A stretch of DNA of 64,000 nucleotides from Variovorax sp. TBS-050B (GTDB taxonomy: Bacteria; Pseudomonadota; Gammaproteobacteria; Burkholderiales; Burkholderiaceae_C): contig NZ_JARXYR010000002.1 in the NCBI RefSeq assembly GCF_029893635.1, forward strand, positions 967,001 to 1,031,000, written 5' to 3'. Below the pieces are notes generated by a model that was not told the DNA's origin, did no database searches, and saw nothing but the letters and a program-made list of their open reading frames with translations. The position numbers and the translations under genes were made by a program. Positions 1-64,000 of the stretch are shown here, piece by piece (the stretch's first letter is position 1; every line of letters begins with the position of its first letter).

Positions 1-201
1 CTCGAAGGCCTGAAGGCCGGCGAGCAGGTGATGGTCGACGGCTTCCAGAAGCTGCAGATGATGCCGCCTGGCACGCCCGTGAAGGCGGTGCCGTGGCAGA
101 AACCGAATCCCAACGGGGCGGCACCGGCCGCCGCTGCGCCGGCCGCCGGCGCAGCACCCGCCGCCGGACAGGCGGACTCGGCTCCGGCTGAGAAGAAGTA
201 A
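1..201 (+). CDS. RND efflux periplasmic adaptor (MFP), C-terminal fragment
   Basis: Only the last 66 codons are inside the window, so the family call rests on this tail and on the neighbours. The segment LEGLKAGEQVMVDGFQK followed by a proline/valine stretch is the membrane-proximal end of AcrA/MexA-type adaptors. It is followed by an Ala/Pro-rich low-complexity tail ending in EKK. Adaptors of this family bridge the inner-membrane RND pump and the outer-membrane channel, and the next two genes encode exactly those partners 21 bases downstream. Substrate cannot be inferred. Confidence 0.85.
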   Translation, partial: LEGLKAGEQVMVDGFQKLQMMPPGTPVKAVPWQKPNPNGAAPAAAAPAAGAAPAAGQADSAPAEKK

Positions 202-222
202 AAGACAAGGAGCGCGCCCGCA

Positions 223-3200
223 ATGGCCAAATTCTTCATCGACCGCCCCATCTTCGCGTGGGTGGTCGCACTGTTCATCCTCGTGCTCGGCGGCGTGTCC
301 ATCACGCAGCTGCCGATCGCGCAGTACCCGCCGGTGGCGCCGCCCGCCATCGTGATCAACGTCGCCTACCCCGGCGCCTCGGCCCAGACGCTCGAGGACA
401 GCGTGCTGTCCGTCATCGAGCGCGAGATGAACGGCTCGCCCGGCCTGATCTACATGGAGTCGGTGGCGCAGGCCGACGGTACCGGTGCGATCACGATCAG
501 CTTCGAGCCCGGCACCAACGAAGACCTCGCGCAGGTCGACGTGCAGAACCGGCTCTCGCGCGCCACGCCGCGCCTGCCGGCGGCGGTGACGCAGCAGGGC
601 GTGCGCGTGGACAAGTCGCGCGACAACTTCCTGCTGTTCACGATGCTCTCGTCGGACAACCCGGACTTCGACCCGGTGGCGCTGGGCGACTATGCCGCGC
701 GCAACATCGTGCCCGAGCTGCAGCGCATCGCGGGCGTGGGCCAGGTGCAGCTGTTCGGCTCCGAGAACGCGATGCGCATCTGGATCGACCCGGCCAAGCT
801 GCAGGGCTTCAACCTGTCGCCCACCGACGTGACGGCCGCCATCCGCGCGCAGAACGCGCAGGTGGCCTCGGGCACGATCGGCGACCTGCCGAACGTGCCG
901 GGCCAGGCGATCGCCGCCACCGTGACGGTGAACGGCCAGCTCTCCAGCGTCGAGCAGTTCCGCGAGATCGTGCTGCGTGCCAAACACCGACGGCTCCACC
1001 GTGCGCCTGAAGGACGTGGCGCGCGTGGAGCTCGGCGGCCAGAGCTACGCCACCTCGGCGCGGCTGAACGGCGTGCCCGCGGTGGGCATCGGCGTGCAGC
1101 CCACGCCCACCGGCAACGCGCTGAAGTCGGCCAAGGCGATCCGCGAGAAGATGAGCGAGCTCGAGCGCTTCTTCCCCAAGGGCGTGAAGTGGGACATCCC
1201 CTACGACAGCTCGCGCTTCGTGCAGCTCTCGATCACCGAAGTGGTGAAGACGCTGATCGAGGCGGTGGTGCTGGTGTTCCTCGTGATGTTCCTGTTCCTG
1301 CAGAACTGGCGCTACACGATCATCCCGACCATCGTGGTGCCGATCGCGCTGCTCGGCACCTTCGCCACCCTGCTCGCGCTGGGCTTCTCGATCAACGTGC
1401 TGACGATGTTCGGCATGGTGCTGGTGATCGGCATCGTGGTGGACGACGCGATCGTGGTGGTGGAGAACGTCGAACGCATCATGAGCGAGGAAGGCCTGCC
1501 GCCGCTGGAGGCCACGCGCAAGGCGATGCAGCAGATCTCGGGCGCCATCATCGGCGTGACCGTGGTGCTGGTCTCGGTGTTCGTGCCGCTGGCCTTCTTC
1601 GCGGGCTCGACCGGCAACATCTACCGCCAGTTCTCGGCGGTGATGGTGGCCTCGATCAGCTTCTCGGCCTTCATGGCGCTGTCGCTCACGCCGGCGCTTT
1701 GCGCCACGCTGCTCAAGCCGGTGGAAGCGGGCCATCACCATGAGAAGCGCGGCTTCTTCGGCTGGTTCAACCGCGGCTTCTCGCGCACCGCCAAGGGCTA
1801 CGAGGGCATCGTCGCGCGCATCCTGCGCCGCGCCGCGCGCTACCTCGTGATCTACGCGGCCATCATCGGTGCGGTGGTGTACTTCTACACGCACCTGCCG
1901 AGCTCGTTCCTGCCGCAGGAAGACCAGGGCAACATCATCGTGAACGTGCAATTGCCGCCTGGCGCGACGCAGGAGCGCTCGCTGTCGGTGATGCAGCAGG
2001 TCGAGGGCTTCATCATGAAGCAGCCCGAAGTGCAGAGCATCGTGAGCGTGATGGGCTTCAGCTTCTCGGGCCAGGGCCAGAACGCGGGCCTCGCCTTCGT
2101 GACGCTGAAGGACTGGGAAGAGCGCAAGGACCCGGCCAATTCGGCCAGCGCGCTCGCCGGCCGTGCCTTCGGTGCGCTCTCGGGCATCCGCGACGCCTTC
2201 ATCTATCCGCTGAGCCCGCCGCCGATCCCCGAGCTGGGCAACGCCAGCGGCTTCAGCTTCCGGCTGCAGGACCGCTCGGGCGCAGGCCACGAGGCGCTGA
2301 TCAACGCACGCAACCAGCTGCTGGGCATGGCGTCGCAGAGCAAGGTGCTGTCGCAGGTCCGCCCCGACGGCCTGGAAGACGCGCCGCAGCTCGAGATCGA
2401 CATCGACCGCGACAAGGCCAATGCGCTCGGCGTGAGCTTCGACGCGATCAATGCCGCACTCTCGACCGCGCTCGGCTCGAGCTACGTCAACGACTTCCCG
2501 AACCGCGGCCGCCTGCAGCGCGTGGTGGTGCAGGCCGATGCGCCCGCGCGCATGCAGCCCGACGACCTGCTCCGGCTCAACGCGACCAACACGCAGGGCC
2601 AGCCGGTGCCGCTCGGCGCGTTCGCGACCACCAAGTGGGTCAACGGCGCGACGCAGACGGTGCGCTACAACGGCTACCCCGCGATCCGCATCAGCGGCGA
2701 CGCGGCGGCCGGCTACAGCACGGGCGCCGCGATGGCCGAGATGGAGAAGCTCGCCGCGCAGCTGCCGCAGGGCTTCGGCTTCGAATGGACGGGCCAGTCG
2801 CGCGAGGAAAAGCTCGCGGGCTCGCAGGCCATGATCCTCTACGGCTTCGCGATCCTGGCGGTGTTCCTGTGCCTGGCCGCGCTGTACGAGAGCTGGTCGA
2901 TCCCGCTGTCGGTGATCCTGGTGGTGCCGCTGGGCGTGCTCGGCGTGCTGGTGGCGACGCTGCTGCGCTCGTATTCGAACGACGTGTACTTCCAGGTGGG
3001 CCTGATAACCATCATCGGCCTGTCGGCGAAGAACGCGATCCTGATCATCGAGTTCGCCAAGGACCTGCAGGCGCAGGGCCGCGGCGTGGTCGAGGCTGCG
3101 CTCGCCGCGGCGCACCTGCGGTTCCGGCCGATCATCATGACTTCGCTGGCCTTCGGCCTCGGCGTGGTGCCGCTGTTCACCGCCTCGGGCGCGGGCTCGG

Positions 3201-3391
3201 CGAGCCAGCGCGCCATCGGTACCGGCGTGCTCGGCGGCATGGTCACGGGCACGGCGCTCGCGGTGATCTTCGTGCCGGTGTTCTTCGTGGTGGTGCGCAG
3301 CCTGTTCAAGGGCAGCGCGCGCCAGCACGAGGCCGACAAGCGGCATGCGCAAGCCGCCGGCATCACGGAGGAAAAACATGACCCCCAATAA
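223..3391 (+). CDS. RND (HAE1) multidrug efflux inner-membrane pump, interrupted by a single-base frameshift
   Basis: Proton-driven exporter of the AcrB/MexB/AmrB family. The start MAKFFIDRPIFAWV is the typical first transmembrane helix. The proton-relay helix carries GIVVDDAIVVVENV and the TM10 region carries GLSAKNAILIIEFAKD. The reading frame shifts at an AAA run (982-984): reading GCC-AAC-ACC instead of GCC-AAA-CAC restores LRANTDGSTVRLKDVARVEL, a normal porter-domain sequence, and gives about 1055 residues, the usual length. It is therefore a full-length gene with one extra A, either a sequencing error or a very recent lesion. The end overlaps the outer-membrane gene by 14 bases, so the three genes form one operon. 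Confidence 0.9.
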
Positions 3392-4820
3392 GAAACTGAT
3401 TCCCGCCGCGCTGGCCGCGGCCATGCTGCTGGCCGGCTGCTCGCTGATCCCGACCTACGAGCGCCCCGCGGCGCCGGTGCCGACCACTTACCCGGGCGAT
3501 CCGGCGCAGCCCGCGGGCGCGGCGGCGGCATCCATCGCGTGGGAGGACTTCTTCACCGACCCGCGGCTCGCGGGCCTGATCCGCACGGCGCTCGCGAACA
3601 ACCGCGACCTGCGCGTCTCGGTGCTCAACATCGAGCAGGCGCGCGCGCAGTTCCGCATCCAGCGCGCGGACCTGTTCCCGGCGCTGGGCCTGAGCGGCAG
3701 CGGCTCGCGCTCGAGCCCCAATCCGTACCAGGCCTTCGACAGCAGCGCGGGCAGCGTCTCGTCGCAGTACAGCGTCAGCCTCGGCGTCACCGCCTGGGAG
3801 ATCGACTTCTTCGGCCGCATCCGCGCGCTCAAGGACCAGGCGCTCGCGCAGTACCTCGCCACCGAGGAGTCGCGCAAGGCCGCGCAGATCAGCCTGATCT
3901 CGGCCGTGGCCACGGGCTGGCTCACGCTCATGGCCGACGACGAGCTGCTCGAACTCACGCGCCAGACGCTCACCACGCGCGAGGAATCGGTGCGCCTTAC
4001 CAAGCTGCGCTTCGACAACGGCGTTTCGTCGGAGCTCGACTTCCAGGCCGCCAACTCGCTCGCCGAGACGGCGCGCGCCTCCTACGCCCAGCAGCTGCGC
4101 ACGCGGCAGCAGGACGAGAACGCGCTCGCGCTGCTGCTCGGCGCGCCGGTGCCGGCCGAGGCCACGGCGGGCGGCGCCAAGGGGCTGGGCGGCATCCAGC
4201 CCATGCCCGACGTGCCCGCGGGCCTGCCTTCCGACCTGCTGGCCGAGCGGCCCGACATCCGCGCGGCCGAGCAGCAGCTGATCGCGGCCAATGCCAACAT
4301 CGGCGCGGCGCGCGCGAACTTCTTCCCGCGCGTGTCGCTGACCACTTCGATCGGCACCGCGAGCAGCGAGTTCTCGGGCCTGTTCGACAGCGGCTCCAAG
4401 GCCTGGTCGTTCGCGCCCACGGTCACGCTGCCGATCTTCGATGCCGGCCGCAACATCGCGGGCCTCGATTCAGCCAAGGCCGGGCGCGAGATCGCGGTGG
4501 CGCAGTACGAGAAGTCGATCCAGACCGCGTTCCGCGAAGTCGCCGATGCACTCGCCGGCCGCGCCACGCTCGGCGAACAGGTGCGCGCGCAGCGTGCGCA
4601 GGCCGAAGCCGAGGCGGTGCGCTTCAAGCTCTCGGACCTGCGCTACCGCAACGGCATCGCGAGCGCGCTCGACCTGCTCGACGCGCAGCGCGCGCTGTTC
4701 ACCGCGCAGCAGTCGGCCATCACCACGCGCCTGCTGCAACTGCAGAACCAGGTCACGCTCTACAAGACCCTGGGCGGCGGCTGGACCACCCGCAGCGGCG
4801 GCGAAAACGGCAAGGGCTGA
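3378..4820 (+). CDS. Outer-membrane efflux lipoprotein, OprM/NodT family
   Basis: A 480-residue outer-membrane factor that completes the tripartite RND pump. The start at 3378 is chosen because a GGAGG ribosome site lies nine bases upstream and the protein then begins with a lipoprotein signal peptide, MTPNKKLIPAALAAAMLLAG, with the lipobox LAGC. Two repeated OEP domains follow, with typical signatures such as AWEIDFFGRIRALKD in the first half and RADIRAAEQQL-like (here RPDIRAAEQQL) and FEVADAL-like (here FREVADALAGR) motifs in the second half. Which drugs are exported cannot be read from the sequence. The gene overlaps the end of the pump gene, indicating translational coupling. Confidence 0.92.
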   Translation: MTPNKKLIPAALAAAMLLAGCSLIPTYERPAAPVPTTYPGDPAQPAGAAAASIAWEDFFTDPRLAGLIRTALANNRDLRVSVLNIEQARAQFRIQRADLFPALGLSGSGSRSSPNPYQAFDSSAGSVSSQYSVSLGVTAWEIDFFGRIRALKDQALAQYLATEESRKAAQISLISAVATGWLTLMADDELLELTRQTLTTREESVRLTKLRFDNGVSSELDFQAANSLAETARASYAQQLRTRQQDENALALLLGAPVPAEATAGGAKGLGGIQPMPDVPAGLPSDLLAERPDIRAAEQQLIAANANIGAARANFFPRVSLTTSIGTASSEFSGLFDSGSKAWSFAPTVTLPIFDAGRNIAGLDSAKAGREIAVAQYEKSIQTAFREVADALAGRATLGEQVRAQRAQAEAEAVRFKLSDLRYRNGIASALDLLDAQRALFTAQQSAITTRLLQLQNQVTLYKTLGGGWTTRSGGENGKG

Positions 4821-4846
4821 GGTTTCCGCGCGACGGCACGCGAGCG

Positions 4847-4873
4847 GCCTTCCGTCCTTTGGGCGGAGGGCCT
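4847..4873 (+). terminator. GC-rich hairpin after the efflux operon
   Basis: GGCCTTCCGT and GCGGAGGGCC can pair over ten positions, two of them G-U, around a seven-base loop. No run of T follows, so this would be a weak or factor-dependent terminator, or simply an RNA-stabilising 3' hairpin. Confidence 0.35.
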
Positions 4874-4876
4874 CTC

Positions 4877-4882
4877 TATAAT
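4877..4882 (+). promoter_or_regulatory. Candidate -10 box for the cytochrome gene
   Basis: A perfect TATAAT lies 53 bases upstream of the cytochrome start. No good -35 is present at the right distance (GTCCTT at 4854-4859 is weak). In this GC-rich sequence an exact TATAAT in an intergenic gap is suggestive but not decisive. Confidence 0.4.
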
Positions 4883-4934
4883 CGCCGGTTGATTCGAAAA
4901 AGCCCCCCGACGAGCCCCCGTTATTGAGGACGCC

Positions 4935-5573
4935 ATGAGCGCAGACCCGCACTACCAGGCCACAGAAGAAGCCCACACCGGCCCGATCAAGAACCCGAAG
5001 CAACTGCTGCTCGCGGTATTTTTCTCCTTCCTCGCTCCCATCCTGATCATCGTGGGCCTCGTGGCCTATGTGGTTTCGGGCAACAAGCCCGCAGGCACCG
5101 CGGAGGGCGACAACATGGCGCTGTACGGCGTCTCCCAGGAAGCGCGCGACCGCGAAGTCGCCGAGCGGCTCAAGAAGGTCGGCGCCATCGAGATCCGCGA
5201 CGCCAACCGCCCGCTCGCCACCGGCGAAGCCGTGTTCAAGGCCCAGTGCGTTGCCTGCCACGGTTCGCCCGGCATCCCCGGCGCGCCGCACCTGAACGAT
5301 GCCGCAGCCTGGGGCCCGCGCATCGGCCAGGGCTACCAGACCCTGCTCGACCATGCGCTGCATGGCAAGGGCGCGATGCCGCCCCAGGGCGGCGGCGACT
5401 TCGAAGACCTCGAAATCGGCCGTGCGGTGGTCTACCTCGCGAATGCGGGTGGCGCCAAGTTCCCGGTGCCCGAGCGCCCCGCGGCAGCGGCAGGCGCGGC
5501 GCCGGCGGACGGTGCGGCGCCCGCGGAAGGCGCGGCAGCGGCGGCTGCACCCGCCGCCAGCGCCGCCAAGTAA
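4935..5573 (+). CDS. Membrane-anchored class ID cytochrome c (c5 family)
   Basis: A 212-residue monohaem electron carrier, held in the inner membrane by one helix (about residues 24-47) with the haem domain in the periplasm. The haem site CVACH is at residues 105-109, and the sixth ligand is probably Met148 in GAMPPQGG. The sequence between them (GIPGAPHLNDAAAWGPRI) is typical of cytochrome c5-type proteins of betaproteobacteria. The last 40 residues are Ala/Pro/Gly-rich and probably disordered. The gene stands alone between a candidate promoter and a strong terminator, so it is likely monocistronic. Its electron partners are unknown. Confidence 0.9.
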   Translation: MSADPHYQATEEAHTGPIKNPKQLLLAVFFSFLAPILIIVGLVAYVVSGNKPAGTAEGDNMALYGVSQEARDREVAERLKKVGAIEIRDANRPLATGEAVFKAQCVACHGSPGIPGAPHLNDAAAWGPRIGQGYQTLLDHALHGKGAMPPQGGGDFEDLEIGRAVVYLANAGGAKFPVPERPAAAAGAAPADGAAPAEGAAAAAAPAASAAK

Positions 5574-5593
5574 GCGGCAGACACGCCCCAACG

Positions 5594-5621
5594 AAAAAAC
5601 CGGCCTCGCGCCGGTTTTTTT
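5594..5621 (+). terminator. Rho-independent terminator after the cytochrome gene
   Basis: ACCGGC and GCCGGT form a perfect stem around a CTCGC loop. The stem is flanked by six A before it and seven T after it, so it can work in both directions and may also end the minus-strand gene that converges on it. Confidence 0.93.
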
Positions 5622-5640
5622 GCGTCCGCTTCCGTCGAAG

Positions 5641-6180
5641 CTATTGTTTCGATAGCGCCGTGGCCGGGCTCAGCACGTGGCCGAAGCGCTGCGGCAGTTC
5701 GGCGGCGCGCACCGGCTCGGGCGTCCACAGCCCCTGCTCGACCGCCTCGGCCGCGAGGCCCACGTCCTGCGTGTGCACGAGCCCGAGCCCGATCGGCGCC
5801 GCGAGATACAGCCGGCCTTCCTCGTCGAGCAGACAGCCCGAGACCTCGACCGCCGGCCCGGTGTGCGCCGTGACCGCGAAGCCCTGCGCCGCGTCGGCGA
5901 TGCGCCAGACGAAGGGCGCGGCCTCGAGCTCGACGTAGACGCGCTGCGGTCCGTTCTGGAAGAACCACTGGCCGCGGTCGTCGCGGTCGTAGTTGCGGTG
6001 GATGAACTCGATCAGCTTCTCGTGCCGCAGCATCGAGCCCTTGGCCGCCGGAAAGGCGCCCTGGGCCTGGGTGCGGTCGTCGCGCATGTACCAGTTGCCG
6101 CGCGCGTCGAGCCCGAGCCAGCCGTAGCAGTGCGGCACGTTGGGCCACTTGGCGAGTGCCTGTCTGACGATGTCGTCCAT
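5641..6180 (-). CDS. Conserved hypothetical protein
   Basis: A 179-residue soluble protein with no signal peptide or membrane segment. It starts MDDIVRQALAKWPNVPHCYGWLGLDARGNWYMRDD and is rich in aromatic residues. The repeated pattern of short beta-like stretches (GQWFFQNGPQRVYVELE, RLYLAAPIGLGLVHTQ) suggests a compact beta protein. The segment looks like a family seen in Burkholderiales, but no function is known to me. It begins four bases before the stop of the YheT-like gene region and probably follows it in one minus-strand transcript. Confidence 0.75.
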   Translation of the reverse strand: MDDIVRQALAKWPNVPHCYGWLGLDARGNWYMRDDRTQAQGAFPAAKGSMLRHEKLIEFIHRNYDRDDRGQWFFQNGPQRVYVELEAAPFVWRIADAAQGFAVTAHTGPAVEVSGCLLDEEGRLYLAAPIGLGLVHTQDVGLAAEAVEQGLWTPEPVRAAELPQRFGHVLSPATALSKQ

Positions 6181-6184
6181 GCGG

Positions 6185-7246
6185 CTATTGTGCGCGCGCC
6201 GATGGCGCAGGAGCCGCCGAGGCGTGCTGCGCGAGCCATCCGCCTACGCGCTCCGGCATGCCGCGCACATGGCCGGGCGGCAGCCCGAGCGGAAACCCCA
6301 CATGCCCCCCATGCGCCGGCTGCCACAGCGTGACGTGCGTTCCCACCTCGCCCGGGCGCGGCAGGCTGCGCGCCGGGATGAAGGGATCGTTGAGCGCGTT
6401 GACCACCAGCGCCGGCACCCGGATCGCGTTCAGGTGCGGCTTGGACGAGCCGCGCGTCCAGTAGTCGTCGGTGTTGCGAAAGCCGTGCAGCGGCGCGGTG
6501 AACACGTCGTCGAAGGCATACAGGTCGCGCGCGGCGAGCAGCCGCTCGCGGTCGAACAGGCCGGGGAACTGGTTCAGCTTGGCCAGCGCCTTCGGCTTCA
6601 TGGTGGCGAGGAACATGCGCGTGTAGACCAGCCGGTTGAAGCCACGGCCGATGGCCTCGCCGCCGGCCGCGAGATCGAGCGGCGCGCACACCGATGCCAC
6701 CGCATCCACCACGCTGGCCGCGGTGCTGCCCGCCTCGCAGGCCCAGCGCAGCAGCGCATTGCCGCCGAGCGAGACGCCCGCCGCCAGCACCGGACCGCCG
6801 CCCTGGCGCGCATGCTGGTCGCGCATGCGGCGCAGGATCCAGTCGATCTCCTCGTAGTCGCCCGAATGGTAGGCCCGCGGCGCGAGGTTCAGCTCGCCGC
6901 TGCAGCCCCTGAAATGCGGCACCGCGAAGGCCATGCCGCGCCCGGCCGCGAAGGCCGCGAAAGCCTCGGCGTAGTGGCTGCGCGACGAGCCCTCCAGCCC
7001 GTGGAACAGCACCAGCAGCGGCCGCGCGCCGGAGCGGGGCGGCACGCCGTCGGCGAAGTCGACGTCGATGAAGTCGCCGTCGGGCGCGGTCCAGCGCTCG
7101 CGCCGGTAGACGGGCGCCGGGCCGTGGAAGCGGCGGGCGTAGAGCGCGGGCCAGATCGTCTGCAGATTGCCGCCGGGCAGCCAGCGCGGCGCGGCATAGC
7201 CCATGGACGCGTGCGGGAAGGACGGGGCTGGCGCTTCGGCGGGCAT
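6185..7246 (-). CDS. Alpha/beta hydrolase, YheT family
   Basis: A 353-residue alpha/beta hydrolase. The N-terminal [14 protein letters not shown] motif is characteristic of the YheT/ABHD1-3 group. The oxyanion strand is LFHGLEGSS, the nucleophile elbow is GVSLGGN with Ser159, an acid candidate lies in [10 protein letters not shown], and the catalytic His is in HGGHVGF near the C terminus. Esterase or lipase activity is expected, but the physiological substrate of this family is not settled. The gene starts three bases after the stop of the NTF2-like gene. Confidence 0.88.
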
Positions 7247-7249
7247 CGA

Positions 7250-7702
7250 TCAGTGAAGGGTCTGGGGCGGCTCGCTGGCGTCGCTCGGCTCGCGCGCGCT
7301 GCCGGGGCTCGCATGGTGCGCCACCAGGCGCCAGCCCTCGGCGGTCTTGTGATAGACGTTGGTGGCGAGCACGAAGGCGTGCTTCGGCCCCTCGGCGGTC
7401 AGCACCTCGATGCGCTCGAGCACGTTGTGCACCGCGCTCGCGAGCGACTCGACCTTGCGCACGCGCGCCGGCGTGGCATGGATCGCACCGTTGGCGAACA
7501 TCTGCTCGAAGGCGGCGCGGATCGCGACCGCGCCGACCAGCCGGGGCCCGCCCGGATGGACGCAGAACACCTCGTCCTCGTCGGCCCAGCACGCCATCAG
7601 CGCCTCGATGTCGCCGCGCTGCAGCGCCTCGTAGAAGGCGGTCTCGACGTCGTCGGCGGTGCCGCCGATGGCCGCGGCGGCGCGGAGTGGGGTCTTGGGC
7701 AT
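7250..7702 (-). CDS. NTF2-like / SnoaL-like (DUF4440-type) protein
   Basis: A 150-residue cone-shaped NTF2-fold protein. The pattern is typical: an N-terminal helix [20 protein letters not shown], then [28 protein letters not shown], then beta strands ending in [18 protein letters not shown]. Members serve as small-molecule isomerases, stress-linked proteins or binding domains, and no catalytic set can be fixed here. It is probably cotranscribed with the YheT-like gene. It is divergent from rutA and shares the upstream region with it. Confidence 0.8.
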
Positions 7703-7738
7703 GGCGTGATTTTGCCCTGCGCTCCGTGACGCGGGCGC

Positions 7739-7755
7739 TGCACCGCTTTGGTCCC
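7739..7755 (+). promoter_or_regulatory. Candidate NtrC enhancer upstream of rutA
   Basis: TGCACC-N5-GGTCCC resembles the NtrC consensus TGCACC-N5-GGTGCA: the left half is perfect and the right half matches in its first three bases. It lies 115 bases upstream of the sigma-54 -24 element, a usual enhancer distance. A second GCACCGGT stretch follows at 7764. This is inference from sequence similarity only. Confidence 0.4.
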
Positions 7756-7800
7756 TGCCGCACCGGTCCGCCGCACGCCGGCCGGATCGGATGCTCCGTT

Positions 7801-7817
7801 TTGAACCAAATGGTCAA
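7801..7817 (+). promoter_or_regulatory. RutR-like operator upstream of rutA
   Basis: TTGAACCAAATGGTCAA contains TGAACCA-AA-TGGTCAA, 12 of 14 defined positions of the E. coli RutR consensus TTGACCA-NN-TGGTCAA. It lies 53 bases upstream of the -24 element, between the NtrC-like site and the IHF site, where a bound repressor could disturb enhancer contact. Confidence 0.72.
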
Positions 7818-7838
7818 AACAAAATCGTCGATTTCTCA

Positions 7839-7851
7839 TAAGTCATTGATT
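7839..7851 (-). promoter_or_regulatory. IHF binding-site consensus
   Basis: TAAGTCATTGATT is an exact match to the complement of the IHF consensus WATCAANNNNTTR. It sits between the candidate enhancer and the sigma-54 promoter of rutA, the classic place for IHF-assisted DNA bending. Confidence 0.6.
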
Positions 7852-7869
7852 TCAAAGAAATTATCGAAC

Positions 7870-7885
7870 TGGCACGGCGCATGCA
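7870..7885 (+). promoter_or_regulatory. Sigma-54 (-24/-12) promoter of rutA
   Basis: TGGCACGGCGCATGCA fits TGGCACG-N4-TTGCA with one mismatch, and GG and GC have the obligatory ten-base spacing. Transcription would start near 7896, leaving a 25-base leader that holds AGGAG at 7908-7912. In E. coli the rut operon is also NtrC/sigma-54 controlled. Confidence 0.7.
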
Positions 7886-7920
7886 AGGAGCCTTCCGAAC
7901 CCGCAACAGGAGCCCTTCCC

Positions 7921-9033
<1,113 letters not shown>

Positions 9034-9051
9034 GCGGAAAGGAGCACCACA

Positions 9052-9831
9052 ATGACCACGCCCGCACGCAACACCACCCTCCGCTCGAACACGCCCGTCG
9101 GCGCACCGCGCGCGCCCGGCGCGCCCGCGCCGCTGATCCTGCCCGCGCGGCCCGAACCGCTGGCGCTGCACGCGAGCGACTCGGCGCTCATCGTGGTCGA
9201 CATGCAGAACGCCTATGCCTCCCTCGGCGGGTATGTCGATTCGGCCGGCTTCGACATCTCCGGCGCGCAGGGCACCATCGCCGGCATCGTGCGCGCCATC
9301 GCGGCGGCGCGCGCGGCAGGCATGCTGGTCGTGTTCCTGCAGAACGGCTGGGACGCGGGCTACGTCGAGGCCGGCGGCCCCGGCTCGCCCAACTGGCACA
9401 AGTCGAACGCGCTCAAGACCATGCGCGCGCGACCCGAGCTGCAGGGCAAGTTCCTCGCCAGGGGCGGCTGGGACTACGAACTCATCGAGGAGATGAAGCC
9501 ACAGCCCGGCGACATCGTGGTGCCGAAGACGCGCTACAGCGGCTTCTTCAACAGCACCCTCGACAGCACGCTGCGCGCGCGCGGCATCCGCCACCTGGTG
9601 TTCACCGGCATCGCCACCAACGTGTGCGTCGAATCGACGCTGCGCGACGCCTTCCACCTCGAGTACTTCGCCGTGATGCTGGAGGACGCCACGCACGAGC
9701 TCGGCGGACCGGCGATCCAGAAGGCCTCGGTCTACAACGTGGAGACCTTCTTCGGATGGGTCTCCACGGTGGACCACTTCTGCAGCATCTTCGCGCCAGC
9801 GCAGGCGACTGCCGAACCAGTCGTCGCCTGA
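9052..9831 (+). CDS. rutB: Ureidoacrylate/peroxyureidoacrylate amidohydrolase RutB
   Basis: Isochorismatase-fold cysteine hydrolase that splits peroxyureidoacrylate to carbamate and peroxyaminoacrylate. The catalytic triad is visible as Asp50 (IVVDMQNAY), Lys159 ([10 protein letters not shown]) and Cys192 ([10 protein letters not shown]). The core follows E. coli RutB almost without gaps, but the N terminus is about 25 residues longer and Pro/Ala-rich. AAGGAG lies seven bases before the start. It is the second gene of the rut operon, 18 bases after rutA. Confidence 0.97.
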
Positions 9832-9863
9832 TCCATTTTTCTTCCCGAAGGAGCTCCGTTTCC

Positions 9864-10256
9864 ATGCCCAAGCAAGCCATCATCCCGCCCGGCACCGGCG
9901 TGCCGCTCGCCCCCTACGTTCCCGGCACGCTCGCCGACGGCGTGCTCTACGTCTCGGGCACGCTGCCCTTCGACAAGGACAACAACGTGGTGCACGCGGG
10001 CGACGCCGCCGCGCAGGCGCGCCACGTGCTCACCACCATCCAGGGCGTGGTCGAGGCCGCGGGCGGCACCATGGACGACGTGACCTTCAACCAGATCATG
10101 CTCAAGGACTGGGCCGACTACGCGAAGATCAACGCGGTGTACGCCGAGTTCTTCCCCGGCACCAAGCCCGCGCGCTACTGCATCCAGTGCGGCCTGGTGA
10201 AGCCCGACGCGCTGGTCGAGATCGCCTCGATCGCCCACGTCGGCAGGAAGGCCTGA
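9864..10256 (+). CDS. rutC: 3-aminoacrylate deaminase RutC
   Basis: A 130-residue member of the YjgF/RidA/UK114 family. In the Rut pathway it removes reactive aminoacrylate-type intermediates. Conserved features are the N-terminal [18 protein letters not shown], the strand [13 protein letters not shown] and the C-terminal [25 protein letters not shown] end (here [11 protein letters not shown]), with the active-site Arg in PARYC. GAAGGAG precedes the ATG. Placement between rutB and rutD separates it from generic RidA paralogues. Confidence 0.96.
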
Positions 10257-10261
10257 GCTTC

Positions 10262-11068
10262 ATGGGCGCGCTGCACTACGAGGTTCACGGGCCGCGCGAT
10301 GCAGCGGTCACGGTGCTGCTGTCCTCGGGCCTCGGCGGCTCGGCCGGCTTCTGGCAGCCGCAACTCGGCGCGCTGATTGCCGCCGGCTACCGCGTCGTCG
10401 CCTACGACCAGCGCGGCACCGGCCGCAGCCCCGCCGCGCTGCCCGAGGTCTATGCCATCGCGGACATGGCCCGGGACGTGATCGAGATCCTCGACGCGAC
10501 GAACACCGCGCGGTGCCACTTCGCGGGCCATGCGCTCGGCGGCCTCGTCGGCCTGCAGCTCGCGCTCGACGCGCCTTCGCGCATCGCGAGCCTCGTGCTC
10601 GTCAACGCGTGGTCGAGGCCCAACCCGCATTCGGCGCGCTGCTTCGATGCAAGGCTCGCGCTGCTCGGCGCCTGCGGTGCGCGCGCGTACGTCGAGGCGC
10701 AGCCGATCTTCCTCTACCCCGCGGCCTGGGCCGCCGAGAACGCGCAGCGCGTGGCCGACGAAGTCGACCACGCCTTCGCGCACTTCCCGGGCGAGGCCAA
10801 CATGCGCGCCCGCATCGCCGCGCTGCGCGCCTTCGACATCGATGCCCGTCTCGCCGACATCGCCGCGCCCGCCTTGATCGCCGCGGCCAGGGACGACACG
10901 CTGGTGCCCTGGACCTGCTCCCAGCGCCTCGCCGACGGCCTGCGCGACGTCACGCTCGACATCGTGCCGCACGGCGGCCATGCCCACAGCGTGACCGAGG
11001 CCGACGCCTTCAACCGCAGCCTGCTCGACTTTCTCTCGCGGGTCAGTGCACCCGCCGTTCCAGCATGA
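10262..11068 (+). CDS. rutD: Putative carbamate hydrolase / aminoacrylate hydrolase RutD
   Basis: A 268-residue alpha/beta hydrolase with the same landmarks as E. coli Rut[28 protein letters not shown], the nucleophile region [18 protein letters not shown] and [12 protein letters not shown]. As in E. coli RutD, the usual Ser of the nucleophile elbow is replaced (GHALGG has Ala). The family is thought to speed a late step of the pathway, the breakdown of carbamate or aminoacrylate. It starts five bases after rutC, and its stop overlaps the rutE start (ATGA). Confidence 0.94.
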
Positions 11069-11661
11069 CCACCACCCACACCCTCGACGACGCCGCGCTG
11101 TCGCTGCTCTTCACCGGCGCGCGCAGCCACAACGGCTGGACCGACGAGCCCGTCACCGACGCGCAGCTCGCGCAGGTCTACGCGCTCGCAAGCCTCGGCC
11201 CCACCTCGGCCAACTGCTCGCCCGCGCGCTTCGTCTTCGTGCGCACGCCCGAAGGCAAGCAGCGCCTCGCGCCGGCGCTCTCCAAGGGCAACCTCGACAA
11301 GACCATGGCCGCGCCCGTCACCGTCATCGCCGCGTGGGACCGCAGGTTCTACGACAGGCTGCCCACGCTGTTCCCGCATGCCGATGCGCGCAGCTGGTTC
11401 ACCGGCAGCCCCGAGGCCGCGCACGAGACGGCCTTCCGAAACGCCAGCCTGCAGGCGGGCTACCTGCTGCTGGCGGCGCGCGCGGTCGGACTCGACGCGG
11501 GCCCGATGTCGGGCTTCGACAAGGCGAAGGTCGACGCGGCCTTCTTCGAGGGCACCGACTGGACCGTCAACTTCCTCATCAACCTCGGCCACGGCGACCC
11601 ATCGAAGCTGTTCGGCCGGCTGCCGCGGCTGGCCTTCGACGAGGCCTGCCGGCTCGCCTGA
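11065..11661 (+). CDS. rutE: Malonic semialdehyde reductase RutE
   Basis: A 198-residue nitroreductase-family flavoprotein that reduces malonic semialdehyde to 3-hydroxypropionate, the last Rut step. Conserved blocks include [38 protein letters not shown] and [11 protein letters not shown]. Start and rutD stop share ATGA, so translation is coupled. Confidence 0.95.
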
Positions 11662-11676
11662 AGGCGCCGTTACGAC

Positions 11677-12228
11677 ATGCCGAACGCCATGGCCTCCCAC
11701 GCTCCCGCCTCACCGAACCCCGCCGTGATGCCGCCGGGCCTGCAGAAGGCCGACTTCCGCAATGCGATGGCGCGGCTGGGCGCGGCGGTGAACATCATCA
11801 CCACCGACGGCCCCGCAGGCCGCGCGGGCTTCACCGCCTCGGCCGTGTGCAGCGTGACCGACGAGCCGCCGACGCTGCTGGTGTGCCTCAACCGCTCGGC
11901 CTCGGTGTACCCGGCGTTCAAGGCCAACGGCGTGCTGTGCGTCAACGTGCTGGCCGCAGGGCACCAGTCGCTGTCCGCCCTCTTCGGCGGCAAGACGCCG
12001 ATGGACGAGCGCTTCGCCGCGGCCCGCTGGAGCCGCAACACCACCGGCTCGCCGGTGCTCGACGACGCGGCCGTGTCCTTCGACTGCCGGGTGGTGCATG
12101 CGACCAGCGCGGGCACGCACGACGTGCTGTTCTGCGAGGCCGTCGCCATTGCCATCGGTGGTGCGGCGCAGGGGCTCATCTACTTCGATCGCCGGTATCA
12201 CGAGATCGCTGCGCCACCGCAGCACTGA
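11677..12228 (+). CDS. rutF: NADH:flavin reductase RutF
   Basis: A 183-residue flavin-reductase-like protein that supplies reduced FMN to RutA. The family pattern is clear: [53 protein letters not shown], then [10 protein letters not shown] and the C-terminal [12 protein letters not shown]. The first 22 residues are poorly conserved, so the start could be Met18 instead. It is the last gene of the operon. In E. coli rutG (uracil permease) follows, but here the next feature is an intergenic repeat and then rutR on the other strand. Confidence 0.93.
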
Positions 12229-12270
12229 TCTTCTTGCCCCTCTGCATTCGCAGGCAGTGCCTTCGCGTCG

Positions 12271-12375
12271 CTCCTTCCCCCTCTGGGGGAAGGCTGGGAT
12301 GGGGGCAGGCAGAGCGCTCGATGGATAGGCTGCTTGCCCCCACCCCCACCCTCCCCCAGCGGGGGAGGGAGCAAG
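12271..12375 (+). repeat. Intergenic repeat family A, copy 1
   Basis: A GC-rich element of two hairpins: CTTCCCCC/GGGGGAAG at the left, CCTCCCCC/GGGGGAGG at the right, and a complementary pair GGGATGGGGGCA/TTGCCCCCACCCC between them. It is nearly the same as the element at 27046-27158 in the same orientation. It lies between the convergent rutF and rutR genes and could act as a transcription barrier. Confidence 0.85.
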
Positions 12376-12382
12376 GCAGCCC

Positions 12383-13087
12383 TCAGCGCGGCACGATGCC
12401 CTGCAGCACGATGCGCTGGATGTTCTCCACCGTGCGCTCGAAGAATCCCTCGTCTTCCAGCGTGTGCCCCGCGAGCGCCTGCACCTGCACGCCGAAGTCC
12501 GCGTAGTGCTGCGTCACGGCCCAGAGCGCGAAGACGAGGTGGTGCGGATCGACCGGCGCCAGCTTGCCCGCATCGATCCAGGCGCGGATCACTTCCGACT
12601 TCTTCTCCACCAGGGTGCGCAGTTCGCGGTCGAGTTCGTCGCGCAGCAGCGGCGCGCCCTGGATCATCTCCAGGCAGAAGAGCCGCGACGCATCGGGCCG
12701 GTCGCGCGAGATCACCAGCTTGCGGCGGATGTAGTCGCCGATGGCCTGGGCCGGGTCCTGCTCGGCGCTGAAGCCGCGCAGCGGTTCGAGCCACAGCGCG
12801 AGCAGGTCGCGCAGCACGCTGACGTAGAGCTCTTCCTTGTTCGCGAAGTAGTAGAGCAGGTTGCTCTTCGACACGTCGGCGCGCGCAGCCACCTGGTCGA
12901 TGGAGGTGCCGTGCAGGCCGAAGCGCGAGAACAGCCCCAGCGCCGCGCCGAGGATCGCGCTGCGCTTGTCCTCGATCTGGCGCAGCCGGCGGCTCACCGC
13001 GGAGGCGCTGCGCACCGCCGGCTTCGCGCGCTTGCGCACGGGGCTTTGCTTGCTGGCGCTCGCGGCCAGTGCTTTGGTCTTCGGCAT
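12383..13087 (-). CDS. rutR: TetR-family pyrimidine utilisation regulator RutR
   Basis: A 234-residue repressor. After a basic N-terminal extension of about 30 residues, the TetR helix-turn-helix reads FSRFGLHGTSIDQVAARADVSKSNLLYYFANKEELY. The C-terminal ligand domain follows E. coli RutR closely (SRLFCLEMIQGAPLLRDEL, AGKLAPVDPHHLVFALWA, QHYADFGVQV, TVENIQRIVLQGIVPR). RutR senses uracil or thymine and releases DNA when it is bound. The start at 13087 is preceded by AGGGA, whereas longer upstream starts would run through the regulatory region. It faces rutF and is divergent from the dioxygenase operon, and RutR-like operators stand before both operons. Confidence 0.93.
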   Translation of the reverse strand: MPKTKALAASASKQSPVRKRAKPAVRSASAVSRRLRQIEDKRSAILGAALGLFSRFGLHGTSIDQVAARADVSKSNLLYYFANKEELYVSVLRDLLALWLEPLRGFSAEQDPAQAIGDYIRRKLVISRDRPDASRLFCLEMIQGAPLLRDELDRELRTLVEKKSEVIRAWIDAGKLAPVDPHHLVFALWAVTQHYADFGVQVQALAGHTLEDEGFFERTVENIQRIVLQGIVPR

Positions 13088-13144
13088 CTTCCCTCGCTGC
13101 TCCCTCGTTCGGTCCATCGGTGTCGCCTCTGCAGGCGTCAAGGC

Positions 13145-13212
13145 GCACCACTGTAAGGCCATGGTGCATCGCCTCGCGCCGGCATCGTCTTCGCGGCGCG
13201 CAATGCGCACCA
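13145..13212. promoter_or_regulatory. Cluster of three NtrC-like half-sites
   Basis: GCACCA at 13145-13150, TGGTGCA at 13162-13168 and GCACCA at 13207-13212 are half-sites of the NtrC consensus TGCACCA-N3-TGGTGCA. The first two form a perfect inverted repeat, but with 11 instead of 3 intervening bases, so this is not a canonical dyad. They lie 40-110 bases upstream of a sigma-54 promoter. Confidence 0.35.
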
Positions 13213-13233
13213 TGCTGACGCGACGGATGGGTT

Positions 13234-13249
13234 TTGTCCATTTGGTCCA
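13234..13249 (+). promoter_or_regulatory. RutR-like operator upstream of the dioxygenase operon
   Basis: TTGTCCA-TT-TGGTCCA matches 12 of 14 positions of the E. coli RutR consensus. Read on the minus strand and one base longer, it is TTGGACCAAATGGACAA, which shares TTGNACCAAATGGNCAA with the rutA box. It ends two bases before the -24 element, so a bound repressor would clash with sigma-54 polymerase. Confidence 0.72.
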
Positions 13250-13251
13250 AC

Positions 13252-13267
13252 TGGCACAGACGTTGCA
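13252..13267 (+). promoter_or_regulatory. Sigma-54 (-24/-12) promoter of the dioxygenase-transporter operon
   Basis: TGGCACAGACGTTGCA is a near-perfect -24/-12 element (TGGCAC, GG-to-GC spacing of ten bases, TTGCA). Start of transcription is expected near 13278, giving a 24-base leader with GAGGA at 13290-13294 before the dioxygenase ATG. Confidence 0.78.
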
Positions 13268-13301
13268 TGGCGAAAGGCATGCCAAGCACGAGGAACCTGC
13301 C

Positions 13302-14303
13302 ATGACCCTGCTTTCCGTCCCCATCATCGATCTCGCGCCCTACTTCGCCGGCACCGCCGAAGGCAAGGCGGAGGTCGCGAAGAAAGTCGACGAGGCCTGC
13401 CGCAGCATCGGCTTCCTGGTCATCACCAACCACGGCATCTCGCCCGAGCTGATCTCGCGCGTGTCCTCCCTCTCGCGCAGGTTCTTCGACATGCCGCTGG
13501 CCGAGAAGCGCAAGGTCGATCGTCCGCGCGAGGACGCGGTGCGCGGCTACAGCGCGGTGGGCGAGGAAGGCCTCTCCTACAGCCTCGAGGAAGCGGCGCC
13601 GGGCGACCTGAAGGAGTCGTTCTCCATCGGCCCCTCGAACGTGCCGGACGACGACTACCACCGCGGCCCGGCCGCCGGCCCGCACTTCGAGCCCAACAGC
13701 TGGCCCCCCATCGAGGGCTTCAAAGAGGCCTACGAGCAGTACTTCGAGGCGATGAGCGATCTCTCGCGCTCGCTGATGCGCGTCTTCGCGCTCGGCCTCT
13801 CGCTGCCCGAGACCTTCTTCGACGACAAGATCGACAAGCACATCAGCATGTTCCGCGTGCTGAGCTACCCGCCGCAGCGCGAGCAGCCGCTGCCCGGCCA
13901 GCTGCGCGCGGGCGCGCACAGCGACTACGGCAGCCTCACCATCGTGCTGCCCGACGACAAGGGCCTGCAGGTGTTCAACAAGGCCGGCCAGTGGGTGGAC
14001 GTGCCGCAGGTCGAGGGCGGCCTGGTGGTCAACATCGCCGACCTCATGATGCAGTGGACCAACGACCAGTGGGTGTCCACGCTGCACCGCGTGATCAACC
14101 CGCCCTTCGAGGTCGCGAGCACCAACCGCCGGCAGTCGCTGGTGTTCTTCCACCAGCCCAACTACGACGCGATGGTCGAGTGCCTGCCGAGCTGCCTCGC
14201 GCCCGGCGAGCAGCCAAAGTACGCGCCCATCTCCTCGGGCGACCACCTCACCTCCAAGTTCGTCAAGCAGACGACCTTCGGCGGCACCAAGGTCGCGGCC
14301 TGA
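13302..14303 (+). CDS. Fe(II)/2-oxoglutarate dioxygenase, isopenicillin N synthase family
   Basis: A 333-residue double-stranded beta-helix oxygenase. Iron ligands are His206 and Asp208 (GAHSDYGSLTIV) and His262 (STLHRVINP). The 2-oxoglutarate carboxylate is bound by Arg277 and Ser279 (NRRQSLVFF). The N-terminal IPIIDL-like start (here VPIIDLAPYF) and GFLVITNHGIS are diagnostic of the family. The same family includes the fungal thymine 7-hydroxylase, and this gene lies next to rutR behind a RutR-like box and a sigma-54 promoter. Oxidation of a pyrimidine such as thymine is therefore a reasonable inference, but the substrate is not visible in the sequence. First gene of a seven-gene operon. 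Confidence 0.9.
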   Translation: MTLLSVPIIDLAPYFAGTAEGKAEVAKKVDEACRSIGFLVITNHGISPELISRVSSLSRRFFDMPLAEKRKVDRPREDAVRGYSAVGEEGLSYSLEEAAPGDLKESFSIGPSNVPDDDYHRGPAAGPHFEPNSWPPIEGFKEAYEQYFEAMSDLSRSLMRVFALGLSLPETFFDDKIDKHISMFRVLSYPPQREQPLPGQLRAGAHSDYGSLTIVLPDDKGLQVFNKAGQWVDVPQVEGGLVVNIADLMMQWTNDQWVSTLHRVINPPFEVASTNRRQSLVFFHQPNYDAMVECLPSCLAPGEQPKYAPISSGDHLTSKFVKQTTFGGTKVAA

Positions 14304-14326
14304 TTCCTCGGAGGCGCCCGGATCAC

Positions 14327-14713
14327 ATGGCCCACCTGTCCTACGTCAACGTCTTCGCGAAGGACGTGGTCGCGCTCAGCGGCTTCTACCAGCGCGTGTT
14401 CGGCTTCCAGGAGATCGAGGCGATCCGCTCGCCCATCTTCCGCGGGCTGGACACCGGCAAATCGAGCCTCGGCTTCAACGCGCTCGATGCCTACGAGCTG
14501 CTGCACCTGGGCGAATTCGCCGACACGCGCGGCGTGAAGTTCCTGCTGAACATCGACGTCGACAGCCAGGCCGAGGTCGACCGCATGGTGCCGGTCGCGC
14601 TCGAGGCCGGCGCCACGCTCGTGAAGCCGCCCTATGTGACCTACTACGACTGGTACCAGTCGGTGCTGCTCGACCCCGAGGGCAACGTGTTCCGCATCAA
14701 TTTCATGATGTAG
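14327..14713 (+). CDS. VOC (glyoxalase/bleomycin resistance) family protein
   Basis: A 128-residue single-domain VOC protein made of two beta-alpha-beta-beta-beta modules: AHLSYVNVFAKDVVALSGFY then FGFQEIEAIR, and FLLNIDVDSQAEVDRM then SVLLDPEGNVFRINF. Candidate metal ligands are a His in the first strand, a Glu in ELLHLGEF and a Glu/Asp near DPEGN. VOC enzymes include ring-cleavage dioxygenases, isomerases and thiol transferases, and the reaction here is unknown. It follows the dioxygenase by 23 bases and may act on its product. Confidence 0.8.
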   Translation: MAHLSYVNVFAKDVVALSGFYQRVFGFQEIEAIRSPIFRGLDTGKSSLGFNALDAYELLHLGEFADTRGVKFLLNIDVDSQAEVDRMVPVALEAGATLVKPPYVTYYDWYQSVLLDPEGNVFRINFMM

Positions 14714-14775
14714 CGGCGCGGCCTTTCATTTTTCTTTTCTCCCTCGTCCTCACGCTCCTCACGAAAGGTTGCTCC

Positions 14776-15880
14776 ATGCCGCGCATCTCCTCCCACGGCC
14801 CGGCCCTCGGGCTGGCACTGACGCTCGCAGCCTGCGGCGCCTCGTTCTCGCTGCCGGCCGCCGCCGACGGCTTCACGCTGAAGGACAAGCCGAAGATCGC
14901 GATGCTCTACTTCGGCCCCAAGAACGACGGCGGCTGGACGCAGGCCTTCGACGAAGCCCGCGTGAAGATCGAGAAGGAGATCGGGCCAGAAGATCCAGTT
15001 CGTGGAGAACGTGCCCGAGGACGCCTCGGCCATCAAGCCCGCGGCGGAGAAGTTCATCCAGCGCGGCGCCAACATCGTGATCGGCACCGCCTTCGGCTAT
15101 TCCGACAGCTTCAAGGACCTGGCTGCCAAGTACCCCGGCGTGGCCTTCCTCAACGGCTCGGGCACCACCAACGGCAGCAACCTCGAATCCTTCTACGGCC
15201 GCACCTACGAGAGCCAGTACCTCTGCGGCATGGCCGCCGGTGCCGCCTCGAAGACCGGCAAGCTCGGCTTCGTCGCGGCCAACCCCTTCGGCGTGGTGAA
15301 CTGGACCATCAACGCCTTCGCGCTCGGCGCGCAGAAGATGAACCCCAACGCCACCGTCAACGTGATCTACACCGGCGCGTGGAACGACCCGGTGAAGGAG
15401 CGCGCGGCCGCCGCCGCGCTCATCGACCAGGGCGCCGACGTGATCGGCCAGCACGTGGACAGCCCCACGCCGCAGATCGTCGCGCAGGAGCGCGGCGTGT
15501 ACGGCACCGGCCACCACCGCGACCTGCGCCAGTTCGCGCCCAAGGCCACGCTGTGTTCCTCCGTGTGGGTGTGGGACCGCTTCCTCGCGCCCGAACTCAA
15601 GAAGATCATGGCCGGCGGCTGGAAGCCCGCGCAATACGGCGCCTTCATCGAGATGAAGGACGGCGGCACCGACATCGCCGGCTTCGGCCCGGCCGTGCCC
15701 AAGGACAAGGCAGCGCTCATCACCGCCGAGCGCGACGCGATCATGAAGGGCAAGCAGATCTACGCCGGTCCGCTCGCCGACCGCGACGGCAAGGAGCGCG
15801 TGGCCAAGGGCGCGGTGCTCTCGGACGCCGAGCTCTGGAAGATGGACTGGTTCGTCAAGGGCGTGGTCACGCAGAAGTAG
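14776..15880 (+). CDS. BMP-family ABC transporter substrate-binding protein, interrupted by a single-base frameshift
   Basis: Periplasmic binding protein of the Bmp/PnrA type (nucleoside or nucleobase uptake). It begins with a signal peptide ending near LPAAADG. The frame breaks at a GGG run (14983-14985). Removing one G turns IGPEDPVRGER into IGQKIQFVENVPEDASAIKP, joins both halves and gives about 367 residues, a normal length. The second half has the family blocks GTAFGYSDSFKDLAAKYPGVAFLN and AAGAASKTGKLGFVAANPFGVV. Given the intact downstream genes, an extra G from sequencing is the simplest reading. It is the likely ligand receptor of the following ABC proteins. Confidence 0.88.
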
Positions 15881-15905
15881 GCCCCGGGACAAGCCAAGGC
15901 CGCAC

Positions 15906-17432
15906 ATGCCCAACGCGCTCGAACTCACCGGCATCCGCAAGACCTTCGACGGCTTCGCGGCACTGACCGACGCCCACTTCGCGGCGCGCTGGGGCGAGGT
16001 GCACGCGCTGCTCGGGGAAAACGGCGCGGGCAAGTCCTCGCTGATGAACATCGCGGCCGGCCTCTACGCGCCCGAGGCCGGCCAGCTGCTGGTGGACGAC
16101 AACGCGGTGCGCTTCGCCGGGCCGCGCGACGCGGCGAAGCACCGCATCGGCATGGTCCACCAGCATTTCAAGCTGGTGCGGCCGTTCACGGTGGCGCAGA
16201 ACATCCTGCTCACCGCGCCGCCGCCTCCGGAGTTCCAGAGCCATGGCGAGCGGTTGCGCGAGATCACGCGCGACATCCGCAACAAGGCGGCGGAGCTGGG
16301 CTTCGACATCGATCCGGCGAAGCGCGTCGATGCGCTGTCGATCGCCGAGCAGCAGCGCGTGGAGATCCTCAAGGTGCTGCTGGCCGGCGCGCGCATCCTG
16401 ATCCTCGACGAGCCCACGGCCGTGCTGACCGACCAGGAGGCCGCGCGCCTGCTGCAGACGGTGCAGGGCCTGGCACGCCAGGGCGCGGCCGTGGTGCTGG
16501 TCACGCACAAGATGGCCGACGTGAAGACCTACGCCGACCGCGTGACCGTCATGCGCGGCGGCCGCACCGTGGCCACGCTGAAGCCCGGCGATGCATCGGT
16601 GGCCGAGCTGGTGAAGCTCACGGTGGGCGAGTCGATCGCGGCGCAGGGCTTCGAGCCCTCGGCGGCGCCGCGCGGGCCGGTGCGCCTTTCGGTGCGCGGC
16701 CTGCGCACGCCCGCCTCGCCCGAAGGCCGCCGCGTGCTCGACGGCGTGGACCTCGACCTGCATGCGGGCGAGATCTACGGCCTGGCCGGCGTGGGCGGCA
16801 ACGGCCAGGGCGAGCTGGCGGGCGCGATCATGGGCCTGCCGGGCGAGGCCACCGAAGGCGAGATCCGGCTCGAAGGCCATGGCGACCTCAAGACCATGCC
16901 CGCCGCGGTGCGCCGGGGCATCGGCATCGCCGCCATTCCGGCCGACCGCTACGGGCTCGCGCTCGCGGGCGGCCTCTCGGTGGCCGAGAACTACGCCATC
17001 GGCCGCGTGCACACCGGCCGCTACGGACCCGTGTGGCGCCTGCGCCGCAGCCGCATCCAGAGCGACACGCAGGAAGCGGTGCGCGCCTTCGACGTGCAGG
17101 GCGTGCGCTCGGTCGCGCAGAAGGCGGCGCTGCTCTCGGGCGGCAACGCGCAGAAGCTGGTGCTGGCGCGCGAATTCGGCAAGTCGCCCACGCTGGTGCT
17201 CGCGCACAGCCCGAGCCGCGGGCTCGACGTGCGCGCCAGCGCCGAGGTGCATGCGAGGCTGCGCGCCGCACGCGACGGCGGTGCGGCGGTGCTGCTCATC
17301 AGCGAGGACCTCGACGAGGTGCTGCAGCTCGCCGACCGCATCGGCGTGATGACGCGCGGGCGCATCGCCGGCGAGTTCGCGCAGCCCGCGGACCGGCAGG
17401 CCATCGGACAGGCGATGGTGGACCATGGCTGA
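15906..17432 (+). CDS. ABC transporter ATPase with two nucleotide-binding domains (BMP/nucleoside type)
   Basis: A 508-residue tandem ATPase of the YufO/NupO group. The N-terminal half has Walker A GENGAGKSS, Q-loop HQHFKL and Walker B ILILDEPTAVLT. Its signature region (LSIAEQQRVEILK) is the usual variant of this group. The C-terminal half is degenerate, as is normal: Walker A is replaced by GVGGNGQGEL, the signature is LLSGGNAQKLVLARE, and Walker B ends in LVLAHSPSRGLDV instead of D-E. It powers import through the two permeases that follow and overlaps the first by eight bases. Confidence 0.92.
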   Translation: MPNALELTGIRKTFDGFAALTDAHFAARWGEVHALLGENGAGKSSLMNIAAGLYAPEAGQLLVDDNAVRFAGPRDAAKHRIGMVHQHFKLVRPFTVAQNILLTAPPPPEFQSHGERLREITRDIRNKAAELGFDIDPAKRVDALSIAEQQRVEILKVLLAGARILILDEPTAVLTDQEAARLLQTVQGLARQGAAVVLVTHKMADVKTYADRVTVMRGGRTVATLKPGDASVAELVKLTVGESIAAQGFEPSAAPRGPVRLSVRGLRTPASPEGRRVLDGVDLDLHAGEIYGLAGVGGNGQGELAGAIMGLPGEATEGEIRLEGHGDLKTMPAAVRRGIGIAAIPADRYGLALAGGLSVAENYAIGRVHTGRYGPVWRLRRSRIQSDTQEAVRAFDVQGVRSVAQKAALLSGGNAQKLVLAREFGKSPTLVLAHSPSRGLDVRASAEVHARLRAARDGGAAVLLISEDLDEVLQLADRIGVMTRGRIAGEFAQPADRQAIGQAMVDHG

Positions 17433-18621
17433 CGCCTCCCTCATGGCCGACGGGGCAGCGCGCGCTTCCACATCCGCCACGCCGCCCGCCAAGGCATCTG
17501 CTGCGGCCGTCGCGCACGAGGCGCCGCGCACGGCGCAGCCCATGCAGCCGCTGGCCCGCCGTCGCTACGCGCTCGAGATCCGCCAGCACATGCCGTGGCG
17601 CTGGCAGGCGCTGATCCTCGCGGCGGCGCTGCTCGTGGGCTTCGCCATCTCCGCGGCGATCCTCGTGGCCGCGGGCGTGCCCGCCGACGAACTCGCCAAC
17701 GAGTTCGTGATGCAGACCTTCCTCGACGGCCAGAACTTCCGCGCCGTGCTGTTCCAGGCCGCGCCGATGATCCTCGTGGGCCTCGCGGGCGCCATCGCCT
17801 TCCGCGCGCGCTTCTGGAACCTGGGGCTCGAAGGCCAGATGATCTGGGGCGCCATCGGCGCGACCACCGTCTCGATGTGGCAGATCGGGCCCGAGAACCT
17901 GCGCCTGCCGCTGATGTTCATCGCGGCCATCGGCTGCGGACTGCTGTGGGTGCTGGGGCCCGTGTGGCTCAAGCTCAAGCTCGGCGTGAACGAGATCATC
18001 TCGACGCTGATGCTCAACTACATGGCGGCCAACTTCCTGCTGCACCTGGTCTACGGCAGCTGGAAGGACCCGAAGGACAACTTCCCCTACTCGCCGCAGT
18101 TCCGTGCCTTCGAGCGGCTGCCCGAGCTCGGCGCGGGCATCGGCAGCTCGATCCTGCTGGCGGGCATCGTCGCGCTGCTGGCGTGGTGGCTCGCGAGCGT
18201 GAGCCGCATGGGCCTGTACCTGCGTTTCGTCGATGCGAACCCGCGCGTGGCGCACGCCAGCGGCGTGCCGGTGCGACGCACCATCTACGGCGCGGTGCTG
18301 CTCTCTGGCGCGATGGCCGGGCTCGCGGGCTTCGCGGTGGTCGCGGGCCAGGAAGGCCGGCTCACGCAGGCCTTCTACCAGGGCTACGGCTTCTCGGGCA
18401 TCCTCATCGCCTTCCTCGCGCGCAACAACCCGCTCGCGGCCACGGTGGTGGCGCTGCTGGTGGCCGCGCTCTTCGTCACCGGCCGCAGCCTGCAGGTGTT
18501 CTACCAGGTGCCGTTCTCGATGGTGCAGCTGATCCAGGCGGTGATCGTGGTGTGCGTGGCGTCGAGCGACTTCTTCATCCGCCACCGGCTGCGCCGCGTG
18601 GGCGGGGAGGCCGTGCAATGA
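17425..18621 (+). CDS. ABC transporter permease 1 (BMP/nucleoside type)
   Basis: A 398-residue inner-membrane protein of the YufP/NupP type. An N-terminal cytoplasmic stretch of about 55 residues, rich in Ala and Thr, precedes eight to nine hydrophobic helices. Signatures are FRARFWNLGLEGQMIWGAIGAT, GVNEIISTLMLNYMA and GFSGILIAFLARNNPLA, all typical of the branched-chain/ribose permease superfamily. The start overlaps the ATPase gene and the stop overlaps the next start (ATGA). An internal start at Met40 (MQPLARRRY) is also possible, because the first 40 residues look non-essential. Confidence 0.9.
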   Translation: MADASLMADGAARASTSATPPAKASAAAVAHEAPRTAQPMQPLARRRYALEIRQHMPWRWQALILAAALLVGFAISAAILVAAGVPADELANEFVMQTFLDGQNFRAVLFQAAPMILVGLAGAIAFRARFWNLGLEGQMIWGAIGATTVSMWQIGPENLRLPLMFIAAIGCGLLWVLGPVWLKLKLGVNEIISTLMLNYMAANFLLHLVYGSWKDPKDNFPYSPQFRAFERLPELGAGIGSSILLAGIVALLAWWLASVSRMGLYLRFVDANPRVAHASGVPVRRTIYGAVLLSGAMAGLAGFAVVAGQEGRLTQAFYQGYGFSGILIAFLARNNPLAATVVALLVAALFVTGRSLQVFYQVPFSMVQLIQAVIVVCVASSDFFIRHRLRRVGGEAVQ

Positions 18622-19550
18622 ACGGCGGCATCGTCCTCAACTGGCTCGCGAGCACGCCGGACTTCGCGGTGCCCTATGCGCTCGCCGCGCTCGGTCTCAT
18701 CATCTGCGAGCGCGCGGGCGTGCTCGCGCTCGGCGCCGAGGGGCTGATGCTGGTCGGCGCGCTGGCCGGCATCGGCGCACAGATCGTGATCGGCCAGCCG
18801 GCCGTGTCGCTGGTGCTCGCGATGCTGGCGGCCAGCGTGGTGTCGGTGCTGTTCGCGGTGATGGTGATCTGGCTGCGCGTGAACCAGGTGATCGCCGGGC
18901 TCGCGCTGGTCTTCTTCTGCCAGGGGCTCACCGCGCTGGTGGGCTCGATGGCCGAGTGGACCAACCATGCGACCGAAGGCATCGGCACGATGGGCCTGTG
19001 GCCGCTGTCGCTGCTGCCGGGCGTGGGCCGCCTCTTCGAGCAGAACGCGATGGTGTGGCTCACGCTGCCGATCTTCGGCGCGGTGGCGTGGTTCTTCGCG
19101 CGCAGCGCGGCCGGCCTGCGGCTGCGCGCGGTGGGCGAGAACCCGCAGGCGGCCGACGCGGCGGGCCTTCGCGTGACCGCATGGCGCTTCGCCGCGGTGC
19201 TCGCGGGCTCGGCGCTGGTGGGGCTGGCGGGCGCCTACATCTCGGTGGTCAGCACCAAGCTGTGGATCGCGGGCATGACCGGCGGTCGCGGCTGGATCGC
19301 CGTGGGCCTCGTGATCTTCGCGCGCTGGTCGCCGTGGAAGGCGCTCGCCGGGGCGCTGCTCTTCGGCTGCATCGAGGCGCTGATTCCCCAGCTGGCCGCC
19401 GCCGGCGTGCAGCTGCCGCAGTACTTCGTGCTGATGACGCCGTATGCGGTGACGCTGGGCGTGATGGTGTGGGTCGCGCTCTCGCGGCGCGGCGCCGATG
19501 AAGAGCCCGGCGCGCTGGGCCAACCCTACGTGCGGGAAGAACGCCGATGA
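18618..19550 (+). CDS. ABC transporter permease 2 (BMP/nucleoside type)
   Basis: A 310-residue inner-membrane protein of the YufQ/NupQ type, shorter than permease 1 as usual. Characteristic stretches are CERAGVLALGAEGLMLVGA, WLRVNQVIAGLALVFFCQGLTAL and MTGGRGWIAVGLVIFARWSP. Both ends overlap neighbours by four bases, so the stoichiometry of the two permeases is probably set by coupled translation. With the BMP receptor and the ATPase it forms a complete importer. Confidence 0.92.
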   Translation: MNGGIVLNWLASTPDFAVPYALAALGLIICERAGVLALGAEGLMLVGALAGIGAQIVIGQPAVSLVLAMLAASVVSVLFAVMVIWLRVNQVIAGLALVFFCQGLTALVGSMAEWTNHATEGIGTMGLWPLSLLPGVGRLFEQNAMVWLTLPIFGAVAWFFARSAAGLRLRAVGENPQAADAAGLRVTAWRFAAVLAGSALVGLAGAYISVVSTKLWIAGMTGGRGWIAVGLVIFARWSPWKALAGALLFGCIEALIPQLAAAGVQLPQYFVLMTPYAVTLGVMVWVALSRRGADEEPGALGQPYVREERR

Positions 19551-20221
19551 AGGCCTGGGTCTACGACGAGGAGCGCGAGCTCGATGCGGCGACCTTCGCC
19601 GACTACCTCGATCCCGCCACCACCGCGGTCGTCTCCATCGACATGCACCGCGGCCACCTCGACGACAGCCCCGACTGCCCCTGCCCCGCGCCGCGTGCGC
19701 GCGACGTGGTGGCGCCCATCGACGGCTTCCACGACGCGGTGCGTGCGCTGGGCGTGCGCATCGTGCACGTCAGGTCGGTGCTGCGGCCCGGCGGGGTGGA
19801 CGACATCCACGGCATTCCGTCGGCATGGCGGCGCACCTTTCCGCTGCACGTGGGCGAGATCCCGAACGCCGACGCGCATGCCATCGAAGGCTCGAAGTGG
19901 ACCGAGTGGGTCACGCGCGTGGAACCCGGCGACATGCGCGTGGACGGCAAGCGCCGGCTCTCGGCCTTCTACCCGACCGACCTCGACTTCCTGCTGCGCA
20001 ACCAGCGCATCGAGACCGTGGTGCTCGACGGCGGCTTCACCGACTGCTGCGTGCTCAACACCGCCTTCGACGCCAGCAACCGCAACTACCGCGTGATCGT
20101 GCTGCGCGACCTGGTGCGCGGCACCGACGCGCACCTCGAGGGCGCGGCGCTGGCGATGGTGTCGCTGCACCTGGGGCTGGTGATGGATTCGCAGGAACTG
20201 CTGCGGCTGTGGCGCGGCTGA
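19547..20221 (+). CDS. Isochorismatase-family cysteine hydrolase
   Basis: A 224-residue hydrolase related in fold to RutB but clearly a different subfamily. The triad is Asp32 (VVSIDMHRGHL), Lys135 (GKRRLSAFY) and Cys168 (GGFTDCCVLNT), the latter next to a second Cys167. An unusual CPCP segment lies at residues 44-47. Family members split amides such as biuret, ureidoacrylate, nicotinamide or N-carbamoyl compounds, so action on a urea- or amide-containing product of the imported compound is likely but unproven. Last gene of the sigma-54 operon, coupled to permease 2 by ATGA. Confidence 0.85.
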   Translation: MKAWVYDEERELDAATFADYLDPATTAVVSIDMHRGHLDDSPDCPCPAPRARDVVAPIDGFHDAVRALGVRIVHVRSVLRPGGVDDIHGIPSAWRRTFPLHVGEIPNADAHAIEGSKWTEWVTRVEPGDMRVDGKRRLSAFYPTDLDFLLRNQRIETVVLDGGFTDCCVLNTAFDASNRNYRVIVLRDLVRGTDAHLEGAALAMVSLHLGLVMDSQELLRLWRG

Positions 20222-20230
20222 GGCTGAGCT

Positions 20231-20989
20231 TCAGCCCGGCACGCCGAGCCAGCGCGCGGCCACGGCCTGCATCTCGCCCTGGGCCGCTTCCCACACCAGC
20301 TCCGGCGCCGCCACGTGCACGCCGGGCGGCGCGATGCGCAGCGCCAGCTCGACCAGCTCGGCCACCTTCGAAGCGCGCACCGGCTGCTCGCTGCTCGGCA
20401 CCATGTAGCGCAGGGTCGAGAGCATCCAGTCGGCCAGCCGCTCGGCGGGCCCGCGAAGCCGCGCGTTCGCCGGCCGGCGCGCCGAGCGCACGAGGAGCAC
20501 GCGCTCGAAGCCGCAGGCCACCACCGCATGTTCGTCGAGGCTCGCGAGGCCGCGCTTGAGCGCCTCGGGCAGCCGCCCCTGGTCGTGCGGCTGCACGATC
20601 GCGAGCGTGTGGACGCCGCAGCTGCGCAGCCAGCGCGCGAGCGCCGGCAGTTCGCCGGGCTGCGGCGCCCAGAAGGCGCGTTCGCGGTCGTGGTAGAGCC
20701 GCGGCGGATCGAAGGCCACCACCGCCGCCTCGGCCGAGGTCGGCGGCCACTCGGCGATCGGCGCCTCGGGCGCGAGGCAGCTCTCGACGCCGCGCATGCC
20801 GTCGCGCACCGGTTCGCGCGCGAGCAGCCGCACGTGCGCGAAGCGGCGGTTGCCGGCGAACAGCCGCACGAGTTCCTGCCCGAGCGCGCCGGTCGCGCCC
20901 GCGACCAGCACCGTGCCCGCGAGCGCCGCCTTCGTGGGTGGCTGGACGCGGTTCGCTGCCTGCAGGGCATGGAGAGGATCGAGGGACAT
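20231..20989 (-). CDS. NAD(P)-binding Rossmann-fold protein (SDR-like)
   Basis: A 252-residue protein with an N-terminal dinucleotide motif VLVAGATGALGQELVRLF after a 27-residue lead. It is related to atypical short-chain dehydrogenases (NmrA or YbjT type). There is no clear YxxxK catalytic pair, so it may be a non-enzymatic sensor or bind NADP only. It converges on the hydrolase gene with nine bases between stops and is divergent from lemA. Confidence 0.75.
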   Translation of the reverse strand: MSLDPLHALQAANRVQPPTKAALAGTVLVAGATGALGQELVRLFAGNRRFAHVRLLAREPVRDGMRGVESCLAPEAPIAEWPPTSAEAAVVAFDPPRLYHDRERAFWAPQPGELPALARWLRSCGVHTLAIVQPHDQGRLPEALKRGLASLDEHAVVACGFERVLLVRSARRPANARLRGPAERLADWMLSTLRYMVPSSEQPVRASKVAELVELALRIAPPGVHVAAPELVWEAAQGEMQAVAARWLGVPG

Positions 20990-21033
20990 GGCGGTCTATG
21001 CTAACTTCCGGCACTTCTGCGGAGGTAATGCAA

Positions 21034-21636
21034 ATGACGATCCTGAAACGCTGGTTCCTGATTCTTGCCGCCGTGCTCTCGCTCAGCGGCTGCGGCTACA
21101 ACCAGTTCCAGTCGCTCGACGAGGCCAGCAAGTCGGCCTGGAGCGAGGTCCTCAACCAGTACCAGCGGCGCGCCGACCTGGTGCCCAACATCGTCGCCAC
21201 CGTCAAGGGCGAAGCGGCCTTCGAGCAGGACACGCTCACCAAGGTGATCGAGGCGCGCGCGAAGGCGACCTCGATCCAGGTCACGCCCGAGACGCTCAAC
21301 AACCCGGAAGCCTTCAACAAGTTCCAGCAGGCGCAGGGCGAGCTCGGCTCGGCGCTGTCGCGGCTGATGGTGGTGGCGGAGCGCTATCCCGAACTCAAGG
21401 CCAACCAGGCCTTCCGCGACCTGCGCGTGACGCTCGAAGGCACCGAGAACCGCATCACCGTGGCGCGCAACCGCTACATCCAGACGGTGCAGGAGTACAA
21501 CGTGCTCGCACGCAGCTTCCCGACCAACCTGACGGCGAAGATCTTCGGCTACGACCCCAAGCCCAACTTCTCGGTGCAGAACGAGGCGCAGATCTCGACC
21601 CCGCCGACGGTCGACTTCAGCGCGCCGAAGAAGTAG
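21034..21636 (+). CDS. lemA: LemA family lipoprotein
   Basis: A 200-residue LemA protein: lipoprotein signal peptide with lipobox LSGC at about residues 17-20, then the four-helix core with YNQFQSLDEASKSAWSEVLNQYQRRADLVPN, NPEAFNKFQQAQGELGSAL and ENRITVARNRYIQTVQEYN. The ATG at 21034 is preferred over that at 21028 because GGAGGT (21021-21026) is seven bases from the former and only one from the latter. The function of LemA is not firmly known. As in many bacteria, it is followed by TPM-domain genes. Confidence 0.93.
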   Translation: MTILKRWFLILAAVLSLSGCGYNQFQSLDEASKSAWSEVLNQYQRRADLVPNIVATVKGEAAFEQDTLTKVIEARAKATSIQVTPETLNNPEAFNKFQQAQGELGSALSRLMVVAERYPELKANQAFRDLRVTLEGTENRITVARNRYIQTVQEYNVLARSFPTNLTAKIFGYDPKPNFSVQNEAQISTPPTVDFSAPKK

Positions 21637-21729
21637 CTCCCCCAGGCTTCGTGCACTTCGTGTCACTGCGCCGACCCCCTCGCCGGGGGCAACACCTGCG
21701 GCCCGGCAGAGCCGGTTCCGCGGTGTTCC
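21637..21729 (-). repeat. Intergenic repeat family B, copy 1
   Basis: A 93-base element that begins right after the lemA stop. Its reverse complement is nearly identical to 33212-33304. It holds the hairpin-forming blocks CCGGCAGAGCCGG and CCCCCTCGCCGGGGG. Its last bases include the GTG that is the probable start codon of the next gene. Confidence 0.85.
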
Positions 21730-22649
21730 TGGCATGGTGCGCGCGGTGGATTGCGGCCGTTTGCCTGGTGCTCGCCGCGGCCAGCGCACTCGCGCAGGGC
21801 CTGCTGCCGATTCCCGCACTCACGGCCCGCGTGATCGACCAGACCGGCACGCTCGACGCCGCGCAGCGCGCGGGCCTCGAGACCAAGCTCGCGGCCTTCG
21901 AGCAGCGCAAGGGCTCGCAGATCGCGGTGCTGATGGTGCCGACCACGCAGCCGGAAGACATCGCGAGCTACGCGCAGCGCGTGGGCGATGCCTGGAAGAT
22001 CGGCCGCCGCGACGTGGGCGACGGGCTGCTCGTGATCGTCGCCAAGGACGACCGCAAGATGCGCATCGCCACCGCCAAGGCGCTCGAGGGCGCGGTGCCC
22101 GACCTCGCGGCGGTGCGCATCATCGACGAGGAGATGAAGCCGCGCTTTCGCAACGGCGACTTCTCGGGCGGGCTCAACGCAGCGGTCGACCGGCTGATCG
22201 GGCTGGTCGACGGCGAGCCGCTGCCCGAGCCGGCGCGTGAAGGCGGCGCGGACGCGGACAAGGACTTCGACTGGGAGAACCTCGCGATCTTCCTGTTCGT
22301 GGGCGTCTTCATCGGCGCGCCGATCGTGCGCGCCCTGCTCGGCAAGACGCTGGGTTCGGTGGTCATGGGCGGCGGCATCGGCGCGGTCGCCTTCTTTCTG
22401 ACCACCAGCGTCGTGATCGCAGTGATCGCGGGCATGGTCGCGCTGATGGTGTCGCTGTTCTCGGCGGTCGCGGCGACGGCGCCGAACCTCGGGCGGCGCG
22501 GCGGCGGGGGTGGTGGTGGCGGCGGATTCGGCGGCTGGGGCGGCGGCGGTGGCGGCTGGAGCAGCGGCGGCAGCAGCGGCGGCGGCGGGGGCTTCAGCTC
22601 CGGCGGCGGCGGCGATTTCGGCGGCGGCGGCGCCTCGGGAGACTGGTAG
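21723..22649 (+). CDS. TPM-domain (YgcG family) membrane protein
   Basis: A 308-residue protein with a signal peptide (about residues 1-25, ending SALAQ), a TPM domain (about 35-165; VIDQTGTLDA, QIAVLMVPTTQPEDIASYAQRV, DGLLVIVAKDDRKMRIATAKALEGAVPD), two membrane helices (about 185-250) and a Gly/Ser-rich tail with tracts of up to eight glycines. No ATG is available in frame before the signal peptide. The GTG at 21723, contributed by the preceding repeat, is the best start. The role is unknown. TPM proteins with LemA are often linked to membrane complex or phosphatase functions. Confidence 0.85.
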   Translation: MFLAWCARWIAAVCLVLAAASALAQGLLPIPALTARVIDQTGTLDAAQRAGLETKLAAFEQRKGSQIAVLMVPTTQPEDIASYAQRVGDAWKIGRRDVGDGLLVIVAKDDRKMRIATAKALEGAVPDLAAVRIIDEEMKPRFRNGDFSGGLNAAVDRLIGLVDGEPLPEPAREGGADADKDFDWENLAIFLFVGVFIGAPIVRALLGKTLGSVVMGGGIGAVAFFLTTSVVIAVIAGMVALMVSLFSAVAATAPNLGRRGGGGGGGGGFGGWGGGGGGWSSGGSSGGGGGFSSGGGGDFGGGGASGDW

Positions 22650-22651
22650 GC

Positions 22652-23185
22652 ATGGCAGCAGCAACACCGACCACCTTCTTCGGCTGGCTGGCCCGCGCCT
22701 GGCGCCACCGCTGGATGGATGCGTCCGACGTGCGGCGCGTGCTGCCGCCCGAGGCGATGGAGCGCCTCGCCGCGCGCGTGGCCGCGAGCGAGCGGCGCCA
22801 CAGCGGCGAGATCCGCATCTGCGTCGAAGCCGGGCTGCCGTGGTCCTACCTGCGGCGCAATGCCCCGCCGCGCGAGCGCGCGGTGACGCTGTTCGGCAAG
22901 CTGCGCGTCTGGGACACGGCGCACAACAACGGCGTGCTGATCTACCTGCTGCTGGCCGAACATGCGATCGAGATCGTGGCCGACCGCGGCATCGACGCCC
23001 ACGTGGACGATGCCGAATGGGCCGCCATGGCGCAGCGCATGGGCGCAGCCTTTCGCGAAGGGCGCTTCGAGGACGGGCTCACGCAGGCGCTCGAGGAGAT
23101 GTCGGCCCTGCTGGTGGCGCACTTCCCGCTCGCGGACGACCAGCCGGACCGCAACGAGCTGCCGGACGCGCCGGTGGTGCTCTGA
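22652..23185 (+). CDS. Second TPM-domain protein
   Basis: A 177-residue protein two bases after the first TPM gene. The N-terminal part is a helix-rich lead with FFGWLARAWRHRWMDASDVRRVLP, followed by a TPM domain with SGEIRICVEAGLPW, LFGKLRVWDTAHNNGVLIYLLLAEHAIEIVADRGIDAHV and a final helical segment. It has no signal peptide or membrane helix, so it may act on the cytoplasmic side of the same complex. The lemA-tpm-tpm order is common in betaproteobacteria. Confidence 0.85.
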   Translation: MAAATPTTFFGWLARAWRHRWMDASDVRRVLPPEAMERLAARVAASERRHSGEIRICVEAGLPWSYLRRNAPPRERAVTLFGKLRVWDTAHNNGVLIYLLLAEHAIEIVADRGIDAHVDDAEWAAMAQRMGAAFREGRFEDGLTQALEEMSALLVAHFPLADDQPDRNELPDAPVVL

Positions 23186-23192
23186 GCGCGGC

Positions 23193-23885
23193 TCAGGCCG
23201 GGGCCGGCAGCGCCCACACCGCGGCCCCGCCCACGGCATGGAAGCGCCGCCCCGGCGCGCGCTCCACCAGCCAGCCGCCGGTGAACTCGCCGAAGGCCGG
23301 CAGCACCGCGCGCCGCGGCTCGCTGACGAAACACGGCAGCCGCACGCTGTCGCGGCCCGGGCCGTAAAGCTTGCACACCGGGTGCAGATGGCCGGCGAGC
23401 ACGAAATGCGTCGCATGGTCCTGCGGATGGTGGCAGCACGCGAACGGCCCGATCAGCCAGGGCTCGTTCACCACCTCGATGCCGAGCGCGGCCGGCGGGT
23501 CGCCGGCGCGGCTGTCGTGGTTGCCGCGCACCAGCGTCATGTCGACGGCCGCATGCGCGGCGCGCCAGTCGGCGAGCGCGGCGAGCACCTGCGGCGTGCG
23601 CGCCTGGGCCGCATGCAGGAAGTCGCCGAGGAAGACGATGCGCTGCGGTGCCTGCGCCGCGATCAGCGCATCGAGGCGCGCGAGGTTCTGCCGCGTGGTG
23701 CCGCCCGGCACCGGCTGCCCGAGCGCGCGGTAGGTCGCCGCCTTGCCGAGGTGCAGGTCGGCGACGAACAGCACGCGGCGCTCGGGCCACCAGACGGCGC
23801 GCTCGGGCAGCAGGCACAGCGTTTCGCCGGCCCAGCGGACCGGGGCCGCGGCAGCGGAGGATGGGGAAAGCGGCGCGGAACTCAC
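23193..23885 (-). CDS. pdeM: Ligase-associated metallophosphoesterase PdeM
   Basis: A 230-residue calcineurin-like phosphoesterase of the family encoded with DNA-damage ligases. Metal motifs are visible as VADLHLGK, FLGDFLHA, VRGNHD and AGHLHP. No ATG exists near the family N terminus, so the start is set at a GTG (23885) that gives MSSAPLSPSSAAAAPVRWAGETL; this start is moderately certain. It is expected to act as a nuclease or phosphodiesterase in DNA end processing. The partner genes (helicase, ligase, exonuclease) lie just beyond trxC on the same strand as this gene. Confidence 0.85.
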   Translation of the reverse strand: MSSAPLSPSSAAAAPVRWAGETLCLLPERAVWWPERRVLFVADLHLGKAATYRALGQPVPGGTTRQNLARLDALIAAQAPQRIVFLGDFLHAAQARTPQVLAALADWRAAHAAVDMTLVRGNHDSRAGDPPAALGIEVVNEPWLIGPFACCHHPQDHATHFVLAGHLHPVCKLYGPGRDSVRLPCFVSEPRRAVLPAFGEFTGGWLVERAPGRRFHAVGGAAVWALPAPA

Positions 23886-23963
23886 GGAACGACGAGTGTC
23901 GCAAAACCGCGGCACGCCGGCCGCGGCCTTGCAATTCACCCCTGCGGACCCCAGTTTCCGCGG

Positions 23964-24407
23964 ATGACCGAGGAAACGCTGCACATCGTCTGCCCGCACT
24001 GCCACACCACCAACCGCGTGCGCGCGGCGCAGCTCGGCAGCGCGCCGGACTGCGGCAGCTGCCACCGGCCGCTGTTCGGCGGGCATTCGGCGGCCCTGCC
24101 CGACGAGCGCAGCTTCGACCGCCACATCGCGCGCAACGAGATCCCGGTGCTGGTCGACTTCTGGGCGCCATGGTGCGGCCCCTGCCGCCAGATGGCGCCG
24201 GCCTACGAACAGGCCGCGGCCCAGCTCGAGCCGCGCGTGCGGCTCGCCAAGGTCGACACCGAGGCGGTGCCCGCGCTGGGCGCGCGCTTCAACATCCGCA
24301 GCATCCCGACGCTGGCGCTGTTCAAGGGCGGCCGCGAGGTCGCGCGGCAGGCCGGCGCGACGGGCGCGGCGGACATCGTGCGCTGGGTCCGGGCGCACGG
24401 CGGCTGA
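23964..24407 (+). CDS. trxC: Thioredoxin 2 with N-terminal zinc ribbon
   Basis: A 147-residue cytoplasmic disulfide reductase. A zinc ribbon is formed by Cys10, Cys13, Cys30 and Cys33, followed by a thioredoxin fold with active site WCGPC (Cys71, Cys74) and cis-Pro in RSIPTLALF. It is transcribed against the flanking DNA-repair genes and separates pdeM from the helicase gene. The 78-base gap to pdeM holds the divergent promoters, but no strong consensus could be recognised. Confidence 0.93.
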   Translation: MTEETLHIVCPHCHTTNRVRAAQLGSAPDCGSCHRPLFGGHSAALPDERSFDRHIARNEIPVLVDFWAPWCGPCRQMAPAYEQAAAQLEPRVRLAKVDTEAVPALGARFNIRSIPTLALFKGGREVARQAGATGAADIVRWVRAHGG

Positions 24408-24416
24408 CGCGCCGGC

Positions 24417-27185
24417 TCAGAGCGGCGGCAGCGGCCGCGAGGAACGGCGCGGCCGGCGCTCGCGCCGCGGCGCGCCGGCCGGCTTGTCGGGGCCCTCGTG
24501 GCCGAAGGCGAGCGTGCTCCTCACGCGCTCGACGCCGCCCGCGGTGACCACGCCGCCCGCGGCCTTCTCGAGCTGCTCGACCATGCGCGCGATGCGGTCG
24601 GCCACGTTCTCGTTCGAGAGCTTCTCGCGGAACAGCTCCACCATGAGCGGAAAGGCGAACGGCGTGGGCCGCGCGAGCGCCTGCAGCACCAGCCGCTGCC
24701 CGGCCATGCGCGCCAGGCTCGCGCGCAGGCGGCCGATCTCCAGCTCCTGCGCGAGCAGCTCCTGCTCGGCCTGCTGCAGCAGCCGGTTGGCCGGGTCGTA
24801 CTTGCGGAACACCTCCCAGAACAGCGACGACGAAGCCTGGAGCTGCCGGTTGCTGCGCCGCTCGCCCGGGTAGCCCTGGAACACCAGCCCCGAGACGCGC
24901 GCGATCTCGCGGAAGCGGCGCTGCGCGAGCTCGCCTGCATTGAGCGAGGCCAGCACTTCGTGCAGCAGCTCGGCATGCGCGTCCTCGCCCTGCGGCAGCC
25001 GCAGCACCTGCGGCAGCAGCGCGGGCCAGTCGACCGGCACCGCGCTGAGCAGCTCGAAGCCGTAGTCGTTGACCGCGATCGAGAAGGTGCGCGCATCGTG
25101 CTGCGCCACGCGCCAGGCCAGCAGGCTCGCCAGGCCCATGTGCACCTGCCGCCCCGCGAACGGATAGAGGAACAGGTGCGAGCCTTCGCGCGTCGTGAGC
25201 GTTTCGGCCAAAAGCGTCTGCGGCGTGGGCAGGGCCGACCACTGCTGCTGGATGTCGAGCAGCGGCCGCACGCACTGCAGCTCGGGCGTGTCGTAGCGCC
25301 CCTCCCCCGCGAGCGCGAGCTGCTGCACCACCGCGTCGGCCAGCGTGGTCGACAGCGGCATGCGCCCGCCGTTCCAGCGCGGCACCGCGGCGCGCTTGCC
25401 GGTGGCGCGCCGCACCCAGGCCGTCATGTCGTGGATGCGCACGAGTTCGAGCAGCCGGCCGCCGAAGAGAAAGCAGTCGCCGGGCTTCATGCGCGCGACG
25501 AAGCTCTCCTCCACGCTGCCGATGCGGCTGCCGCCCAGGTACTGCACCGCCATGCTCGCATCGCTCACGATGGTGCCGATGTTCATGCGGTGCCGCCGCG
25601 CGAGCCGCGCATCGGGCACGCGCCACACGCCTTCGCCATCGGGCACGGCGCGGCGGTAGTCGGGGTAGGCGGCGAGCGAGGGTCCGCCCTGCGACACGAA
25701 GCCCAGGCACCAGTCCCAGCTCTCGCGCGAAAGCGCCGCATAGGCCGCGGTGCCGCGCACTTCGTCGTAGAGATCGTCGGGCCGGAAGCCGCCGCCGAGT
25801 GCCACGGTGACCAGATGCTGCACCAGCACGTCGAGCGGCTGCGCCGGCGTGTGGCGCGCCTCGATGTGACCGGCCGCGATGGCCGCTCGCGCGGCCGCGC
25901 CCTCGACCATCTCGATGCTGTGCGTGGGCACCAGCGTGATGCGCGAGGGCCGGCCCGGCGCATGGCCCGAACGGCCCGCGCGCTGCAGCAGCCGCGCCAC
26001 GCCCTTGGGCGAGCCGATCTGCAGCACGCGCTCCACCGGCAGGAAGTCCACGCCCAGGTCCAGGCTCGAGGTGCAGACCACGGCCTTGAGTTCGCCGCTC
26101 TTGAGGCCGAGCTCGACCCACTCGCGCACTGCGCGGTCGAGCGAGCCGTGGTGCAGCGCGATGCGCCCGGCCCAGTCGGGCCGCGCCTCGAGCATCGCCT
26201 GGTACCAGATCTCCGCCTGCGAGCGCGTGTTGGTGAACACCAGCGTGGTGCTGCTCGATGCGATCTCGTCGAGCACCTGCGGCAGCATCGTGAGGCCGAG
26301 GTGCCCGCCCCACGGAAAGCGCTCCGCGCGGCCGGGCAGCAGCGAATCGACCACCAGCTTCTTGGGCACCGCGCCCTGCACCAGCACGCCTTCGGTCGCA
26401 CCCAGCAGCGCATGCATCGCCTCCTGCAGGTTGCCGAGCGTGGCCGACATGCCCCAGACCGCGAGCCCCGCGTTCCAGCGCTTGAGGCGCGCGAGCGCGA
26501 GCTGCACCTGCACGCCGCGCTTGTTGCCGAGCAGCTCGTGCCATTCGTCGACCACCACCAGCCGCACATGGCCGAGCACCTCGCTGGCGTCGGCGCGCGC
26601 GAGCAGCAGCGAGAGGCTCTCGGGCGTGGTGACGAGCGCGGTGGGCAGCCGCTCGTTCTGCGCGCTGCGCTCGGCCGAGGAGGTGTCGCCGCTGCGCGCG
26701 CCGGCGCTCCAGCGGTGCAGCGCGATGCCCTGCGCGTCCATGGCCTCGAGCGGCTGCTGCAGCGCGCGCAGCGTGTCGGCGGCGAGCGCGCGCATCGGCG
26801 TAATCCAGAGCACGGTGAGCGGCGGCGCGACCGCCTTGCCGCTGCGCGTGCGCGGCGGCACCGCCGCGGACGAGAACGCCTGCAGCGCGCCGAGCCACAC
26901 CGCATAGGTCTTGCCCGCGCCGGTGGTCGCATGCAGCAGGCCGGAGCGGCCTTCGGCCATGGCCTTCCAGACCTCGCGCTGGAACTTGAAGGGCTTCCAG
27001 CCGCGTTCGGTGAACCAGGCGTTGAGCGCGGCCTTGACGGTCTTGCTCCTTCCCCCGCTGGGGGAAGGCGGGGATGGGGGCACGGGGCGCTCGCCGGACA
27101 CCGGACCTTGGATGCGCCGCTTGCCCCCACCCCTGCCCTCCCCCGGAGGGGGAGGGAGAAATCCGGGGTCCGTCGGCGCGCTCAT
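24417..27185 (-). CDS. Ligase-associated DEXH-box DNA helicase (Lhr-like)
   Basis: A superfamily 2 helicase of 922 residues by this start. The Q motif FKFQREVW is near residue 69, Walker A is [10 protein letters not shown] (85-94), the DEXH box is [15 protein letters not shown], and motif III is MSATLGN. The second RecA domain has [31 protein letters not shown], and the C-terminal Lhr-core domains follow. It belongs to the four-gene ligase-associated repair system and starts with ATGA overlapping the ligase stop. Oddity: residues 10-47 (Pro/Gly-rich) are encoded by an intergenic-type repeat that sits in frame near the N terminus. In-frame GTG codons at residues 29 and 35 are alternative starts. 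Confidence 0.93.
27046..27158 (+). repeat. Repeat family A, copy 2, inside the helicase reading frame
   Basis: Nearly the same sequence and order of hairpins as 12271-12375, with a longer middle part. On the minus strand it is read as a Pro/Gly/Arg-rich segment without a stop. Here the element lies within an open reading frame, not between genes. Confidence 0.85.
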
Positions 27186-28864
27186 ACCGGCAGCAGCGCC
27201 GCGAGCGTCTGCAAGGTATCGGCCTCCTCCACCGGCTTGTCCTCGCGCCAGCGCAGCATGCGCGGAAAGCGCACCGCGATGCCGCTCTTGTGGCGCGTGC
27301 TGCGCGCGATGCCCTCGAAGCCGAGCTCGAACACCAGCGTGGGCTCCACGCTCTTCACCGGGCCGAAGCTCTCGACCGTGGTGCGGCGGATGATGGCGTC
27401 CACGCGCGCCATCTCGGCATCGGTCAGGCCCGAATAGGCCTTGGCGAAGGGCACGAGCTTGCGTCCCGCCTGCTCCGGCGGACCGTCCCAGACCGCGAAG
27501 GTGTAGTCGCTGTAGAGGCTCGCGCGCCGGCCGTGGCCGCGCTGGGCGTAGATGAGCACCGCGTCGACGCTGAGCGGATCGATCTTCCACTTCCACCACA
27601 CGCCCACGTCCTTGGTGCGGCCGACGCCATACTGCGCGTCGCGGCGCTTGAGCATCATGCCCTCCACGCCCATGCTGCGCGCCGCCTCGCGCTGGCGCGC
27701 GAGCTCGTTCCAGTCGGCGCCGGCGAGCATCGGGCTCGGCAGCAGCGCGGGGTGCCGCATGTCGCCAACGAGCGCATCGAGCAGCGCGCGGCGCTCGGAC
27801 TGCGGCAGCGCGCGCAGGTCGCGCCCCTGCCATTCGAGGAGGTCGTAGGCCAGCAGGACCACCGGGATCTCGCGCAGCAGCTTCGCGCCGAGCGTCTTGC
27901 GGCCGATGCGCTTCTGCAGCTCGGCGAAGGGCTGCACGCGGCCTTCATCACCCTCGGGCGCCGCCTCGTCCCGGCGCCAGACCGCGATCTCGCCGTCGAG
28001 CACCGTGCCGTCGGGCAGCGCCTCGCCCATGGCCGCGAGTTCGGGAAAGCGGTCGGTCACGAGTTCCTCGCCGCGCGACCAGAGCCAGACCTGGCCCGCG
28101 CGCTTGACGAGCTGCGCGCGGATGCCGTCCCATTTCCATTCGACGATCCAGTCCGCGGGCGGGCCGAGCGTGGCGTCGAACTGCGCGAGCGGCAGGTTGA
28201 AGGCGTGCGCGAGGAAGAAGGGATAAGGCTGGCCGCTGGTCTTCTGCACCTGCTCCGCATCGGATTCGGGTGCGATCAGCGCGCGGTAGTCGGTCGCGCC
28301 CGGCCGCCCGCCGATGTGGGTGTAGCCCATGAGCCGCTGGGCCACGCGCTTGGGGTCGATGCCGCCCACGGCCGCGAGCGCCTGCGTGACCTGCAGCTTC
28401 GAGACGCCGACGCGGAAGGCGCCGGTGATGAGCTTGAAGTACACCAGCCGCTCCTCGGCCGCGAGCCGGCGCCACTGGGCGCGCAGCCGCGACGGCAGCT
28501 CATCGGGGGCGGACTTGCCGGCCTCGCGCAGCGGCAGCAGGTGTTCCTCGACCCAGCGCGCGAGGCCGAGGTCGTGCGCCTCGGTGGGCGGCGGCAGCAG
28601 CAGCGCGATGGTCTCGGCCAGGTCGCCGACCGCGTCGTAGCTTTCGTCGAAGAGCCATTCGGGCAGGCCGGCCGCCTCCTGGGCGAGCAGGCGCAGCAGC
28701 TTGGTCGGCACCAGCTGGCGCGGCTTGCCGCCCGCGAGGAAGTACACGGCCCAGGCGGCATCGGCCGGGTCGGCCTCGCGCAGGTAGCGCTGCAGCGCCG
28801 CCTGCTTGGCAAGGCTCGAGGTGCTGGCGTCGAGCTCGCGGTAGAGCGCGGCGAAGTCCTTCAC
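27182..28864 (-). CDS. Ligase-associated ATP-dependent DNA ligase
   Basis: A 560-residue ligase. The N-terminal DNA-binding helical domain spans about residues 1-200, the adenylation motif is [10 protein letters not shown] with the AMP-accepting Lys244, motif III-like is [10 protein letters not shown], and motif V is [14 protein letters not shown] ([14 protein letters not shown]). The C-terminal OB fold follows. The start is a GTG that overlaps the exonuclease stop (GTGA), and the stop overlaps the helicase start, so three genes are translationally coupled. The system is thought to repair DNA ends or breaks, and LigA for replication is not in the window. Confidence 0.93.
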
Positions 28865-29895
28865 GGCGCGGCCTCCGGCGCTTCCTGCGCGTCCTCGTCG
28901 CCGTATTCCGTCTTGAAGCCCTGCGCCTGCAGACCGTTCTCCGTCAGCCAGCGCACCATCACCTGCACGCTGCCGTGCGTGACGAACACGCGCTCCGCCC
29001 CCGTGCCTGCGATCGCGTCCTGCAGGCCCGGCCAGTCGGCATGGTCGGACATCACGAAGCCGCGGTCCACGCCGCGCCGCCGGCGCGTGCCGCGCAGCTG
29101 CATCCAGCCGCTCGCGAAAGCATCGGCATGGTTGCCGAAGCGCCGCATCCACGGCGTGCCCTGCGCCGAGGGCGGTGCGAGCACCAGCGCGCGCTTGAGC
29201 AGCGCGGCATCGACGCCCGGGTCGGTCACGCGCAGCGTCGGCGGCAGCGCCACGCCCGCGGCGCGGTACACCGCATTGAGCGGCTCGACCGCGCCATGCA
29301 CCACGATCGGCCCGATCGACGCATCCACGCCGTGCAGGATGCGCTGCGCCTTGCCGAAGGCATAGCAGAACAGCACCGACGCGCGGCCGGCCTCCGCGTT
29401 GGCGCGCCACCAGGCGTCTATCTCGGCGAACAGCGCGGCCTGCGTGGGCCAGCGGTAGATCGGCAGCCCGAAGGTCGACTCGGTGATGAAGGTGTCGCAG
29501 GGCACCGGCTCGAAGGGCGGACAGGTGCCGTCGGGCTCGGTCTTGTAGTCGCCCGAGGCCACCCACACGCGGCCGCCATGTTCGAGCCGCACCTGCGCCG
29601 AGCCGAGCACATGGCCCGCAGGATGCAGCGACACGCGCACGCCGTGGTGCACGATCGCCTCGCCGTAGGGCAGCGTCTGCAGGCGGATGTCGGCGCCGAG
29701 CCGCGTGCGCAGCGTGCCGGCGCTGTCGGCATGGGCGAGGTAGTGCGCATGGCCGAACCGTGCGTGGTCCGAATGCGCATGCGTGATGACCGCGCGCGCC
29801 ACCGGCCGCCACGGGTCGATGTAGAAATCGCCGGGCGGGCAATAGAGCCCCTCGGGTCGGGCAACGACGAGGTCTTCGGCAGGCGTTGCGGGCAT
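28861..29895 (-). CDS. Ligase-associated exonuclease, metallo-beta-lactamase / beta-CASP fold
   Basis: A 344-residue SNM1/Artemis-like nuclease. The metal motif is HAHSDH (residues 39-44), further ligands lie in LHPAGHVLGSAQV and SGDYK, and a late His is in FVMSDHADW. It is the first gene of the exonuclease-ligase-helicase operon. It trims DNA ends in the family model. The promoter should lie in the 97-base gap at 29896-29992, but nothing convincing was seen. Confidence 0.92.
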   Translation of the reverse strand: MPATPAEDLVVARPEGLYCPPGDFYIDPWRPVARAVITHAHSDHARFGHAHYLAHADSAGTLRTRLGADIRLQTLPYGEAIVHHGVRVSLHPAGHVLGSAQVRLEHGGRVWVASGDYKTEPDGTCPPFEPVPCDTFITESTFGLPIYRWPTQAALFAEIDAWWRANAEAGRASVLFCYAFGKAQRILHGVDASIGPIVVHGAVEPLNAVYRAAGVALPPTLRVTDPGVDAALLKRALVLAPPSAQGTPWMRRFGNHADAFASGWMQLRGTRRRRGVDRGFVMSDHADWPGLQDAIAGTGAERVFVTHGSVQVMVRWLTENGLQAQGFKTEYGDEDAQEAPEAAP

Positions 29896-29957
29896 GGCAC
29901 GCCATCGTAGGCGCAGCGCAGCCGTGCGGCGCCGAACGGCGGCCGCAATGCGGTGTG

Positions 29958-29982
29958 GGCCGGCGCCTACTTGGCGCCGGCC
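29958..29982 (-). terminator. Perfect 10-bp hairpin downstream of the sugar operon
   Basis: GGCCGGCGCC and GGCGCCGGCC form a perfect stem around a five-base loop, ten bases after the stop of the dehydrogenase gene. No T run follows on either strand, so termination by the hairpin alone is uncertain, but its position fits an operon end. Confidence 0.5.
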
Positions 29983-29992
29983 GGGCGCGACC

Positions 29993-31156
29993 TCACCAGG
30001 GCGTCCACTTGGCTTCGCTCCTGGCCGACGCCACCGTCCGCTCGATGAAGCGCACGCCGCGCGCGCCGTCTTCCACGCGCGGGTAGTCGGCCGCGGCGGG
30101 GTCGGCCTGCCGGCCCTCGAGCCGTGCGCGGATGTCGGCCGCGACGCCGGCGTAGATGTTGGCGAAGGCCTCGATGAAGCCTTCGGGATGCCCGGCCGGC
30201 AGCCGGCTCGCGCGCTGCGCCGCTTCGCACAGCCAGGGCGAGCCGCGCGTGAGGATGCGCTTCGGCCCGTCGTGCGGCAGGTGCACGAGCTGGCTCGGCT
30301 GCTCCTGCCGCCATTCGAGCGTGCCCAGCGTGCCCGAGATGCGCAGGCGCAGGTCGTTCTCCAGGCCGGTGTTGATCTGCGAGGCGATCAGCACGCCGCG
30401 CGCGCCGCCGTGGAAGCGCAGCAGCAGGCTGCCGTCGTCGTCGAGCAGGCGGCCCGGCACCAGTGCGCCGATGTCGGCGCAGAGGCTCTCGATCTCGAGA
30501 CCGGTGATGCTGGCCACCAGATTCTCGGCATGCGAACCGATGTCGCCGATGGCGCCGCCCGCGCCGCTCTTCGCGGGGTCGGTGCGCCAGTCGGCCTGCT
30601 TGTTGCCGCTGCCCTCGAGCTGGCTCGCGAGCCAGCCCTGGTTGTATTCGACGACGATCTTTCGCAGCTCGCCGAGCTGGCCCGCGCGCACCATCTCGCG
30701 CGCCTGCCGCACCATCGGGTAGCCGGTGTAGTTGTAGGTCACGCCGAACACCGTGCCCTGCCTGGCCACGCTCGCGACCAGCGCATCGGCCTGCGCGCGC
30801 GTGTGCACGAGCGGCTTGTCGCACACCACGTGGAAGCCGGCGTCGACGAAGGCCTGCGCGACGGGGTAGTGCACATGGTTGGGCGTGACGATCGAGACGA
30901 AGTCGATGCGCTCGTCGGCCGGGCGCTTCAGCTCGTCCGCCAGCAGCGCCTGCCAGTCGCCGTGGTTGCGGTCGTCCGCGAGGCCGAGGTCCGCGCCCGA
31001 TGCGCGCGCCTTCTCGGCATGGGACGACAGCGCACCCGCGACGAGCACGATCTGCCCGTCGAGCGCCATGGCCTTGCGGTGCACGGCGCCGATGAAGGCG
31101 TCGCGCCCGCCGCCGACCATGGCGTAGCGCAGCTTGCGTGGTGCGATCTCTGTCAC
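29993..31156 (-). CDS. Gfo/Idh/MocA-family sugar dehydrogenase
   Basis: A 387-residue NAD(P)-dependent oxidoreductase. The N-terminal Rossmann motif is [17 protein letters not shown], the EKP-type motif appears as [10 protein letters not shown], and the catalytic-region motif is [15 protein letters not shown] with the conserved GD-x-GSH. The start is a GTG one base after the stop of the binding-protein gene, so it belongs to the sugar ABC operon and probably oxidises the imported sugar or inositol-like compound. Substrate not predictable from the sequence. Confidence 0.9.
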
Positions 31157-31157
31157 C

Positions 31158-32120
31158 TCAGAACGGGGAGTTGGGGTGGTAGAAGTCTTTGGCGTTTTCC
31201 TTGGTGATCAGCACCGAAGGAATGATCGTCGTCGCGGGCAGCTTCTCGCCCTTCAGGCGCGCCTCGGCCGTGAGCTTGATCGCGTCGTAGATGAACTTGG
31301 GCGAGTAGCTCACGTCGGCCGTGATGCGCTTGTCCTTGCCGTCCATGATGGTCTTCACCATGTTCTTGGCGCCCGCGCCGCCGAAGACGATCTTGATGTC
31401 GTCGCGCTTGGCCTGCTCGATGGCCTTGAGCACGCCCACGGCCATGTCGTCGTCGGCGGCCCAGATGGCGTCGATGTTCTTGAAGCGCGTGAGATAGTCC
31501 TGCGTCACCTTGAAGGCGTCGTCGCGGTTCCAGTTGGCGTACTTGGCGTCGAGCAGCTTGATGTCGGGATGGTTCTTGAGCACCGCGTTGAAGGCGTCCA
31601 TGCGCTCGTTGTCGAGCGTGGTGGCGATGCCGCGCAGCGCCACGACGTTGCCCTTGCCGCCGAGCTGCTTGACGATGTACTCGGCCGGAATGCGGCCGAA
31701 GGCGGTGTTGTCGCCGGCCACGTAGGCGTCCTGCGCGCTGGTGTCGGTGAGGCCGCGGTCGACCACGGTCACGTAGGCGCCCTTGGCCTTGACCTGCGCC
31801 ACCGGCTTGGTCAGCGCGGCCGACTCGAACGGAAACACCACGAGCGCGTTGATCTTGGTGACGGTCGAGAGGTCCTGCAGCTGGTTCGCCTGCTCGGGCG
31901 CATTGGCCGCGGTCTTGATCGTGATCTTCAGGTCCTTGTGCTGCTTCTCGAGGTCCTTCTTCGCCTGGTTGGCCCAGTAGTTGATGCCGCCCATGAAGCT
32001 GTGCGTGGCCGCGGGGATCGAAACGCCGAGGTTGACCTTCTCCGCGGCGAGCGCGGGCAGGGCCGCGAAAGCGGCGGCGGCAACCGCCGTGAGTGCGGCG
32101 CGTCGGGTGAATTTCGTCAT
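31158..32120 (-). CDS. Sugar ABC transporter substrate-binding protein
   Basis: A 320-residue periplasmic binding protein of the ribose/xylose class (type I fold). The signal peptide ends near [14 protein letters not shown]. The binding fold shows [62 protein letters not shown] and [19 protein letters not shown]. An AGGAGAC ribosome site precedes the ATG. It is the receptor for the permease and ATPase encoded upstream. Confidence 0.93.
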
Positions 32121-32146
32121 GCTGGATGTCTCCTCTTGGGTGGATG

Positions 32147-32166
32147 GAACGAACGAACGAACGAAC
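32147..32166 (+). repeat. Simple sequence repeat, five GAAC units
   Basis: Five perfect tandem GAAC units (GTTC on the coding strand) lie in the 62-base gap between the permease stop and the binding-protein start, about 27 bases upstream of the latter. Slippage here would change spacing upstream of the binding-protein ribosome site. Confidence 0.9.
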
Positions 32167-32182
32167 GGAACAGGGAATGCGG

Positions 32183-33193
32183 CTAGCGCCTGCCTCTTTG
32201 CAGGAAGGCGACGACGATGATCACGAAGCCCTGCACGGCGGCATTGAGGTACACGCTGATGATGCTCGTGAGGTTCAGGATGTTGCTGATGACCGAGAGC
32301 AGGACCGCGCCCACCACCGTGCCCGTGATGCTGCCCGCGCCGCCCTTGAGCGCGGTGCCGCCGACGATCACCGCCGCGATCGCCTCGAGCTCCCACAGCA
32401 GGCCGGTGGTCGGCGAGGCCGAGCCGAGGCGCGGCACGTAGAGCAGCGTGGCGATGCCCACGCACACGCCGAGCAGCACGTAGGTGAGGATCTTCACGCG
32501 GTCCACGTCCACCGCCGCATAGCGCGCGACCTGTTCGTTCGAGCCGATGGCCTGCACGTAGCGGCCGTAGGCCGTGCGGTTCAGGATCACGCCGCCGACG
32601 ATCGCCACGACCACGAACACCCACACCGGCACCGGAATGCCCGCGAGGCTCGCGTAGTACACCGGTGCGTAGAGGTCCGACAGCTCGTTGTCGAGCGTGA
32701 GCGCACCGCCGTCGGCGAAGTAGGTGAGATAGGCACGGAAGATGCCGAGCGTGCCCAGCGTCACGATGAAGGGCTCGATGCGCCCTTTGGTGATCAGCAG
32801 GCCGTGCGCAAGCCCGAACAGCGCGCCCAGCACCACGGCGAGCACCGCGCCCAGCGCCACCGCCATCAGCGGCGAGCCCGAGGCGGGCCCGGCCCAGTTG
32901 ATGAACATGATCACGCTGCCCGCGATCAGCGCCGCCATCGAGCCCACCGAAAGATCGATGCCGCCCGAGATGATGACGAAGCACATGCCCACCGCGATGA
33001 TGCCGATGAAGGCGGTGCGCGTGAGCACGTTCATCGCGTTGTCGACGGTCGCGAAGTCGCTGTTGAGCAGCGTGCCGGCGATGCACAGCAGCACGAGGCC
33101 GATGACCGGGCCGAGCCCGTGCAGGTGCTCGGTCCAGCGCGGGCGCGTCGGGTTGCGGTGCGTTGTTTCAGCGGAGTCTGGAGTGGAGGCCAT
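32183..33193 (-). CDS. Sugar ABC transporter permease, RbsC family
   Basis: A 336-residue inner-membrane protein with about nine helices. Signatures of the ribose-type permeases are [66 protein letters not shown] and [20 protein letters not shown]. It is encoded between the ATPase and the binding protein, and repeat B copy 2 separates it from the ATPase gene. Confidence 0.94.
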
Positions 33194-33211
33194 GTCTTCT
33201 ATCGATTTCGG

Positions 33212-33304
33212 GGAACACCGCGGAACCGGCTCGGCCGGGCCGCTGGTGTTGCCCCCGGCGAGGGGATGGGCGAAGCGACACGAAGTGCGCGCAGCCTGGG
33301 GGAG
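33212..33304 (+). repeat. Intergenic repeat family B, copy 2
   Basis: A 93-base element, nearly identical to the reverse complement of 21637-21729. It begins GGAACACCGCGGAACCGGC and ends CCTGGGGGAG. It fills almost the whole gap between the sugar ABC ATPase and permease genes, that is, inside an operon. Confidence 0.88.
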
Positions 33305-33307
33305 TAC

Positions 33308-34834
33308 TCATCTTGTTCCGGTGGCATGAGCGATGAGCTCCTCTTCTGTCAGTTGGGCTGCGTCGAGCGTGGCGACGAGCTGGCCCGCACGCATCACCGC
33401 GACGCGGTGGCACAGGCCGATCAGTTCCATCAGCTCCGACGAGACGACGATCACCGCGAGCCCTTCGCGGGCGAGTCGCTGGATCAGGAAATAGATGTCG
33501 CGCTTGGCGCCCACGTCGACGCCGCGCGTGGGCTCGTCGAGCACCACCACTTTCGGCTTCGGCTGCAGCACCTTGGCGAGCGCGAGCTTCTGCTGGTTGC
33601 CGCCCGAGAGCGACGAGGCCCTGACGTCGAGCGAGCCGGTGCGGATGCCGTAGTCCTTCACCGCCTCGGCGAGCGCGCCGCGTTCCGCGTCGGGCTTCAG
33701 CCACGGCCTGGCGTAGCGTTCGAGCGCCATCAGCGTGAGGTTCTGGCGCAGGCCGAAGTGCACGTGCAGGCCCTTGCCCTTGCGGTCTTCGCTGAGGTAG
33801 GTGAGGCCGTGGCGTGCGGCATCGCGGGGGTTGCGCCAGCCCTTGCCGTGCGGCACCGTGCGGCCGAGCATCTCGACCACGCCGCCTGCGGGCCGCAGGC
33901 CGAGCAGCCCCTCGAACAGCTCGGTGCGCCCCGCGCCGACCAGGCCCGCGAAACCGAGGATCTCGCCCGGGCGCACCTCGAAGCTCACGTCCCGCGCCCA
34001 TCCGGGCACGCTGAAGCCCTGCACGCGCATCGCAGGTGCGCCGTCGGCGGCGACCGGATCGCGCGGCGGATAGAGGTCGGCGAGCTCGCGGCCCACCATC
34101 AGGTTGGCCATCTGCTGGCGCGAGACCTCGGCCGTGGGCGCACGCGCGACGAAGCGGCCGTCGCGCATGACGATGACCTCGTCGGTCACGCGTTCCACCT
34201 CGTCGAGCTTGTGCGAGATGTAGACGATGGTCACGCCGTCGGCGCGCAGCTGCGCGATCAGCTTGAACAGCCGCTCGGTCTCGCCGGGCGTGAGCGTCGC
34301 GGTGGGCTCGTCCATCACCAGCAGGCGCGCATGGCGAGCGATGGCCTTCGCGATCTCGACGAGCTGCTTCTCCGCGACGATGAGGCGGCGCACCTTGGTG
34401 CGCGGGTCGATGTTGAGGCCCACGGCCGCGAGCGCCGCGGCGGCGTCGCGCTCCATCGCGGCGTCGTCGAGGAACAGGCCCCGCTTGCGTTCGTGGCCGA
34501 GGAAGATGTTCTGCGCCACGCTGAGGTCTTCGGCGAGGTTGAACTCCTGGTGGATCAGCACGATGCCCAGCGCCTCGGCATCGCGCGAGCCGGCGAACTG
34601 CTGCGGCGCGCCGTTCACGCGCAGGGTGCCGCCGCTGAGGCTTTCGTAGCCCGAGAGGATCTTCATCAGCGTGGACTTGCCCGCGCCGTTCTCGCCCAAC
34701 AGTCCGTAGACCTTGCCGGGCGCGAGCCCAAAGCTCACGCCGTGCAGCACCTGCACCGGGCCGAAGGCCTTCACCACGCCATCGAACTCGACGGCGACAT
34801 GGCGGCGCCTGGCGTTCTCGCCGGCTGCATTCAT
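33308..34834 (-). CDS. Sugar ABC transporter ATPase, two domains (RbsA/XylG/MglA type)
   Basis: A 508-residue tandem ATPase. The first domain has Walker A GENGAGKST, HQEFNLA and Walker B LLVMDEPTATLT. The second has the usual relaxed P-loop (FAGLVGAGRTEL), the signature SSLSGGNQQKLALAK and VVVLDEPTRGVDVGAK. It energises the import of a monosaccharide through the RbsC-type permease. The start overlaps the ROK regulator stop by ATGA, so regulator and transporter are cotranscribed. Confidence 0.94.
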   Translation of the reverse strand: MNAAGENARRRHVAVEFDGVVKAFGPVQVLHGVSFGLAPGKVYGLLGENGAGKSTLMKILSGYESLSGGTLRVNGAPQQFAGSRDAEALGIVLIHQEFNLAEDLSVAQNIFLGHERKRGLFLDDAAMERDAAAALAAVGLNIDPRTKVRRLIVAEKQLVEIAKAIARHARLLVMDEPTATLTPGETERLFKLIAQLRADGVTIVYISHKLDEVERVTDEVIVMRDGRFVARAPTAEVSRQQMANLMVGRELADLYPPRDPVAADGAPAMRVQGFSVPGWARDVSFEVRPGEILGFAGLVGAGRTELFEGLLGLRPAGGVVEMLGRTVPHGKGWRNPRDAARHGLTYLSEDRKGKGLHVHFGLRQNLTLMALERYARPWLKPDAERGALAEAVKDYGIRTGSLDVRASSLSGGNQQKLALAKVLQPKPKVVVLDEPTRGVDVGAKRDIYFLIQRLAREGLAVIVVSSELMELIGLCHRVAVMRAGQLVATLDAAQLTEEELIAHATGTR

Positions 34835-36033
34835 GGCGCGATCCCCCTGGCCTTGAGCGTCTCGTGCATCGCGAGCACGCCCGCGCCGATCAGGCCGCCC
34901 TGGGTGCCCAGCGGCGTGTACTGGATCTCGAGGTGCCGCGTCGACAGCGCGAGCGAGCGCTGGTACACGCTCTGGCGCACGGCTGCGAGGAACAGCGGCC
35001 CGATGCGCGTGATGCCGCCGCCGATGAACACATGCGAGGGGTTGAAGAAGTTGACCACCGACGCGAGCATCTGGCCGATCAGGTTGCCCGCGCGCTGGAT
35101 GATGCCGTTGGCCGCGGTGTCGCCCGCGCGGCTGGCCTGCCCCACATCGACCGCATCGATGCGGCCGTGCCGGCGCAGGCAGTCGGCGAGCAGCGCGCTC
35201 TCGCCGGCCTCGGCCGCCTGCACCGCCATGCGGGTGATCGCGGGGCCGGCCGCCATCGCCTCGACGCAGCCGAGGTTGCCGCAATGGCAGCGCGGCCCCT
35301 CCTGGTCGACGCAGATGTGGCCCACGTCGCCGGCCGAACCGGCCGCGCCGCGGTAGACCTCGCCGTGGCAGACGATGCCGCAGCCGATCCCGGTGCCGAT
35401 CTTGATGACGAGGAAATTGCTGAGCGCGCGCTTGAGCCGCCAGAGCTCGCCGAGCGCCATCAGGTTCACGTCGTTGTCGACGAAGACCGGTGCGGCGTAG
35501 TCCTCGCGCAGGTAGTCGCGGATCGAGAAGCTGTCCCAGGCCGGCATGAGCGGCGGGTTGACGAGCTGGCCGATCTCGAAGTTGACCGGCCCGGGCACGC
35601 CGATGCCGATGCCGAGCACGTCCTTCGCGCCGCAGTGGCAGCGCGCGAGCAGTTCGCGCATCAGCGTGCGCACGCGCGCCAGCACCACGGCCGGGCCTTC
35701 GCGCACGTCGGCGGGTTCTTCGTGCTGCGCGAGCACGCTGAGGTCGGGCCGCAGCACCGCCACGTCGAGGCTGGTGGCGCCGATGTCGATGCCGACCAGC
35801 ACGCCGAGCCCGGCATGCAGCTGCAGGTTCTCGGCGCGCCGCCCGCCCGAGGAGCGCTGCAGGCCCGCCTCGGCCAAGAGGCCCTGGTCGACGAGGCCGG
35901 CGATCAGCGCGTTGGCCTTGCTCTTGGAAAAGCCGAGCCGCTCGGCCATGACATGGCGCGATCCGCCGGCCGACCAGAAGGTCGTTTCCAGCAGCCGCAT
36001 CTCATCGGCGGTGATGCCACTCCAGCGTGCCAC
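34831..36033 (-). CDS. ROK-family transcriptional regulator
   Basis: A 400-residue sugar-responsive regulator. An N-terminal winged helix-turn-helix (about residues 8-65, SRHVMAERLGFSKSKANALIAGLVDQGLLAE) precedes a ROK sugar-kinase-like domain with VGIDIGATSLDVAVL, DNDVNLMALGE, GTGIGCGIV and the zinc motif GHICVDQEGPRCHCGNLGC. The start is a GTG, because the ATG seven bases upstream is out of frame and an in-frame stop lies six bases upstream. GGAGA is eight bases before the GTG. First gene of the sugar operon, and it probably represses its own promoter. Confidence 0.92.
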   Translation of the reverse strand: MARWSGITADEMRLLETTFWSAGGSRHVMAERLGFSKSKANALIAGLVDQGLLAEAGLQRSSGGRRAENLQLHAGLGVLVGIDIGATSLDVAVLRPDLSVLAQHEEPADVREGPAVVLARVRTLMRELLARCHCGAKDVLGIGIGVPGPVNFEIGQLVNPPLMPAWDSFSIRDYLREDYAAPVFVDNDVNLMALGELWRLKRALSNFLVIKIGTGIGCGIVCHGEVYRGAAGSAGDVGHICVDQEGPRCHCGNLGCVEAMAAGPAITRMAVQAAEAGESALLADCLRRHGRIDAVDVGQASRAGDTAANGIIQRAGNLIGQMLASVVNFFNPSHVFIGGGITRIGPLFLAAVRQSVYQRSLALSTRHLEIQYTPLGTQGGLIGAGVLAMHETLKARGIAP

Positions 36034-36065
36034 GCGTCATGTCTCCGGTTCTTGTCTCGCGCCGA

Positions 36066-36101
36066 ATACTAGGCGTGCTGCTTCAGCCAGACAAGGCTGA
36101 A
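36066..36101 (-). promoter_or_regulatory. Promoter with overlapping palindrome upstream of the ROK regulator
   Basis: On the minus strand, TTGTCT (36094-36089) and TAGTAT (36071-36066) are 17 bases apart, a plausible sigma-70 promoter. A perfect 7-bp inverted repeat TTCAGCC-N6-GGCTGAA (36082-36101) covers the -35 hexamer, as expected for an operator of the ROK repressor. No other palindrome as strong is present in this gap. Confidence 0.5.
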
Positions 36102-36152
36102 CTTTGGCCAAATTCAAACCAAAGATGCTGCATTGCCGGAAGGAGCCGGACG

Positions 36153-36177
36153 CAAAAAAGCCGCCCGAAGGCGGCTT
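36153..36177 (-). terminator. Rho-independent terminator of the ATP synthase operon
   Basis: On the minus strand AAGCCGCC-TTCG-GGCGGCTT is a perfect stem with a stable tetraloop, followed by a run of T. It lies 22 bases after the atpC stop. Confidence 0.92.
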
Positions 36178-36198
36178 GTTGGCCACAGCGTGGGCGGT

Positions 36199-36618
36199 TT
36201 ACTTCTTCTGGCGGTACTTGCGCAGGGCGGCGATCTGGGCAGCCATGACGGCCAGCTCGGACTGCGCCATCGCGATGTCGATGTCGCTCTTGGCGTTCTT
36301 GAGCGCTTCCTCGGCGGCCGCGCGGGCCTGGTTGGCCTTCTCGTCGTCGAGGTCCTTGCCGCGGATCGCGGTGTCGGACAGCACGGTGACGGCGTCGGGC
36401 TGCACTTCGAGGATGCCGCCGGCCACGAAGACGAATTCCTCGCCGCCGTCGGCCGTTTCGATGCGCACCGCACCGGGACGGATGCGCGTGATCAGCGGGG
36501 TGTGGCGCGGATAGATGCCGAGCTCGCCGGCTTCACCGGGCAGCGCGACGAACTTGGCTTCGCCCGAGAAGATCGACTCTTCCGCGCTGACCACGTCCAC
36601 ATGAATGGTGCCTGCCAT
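36199..36618 (-). CDS. atpC: F1Fo ATP synthase epsilon subunit
   Basis: A 139-residue epsilon subunit of the central stalk, which couples rotation and can inhibit ATP hydrolysis. The N-terminal beta sandwich shows [40 protein letters not shown], and the C-terminal two helices contain [21 protein letters not shown]. Last gene of the atp operon, 12 bases after atpD, with the operon terminator just downstream. Confidence 0.97.
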
Positions 36619-36630
36619 GGTGATTCCTTC

Positions 36631-38049
<1,419 letters not shown>

Positions 38050-38115
38050 TCAATAATGTTGCGACAGGTTCTTGCAGAAGCGTCCTTGTGCCATTCCGGG
38101 CCGCTTTTGCAAGAA

Positions 38116-38132
38116 TGCCGGACCGACCGGCA
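38116..38132 (-). terminator. Small hairpin between the lipoprotein gene and atpD
   Basis: TGCCGG and CCGGCA pair around a five-base loop. No strong T run follows on the minus strand, so this may be an attenuator or processing site after the inserted lipoprotein gene and not a full stop. Essential atpD must still be expressed through or after it. Confidence 0.35.
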
Positions 38133-38167
38133 CCCTTGGTTTCTTTTTGGCTAGAAACTTCTTCCGA

Positions 38168-38575
38168 TCAGCACTTCAGCGCCGCCGCCTGTGCGGCGAA
38201 GGCATCGCTCGCGGCCTTGCAGGCCTGGCCCAGCGCGGCCTTGTCGGTGCTCATCGAAGCCCAAGCCGCCTTGGTCTGCTCCACGCTCGCCTTCATCGCG
38301 TCGGCGGCCGCGCCGCTCTGGGCGGACACGCAGGCCTGGGCCTTCGCGAGATAGTCGTTGCACTCCTGCGGCAGGTCGGCAGCCGATGCCGTGGGAGCGG
38401 CAGCCGGCGCGGCCGGTGCAGCAGCAGGCGCGGGAGCGGGTTCGGGCGCGGCGGCAGGTGCCGGTGCGGGCGCCGGTGCTGCGGCCGGAGCCGGAGCGGC
38501 GGCGGGCGCCTCTTCCTTCTTGGAACAGGCAGCCAGCGCGGCCGCGACGGCCATGACAACGAGAAGTTTCTTCAT
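38168..38575 (-). CDS. Small Ala/Pro-rich lipoprotein encoded inside the atp operon
   Basis: A 135-residue protein with a lipoprotein signal peptide (MKKLLVVMAVAAALAAC, lipobox LAAC at 14-17), then KKEE, a 50-residue low-complexity linker of Ala, Pro and Glu, and a C-terminal helical domain of about 65 residues with four Cys (QECNDYLAKAQACV, LGQACKAA, final KC). The C-terminal domain resembles the small DUF5339-type family, but this assignment is tentative. It is on the same strand between atpG and atpD, not part of the usual operon, and has no obvious role in ATP synthase. Confidence 0.82.
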   Translation of the reverse strand: MKKLLVVMAVAAALAACSKKEEAPAAAPAPAAAPAPAPAPAAAPEPAPAPAAAPAAPAAAPTASAADLPQECNDYLAKAQACVSAQSGAAADAMKASVEQTKAAWASMSTDKAALGQACKAASDAFAAQAAALKC

Positions 38576-38665
38576 CGAGCAGAGTCCCCTAAAAAAGGCC
38601 TTCGGTGGCCGGTCCGCCGAAGCAGCGGATGCCGGACGGCAATGTGGCCTGTTCCATTGCCTCGA

Positions 38666-39541
38666 TCACACGCCGGCAGCCGCAGCGGCGCCGGACACGA
38701 TTTCCGAAAGCTCTTTGGTGATGCCTGCCTGGCGGGTCTTGTTGTAGACCAGCTTGAGCTCGTTGATCACGTTGCCGGCGTTGTCCGTTGCCGCCTTCAT
38801 GGCGACCATCCGGGCGGAATGCTCGGACGCCATGTTCTCGGCCACGGCCTGGTAGACCAGCGATTCCACGTAGCGCACCAGCAGCTCGTCGATCACGCTC
38901 TCGGGGTCGGGCTCGTAGATGTAGTCCCACGAGTGCTGCCCTTCCTGGACCTTGAGCGAGTCGGCGGCCAGCGGGAGCAGCGTTTCGACCACGGGCTCCT
39001 GCTTGATGGTGTTGATGAACTTCGTGTAGCACAGGTACACGGCCGACAGCTTGCCCTCGGCATACGCATCGAGCAGGGTCTTGACCGGGCCGATGAGCTT
39101 GTCGAGATGCGGCGTGTCGCCCAGGTGGGTGACGTTCGCCACCACGCGCGCGCCGATGCGGTTCAGGAAGCCCAGGCCCTTGGTGCCGATGGCCACCGTC
39201 TCGATCGCGATGCCCGCGCCCTGCGCCTCCCGCAGCTTCGCCGTGACGGCGCGCAGCAGGTTGGTGTTCAGGCCGCCGCACAACCCCTTGTCGCTCGTCA
39301 CGATGATGAAGCCGACCGCCTTGGCGTCGTTCGTCTTCATGAAGGTGTGGACGTACTCGGGGTTCGCCTGGCCCAAGTTGGCGGCGATGTTGCGGATCTT
39401 CTCGCTGTAGGGGCGCGCGGCGCGCATGCGCTCCTGCGCCTTGCGCATCTTCGAGACCGAGACCATTTCCATGGCCTTGGTGATCTTCTTGGTGTTCTCC
39501 ACCGATTTGATCTTGCCGCGAATCTCTTTACCTGCAGCCAT
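38666..39541 (-). CDS. atpG: F1Fo ATP synthase gamma subunit
   Basis: A 291-residue rotor shaft. Terminal helices are [35 protein letters not shown] at the start and [43 protein letters not shown] at the end, both classic gamma signatures. The upstream gap to atpA holds a repeat-B-like element and the downstream gap leads to the inserted lipoprotein gene. Confidence 0.97.
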
Positions 39542-39576
39542 TTATAAGCTCCTGAACTTCTTCCCGGGGCTGCCGT

Positions 39577-39649
39577 GGAACCGGCTTTGCCGGGCCACTG
39601 GCGGCGCCCCCTCGAGGGGGAGGCGGCCGAAGGCCGCTTCGGGGGTGGG
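39577..39649. repeat. Repeat related to family B, inside the atp operon
   Basis: GGAACCGGCTTTGCCGGGCC matches the head hairpin of repeat B. The rest differs and contains two more hairpins: CCCCCTCGAGGGGG and GCGGCCGAAGGCCGC. It fills most of the 116-base gap between atpA and atpG. Confidence 0.75.
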
Positions 39650-39657
39650 CAAATCCA

Positions 39658-41211
<1,554 letters not shown>

Positions 41212-41260
41212 GACTCTTTCCTTCTTTCTGTAAATGGGGCCAACTGGCTGCCGGCCGCCC

Positions 41261-41791
41261 TCAGGCGGTCAGCGCCGCTTTCATTTGTTCGAGGCGCGCC
41301 TTGACCGAGGTGTCGAGCACTTCGTCGCCGACCACGGCGCGGATGCCGCCGATCAGCGAGGGGTCGAGTTCGACCCGCGTCGTGAGCTTGCGCGCGAAGC
41401 GCCGCTCCAGCGCGGCGCCCACTTCGTTCAGCGCCGCATCGTCGATCGGGAAGGCGCTGTAGATCACGGCGTCGGCGGCTCCGCTGCGCGCGTTGCACAG
41501 GGCACGGAACTGCAGCGCCACCTCGGGCAGCGCGGCCAGCCGGCCGTTGTCGATCACGGTGCGCAGGAAGTTCTTGCCCGCGTCGGGCAGGGACTGCTTC
41601 GAAAGCCCGGCGATCAGCTCGAACACCTGCTCGGGCGGCACCTTCGGGTTGGCCGCGAACTGCAGCAGTTGCGGACTGCCGGCGGCAGCCGCCAGCTGGT
41701 CGAGCCAGCCGGCCGTGCCGTCGAGATCACCGCCGCAGGCCTTGAACAGCGCTTCGGCGTAGGGACGGGCGATGGTCGCGAGTTCGGCCAT
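41261..41791 (-). CDS. atpH: F1Fo ATP synthase delta subunit
   Basis: A 176-residue delta (OSCP) subunit that holds the peripheral stalk to F1. N-terminal [15 protein letters not shown] and the C-terminal strand-helix [34 protein letters not shown] are typical. It starts seven bases after the atpF stop. Confidence 0.96.
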
Positions 41792-41798
41792 GTCGTCC

Positions 41799-42269
41799 TC
41801 AGAGCTCGGTCTTCAGGCGGTTGAGCAAGTCGGCATGAACGCCGGCGTTGACTTCCTTGCGGAGAATCTGCTCGGCACCCTTGACGGCCAGTGCGGCCAC
41901 CTGCTCGCGCAGCGCTTCGCGCGCACGCACGGCCTGTTGTTCGGCCTCGTCGCGCGCAGCGGCCACGATCTTGTTGGCCTCTTCGGTGGCGCGGCTCTTG
42001 GCCTCTTCGATGATCTGCTGGGCACGGCGCTCGGCGTCGGCCAGGCGGTTGGTGGTCTCGTTGCGAGACGCCACCAGTTCCTGCTCGACGCGCTGGTTGG
42101 CGGAGGCCAGTTCGGCCTTGGCCTTCTCGGCGGCCGCCAGGCCCGCAGCGATCTTTTGTGCTCGCTCGTCCAGCGCCTTCGCGATCGGCGGCCACACGAA
42201 TTTCATCGTGAACAGCACGAGCAGCAGGAAGACGATGGCCTGAACGAACAGGGTCGCGTTGATACTCAC
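41799..42269 (-). CDS. atpF: F1Fo ATP synthase b subunit
   Basis: A 156-residue peripheral-stalk subunit. One N-terminal membrane helix ([26 protein letters not shown]) is followed by a long charged coiled coil with [19 protein letters not shown] and [25 protein letters not shown]. Located between atpE and atpH. Confidence 0.97.
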
Positions 42270-42303
42270 GGCAACACCTTTCTGGAGTGGCGTTGAACGG
42301 AAA

Positions 42304-42570
<267 letters not shown>

Positions 42571-42610
42571 TTAGGACAGATTGAAAGCAAACGAAAAGAA
42601 AAAGGGGAAC

Positions 42611-43489
42611 TCAATGCGCTTCATGAGCCTGGCCGAGATAGATCAGGGTCAGCATCATGAAAATGAATGCCTGAAGCGTGATCACCAGGATGTGGAAGAT
42701 CGCCCAGACGGTACCGGCAATGACGTGGCCGATCGGCAACATCACTCCCGAGAACGAGGCCGCCATCGCGCCGCCCATGAGCGCGATCAGCATGAAAACG
42801 AGTTCACCCGCATACATGTTGCCGAACAACCGCATGCCATGCGACACGGTCTTGGCGAGGTATTCGATGACCTGCATCAGCAGGTTGATGGGCCAGAGCA
42901 CCGGATGGGCGCCGAACGGGGCCGTGATGAGCTCGTGGCCCCAGCCGCCCAGACCCTTGATCTTGACGCTGTAGATCAGGCACAGCAGCAGCACCGAGGT
43001 CGACAGGCCGAGCGTGGTCGACAGGTCGGCCGTGGGCACGACGCGCATGTAGGCGTGGTGCGGATCGTGGCCGGCGGCCTCGTAGACCTTGCCCCAGAGC
43101 GAGGGCAGCAGGTCGACCGGCAGCATGTCCATGGCGTTCAGCAGGAAGATCCAGACGAACACGGTGAGCGCGAGCGGCGCGATGAACTGGCGGCTCTTGG
43201 CGTTGCGGATGTTGGCCTTGGCCTGGTTGTCGACCATCTCGACCAGGATCTCGACCGCGGCCTGGAAGCGCCCCGGCACGCCGGGCGTGGCCTTGCGCGC
43301 GGCGAGCCACAGCACGAAGCAGCCGAGCGCGCCGACGATCAGCGCGTAGAGCACCGAGTCGAGGTTGATGACGTTGAAGTCCACGATGGCCTTCTGCACC
43401 ACGGGATTGAGGTTCCAGTCAACCTGCCAGTGCTGGAGGTGGTGAACGATGTATTCACTCGCGGTCGGGGCGTGTCCTTCGGCGGCCAT
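42611..43489 (-). CDS. atpB: F1Fo ATP synthase a subunit
   Basis: A 292-residue membrane stator subunit with six predicted helices. The essential Arg is in SHGMRLFGNMYAGE, and the last helices carry AIFHILVITLQAFIFMMLTLIYLGQAHE. It provides the proton half-channels facing the c ring. Confidence 0.97.
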   Translation of the reverse strand: MAAEGHAPTASEYIVHHLQHWQVDWNLNPVVQKAIVDFNVINLDSVLYALIVGALGCFVLWLAARKATPGVPGRFQAAVEILVEMVDNQAKANIRNAKSRQFIAPLALTVFVWIFLLNAMDMLPVDLLPSLWGKVYEAAGHDPHHAYMRVVPTADLSTTLGLSTSVLLLCLIYSVKIKGLGGWGHELITAPFGAHPVLWPINLLMQVIEYLAKTVSHGMRLFGNMYAGELVFMLIALMGGAMAASFSGVMLPIGHVIAGTVWAIFHILVITLQAFIFMMLTLIYLGQAHEAH

Positions 43490-43513
43490 CTTTCAGCGTC
43501 TCTTCTTAAACAG

Positions 43514-43987
43514 TCAAATCCGGTTCAACAACCCGGGCCGCACCAGCAGCGCCACCCAGTACATCTTCATGGCGGCCACCACGCCGGCCAACAAGGCCAG
43601 CCAGCTGATGCCCTCGATCAGCCACGGTGCCGCCGCCAGCAAGGCCACGGTCAGACCGATCTTGATCAACTCCCACACAAAAAACCTCAGCATGACGGCC
43701 GATTGCGACAGAACACCACGTGCCCTGCGCACCCCCCGGACGAACAGCGCCGCCGGGATGGCCACCGCCATCGCTCCGTAAAACCCCGACACGGCGGCAC
43801 CCGGCCGCCCGGTCCAGACCCATGCCACTCCGGCCACAAGCAATCCCACGGCCACCTGGGCCCCAATCACCCACCAGGGCGACAATTCGGGATTTTTCTC
43901 GCGCAGCCGCTCGGCCTCTTCGGCCGTCAGCGGCTTGAAGTCGGAGACTTCGGCATCGATCTCGGAGACAGGAGCGTTGGTTGTCAT
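43514..43987 (-). CDS. atpI: ATP synthase accessory protein AtpI
   Basis: A small membrane protein (157 residues from Met at 43987) with four hydrophobic segments after a charged N-terminal part (LTAEEAERLREKNPEL). AtpI is thought to help c-ring assembly or magnesium handling. A GTG at 44011 would add eight residues, and neither start has a good ribosome site. It is the first gene of the atp operon, 24 bases before atpB. Confidence 0.87.
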   Translation of the reverse strand: MTTNAPVSEIDAEVSDFKPLTAEEAERLREKNPELSPWWVIGAQVAVGLLVAGVAWVWTGRPGAAVSGFYGAMAVAIPAALFVRGVRRARGVLSQSAVMLRFFVWELIKIGLTVALLAAAPWLIEGISWLALLAGVVAAMKMYWVALLVRPGLLNRI

Positions 43988-44034
43988 TGGAATGCCGCTC
44001 GCGTTTGTCACCCGGGAATTTCACAAAGCCATTG

Positions 44035-44040
44035 ATTATA
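44035..44040 (-). promoter_or_regulatory. Candidate -10 box of the ATP synthase operon
   Basis: TATAAT is present on the minus strand about 50 bases upstream of the atpI ATG. No well-spaced -35 was seen (a TTGGCC lies 20 bases further up). The box lies in the gap shared with the divergent dat gene. Confidence 0.5.
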
Positions 44041-44144
44041 AGTAGAAACCCAGACGGCTCGGCCAACTCCGGCCTCACGTTTGAAAAACGGGGCTTCGCA
44101 GCCTGACCGGAACCCGACCGGGCAGCGCCAACCATAATTCCCGC

Positions 44145-45047
44145 ATGCACCCTCTCACCGCCGCCCTTCCCTCCACGCTCTGCTATCTCGATGGCGAATA
44201 CACCGCGCTCAAGGACGCCAGGATCAGCGTCCTCGACCGCGGCTTCATCTTCGGCGACGGCGTCTACGAGGTCGTTCCCGTCTATCACGGCCAGCCCTTC
44301 TGCTTCGAGGCCCACATGGCCCGGCTCGACCGCTCGCTGGCCGAGCTGCAGATCGCCAATCCGCTCACGCCGGCCGAGTGGCGCGCGATCGCCATGCGCC
44401 TCGTCGCGCCGGGCGGCGACGCGCCGCAGTCCGTGTACTTTCAGGTGACGCGCGGCGTCGCGCCGCGCGACCACGCGATGGTCAAGGGGCTGCAGCCGAC
44501 GGTCTTCGTGATGGTGAACCCGCTGCCGCCCGTGGCCGACGCGGTGCGCGCCAAGGGCGTGGCCTGCGTCAGCGCGGAGGACTTCCGCTGGCAGAAGGCC
44601 CACATCAAGAGCACCAGCCTGCTGGGCGCGGTGCTGGCGCGGCAGATCAGCGTGGAGGCGGGCGCGGCCGAGACCGTCATGTTCCGCGGCGAATGGCTCA
44701 GCGAGGCCTCGTCGAGCAACGTGTGGATCGTCAAGGACGGCGGCGTCTTCGGCCCGCCCAAGGACAACCTGGTGCTCACCGGCATCCGCTACGGCCTGAT
44801 CGAGCGCCTCTGCGCCGAGCACGGCATTCCGTTCGCGCTGCGCCGCATTGCGCGCGACGAAGTGTCCGGCGCCGACGAGCTGCTGCTCTCGTCGGCCACC
44901 AAGGAGGTGCTGCCGGTGTCGACGCTCGACGGCCGGCCCATTGGGAATGGCCGCCCCGGCCCCATCTATCAAACCTTGTACGCGGCTTACCAAGAGGCCA
45001 AGCAGCGCAACGCACAGCAGCAGCAACAAGGAGCGACCACCGCATGA
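44145..45047 (+). CDS. D-amino acid aminotransferase (class IV)
   Basis: A 300-residue PLP enzyme of fold type IV. The PLP lysine is Lys155 in AHIKSTSLLGAVLA. Other family blocks are LDRGFIFGDGVYEVVPVYHG, YFQVTRGVAPRDHA, SEASSSNVWIV and LTGIRYGLIERL. It likely exchanges amino groups between D-alanine/D-glutamate and oxo acids, although branched-chain or 4-amino-4-deoxychorismate activity cannot be ruled out. No ribosome site is visible. A CATAAT six bases before the ATG would give a leaderless message. The stop overlaps the next start (ATGA). Confidence 0.88.
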   Translation: MHPLTAALPSTLCYLDGEYTALKDARISVLDRGFIFGDGVYEVVPVYHGQPFCFEAHMARLDRSLAELQIANPLTPAEWRAIAMRLVAPGGDAPQSVYFQVTRGVAPRDHAMVKGLQPTVFVMVNPLPPVADAVRAKGVACVSAEDFRWQKAHIKSTSLLGAVLARQISVEAGAAETVMFRGEWLSEASSSNVWIVKDGGVFGPPKDNLVLTGIRYGLIERLCAEHGIPFALRRIARDEVSGADELLLSSATKEVLPVSTLDGRPIGNGRPGPIYQTLYAAYQEAKQRNAQQQQQGATTA

Positions 45048-45358
45048 ACGACAGCAGCAGCACCACAGACACCGGCACGGCGGCCGTTCCCGATCCGCGC
45101 AAGGAGTCGCTGATCGAGTACCCATCGAAGTTCCCGATCAAGGTCATGGGCGCGAAGGTGGACGGCTTCGTGCATGCCGTGACCCAGATCGCCGAGCGCT
45201 TCGATCCCGTCTTCGACGCCACCACCGTCGAGCTGCGCGACAGCAAGGCCGGCAACTACCTCGGCGTCACCATCACGGTGACGGCGACCAGCCGGGAGCA
45301 GCTCGACGACCTCTATCGCGCGCTCTCGAGCCATCCGATGGTCAAGGTCGTCCTCTGA
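45044..45358 (+). CDS. YbeD-like DUF493 protein
   Basis: A 104-residue small regulator-like protein with the ferredoxin-like DUF493 pattern: [64 protein letters not shown]. Its position directly before lipB and lipA is conserved in proteobacteria, hence a proposed link to lipoate metabolism. The mechanism is unknown. Confidence 0.92.
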
Positions 45359-45377
45359 CGGGGGACGGGCCGCCGAC

Positions 45378-46070
45378 ATGACGGACACGGAAGCCGCAAC
45401 GATCGAAGTGCAGTGGCTCGGCCGCGCCGACTACGCCGCCACCTACGAGGCCATGCGCCGCTTCACGGCCGAGCGCGGGCCGCACACGCCCGACGCGCTC
45501 TGGATGTGCGAGCACGCGCCCGTGTTCACCCAGGGCATCGCGGGCCGGCAGGACCACATCCTCGCGTCCGGCGGCATTCCGGTGGTGCAGACCGACCGCG
45601 GCGGCCAGGTGACCTTCCACGGCCCCGGCCAGGTGGTGGGCTATCCGCTGATCGACCTGCGGCGCGCGGGCTACTACGTGAAGGAATACGTGTTCCGCAT
45701 CGAGGAATCGGTGCTGCGCACGCTGGCCCATTTCGGCGTCACCGGCCACCGGGTGGCGGGCGCGCCGGGCATCTACGTGCGGCTGGACGACCCGTTCTCG
45801 CATGCCGCGCTGACCGGGCCGCTGCCCGCGGCCGACCCGTTCCGCGGCCTCGGAAAGATCGCCGCGCTGGGCATCAAGGTGAGCCGCCACGCCACCTACC
45901 ACGGCGTGGCGCTCAACGTCGAGATGGACCTCGAACCCTTCTCGCGCATCAACCCTTGCGGCTACGCAGGGTTGCAAACGGTCGATCTTTCTACAATCGG
46001 GGTCCAAACCACATGGGAAGAGGCCGCCCGGGTGCTGAGCCAGAAGCTCGCCGCCTACCTGGCGCCTTGA
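45378..46070 (+). CDS. lipB: Octanoyltransferase LipB
   Basis: A 230-residue enzyme that moves octanoate from acyl carrier protein to lipoyl domains. The signature [18 protein letters not shown] is at residues 73-90, and the catalytic pair is Lys160 (GKIAALG) and Cys194 (INPCGYAGL). The product is the substrate of LipA, encoded ten bases downstream. Confidence 0.97.
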
Positions 46071-46080
46071 TGACACCGCA

Positions 46081-47064
46081 ATGAGCACCACAGAAGTCGT
46101 CCGCGACGCGCAGAGCCCCGAAAACTACAACCCGCTGGCCAAGCAGAAGGCCGCGGCCAAGCTCTCGCGCATCCCCGTCAAGGTGATCCAGCAGGGCGAG
46201 GTGCTCAAGAAGCCCGAGTGGATCCGCGTCAAGGCCGGCAGCCCCACCACGCGCTTCTACGAGATCAAGCAGATCCTGCGCGAAAGCAACCTGCACACCG
46301 TCTGCGAAGAGGCCTCGTGCCCGAACATCGGCGAATGCTTCGGCAACGGCACCGCCACCTTCATGATCATGGGCGACAAGTGCACGCGGCGCTGTCCGTT
46401 CTGCGACGTCGGCCACGGCCGGCCCGACCCGCTCGACAAGGACGAGCCGCTGAACCTCGCGAAGACCATCGCCAAGCTGCGCCTCAAGTACGTGGTGATC
46501 ACCAGCGTCGACCGCGACGACCTGCGCGACGGCGGCAGCCAGCACTTCGTCGACTGCATCCGCAACGTGCGCGAGCTCTCGCCCACGACGCAGATCGAGA
46601 TCCTCGTGCCCGACTTCCGCGGCCGCGACGACCGCGCGCTCGAGATCCTCAAGGCCGCGCCGCCCGACGTGATGAACCACAACCTCGAGACCGCGCCGCG
46701 CCTCTACAAGGAAGCGCGGCCCGGCAGCGACTACCAGTTCAGCCTCAACCTGCTCAAGAAGTTCAAGGCGCTGCATCCCGGCGTGCCCACCAAGAGCGGG
46801 ATCATGGTCGGCCTCGGCGAGACCGACGAGGAGATCCTGCAGGTCATGCGCGACATGCGCGCCCACGACATCGACATGCTGACCATCGGCCAGTACCTGT
46901 CGCCCTCGGGCTCGCACCTGCCGGTGCGCCGCTACGTGCACCCCGACACCTTCAAGATGTTCGAGGCAGAGGCCTACAGGATGGGCTTCACGCACGCTGC
47001 GGTCGGCGCGATGGTGCGGTCGAGCTACCACGCGGACCAGCAGGCGCACGCGGCCGGCGTCTGA
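46081..47064 (+). CDS. lipA: Lipoyl synthase LipA
   Basis: A 327-residue radical SAM enzyme that inserts two sulfur atoms into octanoyl groups. The auxiliary cluster ligands are Cys75, Cys80 and Cys86 ([12 protein letters not shown]), and the radical SAM cluster ligands are Cys101, Cys105 and Cys108 (CTRRCPFC). The C-terminal conserved Ser is in MVRSSYHAD. Last gene of the dat-ybeD-lipB-lipA operon. Confidence 0.98.
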
Positions 47065-47108
47065 ACGACGCGGCGACGGCTCGACGCGGGTCGTGCCGCC
47101 GCGGCAAG

Positions 47109-48257
47109 TCAGCGTTGATTGCGGATCGCGAGCGCCAGGGCCGATACGACGCGGTCCTGCTGCTGCTCCGACAAACCCACCCAAAGCGGCAGCCGAACCA
47201 GTCGCTCGGATTGCCGCTGAGTGACCTCTAGCTCACCATGGGGACGGCCATAGCGCCTTCCGGCCGGCGACGAATGCAGCGGAACGTAGTGGAAGACCGG
47301 GTTGATGCCCTGAGACTTCATGGCCGCAAGCACCAACTGACGGTCGACCTCGGGCGCGAGCAGTACGTAGTACATGTGCCCGTTCTGCTCGCAATCCTCC
47401 GGCACGATGGGCCGGCGCAGCAACCCTTCGCTTTCGAGCGGCGCAAGCATCGCATGGTAGCGGTCCCAGCTGCCCATCCGTGCAGCGGTGATAGCCTGTG
47501 AATCTTCCAGTTGCGCCCACAGGAAGGCTGCGACCAGCTCGCCCGGAAGAAACGAAGAGCCGACTTCCTGCCATGTGTACTTGTCGACCTCTCCGCGAAA
47601 GAAGCGGCTGCGATCAGTTCCTTTCTCGCGCACGATCTCGGCTCGAAGAGCCGACGCGGGATCGTTGACCAGCAGTGCGCCGCCCTCGCCCGAGATCACG
47701 TTCTTCGTTTCGTGGAAGCTGAACGCCCCGAAGTCTCCGATGCTGCCCAACGCACGGCCCTTGTAGCGGGCCATCACGCCCTGTGCCGCATCTTCGACGA
47801 CCTTCAAGCTATGGCGTTGCGCGACCTTCATGATCGCGTCCATCTCGCAGGCCACGCCCGCATAGTGAACCACCGCGATCGCCCGGGTCCGGGGACTGAT
47901 GGCCGCTTCAATGAGTCGCTCGTCGAGGTTGAGGGTGTCCTCGCGGATATCGACGAAAACCGGAACCCCGCCGCGCAGCACGAAAGCGTTCGCGGTCGAC
48001 ACGAAGGTGTACGAAGGCATGATCACCTCGTCGCCCGGCTCGATGTCCAGCAGCAGCGCCGCCATTTCGAGCGCCGCCGTGCACGAGTGCGTCAGCAGCG
48101 CACGATGACAACCCGCCTGCGCCTCGATCCATTGATGGCAGCGCTTGGTGAAAGGGCCGTCGCCTGCAAGCATGTTGCCGAACTTGGCTTCGGCGATGTA
48201 GAAAAGCTCCTTGCCCGTCATGTGTGGACGGTTGAACTGGATCTTCTCGTTGCTCAT
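47109..48257 (-). CDS. Sugar aminotransferase, WecE/RffA-like (DegT/DnrJ/EryC1 family)
   Basis: A 382-residue PLP aminotransferase that makes an amino-deoxy nucleotide sugar. The PLP lysine is Lys185 (FHETKNVISGEGGAL), the PLP-ring Asp is in VVEDAAQGV, and SYTFVSTANAFVLRGGVPVFVDI is the family block. The N terminus FNRPHMTGKELFYI with GDGPFTKRC matches TDP-4-oxo-6-deoxy-D-glucose aminotransferases. ATG 48257 is taken as the start. ATG 48272 is possible, and neither has a clear ribosome site. Last gene of the eight-gene glycan cluster; it converges on lipA. Confidence 0.9.
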   Translation of the reverse strand: MSNEKIQFNRPHMTGKELFYIAEAKFGNMLAGDGPFTKRCHQWIEAQAGCHRALLTHSCTAALEMAALLLDIEPGDEVIMPSYTFVSTANAFVLRGGVPVFVDIREDTLNLDERLIEAAISPRTRAIAVVHYAGVACEMDAIMKVAQRHSLKVVEDAAQGVMARYKGRALGSIGDFGAFSFHETKNVISGEGGALLVNDPASALRAEIVREKGTDRSRFFRGEVDKYTWQEVGSSFLPGELVAAFLWAQLEDSQAITAARMGSWDRYHAMLAPLESEGLLRRPIVPEDCEQNGHMYYVLLAPEVDRQLVLAAMKSQGINPVFHYVPLHSSPAGRRYGRPHGELEVTQRQSERLVRLPLWVGLSEQQQDRVVSALALAIRNQR

Positions 48258-48274
48258 GTCTGGTATCAACATCG

Positions 48275-48646
48275 CTAAGCATCAGCGCTCATTGCGAGCG
48301 CGATTCCTGCGGTGATCATCAGAACCGCCGCGATCTTCATCGGCGACAAGGTTTCCGACACGAAATACGCCCCGCCCAGAAGGACCATTAGGAACGTCAC
48401 GCCAATGTAGATCGGAAACGCGCTGGTCAAGGGCAGCTTCGTGATGACGAAAAGCCATGCGAACGACGCCAGCAATGCAGCGCCATAAGCGGAAAGGATG
48501 ACCGGATCGGTCAGAAAATTGAACAGTTGCCTCGCGAAGTTCGGGCTGGCGAGCTGCTCTGCCGCATGACTCGATCGCCACTTCACGACGATCTGGCTAT
48601 AGGCCATCAGCAGTGCGATCGGAAGAATCAGGAAGTAATTTTTCAA
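48275..48646 (-). CDS. SMR/EamA-type small membrane protein (ArnE/ArnF-like)
   Basis: A 123-residue protein with four membrane helices, FLILPIALLMAYSQIVVKW first, then PVILSAYGAALLASFAWLFVITKLPLTSAFPIYIGVTFLMVLLGGAYFVSE and IAAVLMITAGIALAM. It resembles undecaprenyl-phosphate-sugar flippase subunits, which fits the surrounding glycan genes. The start must be TTG (48646), as the first ATG would remove half of helix one. It is preceded by only a poor ribosome site. Confidence 0.8.
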   Translation of the reverse strand: MKNYFLILPIALLMAYSQIVVKWRSSHAAEQLASPNFARQLFNFLTDPVILSAYGAALLASFAWLFVITKLPLTSAFPIYIGVTFLMVLLGGAYFVSETLSPMKIAAVLMITAGIALAMSADA

Positions 48647-48666
48647 GCTCGTGCTTTCTCAGATTG

Positions 48667-49587
48667 TCAGGCTTCGAGGATCGCAAGGCCGAAGCCGGTT
48701 CGCCCGAAGCCGTTTCCGTTATAGAGCATGAGTCGCCGACCCTTGTGGTCGAAGACGAACGGATATTCGATCATGTCGCTGTCCCACCCTTGTGCGGAAA
48801 CATCGATGCCCGCTTCATCGAGCGCCAGTCGCCAAGCGATGCCATCGTCACTGAACGCGGCGCCGATCCTGTAGCTCTGCCCCGACCCGCTTCGATAGGA
48901 GAACCACATCGCATACCTGCCATCCTCGGTGCGAGCCACGGTCGGGCGGGAGAAGGCCTGCGCCAAACCTATTTCGTAAGGCACCGCCAGCCCATGACAC
49001 TCCCAGTGGTGTCCGTCCTTTGAGCTGGCCCGGTTCAAGACATGAAGCATTTCGCCGTTGCCCGCATCCCAGTTCAGCGTGGAGCCGTACCACATCTGAA
49101 AGCCGCCCCCGCCATCCGGCATCACCCACGAATAGGAAAGACTGATCGGATCGGTCGCGCTGTTGGAGATCAATGGTTCGGCATCGGCCAACGCCAGCCC
49201 TAGCGCAGGACTCACCGAAAGTCGTCCGATGTCTCCTCGCCAATGGCCGCCGGGCGGGTTCTGCCACCCCATGAACAGCATGTACTGCCGTCCGTCTGCG
49301 ACGTAGCAGTTGCCGATGCTGACGCCGTCGGCGAAGAAGCTTCCCTCGGGCCCATGGAGGAAGAAGGGTTCGTGATGCTCGCGAACGACTTTGCCTGTCA
49401 TCACGTCCACGTCGACAGCTCCGACCGAGGACCGATTGTCAGCATCCCTTCCACTGTAGAAGATGCGGTAGACGTCACCGTCCAACAGCACCGGCAGAGG
49501 ATTGGCGGCGTGCGTCATGAGCTTCGGGTGCCTGCCCGCAGTGGGAGGGCAGTACAGGAGCCCGAGCTTGCGCCAGCGTAGCCTCAT
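48667..49587 (-). CDS. Five-bladed beta-propeller protein, glycosidase GH43/GH32-like
   Basis: A 306-residue protein without a signal peptide. Repeated blade motifs are visible (GDVYRIFYSGRD, RQYMLFMGWQNP, GFQMWYGSTLNWDAG, RYAMWFSYRSG, RRLMLYNGNGFG), each with aromatic, small and acidic residues as in the GH43/GH68/GH32 fold. Proteins of this shape in surface-glycan clusters are often annotated as glycosyl hydrolases or transferase-like proteins, and the reaction is unknown. Its start overlaps the acyltransferase stop by ATGA. Confidence 0.7.
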   Translation of the reverse strand: MRLRWRKLGLLYCPPTAGRHPKLMTHAANPLPVLLDGDVYRIFYSGRDADNRSSVGAVDVDVMTGKVVREHHEPFFLHGPEGSFFADGVSIGNCYVADGRQYMLFMGWQNPPGGHWRGDIGRLSVSPALGLALADAEPLISNSATDPISLSYSWVMPDGGGGFQMWYGSTLNWDAGNGEMLHVLNRASSKDGHHWECHGLAVPYEIGLAQAFSRPTVARTEDGRYAMWFSYRSGSGQSYRIGAAFSDDGIAWRLALDEAGIDVSAQGWDSDMIEYPFVFDHKGRRLMLYNGNGFGRTGFGLAILEA

Positions 49588-50249
49588 ATCGCCTTCAAAC
49601 GAGAGCTGGGTACTCGCGAGCGCTCGGTCGCAGCGCCGACATACACCCCGTCGGGCTCGGCGTCCCCTAGCAACAATGACCCTGCGCCCACCACGCAGCG
49701 AGCACCGACCTTGATGTGATCGCGCAAGGTCGAATTGACACCAAGGAAGCACTGCTCGCCGATTTCGACACCGCCCGAAATCACCACGTGCGAAGCGACG
49801 AAGCAATGGTCCGCAATGGTCGAGTGGTGGCCGATGTGATTGCCGCTCCACAATGTCACGTTATTGCCGATCACCGCGAACGGCTGGATGGTGTTGTCTT
49901 CGAGGACAAAGCAGTTGTCGCCGATCCGGCCCAGGTTGAGGACGGTGGCACGGGAACTGACATACGACGCCATCCGATAGCCCATGCTCTTCGCCGCCAG
50001 GTACTTTTGCTTGCGCACCGAATTCAGCTTTGAATAGCTGAGCGCCACGAACATGTCGTACTCCGCCGGCGGGCATCGCGTCGCGATCTCCTCGAACGCA
50101 TGGAGGGCAAGCCCGCAAAAATCGCCGCCTTCCAGGTAATCGGCGTCCACGGTGAAGGCCGCCACCTCGTACTCCGAATCTTCGCTGAAGTAGGCATGCG
50201 CCAGTTGGCCGATCGGACCTGTCCCGAAGATCACGAGCTTGCGCTTCAT
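49584..50249 (-). CDS. NeuD/PglD-like sugar O- or N-acyltransferase (left-handed beta helix)
   Basis: A 221-residue enzyme. The N-terminal Rossmann-like domain has KLVIFGTGPIGQLAHAYF, and the C-terminal hexapeptide-repeat helix runs from about residue 105 (RIGDNCFVLEDNTIQPFAVIGNNVTLWSGNHIGHHSTIADHCFVAS-type repeats; conserved His pair in GNHIGHHS). It probably acetylates an amino sugar made by the aminotransferase of this cluster. Both ends overlap neighbours by four bases. Confidence 0.87.
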   Translation of the reverse strand: MKRKLVIFGTGPIGQLAHAYFSEDSEYEVAAFTVDADYLEGGDFCGLALHAFEEIATRCPPAEYDMFVALSYSKLNSVRKQKYLAAKSMGYRMASYVSSRATVLNLGRIGDNCFVLEDNTIQPFAVIGNNVTLWSGNHIGHHSTIADHCFVASHVVISGGVEIGEQCFLGVNSTLRDHIKVGARCVVGAGSLLLGDAEPDGVYVGAATERSRVPSSRLKAI

Positions 50250-50914
50250 GGCTGCTTCCTCACGAGGATCGTGAATTCGTAGAGACCATAGTCGTGCAAG
50301 AGTGCCACGTTGCGTGAATAGCGCCGTTTGCAGCGATCGAAAATCCGGCAGGGATCCGCATAGTGCAGATGGTCCCGCATCTTGTCCGGGTCAGAGTAGG
50401 ACGTGAGGCAGTTGAACGCAAATCCCCGCCGGCTCGTCTGATCGAGCACATCGAGCGTGGAATCCAAGTAGCTCTGCCAAGCAGCTTCCGACCAGTCGAG
50501 CCGAACATTGAAGATCCCGCTGGCGATCCCGTAGTCTGCGATGCCATCGGGCCGATCCGCCGCGACGAACCGGGCCGTCCGCTTCGCGGCCGAGACATCC
50601 ATGGCGTTGGCGCCCTGCCTGCGCTGTGCCGCCGCAACCATGGCCTCGGAGATATCGAAGCCGTTGTAACTGAAGCCAGCAAACGAAAGCGCGAGATATT
50701 CGTTCAACGCACCATAGCCGCAGCCCAGATCATTGATGGAAAACCCCTCGGGCTCCGCGATGATCTTGCAGAGCTGCTCGAATCGCAGCGACTGGCTCGC
50801 CTCGCCGTTCCAGTCCACGCCGCGCGCGGTCTCCCCATGCGCCGCCAGCTTGGTCTCGTAGTACGACGAGACATCCGAGAGAAGTTCATTGTTGGCGGGT
50901 GCTGCCATAGACAT
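50246..50914 (-). CDS. Class I SAM-dependent methyltransferase
   Basis: A 222-residue methyltransferase with the SAM loop [16 protein letters not shown] (motif I) and [15 protein letters not shown] (motif II). No signal or membrane segment is seen. It probably modifies a sugar or lipid intermediate of the cluster. The start lies 28 bases inside the end of the glycosyltransferase gene. A second Met two codons in is an alternative start. Confidence 0.85.
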
Positions 50915-51819
50915 GCCTCACGATCGTGTAGGGACGCTGCTTGGTCTCCGAGAAGATCTTGGAAAGATAGATTCCGACCACACCGATGAACGAGATGATC
51001 ATGCCCTCCGAGAAGCCAGATCGAGGCCATCACCGAAGTCCAGCCGCTGAGGGGCTTGGTCAAAAACAGCCAATGCAGCACCAGGTACAGCGCATAGGCT
51101 CCAGCACAGGCAGAGATCGCTACGCCTATGTAGAAGATGCCCACCAATGGCGCATTGCTGAAGGAAGTGACCGAGTTGACCAGCAGCGACATCTTCCTGC
51201 GAAACGTATAAGTGGTCTCGCTGGTGTTGTGCTTCGCAACGGTATGGGGTCGCTGGTCGAAGCCCGTGATATGCCATAGGCCCGCCATGAACACTTCTCG
51301 CTCCCGATGGCTCAGAAGCGCATCCACGTACCGCCGCGTCATCAGGCGGGCCGTCACGATGTTCTCTGGCAGCGCAAGCCCGGTGAGTGCCTCGAACAGG
51401 GAATAGAACCAGCGCCCGCTCCAGCGTTCGAACCAGTTGCCCTTGCGACGCTCCTGAACGCCGTACACCACATCGCAAGCGGAGCTTTCGAGCTGCTGCG
51501 CGAAGGCCGGCAAGTACTCCGGCTCCTCCTCGAGGTCGCTGTCGATCAGAAAGACGCGTTCACCGGACGCGTGCGCCAGGCCGGTCATCATCGCTTTGTG
51601 GTGGCCGAAGTTCCGCGAGAGATCGACGACGACCACCCGTGGGTCGACGTCCACGAGCTGCAGCGCCACCTGGAGGCTGGTGTCGGGCGACCCGTCGTTC
51701 ACCAGAATGATTTCATAGTCCTCGCCTGCGACCTGTCGGGCCGCCTCGCTCGCTCTCCGGTGGAACTCCACGATGTAGGCGGCCGACTGGTACAGCGTCG
51801 CGACGATGGATAGCTTCAT
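50886..51819 (-). CDS. Glycosyltransferase family 2 with C-terminal membrane helices, interrupted by a single-base frameshift
   Basis: A polyprenyl-phosphate sugar transferase of the GtrB/ArnC type. The GT-A domain shows [40 protein letters not shown] and the metal motif [10 protein letters not shown]. Two membrane helices follow ([29 protein letters not shown] and [21 protein letters not shown]). The frame breaks at a CCC run (51004-51006, GGG on the coding strand). Dropping one base continues as [21 protein letters not shown] and reaches a stop at 50886, giving about 310 residues, the family length. Likely a sequence error. Confidence 0.87.
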
Positions 51820-52514
51820 GTGCGCACGTGCTTCATGTAGCGCGGCGCCATGGCGCCGCAATTGAACAGCAGATCGAGCACTGTCACGCCGTGGGCGAAG
51901 TCACCCCAGAGCTGCGGGTATTCGGGATAGTTTGCATAGTCGAACCACTCGAGCGAGATGCCACGTTGCAGAAAGACTTCAGGCTCGAGATAGTCGCGTG
52001 CTGCAGGGCCGGAAACATACACGGTGCCTCCGGCTTGCCGGCACAGGTCAGCCAATCGCTCGGATTTGCCTTCGATCAACCCGTACTCCGATGAATCGCT
52101 GATCGTCGTCTTGATCCCCAGCCACTTGCAGATCGAGACGATGAACGCGCGGTTGAGTTGGGACAGGAGCATGTCCGGCGGGACTTCATAGAGCGGCGCC
52201 AGCCAGGTGGCGATCTCCTGAAAGTGAGGAGCTCGGCGGTAGTTCTGCACCAGGGTCTTCCAGTGGTCCGACGCCCATTCGTTCCCGGCGATCCGCGTTT
52301 GATTGATCTTCTGGTGATATCGGCCCTTCACCTGAACCGGAATGGTGAGCCACTGCACGCCGTGCGGCGTCTTGATCTGATTGCGATTCCGCCAGTCGCG
52401 CCGAGTGTATTGCATGTCGTCATACAGAATGAACTCATCAACGGACGCAATCAGATCGAAATACCCCTTCCACGGGATGTAGTTCGATTGCACGATCGCA
52501 ACTTTCTTAATCAT
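51816..52514 (-). CDS. WbqC family protein
   Basis: A 232-residue protein of the WbqC type, common in polysaccharide clusters. The N terminus [41 protein letters not shown] is the family hallmark. WbqC proteins are thought to take part in acyl or amino-acid modification of sugars, with no proven reaction known to me. The start at 52514 is preferred over a longer one at 52541 because the conserved N terminus begins there. It overlaps both neighbours by one to four bases. Confidence 0.87.
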
Positions 52515-54370
52515 CACCCGATCTTTCTCGATGCCCGGCACGCGGCAACCGCCTCGGCTTTGGGCCGGACAGGTTTCAGCAGCCGTTGCGTTCTTATCTC
52601 CATGAAACTACCCACGCCCTTGGTCGTGTCGAATTCGCCGGCGATCGCGTAGTCGCGCACAGGATCCGCGCCGAAAGTAGCCACCGCGTCCGGAGACAGA
52701 CTGACCTCACCGTCCGGTTCGGTCAACAGCCAAGCCTCCGACAACTCTTCGCAACTGACTCTGCGCAACGCGGCTTCGGCCACGCGATTGCCGCCCGTGT
52801 AGCCAGGGAAATTGCCGATGAGCCAAGGCTGCCCGGTATTCGACGCTCCGATCGTATAGAGCAGGCCCGGCGAATGGCCCGTCAGGTCGATCACCGGTGT
52901 GCCACGCACGAAGCCTGCGCGTTCGGCACTCGATTTGGCGCGGTTGGCATAGGCAGCCAGTTCATCGAACAGCAGCAGCCCGGACCCCGGCCGCCCGATC
53001 TCGACGCGTTGGTGGCTTTCGCGAAGCGGCCGCACCTGGTAGTAGGGACGCTCGATCCCGATGTGGATCATCGCTGCCGCCAGAAGCTGGACGGTCGCCA
53101 CGACAGGGATCAGCAACGCGACCGAGCCGCGCTGCAACGCAACGGGACTCAAGAGTGCCACACCCGCGAGGATCCAGAAAAATCCCGCGAGTCCGCCATG
53201 CCACCAGTAGTTGTTTGCGGTACCGAAGGCGAACACATAGGGCAAGACCGACAGCAGAACGACCAGTGCCCATCGCTCAGATGCGATCGAAGCCACGCTT
53301 TCGCCTGCTCCGAACATCACGGTCAACAGTGCTACGGCCAACGGAATGCACCAAACGAGCAACTGCTGAAAATTCCCCACATCGGGAATGTTCTTTGCAC
53401 CGCTGACGATGGCGAGCACCGCCACGATGGCCGCGATGGACGGCAGCAAGGCACCATAGGCAAGCACACGGAACCTGGCACGCTGCGCAACGGCTGCAAC
53501 CACGATGAGCGCGGTGGAGACCAGAAGGAAGCGCTCCGCAGATTCGGCCAGTCCGAACCTGTCGATCCGGAACGACGACATGAACCCGTGGCCGGAGCCC
53601 ATGCCGATCGCCGCCTCCAGCCCCGCGCGCAGACGTCCGACGAATCCGGCGATCGAGCCGTCGATCACGAATGCAGATCCGGCGAGCAGGACGAGCGCCA
53701 CCGCAGCGGCCAGACACAGCCGCCGCAACTCTGCCTTGCCTGCAGCCAGCAGATATGCAAGCGCGCACAGCGCGAATGCAGCAGCCGATGTCGGCTTGGC
53801 CATGAACGCGAGCCAGCCTCCGACGCCGACCAGCACCCAGCTCCAGAGGTTCGTTCGGCGCCCCTTCCGCTCGGCGGTGACCAAGCCGATGGCCCCGATC
53901 AGAAGAGCCTGATATATCAGCCAGTTGTAGCTCGGCGTAGGCAGCCAGAGGCGTAGGTAGACAAAACACCCCGTCGCCAAAGCGCCGGAGATCGCAAACC
54001 TCAACCGATGCCGGACGAACGCCTGCGCTGCCACCTTGGAAAGCAACACGTGCGACAAAACCCACGACAAGCCGAAGGTCGCGAGGAAGTTGATCTGCCT
54101 GAGCAGCGCGATGTCGCCGTCGACCAGTGTGTAGAGTGGGTGATAGAGAAAACCGAACTGGGTGGTCGAGGCTGTGTACTTGAACGGATTGGAGATCCAC
54201 GTGAGATAGAAGCCTTCGTCGGCAAAATCGAAGCCCCGGCGCAGATACCAGAGCACCCATGCCACCATGACGAGGGCGCAGCCTCCGGCCAATCCGAACA
54301 CCAGGAACTCGGCTGGCGTGTCTCGCCGCAGTGGGATGGTGTTTTCTTCTCTGACCGGAAGGGTTTGCAC
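52514..54370 (-). CDS. Large integral membrane protein, GT-C glycosyltransferase-like
   Basis: A 618-residue protein with about eleven hydrophobic helices and a C-terminal periplasmic-type domain of about 170 residues. After helix one comes an acidic motif, [12 protein letters not shown], in the first outer loop, as in GT-C transferases that use lipid-linked sugars (GT39/ArnT-like). No close family is recognised. With the GT2 and the SMR protein it would complete a Gtr-like sugar-transfer system. The start is a GTG. First gene of the cluster, and the 78-base gap to the next, divergent gene shows no convincing promoter. Confidence 0.75.
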
Positions 54371-54448
54371 TTACTTTTGTCCGCTTGCCACAGGGCCGGG
54401 CATTTTAGACTTCGCACAGATTCGATTCTTTTATCAAGAGACACGTGC

Positions 54449-55999
54449 ATGACTGACCTGCAGACCTGGATAGAGCGCGACTTCTCCACCATCGCTGAAC
54501 TCGTGGGTTTCCATGCCCGGCAGCGGCCCCACCACGCCGCCCTCGCCGACAACCTCCACACGCTCGACTACACGGAGCTCGACGCCCTGATGGACCGCGT
54601 CGCCGCCGCCCTGCAGCGCGACGGTCTGAAACCCGGCGACGCGATCGCCGTCTGCGCCGCTTCTTCGGTGAACTACGCGGCCGTGTTCCTCGGCGCGCTG
54701 CGCGCGGGCGTCGCGGTCGCGCCGCTCGCGCCCGGCTCCACGCCGGCAAGCCTGGCGCGCATGATCGAGGACGCCGAGGCGCGCCTCCTCTTCACCGATG
54801 CATCGGCGGCCGAAGTGGTCGGCGCCGCGCAGCCCGGCGGCATTCCGCGCGTGGCGCTCGACGGTTCCGATGCCGGACAGTCGCTCGACGCATGGCTCGC
54901 GCCTGCGGGCACGCGGCCCGCGGCGGTCGAGGTGCAGCCCGCGTCGCCCTTCAACATCATCTATTCCTCCGGCACCACGGGCGAGCCCAAGGGCATCGTG
55001 CAGGGCCATGGCATGCGCTGGGCGCACGTGCAGCGCGGCGCGAAGTACGAATACGGGCCGGAGACGGTGACGCTGCTGTCGACGCCGCTCTACTCGAACA
55101 CCACGCTGGTGGTGTTCTTCCCGACCATCGCCTTCGGCGGCTGCGTGCTGCTCATGCCCAAGTTCGACGCGCTCGGCTACCTCCAGCTGGCACAGCAGCA
55201 CCGCGTGACGCACACCATGCTGGTGCCGGTGCAGTACCAGCGGCTGATGGCGCATCCGCGCTTCGGCGAGCACGACCTCTCGTCGTTCCGCTTCAAGTTC
55301 AGCACCAGCGCACCCTTCAATGCCGCGCTCAAGGCCGACGTGCTCGCGCGCTGGCCGGGCGGGTTGATCGAGTTCTACGGCATGACCGAGGGTGGCGGCA
55401 CCTGCATCCTCGAGGCGCACCTGCACCCGGACAAGCTGCACACGGTGGGCCAGCCGGCCCCGGGCAGCGACATCCGCCTGATCGACGAGGCCGGCAACGA
55501 GCTGCCGCGCAACGACCCCGAGGCCGCGGGCGAGGTGGTCGGCCACTCGGCCGGCATGATGACCGGCTACCACCGGCAACCGGCGAAGACGCGCGAGGCC
55601 GAATGGTTCGATGCCACGGGCAAGCGCTTCATCCGCACCGGCGACGTGGGCCGCTTCGATGCCGACGGCTTCCTGACGCTGTTCGACCGCAAGAAGGACA
55701 TGATCATCAGCGGCGGCTTCAACATCTACCCGAGCGACCTCGAAGGCGTGCTGCGCGGCCATGCGGCCGTGGCCGACGTGGCGGTGGTCGGCGTGCCGTC
55801 GGAACAATGGGGCGAGACGCCCGTTGCCTTCGTGGTGCGCCGCGAGGGCGACGCCACCGCCGCGGACGCGCTGCTGCAATGGGCCAACGCCCAGGTCGGC
55901 AAGACGCAGCGCCTCGCGGACCTGCGCTTCATCGACGAGCTGCCGCGCAGCGCCATCGGCAAGGTGCTCAAGCGCGAACTGCGTGAACGCGCCCGCTGA
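54449..55999 (+). CDS. AMP-dependent acyl-CoA synthetase/ligase
   Basis: A 516-residue class I adenylate-forming enzyme. The P-loop-like motif is IYSSGTTGEPKG, followed by EFYGMTEGG, TGDVGRFDADGFLTLFDRKKDMIISGGFNIYPSDLE, and the C-terminal catalytic Lys in SAIGKVLKRELR. It activates a carboxylic acid, probably medium or long chain or aromatic, to acyl-AMP and then acyl-CoA. Substrate unresolved. The 3' end overlaps the permease gene by 17 bases. Confidence 0.92.
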   Translation: MTDLQTWIERDFSTIAELVGFHARQRPHHAALADNLHTLDYTELDALMDRVAAALQRDGLKPGDAIAVCAASSVNYAAVFLGALRAGVAVAPLAPGSTPASLARMIEDAEARLLFTDASAAEVVGAAQPGGIPRVALDGSDAGQSLDAWLAPAGTRPAAVEVQPASPFNIIYSSGTTGEPKGIVQGHGMRWAHVQRGAKYEYGPETVTLLSTPLYSNTTLVVFFPTIAFGGCVLLMPKFDALGYLQLAQQHRVTHTMLVPVQYQRLMAHPRFGEHDLSSFRFKFSTSAPFNAALKADVLARWPGGLIEFYGMTEGGGTCILEAHLHPDKLHTVGQPAPGSDIRLIDEAGNELPRNDPEAAGEVVGHSAGMMTGYHRQPAKTREAEWFDATGKRFIRTGDVGRFDADGFLTLFDRKKDMIISGGFNIYPSDLEGVLRGHAAVADVAVVGVPSEQWGETPVAFVVRREGDATAADALLQWANAQVGKTQRLADLRFIDELPRSAIGKVLKRELRERAR

Positions 56000-57104
56000 A
56001 GGCGCCGCCGCGGCGCCGCACGGGGGCGGCCACGGGCTGCTGTGGGTGCTGGCGGCGATCGCGATCGTGTTCGCCTTCGTCCGTCCGCGCGCACCGATGG
56101 ACTGGCTCGCGCTCATCGACTGGCAGACCATCGGCGCGCTCGCGGGGCTGCTCGCGATCACGCAGGGCGTGGAGAAGAGCGGCGTGCTGCAGGCCGCGGC
56201 CCAGCGGCTGCTCGCGCGCACGCACGACCAGCGCAGCCTCGCGCTGCTGCTGGCCGCCGGCGCGGCGCTGCTTTCCGCGCTGGTCACCAACGACGTGAGC
56301 CTGTTCCTGCTGGTGCCGCTCACGCGCGTGCTCGCGACGCAGGCGCACCTGCCGCTCGCGCGGCTGGTGGTGCTCGAGGCGCTGGCGGTCAACGCCGGCT
56401 CGGCGCTCACGCCCATCGGCAATCCGCAGAACCTCTACCTCTGGCACCGCTCGGGCGAGAGCTTCGCGGCCTTCGTGGGCATGATGCTGCCGACGGTGGC
56501 GGTGATGCTGTTCTGGCTCTTCGCGGCGGTCTGGGTGCTGGTGCCGCGCACGCCCATTGCGCTGCGGCCCGAAGCCGAGGCCGCGCCCGTGCAACCGCGC
56601 CTGCTGGCGCTGGCGGTGCTGCTGTTCGCCGGCTTCGTGGTCGCGCTCGACCGGCACTGGCTGCTGCCCGGGCTGGCGGTGGTGTTCGCGGCGTTCCTGG
56701 TGTTCCATGCGCGCGTGCTGCGCGACGTGGACTGGGCACTGCTCGCGATCATCGCGCTGATGTTCGTCGACCTGCGGCAGCTGGCCGAACTGCCGCTGAT
56801 GACGTCGCTGCTGAACCAGTGGCCGATCACCAAGGGCTGGCGCGCCTACCTCGCGGCCATCGTCGCCTCGCAGTTCATCAGCAACGTGCCGGCCGCGATC
56901 CTGCTCGACGGCCATGTGCGCGACCTGCCCGCGCTGGCCGCGGGCGTGAGCGTGGGCGGCTTCGGCTGCGTGCTGGGGTCGCTCGCGAACCTGATTGCGC
57001 TGCGGCTCGCCAGGCTGCCGCACGGGCTGCGCGAGTTCCACCGGATCAGCATTCCCTTCCTGCTGGTGGTGGCGGTCTCGGCGCTGCTGCTGCGCCTCGG
57101 ATGA
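55983..57104 (+). CDS. ArsB/SLC13-type anion permease
   Basis: A 373-residue inner-membrane protein with about ten helices. Key family loops are LVTNDVSLFLLVPL, VNAGSALTPIGNPQNLYLW and SQFISNVPAAILL (two opposed re-entrant loops). A short GTG-started N terminus overlaps the ligase gene. Members carry arsenite, dicarboxylates or sodium. Coupling to an acyl-CoA ligase suggests import of an organic anion, which is inference only. Confidence 0.83.
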   Translation: MNAPAEGAAAAPHGGGHGLLWVLAAIAIVFAFVRPRAPMDWLALIDWQTIGALAGLLAITQGVEKSGVLQAAAQRLLARTHDQRSLALLLAAGAALLSALVTNDVSLFLLVPLTRVLATQAHLPLARLVVLEALAVNAGSALTPIGNPQNLYLWHRSGESFAAFVGMMLPTVAVMLFWLFAAVWVLVPRTPIALRPEAEAAPVQPRLLALAVLLFAGFVVALDRHWLLPGLAVVFAAFLVFHARVLRDVDWALLAIIALMFVDLRQLAELPLMTSLLNQWPITKGWRAYLAAIVASQFISNVPAAILLDGHVRDLPALAAGVSVGGFGCVLGSLANLIALRLARLPHGLREFHRISIPFLLVVAVSALLLRLG

Positions 57105-57156
57105 GGCTTGGCGTGCCGGCGCGCGAGCGCGGACAATGCGACGCACACCGAACGCC

Positions 57157-57879
57157 ATGCACCGCCCTCCCCTTCCCCTGCCGGCGCGCCACGAACTCGC
57201 GGTGCGCGACTACGGCGCCTCGCACGGCAGCCATGCGCACGACCATTTCCAGGTGCTGATCGGCCTCGAGGGCGTGCTCGAGATCGAAGTCGAGGGCCGG
57301 GGTGCCGGCATCGGTGCGGGCGATGCGCAGGTGGTCGCGCCCGGCGACCGGCACGACTTCCAGGCGCGCGCGGGCCACAGCCGATGCCTGGTGCTCGACA
57401 CCACGCAGGCCGCGTGGGCGCGCTGCACCGGGCGCGCGCCCGCCGGCGCCCCGCAGCTGCACGCCCTGGCCCGCTACCTGGCGCAGTGCATGGCCCGCCC
57501 GGAGGCGTCGCCGCTCGCGCTGCTGCACGGCCCCTCGCTGCTGCTCGAGGCGTGGCAGCCTGAAACGCCCGCCGCCGACGCTGCACGGCGCCGCCGCATC
57601 GACTGGACCGCGCTCGCCGGCTGGGCCCGCGCGCGCTGGCACGAGCCGCTCTGCGTGGCCGATCTGGCCGGCATGGCCTGCCTGAGCCCGAGCCAGTTCG
57701 CGCAACGCTGCCGCGACGAGCAGGGCATGGGCCCGATGCAATGGCTGCGCACGCTGCGGCTCGCGCATGCGCGCGAACTGCGCCTGGGCGGCGCGAGCGT
57801 GGCGGAGACCGCGCGGCGCACCGGCTACCGCTCGCCCTCGGCGCTGACGGCCGCGCTGCGGGAGCGCGCGCCGGGCTGA
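57157..57879 (+). CDS. AraC-family transcriptional regulator
   Basis: A 240-residue regulator. The N-terminal cupin has SHAHDHFQVLIGLEGVLEIEVEGRGAGIGAGDAQVVAPGDRHDF, and the C-terminal double helix-turn-helix includes LCVADLAGMACLSPSQFAQRCRDEQGMGPMQWLRTLRLAHARELRLGGASVAETARRTGYRSPSALTAALRE. A pair of 17-base direct repeats directly after its stop is a good candidate binding site, in front of the DMT transporter gene that it probably controls. Confidence 0.92.
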   Translation: MHRPPLPLPARHELAVRDYGASHGSHAHDHFQVLIGLEGVLEIEVEGRGAGIGAGDAQVVAPGDRHDFQARAGHSRCLVLDTTQAAWARCTGRAPAGAPQLHALARYLAQCMARPEASPLALLHGPSLLLEAWQPETPAADAARRRRIDWTALAGWARARWHEPLCVADLAGMACLSPSQFAQRCRDEQGMGPMQWLRTLRLAHARELRLGGASVAETARRTGYRSPSALTAALRERAPG

Positions 57880-57880
57880 A

Positions 57881-57918
57881 CCGTCGTTGCGCGACGATCC
57901 GCCGTCGTTGCGCGACGA
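57881..57918 (+). repeat. Two 17-base direct repeats, candidate AraC-family operator
   Basis: CCGTCGTTGCGCGACGA occurs at 57881-57897 and again, unchanged, at 57902-57918. The period is 21 bases, two helical turns, which is typical for AraC-family direct-repeat operators. Each copy is also partly palindromic (CGTCG/CGACG). They end 24 bases before the transporter ATG. Confidence 0.75.
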
Positions 57919-57942
57919 CCCCATCGCGTAGCCTTGCCGACC

Positions 57943-58794
57943 ATGCCCTCCTCGACCGTCTACGCCCTGCTCGCGATCGCGCTCTGGACCACGCTGGCCT
58001 CGCTCGGCACCGCGCTGTCGCACCTGCCGCCGTTCCTGCTCACCGGGCTCGCGCTCATCGTCGGCAGCGTGCCGAGCTGGCCGCTGGTGCTGCGCGACCG
58101 CCGCGCCTGGGCGGTGCCGCCGCGCACGCTGGCGCTCGGCATCTACGGCCTGTTCGGCTACCACTTCCTGCTGTTCATCGCGCTGCGCCATGCGCCGCCG
58201 GTGGAGGCGAACCTGGTCAACTACCTGTGGCCGCTGCTGATGGTGGTGCTCGCGCCGCTGCTGCTGCCGGGCGTGTCGCTGCGGCCGCTGCACCTGGTGG
58301 CGGGGCTGCTGGGCTTCGCGGGGGCAGCGGTCGCGATCCTCGGCGCGCGCGAGGGCGCAGCGGCGGGCGCGGGCGCCGCGGGGCACTGGGGCTTCGTGCC
58401 GGCGCTCGCTTCGGCCTTCGTCTGGGCCAGCTATTCGCTCGGGACGAAGCGCGTGGCGGCGTTCCCGACCTCGGCCATCGGGCTGTTCGGGCTGGTCTCG
58501 GGCGTGCTGTCGCTCGCCTGCCATGCGCTGCTCGAACCCGCGGCCGCGCTCTCGGCCAGGGACTGGCTGCTGGTCGCGGTCTGCGGCCTCGGCCCCCTGG
58601 GCGCGGCCTTCTTCGTCTGGGACATGGCGCTCAAGCGCGGCGACGCGCGGCAGATCGGCATCCTGAGCTATCTCACGCCGCTGGGCTCTACGGCGCTGCT
58701 GCTGCTCGTGACCGGCCGGCCACCGAGCTGGACCATCGCGCTGGCGGCCATGCTGATCATTTCCGCGGCGGTGATGGGCAGCCGCGCGCGCTGA
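57943..58794 (+). CDS. DMT-superfamily (EamA) transporter
   Basis: A 283-residue inner-membrane protein with ten predicted helices in two EamA repeats: ALLAIALWTTLASLGTALSH, FIALRHAPPVEANLVNYLWPLLMVVLAPL, FVPALASAFVWASYSLGTKR and ISYLTPLGSTALLLLVTG-like (here ILSYLTPLGSTALLLL). It probably exports an amino acid or related metabolite. ATG 57943 is preferred over the in-frame TTG nine bases earlier. The gene starts 24 bases after the direct repeats that follow the AraC gene. Confidence 0.9.
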   Translation: MPSSTVYALLAIALWTTLASLGTALSHLPPFLLTGLALIVGSVPSWPLVLRDRRAWAVPPRTLALGIYGLFGYHFLLFIALRHAPPVEANLVNYLWPLLMVVLAPLLLPGVSLRPLHLVAGLLGFAGAAVAILGAREGAAAGAGAAGHWGFVPALASAFVWASYSLGTKRVAAFPTSAIGLFGLVSGVLSLACHALLEPAAALSARDWLLVAVCGLGPLGAAFFVWDMALKRGDARQIGILSYLTPLGSTALLLLVTGRPPSWTIALAAMLIISAAVMGSRAR

Positions 58795-58866
58795 ATGGCT
58801 CCTGTCCGACGGGTGCGCGCGATTTTGTGGCTAGAGTGAAGGCTCGGAAACAAAGGAGCCCCCGAC

Positions 58867-59194
58867 ATGGACGACAACAAGAACAAGAACGAAGACCTCG
58901 AGATCACGCCCAAGCTGGTGTTCGACCTGAACCTGGCGCTGTACCTCGACCTGGTGGCCGCGCTCGAAGGCGCGGGCGCCATCACCTACCGCCAGATGGC
59001 GGCGGCGGGTGCTCAACATCAGCCTGGACGCGCGCGCCGACGGCGAGAACCGCCTGGCCACGGTGCTGGAAGGCGTCGCCAAGGGCTTCGCCGGCCAGGG
59101 CGGCGGGCTGTCGATCGAACTGCTGAAGGCCGCCGGCAGCCTGCGCGAGGACGACGCGATGGGCGACATTCCGAGGCGCCCCGACGAAGGCTGA
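58867..59194 (+). CDS. Small hypothetical protein, interrupted by a single-base frameshift
   Basis: A short acidic protein beginning MDDNKNKNEDLEITPKLVFDLNLALYLDLVAALE, likely alpha-helical. The frame breaks at a GGG run (59007-59009). Without one G the reading AAVLNISLDARADGENRLATV continues to a stop at 59194, total about 108 residues, with a second helical part GFAGQGGGLSIELLKAAG. I do not recognise the family. A GGAGCC ribosome-like site lies upstream. The coherent amphipathic pattern on both sides of the break supports one gene. Confidence 0.68.
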
Positions 59195-59227
59195 CAGGGC
59201 AGCCGGAGGCCGCGCCGCAGTGCGCGC

Positions 59228-60271
59228 TCAGTCCTGCGCCACCTGCAGCACCAGCTTGCCGAAGTTCTCGCCGCTGAAAAGGCGGTTCAGCGCCTCGGGG
59301 AAGGTGTCGAGGCCCACGGCCACGTCTTCCTTGCTCTTCATGCGGCCGTCCTTCAGATAGCCGGCGAGTTCGGCCACCGCGACCGGGAAGCGGTCGGCGT
59401 AGTCGAACACCACGATGCCTTCCATGCGCGCCCGGTTCACGAGCAGGCTCAGGTAGTTCTTCGGGCCCGCCGACGGCATGCTGTTGGCGTTGTTGTACTG
59501 GCTGATCGCGCCGCAGATGATCACGCGCGCCTTGCGCGCGAGCCGCGCGAGCACCGCATCGAGGATCTCGCCGCCCACGTTGTCGAAGTAGATGTCCACG
59601 CCCTTCGGGCAATGGGTCTTGAGCCCCTCGCGCACCGCGCCCGGGCCGGCCTTGTAGTCGATGCAGGCATCGAAGCCCAGCTCCTTCACCACCCAGTCGC
59701 ACTTGGCCTGGCCGCCCGCGATGCCCACGACGCGGCAGCCCTTGATCTTCGCGAGCTGGCCCACGGTCTGGCCCACCGCGCCGGCCGCGCCGGAGATGAC
59801 GACCGTCTCGCCGGGCTTGGGCTGGCCCACGTCCATCAGGCCGAAGTAGCCGGTCATGCCCGGCATGCCGAGCACGTTGAGCCACTGGTGGATGCTGCCC
59901 ATGCCGAGGTCGATCTTCGCGAGGCCGTTGCGCTGGATGTCTTCCTGCGCAACGAGGGCGTACTCCTGCACGCCGAGCGTGCCGTAGACGGTGTCGCCCA
60001 CCGCGAACCGCGGGTTCTTCGAAGCGACCACGCGGCCGACGCCGCCCGCGCGCATCACCGCGTCGATGGCCACGGGCGCGATGTAGCTCTTCGCGTCGTT
60101 GAGCCAGCCGCGCATGGCCGGATCGAGCGACAGCGACAGCGTGCGCACCAGCACGCCGCCCTCGGCCGGCTCGCCCACGGGCTCGGTGGTGAAGCGCCAG
60201 TGCTCGCGCGTGGCGGCGCCCTCGGGGCGCTTGGCGAGGCGGACCTGGTGGTTGACGAGGGGGCTGCTCAT
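59228..60271 (-). CDS. NADPH-dependent medium-chain reductase, CurA-like
   Basis: A 347-residue zinc-free MDR enzyme of the leukotriene B4 dehydrogenase / CurA type. The NADPH motif is SGAAGAVGQTVGQLAKIKGCRVVGIAGG, and the family block GVDIYFDNVGGEILDAVL follows. The start MSSPLVNHQVRLAKRPEG is chosen as the first Met that fits the family, after GGAGACC. Reduces carbon-carbon double bonds of enones. Physiological substrate unknown. Confidence 0.92.
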   Translation of the reverse strand: MSSPLVNHQVRLAKRPEGAATREHWRFTTEPVGEPAEGGVLVRTLSLSLDPAMRGWLNDAKSYIAPVAIDAVMRAGGVGRVVASKNPRFAVGDTVYGTLGVQEYALVAQEDIQRNGLAKIDLGMGSIHQWLNVLGMPGMTGYFGLMDVGQPKPGETVVISGAAGAVGQTVGQLAKIKGCRVVGIAGGQAKCDWVVKELGFDACIDYKAGPGAVREGLKTHCPKGVDIYFDNVGGEILDAVLARLARKARVIICGAISQYNNANSMPSAGPKNYLSLLVNRARMEGIVVFDYADRFPVAVAELAGYLKDGRMKSKEDVAVGLDTFPEALNRLFSGENFGKLVLQVAQD

Positions 60272-60364
60272 GGGGTCTCCTTGATCGATGGCGCCGGAAG
60301 GCTGCGCATCGTAGCCCCGCGGCACGCGCCGCCCGGTAGCGCAGGCGACAGAGCCGCCGGCGCG

Positions 60365-61765
60365 CTACAGCCGCACGACGATCTGCAGCCCGGGCGCCGC
60401 GTTCCGCACCGTCAGGCTGCCGCCGTGCGCCTCGGCGATCAGCCGGCACAGGTACATGCCCAGGCCCACGCCGCCGGTGGCGCGCGCACGGGCGCCGTCG
60501 GTGCGGTAGAAGGGCTCGGTCAGCCGTTCGAGCTGCGCCTCCTCCACGCCGGGGCCGTGGTCGCGCACCTCGAGTTCGACGCCCTGCGTCGCGCCGTCCA
60601 CCACCGCGCGCAGCGCCACGCAGGGCGGCCGCGGCGCGTCGGCGCTGTAGCGCAGCGCGTTGTCGAGCAGGTTGCGCAGCAGCAGGCGGATACGCATGCG
60701 GTCGACCGAATGCGGCGGCAGCCCCTCGGCCAGGTCGAGGTGCACGCGCTGCGCGTCGGGCATCTCGGCCACGGTGTCGCGCACCAGGCCGGCCAGATCG
60801 ACCGGCTCGCGCTGCAGCGCCACGTGCGGGCTCGCGAGGCGCTCGCTCTCGAGCAGGTCGCTGATGAGGTCGCGCATCTCGTTGAGGTCGCGCAGCAGCG
60901 CCTCGCGCTCGGCCGCGCCCTCGGGCGTGGCGGGCAGCAGCTCGGCATTGAGCCGCGCGCGCGTGAGCGGCGAGCGCAACTCGTGGCTCAGCGCGAGCAG
61001 CAGGCCGCGCTTGGCGTCGAGCATGGCCTGGATGTCGTTGGCCATGGTGTTGATGCGCTCGGCGAGGTCGCCCAGGTCGTCGTTGCGGCGCACCGGAATC
61101 GGCTCGCTGAACTCGCCGCGGCCGAAGCGCTGCGCGCCCTCGCGGATGTCGATCAGCGGACGCAGCAGCCGGCTCACGTAGGCATAGCCCAGCACCACGA
61201 GCAGCAGCAGCATGCACAGCGTGGCCCAGCCGGCGGCCCGCGGCGCGAGCTGCCAGAGCTTGGGCGCCCAGCCGAAGATGACGCGGTGGCCGTCGGCGGT
61301 CGGGCGGATGAACCACTTGTCGCTCCAGGGCGCCTCGTCGTCGCGGCCGTGCATCCAGCCGCTGCGGCCGTTGGTGCCGCGCGGGTTGGAGTCCCAGTTG
61401 ACCGTCGGGCCCACGATGCGGATCGTGATCGGCAGCCGGTTCACCATGGCCTGCGCGCGCGCCACGTCGGGCGGCGTGCCGAGTTCGGCGACGAGCCGGT
61501 CCGCATAGTCGACGAGCATCGGCTTCGCGGCCTCGGCCCAGCCGGTGGAGAAGGCGCGCTTCATGCCGCCCATGAAGACCACCGCCATCACCAGCGCCAG
61601 CATCATGAAGGTCATGACGAGCCGGATGCGCAGCGACCGGCGCCAGCGCCGCTTGCCCTGCACCTTCTCGTGCCACTGCGCGTGCCACTCGCGGTGCAGC
61701 TCCTTGCGGCGAGCGGCCATCTCGCACCACGCGGCGCGAAGGCCGCGCCTTCGGCCCGCTCTCAT
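60365..61765 (-). CDS. Two-component sensor histidine kinase
   Basis: A 466-residue membrane kinase. Two helices (about residues 46-66 and 180-198) enclose a periplasmic sensor domain of about 110 residues. HAMP follows, then the HisKA box LALSHELRSPLTRARLN with phospho-acceptor His261, and the ATPase domain with NLLDNALRYS, DHGPGV and GVGLGMYLC. The first 45 residues are unusually basic and Trp/His-rich. It overlaps the response regulator stop by ATGA and forms a pair with it. Confidence 0.92.
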   Translation of the reverse strand: MRAGRRRGLRAAWCEMAARRKELHREWHAQWHEKVQGKRRWRRSLRIRLVMTFMMLALVMAVVFMGGMKRAFSTGWAEAAKPMLVDYADRLVAELGTPPDVARAQAMVNRLPITIRIVGPTVNWDSNPRGTNGRSGWMHGRDDEAPWSDKWFIRPTADGHRVIFGWAPKLWQLAPRAAGWATLCMLLLLVVLGYAYVSRLLRPLIDIREGAQRFGRGEFSEPIPVRRNDDLGDLAERINTMANDIQAMLDAKRGLLLALSHELRSPLTRARLNAELLPATPEGAAEREALLRDLNEMRDLISDLLESERLASPHVALQREPVDLAGLVRDTVAEMPDAQRVHLDLAEGLPPHSVDRMRIRLLLRNLLDNALRYSADAPRPPCVALRAVVDGATQGVELEVRDHGPGVEEAQLERLTEPFYRTDGARARATGGVGLGMYLCRLIAEAHGGSLTVRNAAPGLQIVVRL

Positions 61766-62454
61766 GCGGGCTCGCTGCGTGCCACGGCCAGCGCGTAGCC
61801 CGCGTTGCGCAGCGTCTTGATGCAGTCCAGCGGCTCGAGCTTCTTGCGCAGGCGGCTCACCACGATGTCGACCGCGCGCGTGTAGAGCTCGGCCTCGTGG
61901 CCGCGCAGCCGGTTGAGGATGTCGTCGCGGCTGAACACCTTGCCGGGCTCGGCCGCGAGCAGTGCCAGCAGTTCGAACTCGGTGCCCGTGAGCTCGACGC
62001 GCTCGCCGTGGCGCAGCACCTGCCGCCGGTCGATGTCGAGCGTGAGCCCGTCGAACACCCGCAGCTGCGCGCTGGCGGCCGCGGGCGGCGCGGCGCGCTG
62101 CCGCCGCAGGATGGTCTGCACGCGCGCCACGAGCTCGCGCGGCTCGAAGGGCTTGGGCACGTAGTCGTCGGCGCCGAGTTCGAGGCCGACCACGCGGTCC
62201 ATCACTTCGCCGCGCGCGGTGAGCATCACGATCGGGATGTCGCTCTCCTTGCGGATCTCGCGGCACAGCGCGAAGCCGTCCATCTCGGGCAGCATCACGT
62301 CGAGGATGGCGGCGTCGTAGCTGCCGGCGCGCAGCCGGGCCAGCCCTTCGCTCGGCCGGGCGGCGCTCTCGAGCGTGCAGCCGAAGCGTGCGAAGTAGGT
62401 GGTCAGCGGCGCGGCGAGATGCTCGTCGTCGTCGATCAGCAGGATGCGCGGCAT
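61762..62454 (-). CDS. OmpR/PhoB-family response regulator
   Basis: A 230-residue regulator. The receiver domain has acidic pocket DDDEH, phospho-acceptor Asp52 (AAILDVMLPEMDG) and the switch Lys in VPKPFEP. The C-terminal winged helix shows LTGTEFELLALLAAEPGKVFSRDDILNRLRGHE and RAVDIVVSRLRKKLE, as in CpxR/RstA-type regulators. It probably controls the upstream Spy/CpxP-like gene. Confidence 0.93.
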   Translation of the reverse strand: MPRILLIDDDEHLAAPLTTYFARFGCTLESAARPSEGLARLRAGSYDAAILDVMLPEMDGFALCREIRKESDIPIVMLTARGEVMDRVVGLELGADDYVPKPFEPRELVARVQTILRRQRAAPPAAASAQLRVFDGLTLDIDRRQVLRHGERVELTGTEFELLALLAAEPGKVFSRDDILNRLRGHEAELYTRAVDIVVSRLRKKLEPLDCIKTLRNAGYALAVARSEPA

Positions 62455-62515
62455 GGCGGGATTGTGCCTCCTGGCGAACAGCTGGCTGACGATCAGCCCT
62501 GCCGGCATCGCTTCA

Positions 62516-63010
62516 TCACCACGGGTCGGCCCGCCCGATGCGGCCCAGGTGCGTCGCGCCCAGGCCGGTCGCGTACTTGAGGCCGTGGCCGAAGACGCGG
62601 TCGAGCCCGATGTGGGCGCACCAGATCAGGCCGCCGGCCAGCGCCCAGGGCGCTGCGGCGAGCACGCCGAAGACCAGCAGCGCCACCGCGCCCGCATAGG
62701 AGTGCGTGGCGTTGTAGAGCGCGGCGCCGACGCGCGGTCCCGCGAGATAGCCCAGCAGTGCGAGGTCGGGCGCAAAGAGCCAGAGCGCGAACACGCCCCA
62801 GCCGGCACCGAACTGCGCATAGGCGGCCAGTGCCGCGCCGAGCACCACTGCGCCTTCGAGCCGCAGCAGCGTCCGCACGCCGCCCGCGACGGCCGCGTCC
62901 TGCGGGGCCGCGGAGGCCGCGGCGCCGGCATGCGGCCGACCCCACGGCGCCGACAAGCCCGCCGAGGACGCGCGCTGCGCGACGACCGGCAACGACGCCA
63001 GCCTATCCAT
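62516..63010 (-). CDS. DUF4260-type membrane protein
   Basis: A 164-residue protein with about four hydrophobic segments after a polar 40-residue N terminus. The pattern LLRLEGAVVLGAALAAYAQFGAGWGVFALWLFAPDLALLGYLAGPRVGAALYNATHSY, ending in HIGLDRVFGHGLKYATGLGATHLG, fits DUF4260. Function unknown. It overlaps the Spy/CpxP-like gene by eight bases and precedes the response regulator. Confidence 0.82.
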   Translation of the reverse strand: MDRLASLPVVAQRASSAGLSAPWGRPHAGAAASAAPQDAAVAGGVRTLLRLEGAVVLGAALAAYAQFGAGWGVFALWLFAPDLALLGYLAGPRVGAALYNATHSYAGAVALLVFGVLAAAPWALAGGLIWCAHIGLDRVFGHGLKYATGLGATHLGRIGRADPW

Positions 63011-63461
63011 GGTGCCTCCAGCGGCGGCCGCCACGCTCGAGGAAGTCGCGCACCTTCTGCTGCTGCGCCGGATTCAGGTGGTCGAAGAAATCGGCCGCGG
63101 CGGCGATGACCTCGGGGCTGCCGCTGCGCACGGTCGCGGTCTTTTCCTCGATCAGGCGGGCGGCGCCGGCCTGGTCGAGCTTGTCGCCGGCGAACAGCGC
63201 GCGGAACTGCGAGCGCGGATCGCCGCCCCCGCGCATGGCCTCGCGCTGCGCCTGCAGCTTCTCGGCCAGCACGGTGAGCTTCTGTTTCTGCGCCGCGTCG
63301 AGCTCGAGCTTGCCGCCGATGCGCTCGACCATCCTGGCGCGGAATTCCGCGCCGTCGCCGCCGCCCCAGCCATGGCGATGGCCGGCGCAGCCGGCGATGC
63401 TGCCCGCGACGACCGCGAGGCCCGCAAAGCCGAAGAGCGTGCGTTTGATCCAGTGTTTCAT
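63003..63461 (-). CDS. Spy/CpxP-family periplasmic (lipo)protein
   Basis: A 152-residue helical envelope protein. The signal peptide ends with SIAGC, a possible lipobox, then a His/Gly-rich stretch HRHGWGGGDGAEF, a helical body LELDAAQKQKLTVLAEKLQAQREAM with the LTxxQ-like region, and FFDHLNPAQQQKVRDFLERGGRRW at the end. Spy and CpxP proteins buffer envelope or metal stress and tune sensor kinases. The gene order before a regulator/kinase pair supports that role. Confidence 0.87.
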   Translation of the reverse strand: MKHWIKRTLFGFAGLAVVAGSIAGCAGHRHGWGGGDGAEFRARMVERIGGKLELDAAQKQKLTVLAEKLQAQREAMRGGGDPRSQFRALFAGDKLDQAGAARLIEEKTATVRSGSPEVIAAAADFFDHLNPAQQQKVRDFLERGGRRWRHHG

Positions 63462-63508
63462 GATGTTCCTTGCTGGCCCCGGGGACCTGCCGCCCCGCGG
63501 GCGGGGTT

Positions 63509-63880
63509 TCAGAGCCTGCTGCTGGCGGCCGTGGCGGCGCGCATGTCGACGGGGTTCTGCATCGTCGAGACGACCTTGCTGTTGACGCGCGAACCCGGCG
63601 TCACGTTCTGGTCGGGCTGGGCGGCGGTGCGCATGGCCTCCGCCACGACGCTGGCGCGGTCCTTCGACACCGCCACCGTCTCGGCGCCGCGCGAGCCGCG
63701 CACCACGTTCTGGTCGGGGGCGGAAGCCGCACGCACGGCTTCGGCGTTGACGTCGGCGCGGCTCAGGGCCGACGCGATGGGCTGCACGCCTTCGTAGGTC
63801 TCGGCCTTGGCGCCGGCGGCGGCGAGCATGGCGAAGGAGGCGACGGCGACGAGCTGCGGAAGCTGCGAGAGGGATTTCAT
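63509..63880 (-). CDS. Small secreted DUF4148-like protein with internal duplication
   Basis: A 123-residue secreted protein. The signal peptide is MKSLSQLPQLVAVASFAMLAAAGAKA. The mature part begins ETYEGVQPI and holds two copies of a unit of about 32 residues: SRADVNAEAVRAASAPDQNV and DRASVVAEAMRTAAQPDQNV, each followed by (V/T)xGSR. DUF4148 proteins are abundant in Comamonadaceae and have no known function. ATG 63880 is preferred, since the signal peptide starts there. Confidence 0.78.
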   Translation of the reverse strand: MKSLSQLPQLVAVASFAMLAAAGAKAETYEGVQPIASALSRADVNAEAVRAASAPDQNVVRGSRGAETVAVSKDRASVVAEAMRTAAQPDQNVTPGSRVNSKVVSTMQNPVDMRAATAASSRL

Positions 63881-63964
63881 TTCGGGCCTTTCTTTCGGTG
63901 GTGAAGAGGAGGCCTGATGGTGCTTGCCGGGGCGCGGCAAGTCCTTTCGCCGCGGTTTCGGCGT

Positions 63965-63979
63965 GTTTCGTTAAGTTTC
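63965..63979 (+). promoter_or_regulatory. Candidate response-regulator box
   Basis: GTTTC-N5-GTTTC (reverse complement GAAAC-N5-GAAAC) is a 10-base-period direct repeat of the kind bound by OmpR/CpxR-type regulators. It lies about 85 bases upstream of the first gene of the cluster that encodes such a regulator. The match is to the arrangement, not to a proven consensus. Confidence 0.4.
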
Positions 63980-64000
63980 AGTTCGCGCCCGGCGCGCGAT

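Follow-up and report, generated by a model that had tools for sequence, protein, structure and literature searches.

A RutR-linked operon joining a thymine-7-hydroxylase-like dioxygenase to a BMP-type importer beside the uracil catabolism genes of Variovorax

Gene content and promoters of the locus

The window analysed here is a 64,000-nucleotide stretch of Variovorax sp. TBS-050B (contig NZ_JARXYR010000002.1), and all coordinates are counted from its first letter. It contains rutA–rutF on the plus strand (7921..12228), the start of rutA at 7921 being set by the first aligned position of the RutA model. RutA (716.5 bits, cut-off 498.3) and RutB (402.8 bits, cut-off 377.95) score over the cut-offs of their profile models, and RutC–RutF were assigned by position and tblastn synteny, with RutD also matching an alpha/beta hydrolase in Pfam. 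The regulator gene rutR lies on the minus strand (12383..13087). Its product matches TetR_C_3 (E = 2e-56) and solved RutR chains (E = 7e-77), and scores above the cut-off of model NF011584 (290.1 bits, cut-off 230) and below that of TIGR03613 (311.2 bits, cut-off 368).

Divergent from rutR, seven plus-strand genes encode a 2-oxoglutarate (2OG)/Fe(II) dioxygenase with a predicted fold like that of thymine-7-hydroxylase (T7H) (13302..14303; Pfam DIOX_N and 2OG-FeII_Oxy), a VOC protein (14327..14713; PF00903 Glyoxalase; 2rbb, E = 1.6e-59) without the usual metal ligands in an alignment of 22 sequences, a BMP-family periplasmic receptor (about 14776..15880; Bmp, PF02608, in the open reading frame 15002-15880), an ATPase with two ABC domains in one protein (15906..17432; Pfam), two BPD_transp_2 permeases (17425..18621 and 18618..19550) and an isochorismatase-fold cysteine hydrolase (19547..20221; PF00857) with a predicted D32/K135/C168 triad. 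The closest NCBIfam model of the ATPase, ABC_ATP_B6, gives 370.8 bits, under its cut-off of 670. A preliminary description had named this gene set and its divergence from rutR, and both are confirmed, the genes by Pfam. That description had also called the seven genes coupled, which needs correction: the first four genes are separated by 23, 62 and 25 bases, only the ATPase–permease 1, permease 1–permease 2 and permease 2–hydrolase pairs overlap, and the receptor frame is broken in the window between about 14986 and 15002, being intact in relatives. Scans of the window with Rfam (gathering threshold) and for tRNAs gave no matches.

We take the RutR box consensus to be TTGACCAnnTGGTCAA and the sigma-54 consensus to be TGGCACGN4TTGCW. 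Upstream of the dioxygenase gene, on the plus strand, a RutR-like operator (13234..13249) with two mismatches precedes a -24/-12 element (13252..13267) with one. The near-perfect element and palindrome noted in the preliminary description are thus present, and its term "second RutR/sigma-54 operon" is correct, because rutA carries the same pair on the same strand: a box with two mismatches (7802..7817) and an element with one (7870..7885). RutR-like sites with up to three mismatches number five in the window against 0.70 expected, and the only two with two mismatches are those at these promoters. The sigma-54 pattern alone, at up to two mismatches, shows no enrichment across the window (6 observed, 13.7 expected), and the element draws its support from conserved position.

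That conservation was assessed in 37 upstream regions, namely that of the window and those of 36 of the 80 related loci described below. A sigma-54 element with at most one mismatch is found in 28 of the 37 (2 of 1850 plain base shuffles) and a RutR-like box with at most two mismatches in 24 (3 of 1850 plain shuffles), in line with the conserved boxes that the preliminary description had suggested looking for. In 22 of the 37 regions the two start either 18 or 20 nt from each other, and these include L044 and L062, two loci that lack rut genes within 10 kb. A box at this threshold is absent in 13 rows, which are L057 and all rows of the Halopseudomonas/Stutzerimonas/Marinobacter/Oceanobacter/Alkalilimnicola type. 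Possible nitrogen control of the operon receives outside support from Pseudomonas stutzeri A1501, in which mutation of ntrC impairs the strain on thymine, uracil and cytosine (PMC8443478, in a passage that does not mention the operon).

Linkage to uracil catabolism in related genomes

Among 80 related loci, rutR is nearby in 72 and rutA in 66, and the operon and its rut neighbourhood occur in at least five layouts in several genera across beta- and gammaproteobacteria. Neighbouring genes were counted in the 67 loci with full flanks, which were selected through the dioxygenase: the VOC and BMP genes are each kept in 67/67 and an orthologue of the hydrolase in 52/67, so the hydrolase is not a core part of the module. 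A second dioxygenase gene, followed by genes that by eye resemble PotD/PotA/PotB genes, was considered as a further part and rejected; it lies downstream in 17 of the 80 loci (Variovorax, Pseudacidovorax, Xenophilus and one Comamonadaceae record) and does not follow the hydrolase in the window. The open reading frames that come after the hydrolase there are 20231-20989 and 20938-21636.

Across 399 genomes from the order to which the window belongs, RutA exceeds its cut-off in two, which are also the two with a dioxygenase at ≥84% identity; G350, from the same genus as the window, has neither. RutA or PreA was found in 17 of 18 genomes that bear the operon, the remaining one (L062) having a partial RutA match only and no PreA. 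Among 12 bearers checked, three (L046, L050 and L057) lack RutA, and all three have PreA, within reductive uracil loci that encode PreT, PreA, an NCS1 permease, dihydropyrimidinase and an amidohydrolase, together with a different regulator paralogue (37–39% identity to RutR). These loci stand apart from the dioxygenase operon, with no reductive-pathway genes seen within 10 kb of it. Since five of the 12 genomes from the family of the window have PreA, its occurrence in two Paracidovorax genomes is weak evidence by itself. Taken together, the conserved linkage, the box and promoter, and the presence of RutA or the reductive pathway in the checked bearers support a module that would feed uracil breakdown, and the linkage to rut, the RutR control and the role in pyrimidine use proposed earlier stand up to the checks set in the preliminary description.

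Relatives of the dioxygenase also occur in other settings. The dioxygenase of L105 (68% identity), which has the same pocket, is flanked by Rieske, RidA-like and hydrolase genes in a genome (G097, 92% complete) without a RutA or PreA match. A 48% homologue adjoins xanthine-dehydrogenase-type genes and a xanthine permease, and a 42% homologue beside a BMP receptor (L119) belongs to a different gene cluster. By eye only, distant homologues (42–54%; L106, L112, L113, L115–L118 and L120) were seen in mixed contexts with no rut genes.

Pockets of the dioxygenase, the receptor and the hydrolase

The nearest solved relative of the dioxygenase, by sequence and by predicted fold (first 11 Foldseek rows), is fungal T7H (Neurospora crassa, 5c3p–5c3s). 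The chemistry of T7H, reported from fungi, has a parallel in the TET enzymes (PMC4787775). Identity is 35% to T7H and 40% to 9ovh, an ancestral ethylene-forming enzyme. The metal and 2OG ligands and the equivalents of T7H R190, Y194, Y217 and F292 are invariant in 37 homologues. We rejected these kept residues as proof of thymine activity because 9ovh has the same ones. In contrast, the polar thymine contacts Asn87, Glu122 and Asn294 of T7H are not kept in the sequence alignment, their columns holding V80, S108 and Q285 in 37/37 homologues; the Glu122 column is uncertain (S108 with MAFFT, H120 with phmmer, neither being Glu). V80 and Q285 are clade-specific pocket residues, with S108 less certain. 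In databases, this oxygenase clade carries no more specific name than "isopenicillin N synthase family" or "oxygenase domain-containing".

These residues bear on whether the enzyme could be a functional T7H that converts the 5-methyl group of thymine to 5-hydroxymethyl-, formyl- and carboxyuracil, for decarboxylation elsewhere or direct use by RutA/PreTA. We consider this route, a special case of the module proposed below, possible but doubtful. The relationship to T7H, the invariant residues and the linkage to pyrimidine genes favour it, but the residues kept are common to other family members, the contacts with thymine are lost, and Pfam finds no isoorotate decarboxylase or other decarboxylase within the operon. 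Together with the same pocket in the other catabolic cluster of L105, the lost contacts and missing decarboxylase weaken the case for thymine as the substrate and for its conversion to uracil, which the preliminary description had offered as an example.

The receptor offers a second view of the substrate. AtzT, the receptor of the AtzSTUVW importer of Pseudomonas sp. ADP, is of the same BMP family; it binds guanine and 2-hydroxyatrazine, and its operon has sigma-54 control and is induced by nitrogen starvation (PMC6834077), a sigma-54 element being likewise present here. Since AtzT binds uracil (Kd 1600 µM) and thymine (Kd 620 µM) only weakly (PMC6834077), the default expectation for the family is a purine. 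The aromatic sandwich of AtzT is kept, with W at 45 (Tyr45 in AtzT) and 194 in 77/77 operon receptors, but none of the guanine contacts Ser97, Glu165, Asn218 and Asn220 is: in the 77, they are A, V (65) or Q (12), H and D, respectively, and Thr139 and Asn169 are also altered. The H and D at 218/220 match 3s99, in which adenine is modelled.

An imported purine or other N-heterocycle, with the Rut link reflecting nothing but shared nitrogen-limitation control, is accordingly worth weighing, and we judge it unlikely. The guanine of AtzT and the adenine of 3s99 speak for it, as do the homologue beside xanthine-dehydrogenase-type genes and the other gene clusters of L105 and L119. Against it, Ser97 and Glu165 are changed in all operon receptors and retained in the non-rut receptor of L119, the xanthine-dehydrogenase-linked dioxygenase has a different pocket (Y, N and V at T7H positions 87, 122 and 190), and the RutR-like box precedes most of the operons compared. 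Purine import, as suggested by AtzT and L107, is weakened by both the receptor and the dioxygenase pockets.

In another special case, the dioxygenase might strip an N-methyl or similar group from a modified pyrimidine. Such N-dealkylation would need no decarboxylase and would yield uracil in a single step, a product that RutA and PreTA could each use given the genes at hand, and the hydrophobic V80 in place of the Asn that binds thymine O2 in T7H would be compatible with it; with the N-methyl substrate being our own conjecture, we regard this reaction as quite improbable. The E. coli Rut system includes RutG and is not known to have a dioxygenase/BMP operon. It is similarly improbable that only the importer matters, replacing RutG in uracil uptake, with a side product as the substrate of the dioxygenase. 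In its favour, rut has no RutG-type gene next to it, since no Xan_ur_permease (PF00860) match lies in the window, and the importer that does adjoin it is the BMP one; against it, further PF00860 permeases are encoded elsewhere in the genome and the dioxygenase-selected loci invariably keep the VOC and BMP genes.

The hydrolase shares the isochorismatase fold and the predicted Asp-Lys-Cys triad with RutB (ureidoacrylate amidohydrolase) and BiuH (biuret hydrolase). K135 and C168 are invariant in 13 aligned rows and D32 in the 12 that cover its position, and the triad aligns to biuret-hydrolase chains. Unlike those enzymes, it scores far under the equivalog cut-offs (RutB, 45.1 of 377.95 bits; BiuH, 65.6 of 370 bits) and carries a conserved C44-P-C46 motif; it is also under the cut-off of the nicotinamidase model.

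A proposed accessory module for pyrimidine use

We consider it probable that the operon is an accessory module of uracil catabolism, controlled by RutR and sigma-54, that imports a pyrimidine-type base and oxidizes it ahead of that pathway. The leading candidate substrate is thymine or another 5- or N-substituted uracil, thymine itself being plausible. The substrate class, reaction and step order that we infer are as follows. When nitrogen is limiting, the operon would be driven by sigma-54 together with an activator of the NtrC type. In E. coli, RutR is released by a pyrimidine ligand, and such release would permit transcription here as well. The BMP receptor and ABC importer would take up a pyrimidine-like base carrying more than uracil, the dioxygenase would oxidize it, and the VOC protein would probably bind the substrate or product. 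The oxidized product could then enter the local uracil pathway, RutA–F in the window and PreTA/dihydropyrimidinase in relatives without RutA, and a downstream fragment might fall to the cysteine hydrolase, with a YdfG-like reductase in that role in some relatives. The pyrimidine uptake and pre-oxidation suggested in the preliminary description stands in its Rut linkage, RutR control and pyrimidine role, with thymine as the substrate and conversion to uracil left as candidates.

Compared with the Rut pathway of E. coli and its RutR regulon, with which the window shares the RutR orthologue, rutA–F, a sigma-54-type promoter and the RutR palindrome, this organism adds a second RutR/sigma-54 operon; compared with fungal T7H, the dioxygenase sits in an operon with an importer. 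No description of the operon was found among the papers listed by a literature search, and RutR control of it may already be listed in RegPrecise. We propose, tentatively, bacterial salvage of thymine or another modified pyrimidine as a nitrogen source, in which a dedicated ABC importer and a T7H-like dioxygenase, oxidizing the base to a uracil-type substrate, are linked through RutR and sigma-54 to the Rut or reductive pathway. The module is small and lends itself to testing. If the proposal is true, a bacterial counterpart of T7H tied to Rut would show how soil bacteria draw nitrogen from modified pyrimidines, and a substrate would be assigned both to an oxygenase clade known in databases by generic names alone and to a BMP importer whose pocket has diverged from those of the known purine binders.

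Gene content and linkage to the rut genes

The genes rutA-F end at position 12228 of the window and are followed by rutR (12383-13087, minus strand), from which the dioxygenase operon (13302-20221) diverges. Every gene named in the preliminary description has Pfam support; the ATPase is present, not as a tandem but as a single protein containing two ABC stretches, and the "new amidohydrolase" (19547-20221) proves to be a cysteine hydrolase of the isochorismatase fold that falls below the RutB, BiuH and nicotinamidase model cut-offs. The 2-oxoglutarate (2OG)/Fe(II) dioxygenase (13302-14303) shares 99% identity with that of V. paradoxus 110B, and the host genome is Variovorax-like. The frame of the BMP receptor is broken by a frameshift between about 14986 and 15002 and whole in relatives (for example, locus L001). 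Because an RND (AcrB-type) gene (223-3391) is likewise split over two frames (profile positions 1-247 in ORF 223-1743 and 247-1021 in ORF 977-3391), decay and an assembly error are equally likely explanations, and the two breaks hint at base-calling errors in the assembly.

Conserved linkage to rut genes, which the preliminary description had proposed to check, was found in several layouts: among the best 80 of 323 loci from genome contigs, at gene identity thresholds of our choosing, 72 include rutR and 66 include rutA. The 67 loci flanked on each side by 9 kb or more contain rutR (61), rutA (58), VOC and BMP genes (67 each), the ATPase (66), the permeases (65 and 65) and a hydrolase orthologue (52); in Halopseudomonas, the hydrolase position is taken by a YdfG-like reductase (277 bits, below the cut-off of 411). 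Variovorax contributes 35 of the 80 loci, where linkage is mere synteny, and gene rearrangement is the stronger evidence. In Comamonadaceae, a leftward rutR separates rightward rutA-F and dioxygenase genes; in P. oryzihabitans, rutR diverges from rutA-D,F, which precede the dioxygenase in the same direction; in Halopseudomonas, Marinobacter and Oceanobacter, leftward rutF-A diverge from rutR and the dioxygenase; and in Alkalilimnicola, the operon converges on a rutR divergent from rutA. At L045 (a MAG named Pantoea), rut genes lie between the dioxygenase and the importer, which flank them on opposite sides, and Paracidovorax wautersii (L050) retains only rutR beside the operon. A second 2OG dioxygenase (31-33% identity to the first) occurs 3' of the operon in 17 of the 80 loci (for example, L001:16939-20152), accompanied by spermidine-type ABC genes, as judged by eye; at L047, a related gene sits within the operon.

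Among 399 genomes of the window's order (inferred to be Burkholderiales), RutA scored above the cut-off in two, the window's own and G171, and no other genome of the set carries the dioxygenase at 84% identity or above. G097 encodes a 68% homologue with neither a RutA nor a PreA match, and G350, from the window's own genus, has neither RutA nor the dioxygenase. For the 14 rutA-less loci, 12 genomes were tested: nine have a RutA match, eight of them above the cut-off (that of the L062 genome is partial), and the genomes of L046, L050 and L057 have none. PreA, of the reductive uracil pathway, is present in 24 of the 399 genomes and in 4 of 18 tested bearer genomes, namely the three RutA-less ones and that of L044, which has RutA too; this co-occurrence is to be read with the caveats that within the window's own family 5 of 12 genomes have PreA, that two of the three RutA-less bearers belong to one genus, and that G097 carries neither PreA nor RutA. 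Loci retrieved from all four genomes encode PreT, PreA, an NCS1 permease, dihydropyrimidinase and an amidohydrolase (tblastn). Close to each of the reductive uracil operons at L099, L100, L101 and L102 lies a paralogue of RutR, 37-39% identical to the one in the window and perhaps the regulator of the reductive route.

Predicted RutR boxes and sigma-54 promoters

Pattern matching placed a RutR box and a -24/-12 element at rutA (7802-7817 and 7870-7885) and at the dioxygenase (13234-13249 and 13252-13267). These boxes are the best two of five RutR-like sites with at most three mismatches in the window (0.70 expected), and the sigma-54 pattern alone (at most two mismatches) shows no enrichment there (6 observed, 13.7 expected). 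Genome-wide, the looser pattern TTGNCCANNTGGNCNA gave seven rows at six places, including the box at 13234 (reversed control, two rows).

Conserved RutR boxes, a check proposed in the preliminary description, were recovered upstream of the operon. Among 37 regions of 330 bases, taken from the window and 36 of the 80 loci, 24 have a box with no more than two mismatches (plain base-shuffled controls, 3/1850) and 28 a sigma-54 match with at most one mismatch (2/1850). The sequences are kin, and the counts are thus not independent events. In 22 of the 24 box-bearing regions, the box starts 18 or 20 bases before the start of the -24 element (exceptions, L045 and L046). Pararobbsia (L044) and P. oryzihabitans KNF2016 (L062) both carry the box without a rut gene inside 10 kb. 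The 13 rows lacking a box at this threshold are Paracidovorax cattleyae (L057) and twelve from Halopseudomonas, P. abyssi, P. neustonica, a Pseudomonadaceae MAG, Stutzerimonas (with a Pseudomonas MAG), Oceanobacter, Marinobacter and Alkalilimnicola; some keep the sigma-54 match alone. At L046, whose genome shows no RutA match, another palindrome, CTGTCCGACCGGTCAG, replaces the RutR box directly 5' of the -24 element.

The dioxygenase and its partner proteins

In phmmer searches, thymine dioxygenase (T7H, 5c3p; E 3e-51) slightly preceded an ancestral ethylene-forming enzyme (9ovh; 2e-49), and Foldseek with the AlphaFold2 model (pLDDT 84.5, pTM 0.87; residues 90-101 and 318-333 below 50) returned T7H chains in rows 1-11, then 9ovh. 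Equivalents of the metal and 2OG ligands, Arg190, Tyr217 and Phe292 are invariant in 37 homologues and are also present in 9ovh. The T7H residues contacting thymine, Asn87, Glu122 and Asn294 (PMC4787775), align to V80, S108 and Q285, all invariant in the 37 homologues; the Glu122 column depends on the alignment, phmmer giving H120, which is not invariant. Given these invariant pocket residues, the clade seems to have a single conserved substrate, with polar recognition unlike that of T7H. The same pocket type occurs in a 68% homologue (L105:1-9136), beside Rieske alpha/beta and alpha/beta hydrolase genes (RidA and an amidohydrolase by eye), possibly another N-heterocycle pathway employing the same uptake-oxidation cassette. 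It is absent from a 48% homologue (L107:3254-10947) clustered with a second dioxygenase, VOC, xanthine-dehydrogenase-type genes and a xanthine permease; this cluster is a purine-side cousin of the uptake-oxidation module.

The VOC protein is related to 2rbb, and residues conserved in a 22-row alignment include Y103, Y106, Y107, W109 and Y110. VOC metal ligands usually follow a His/Glu pattern; because these positions are not His/Glu here, a binding protein is more likely than a metal enzyme. In the hydrolase, D32, K135 and C168 occupy the positions of the predicted triad, and its subgroup has an invariant C44-P-C46 motif.

The receptor AtzT holds guanine via Ser97, Glu165, Asn218 and Asn220, sandwiched by Tyr45 and Trp194 (PMC6834077). 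In 77 operon receptors from the 80 loci, the four contacts are A, V (65) or Q (12), H and D, the sandwich is W and W, and positions 139 and 169 also differ from AtzT. Ser and Glu are retained in 3s99 (adenine modelled) and the non-rut receptor L119, which share H and D with the operon receptors. Loss of the direct Ser and Glu contacts fits a move away from purines, and we infer a pyrimidine as the new ligand.

A proposed role in pyrimidine catabolism

A reconstruction of RutR regulons in 68 genomes from 13 proteobacterial groups counts 743 targets, or 10.9 genes per genome (PMC5343134); as this exceeds rutA-G, its regulon tables may already include the operon as a RutR target, and the word "dioxygenase" is absent from its main text. 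The consulted portion of a P. aeruginosa nucleobase-transporter study names no BMP importer (PMC11633122), and the literature searched, at the level of listings, yielded no functional account of the operon. The proposed nitrogen control agrees with findings in Pseudomonas stutzeri A1501, where an ntrC mutant is reported to be impaired on thymine, uracil and cytosine (PMC8443478). At L111:5-11635, the operon adjoins genes for a cytosine-permease-type NCS1 protein and a PucR-type regulator (by eye); a RutB-like hydrolase of a different subgroup there scores 109 bits, below the RutB cut-off.

The operon is a conserved importer-plus-dioxygenase unit, marked by RutR and sigma-54 sites and attached to uracil catabolism. 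Thymine is the most obvious candidate for the natural substrate, and an N-substituted uracil would explain the absence of a decarboxylase. A pyrimidine-type base would be imported and then oxidised, and the product would be passed on to RutA or PreTA.
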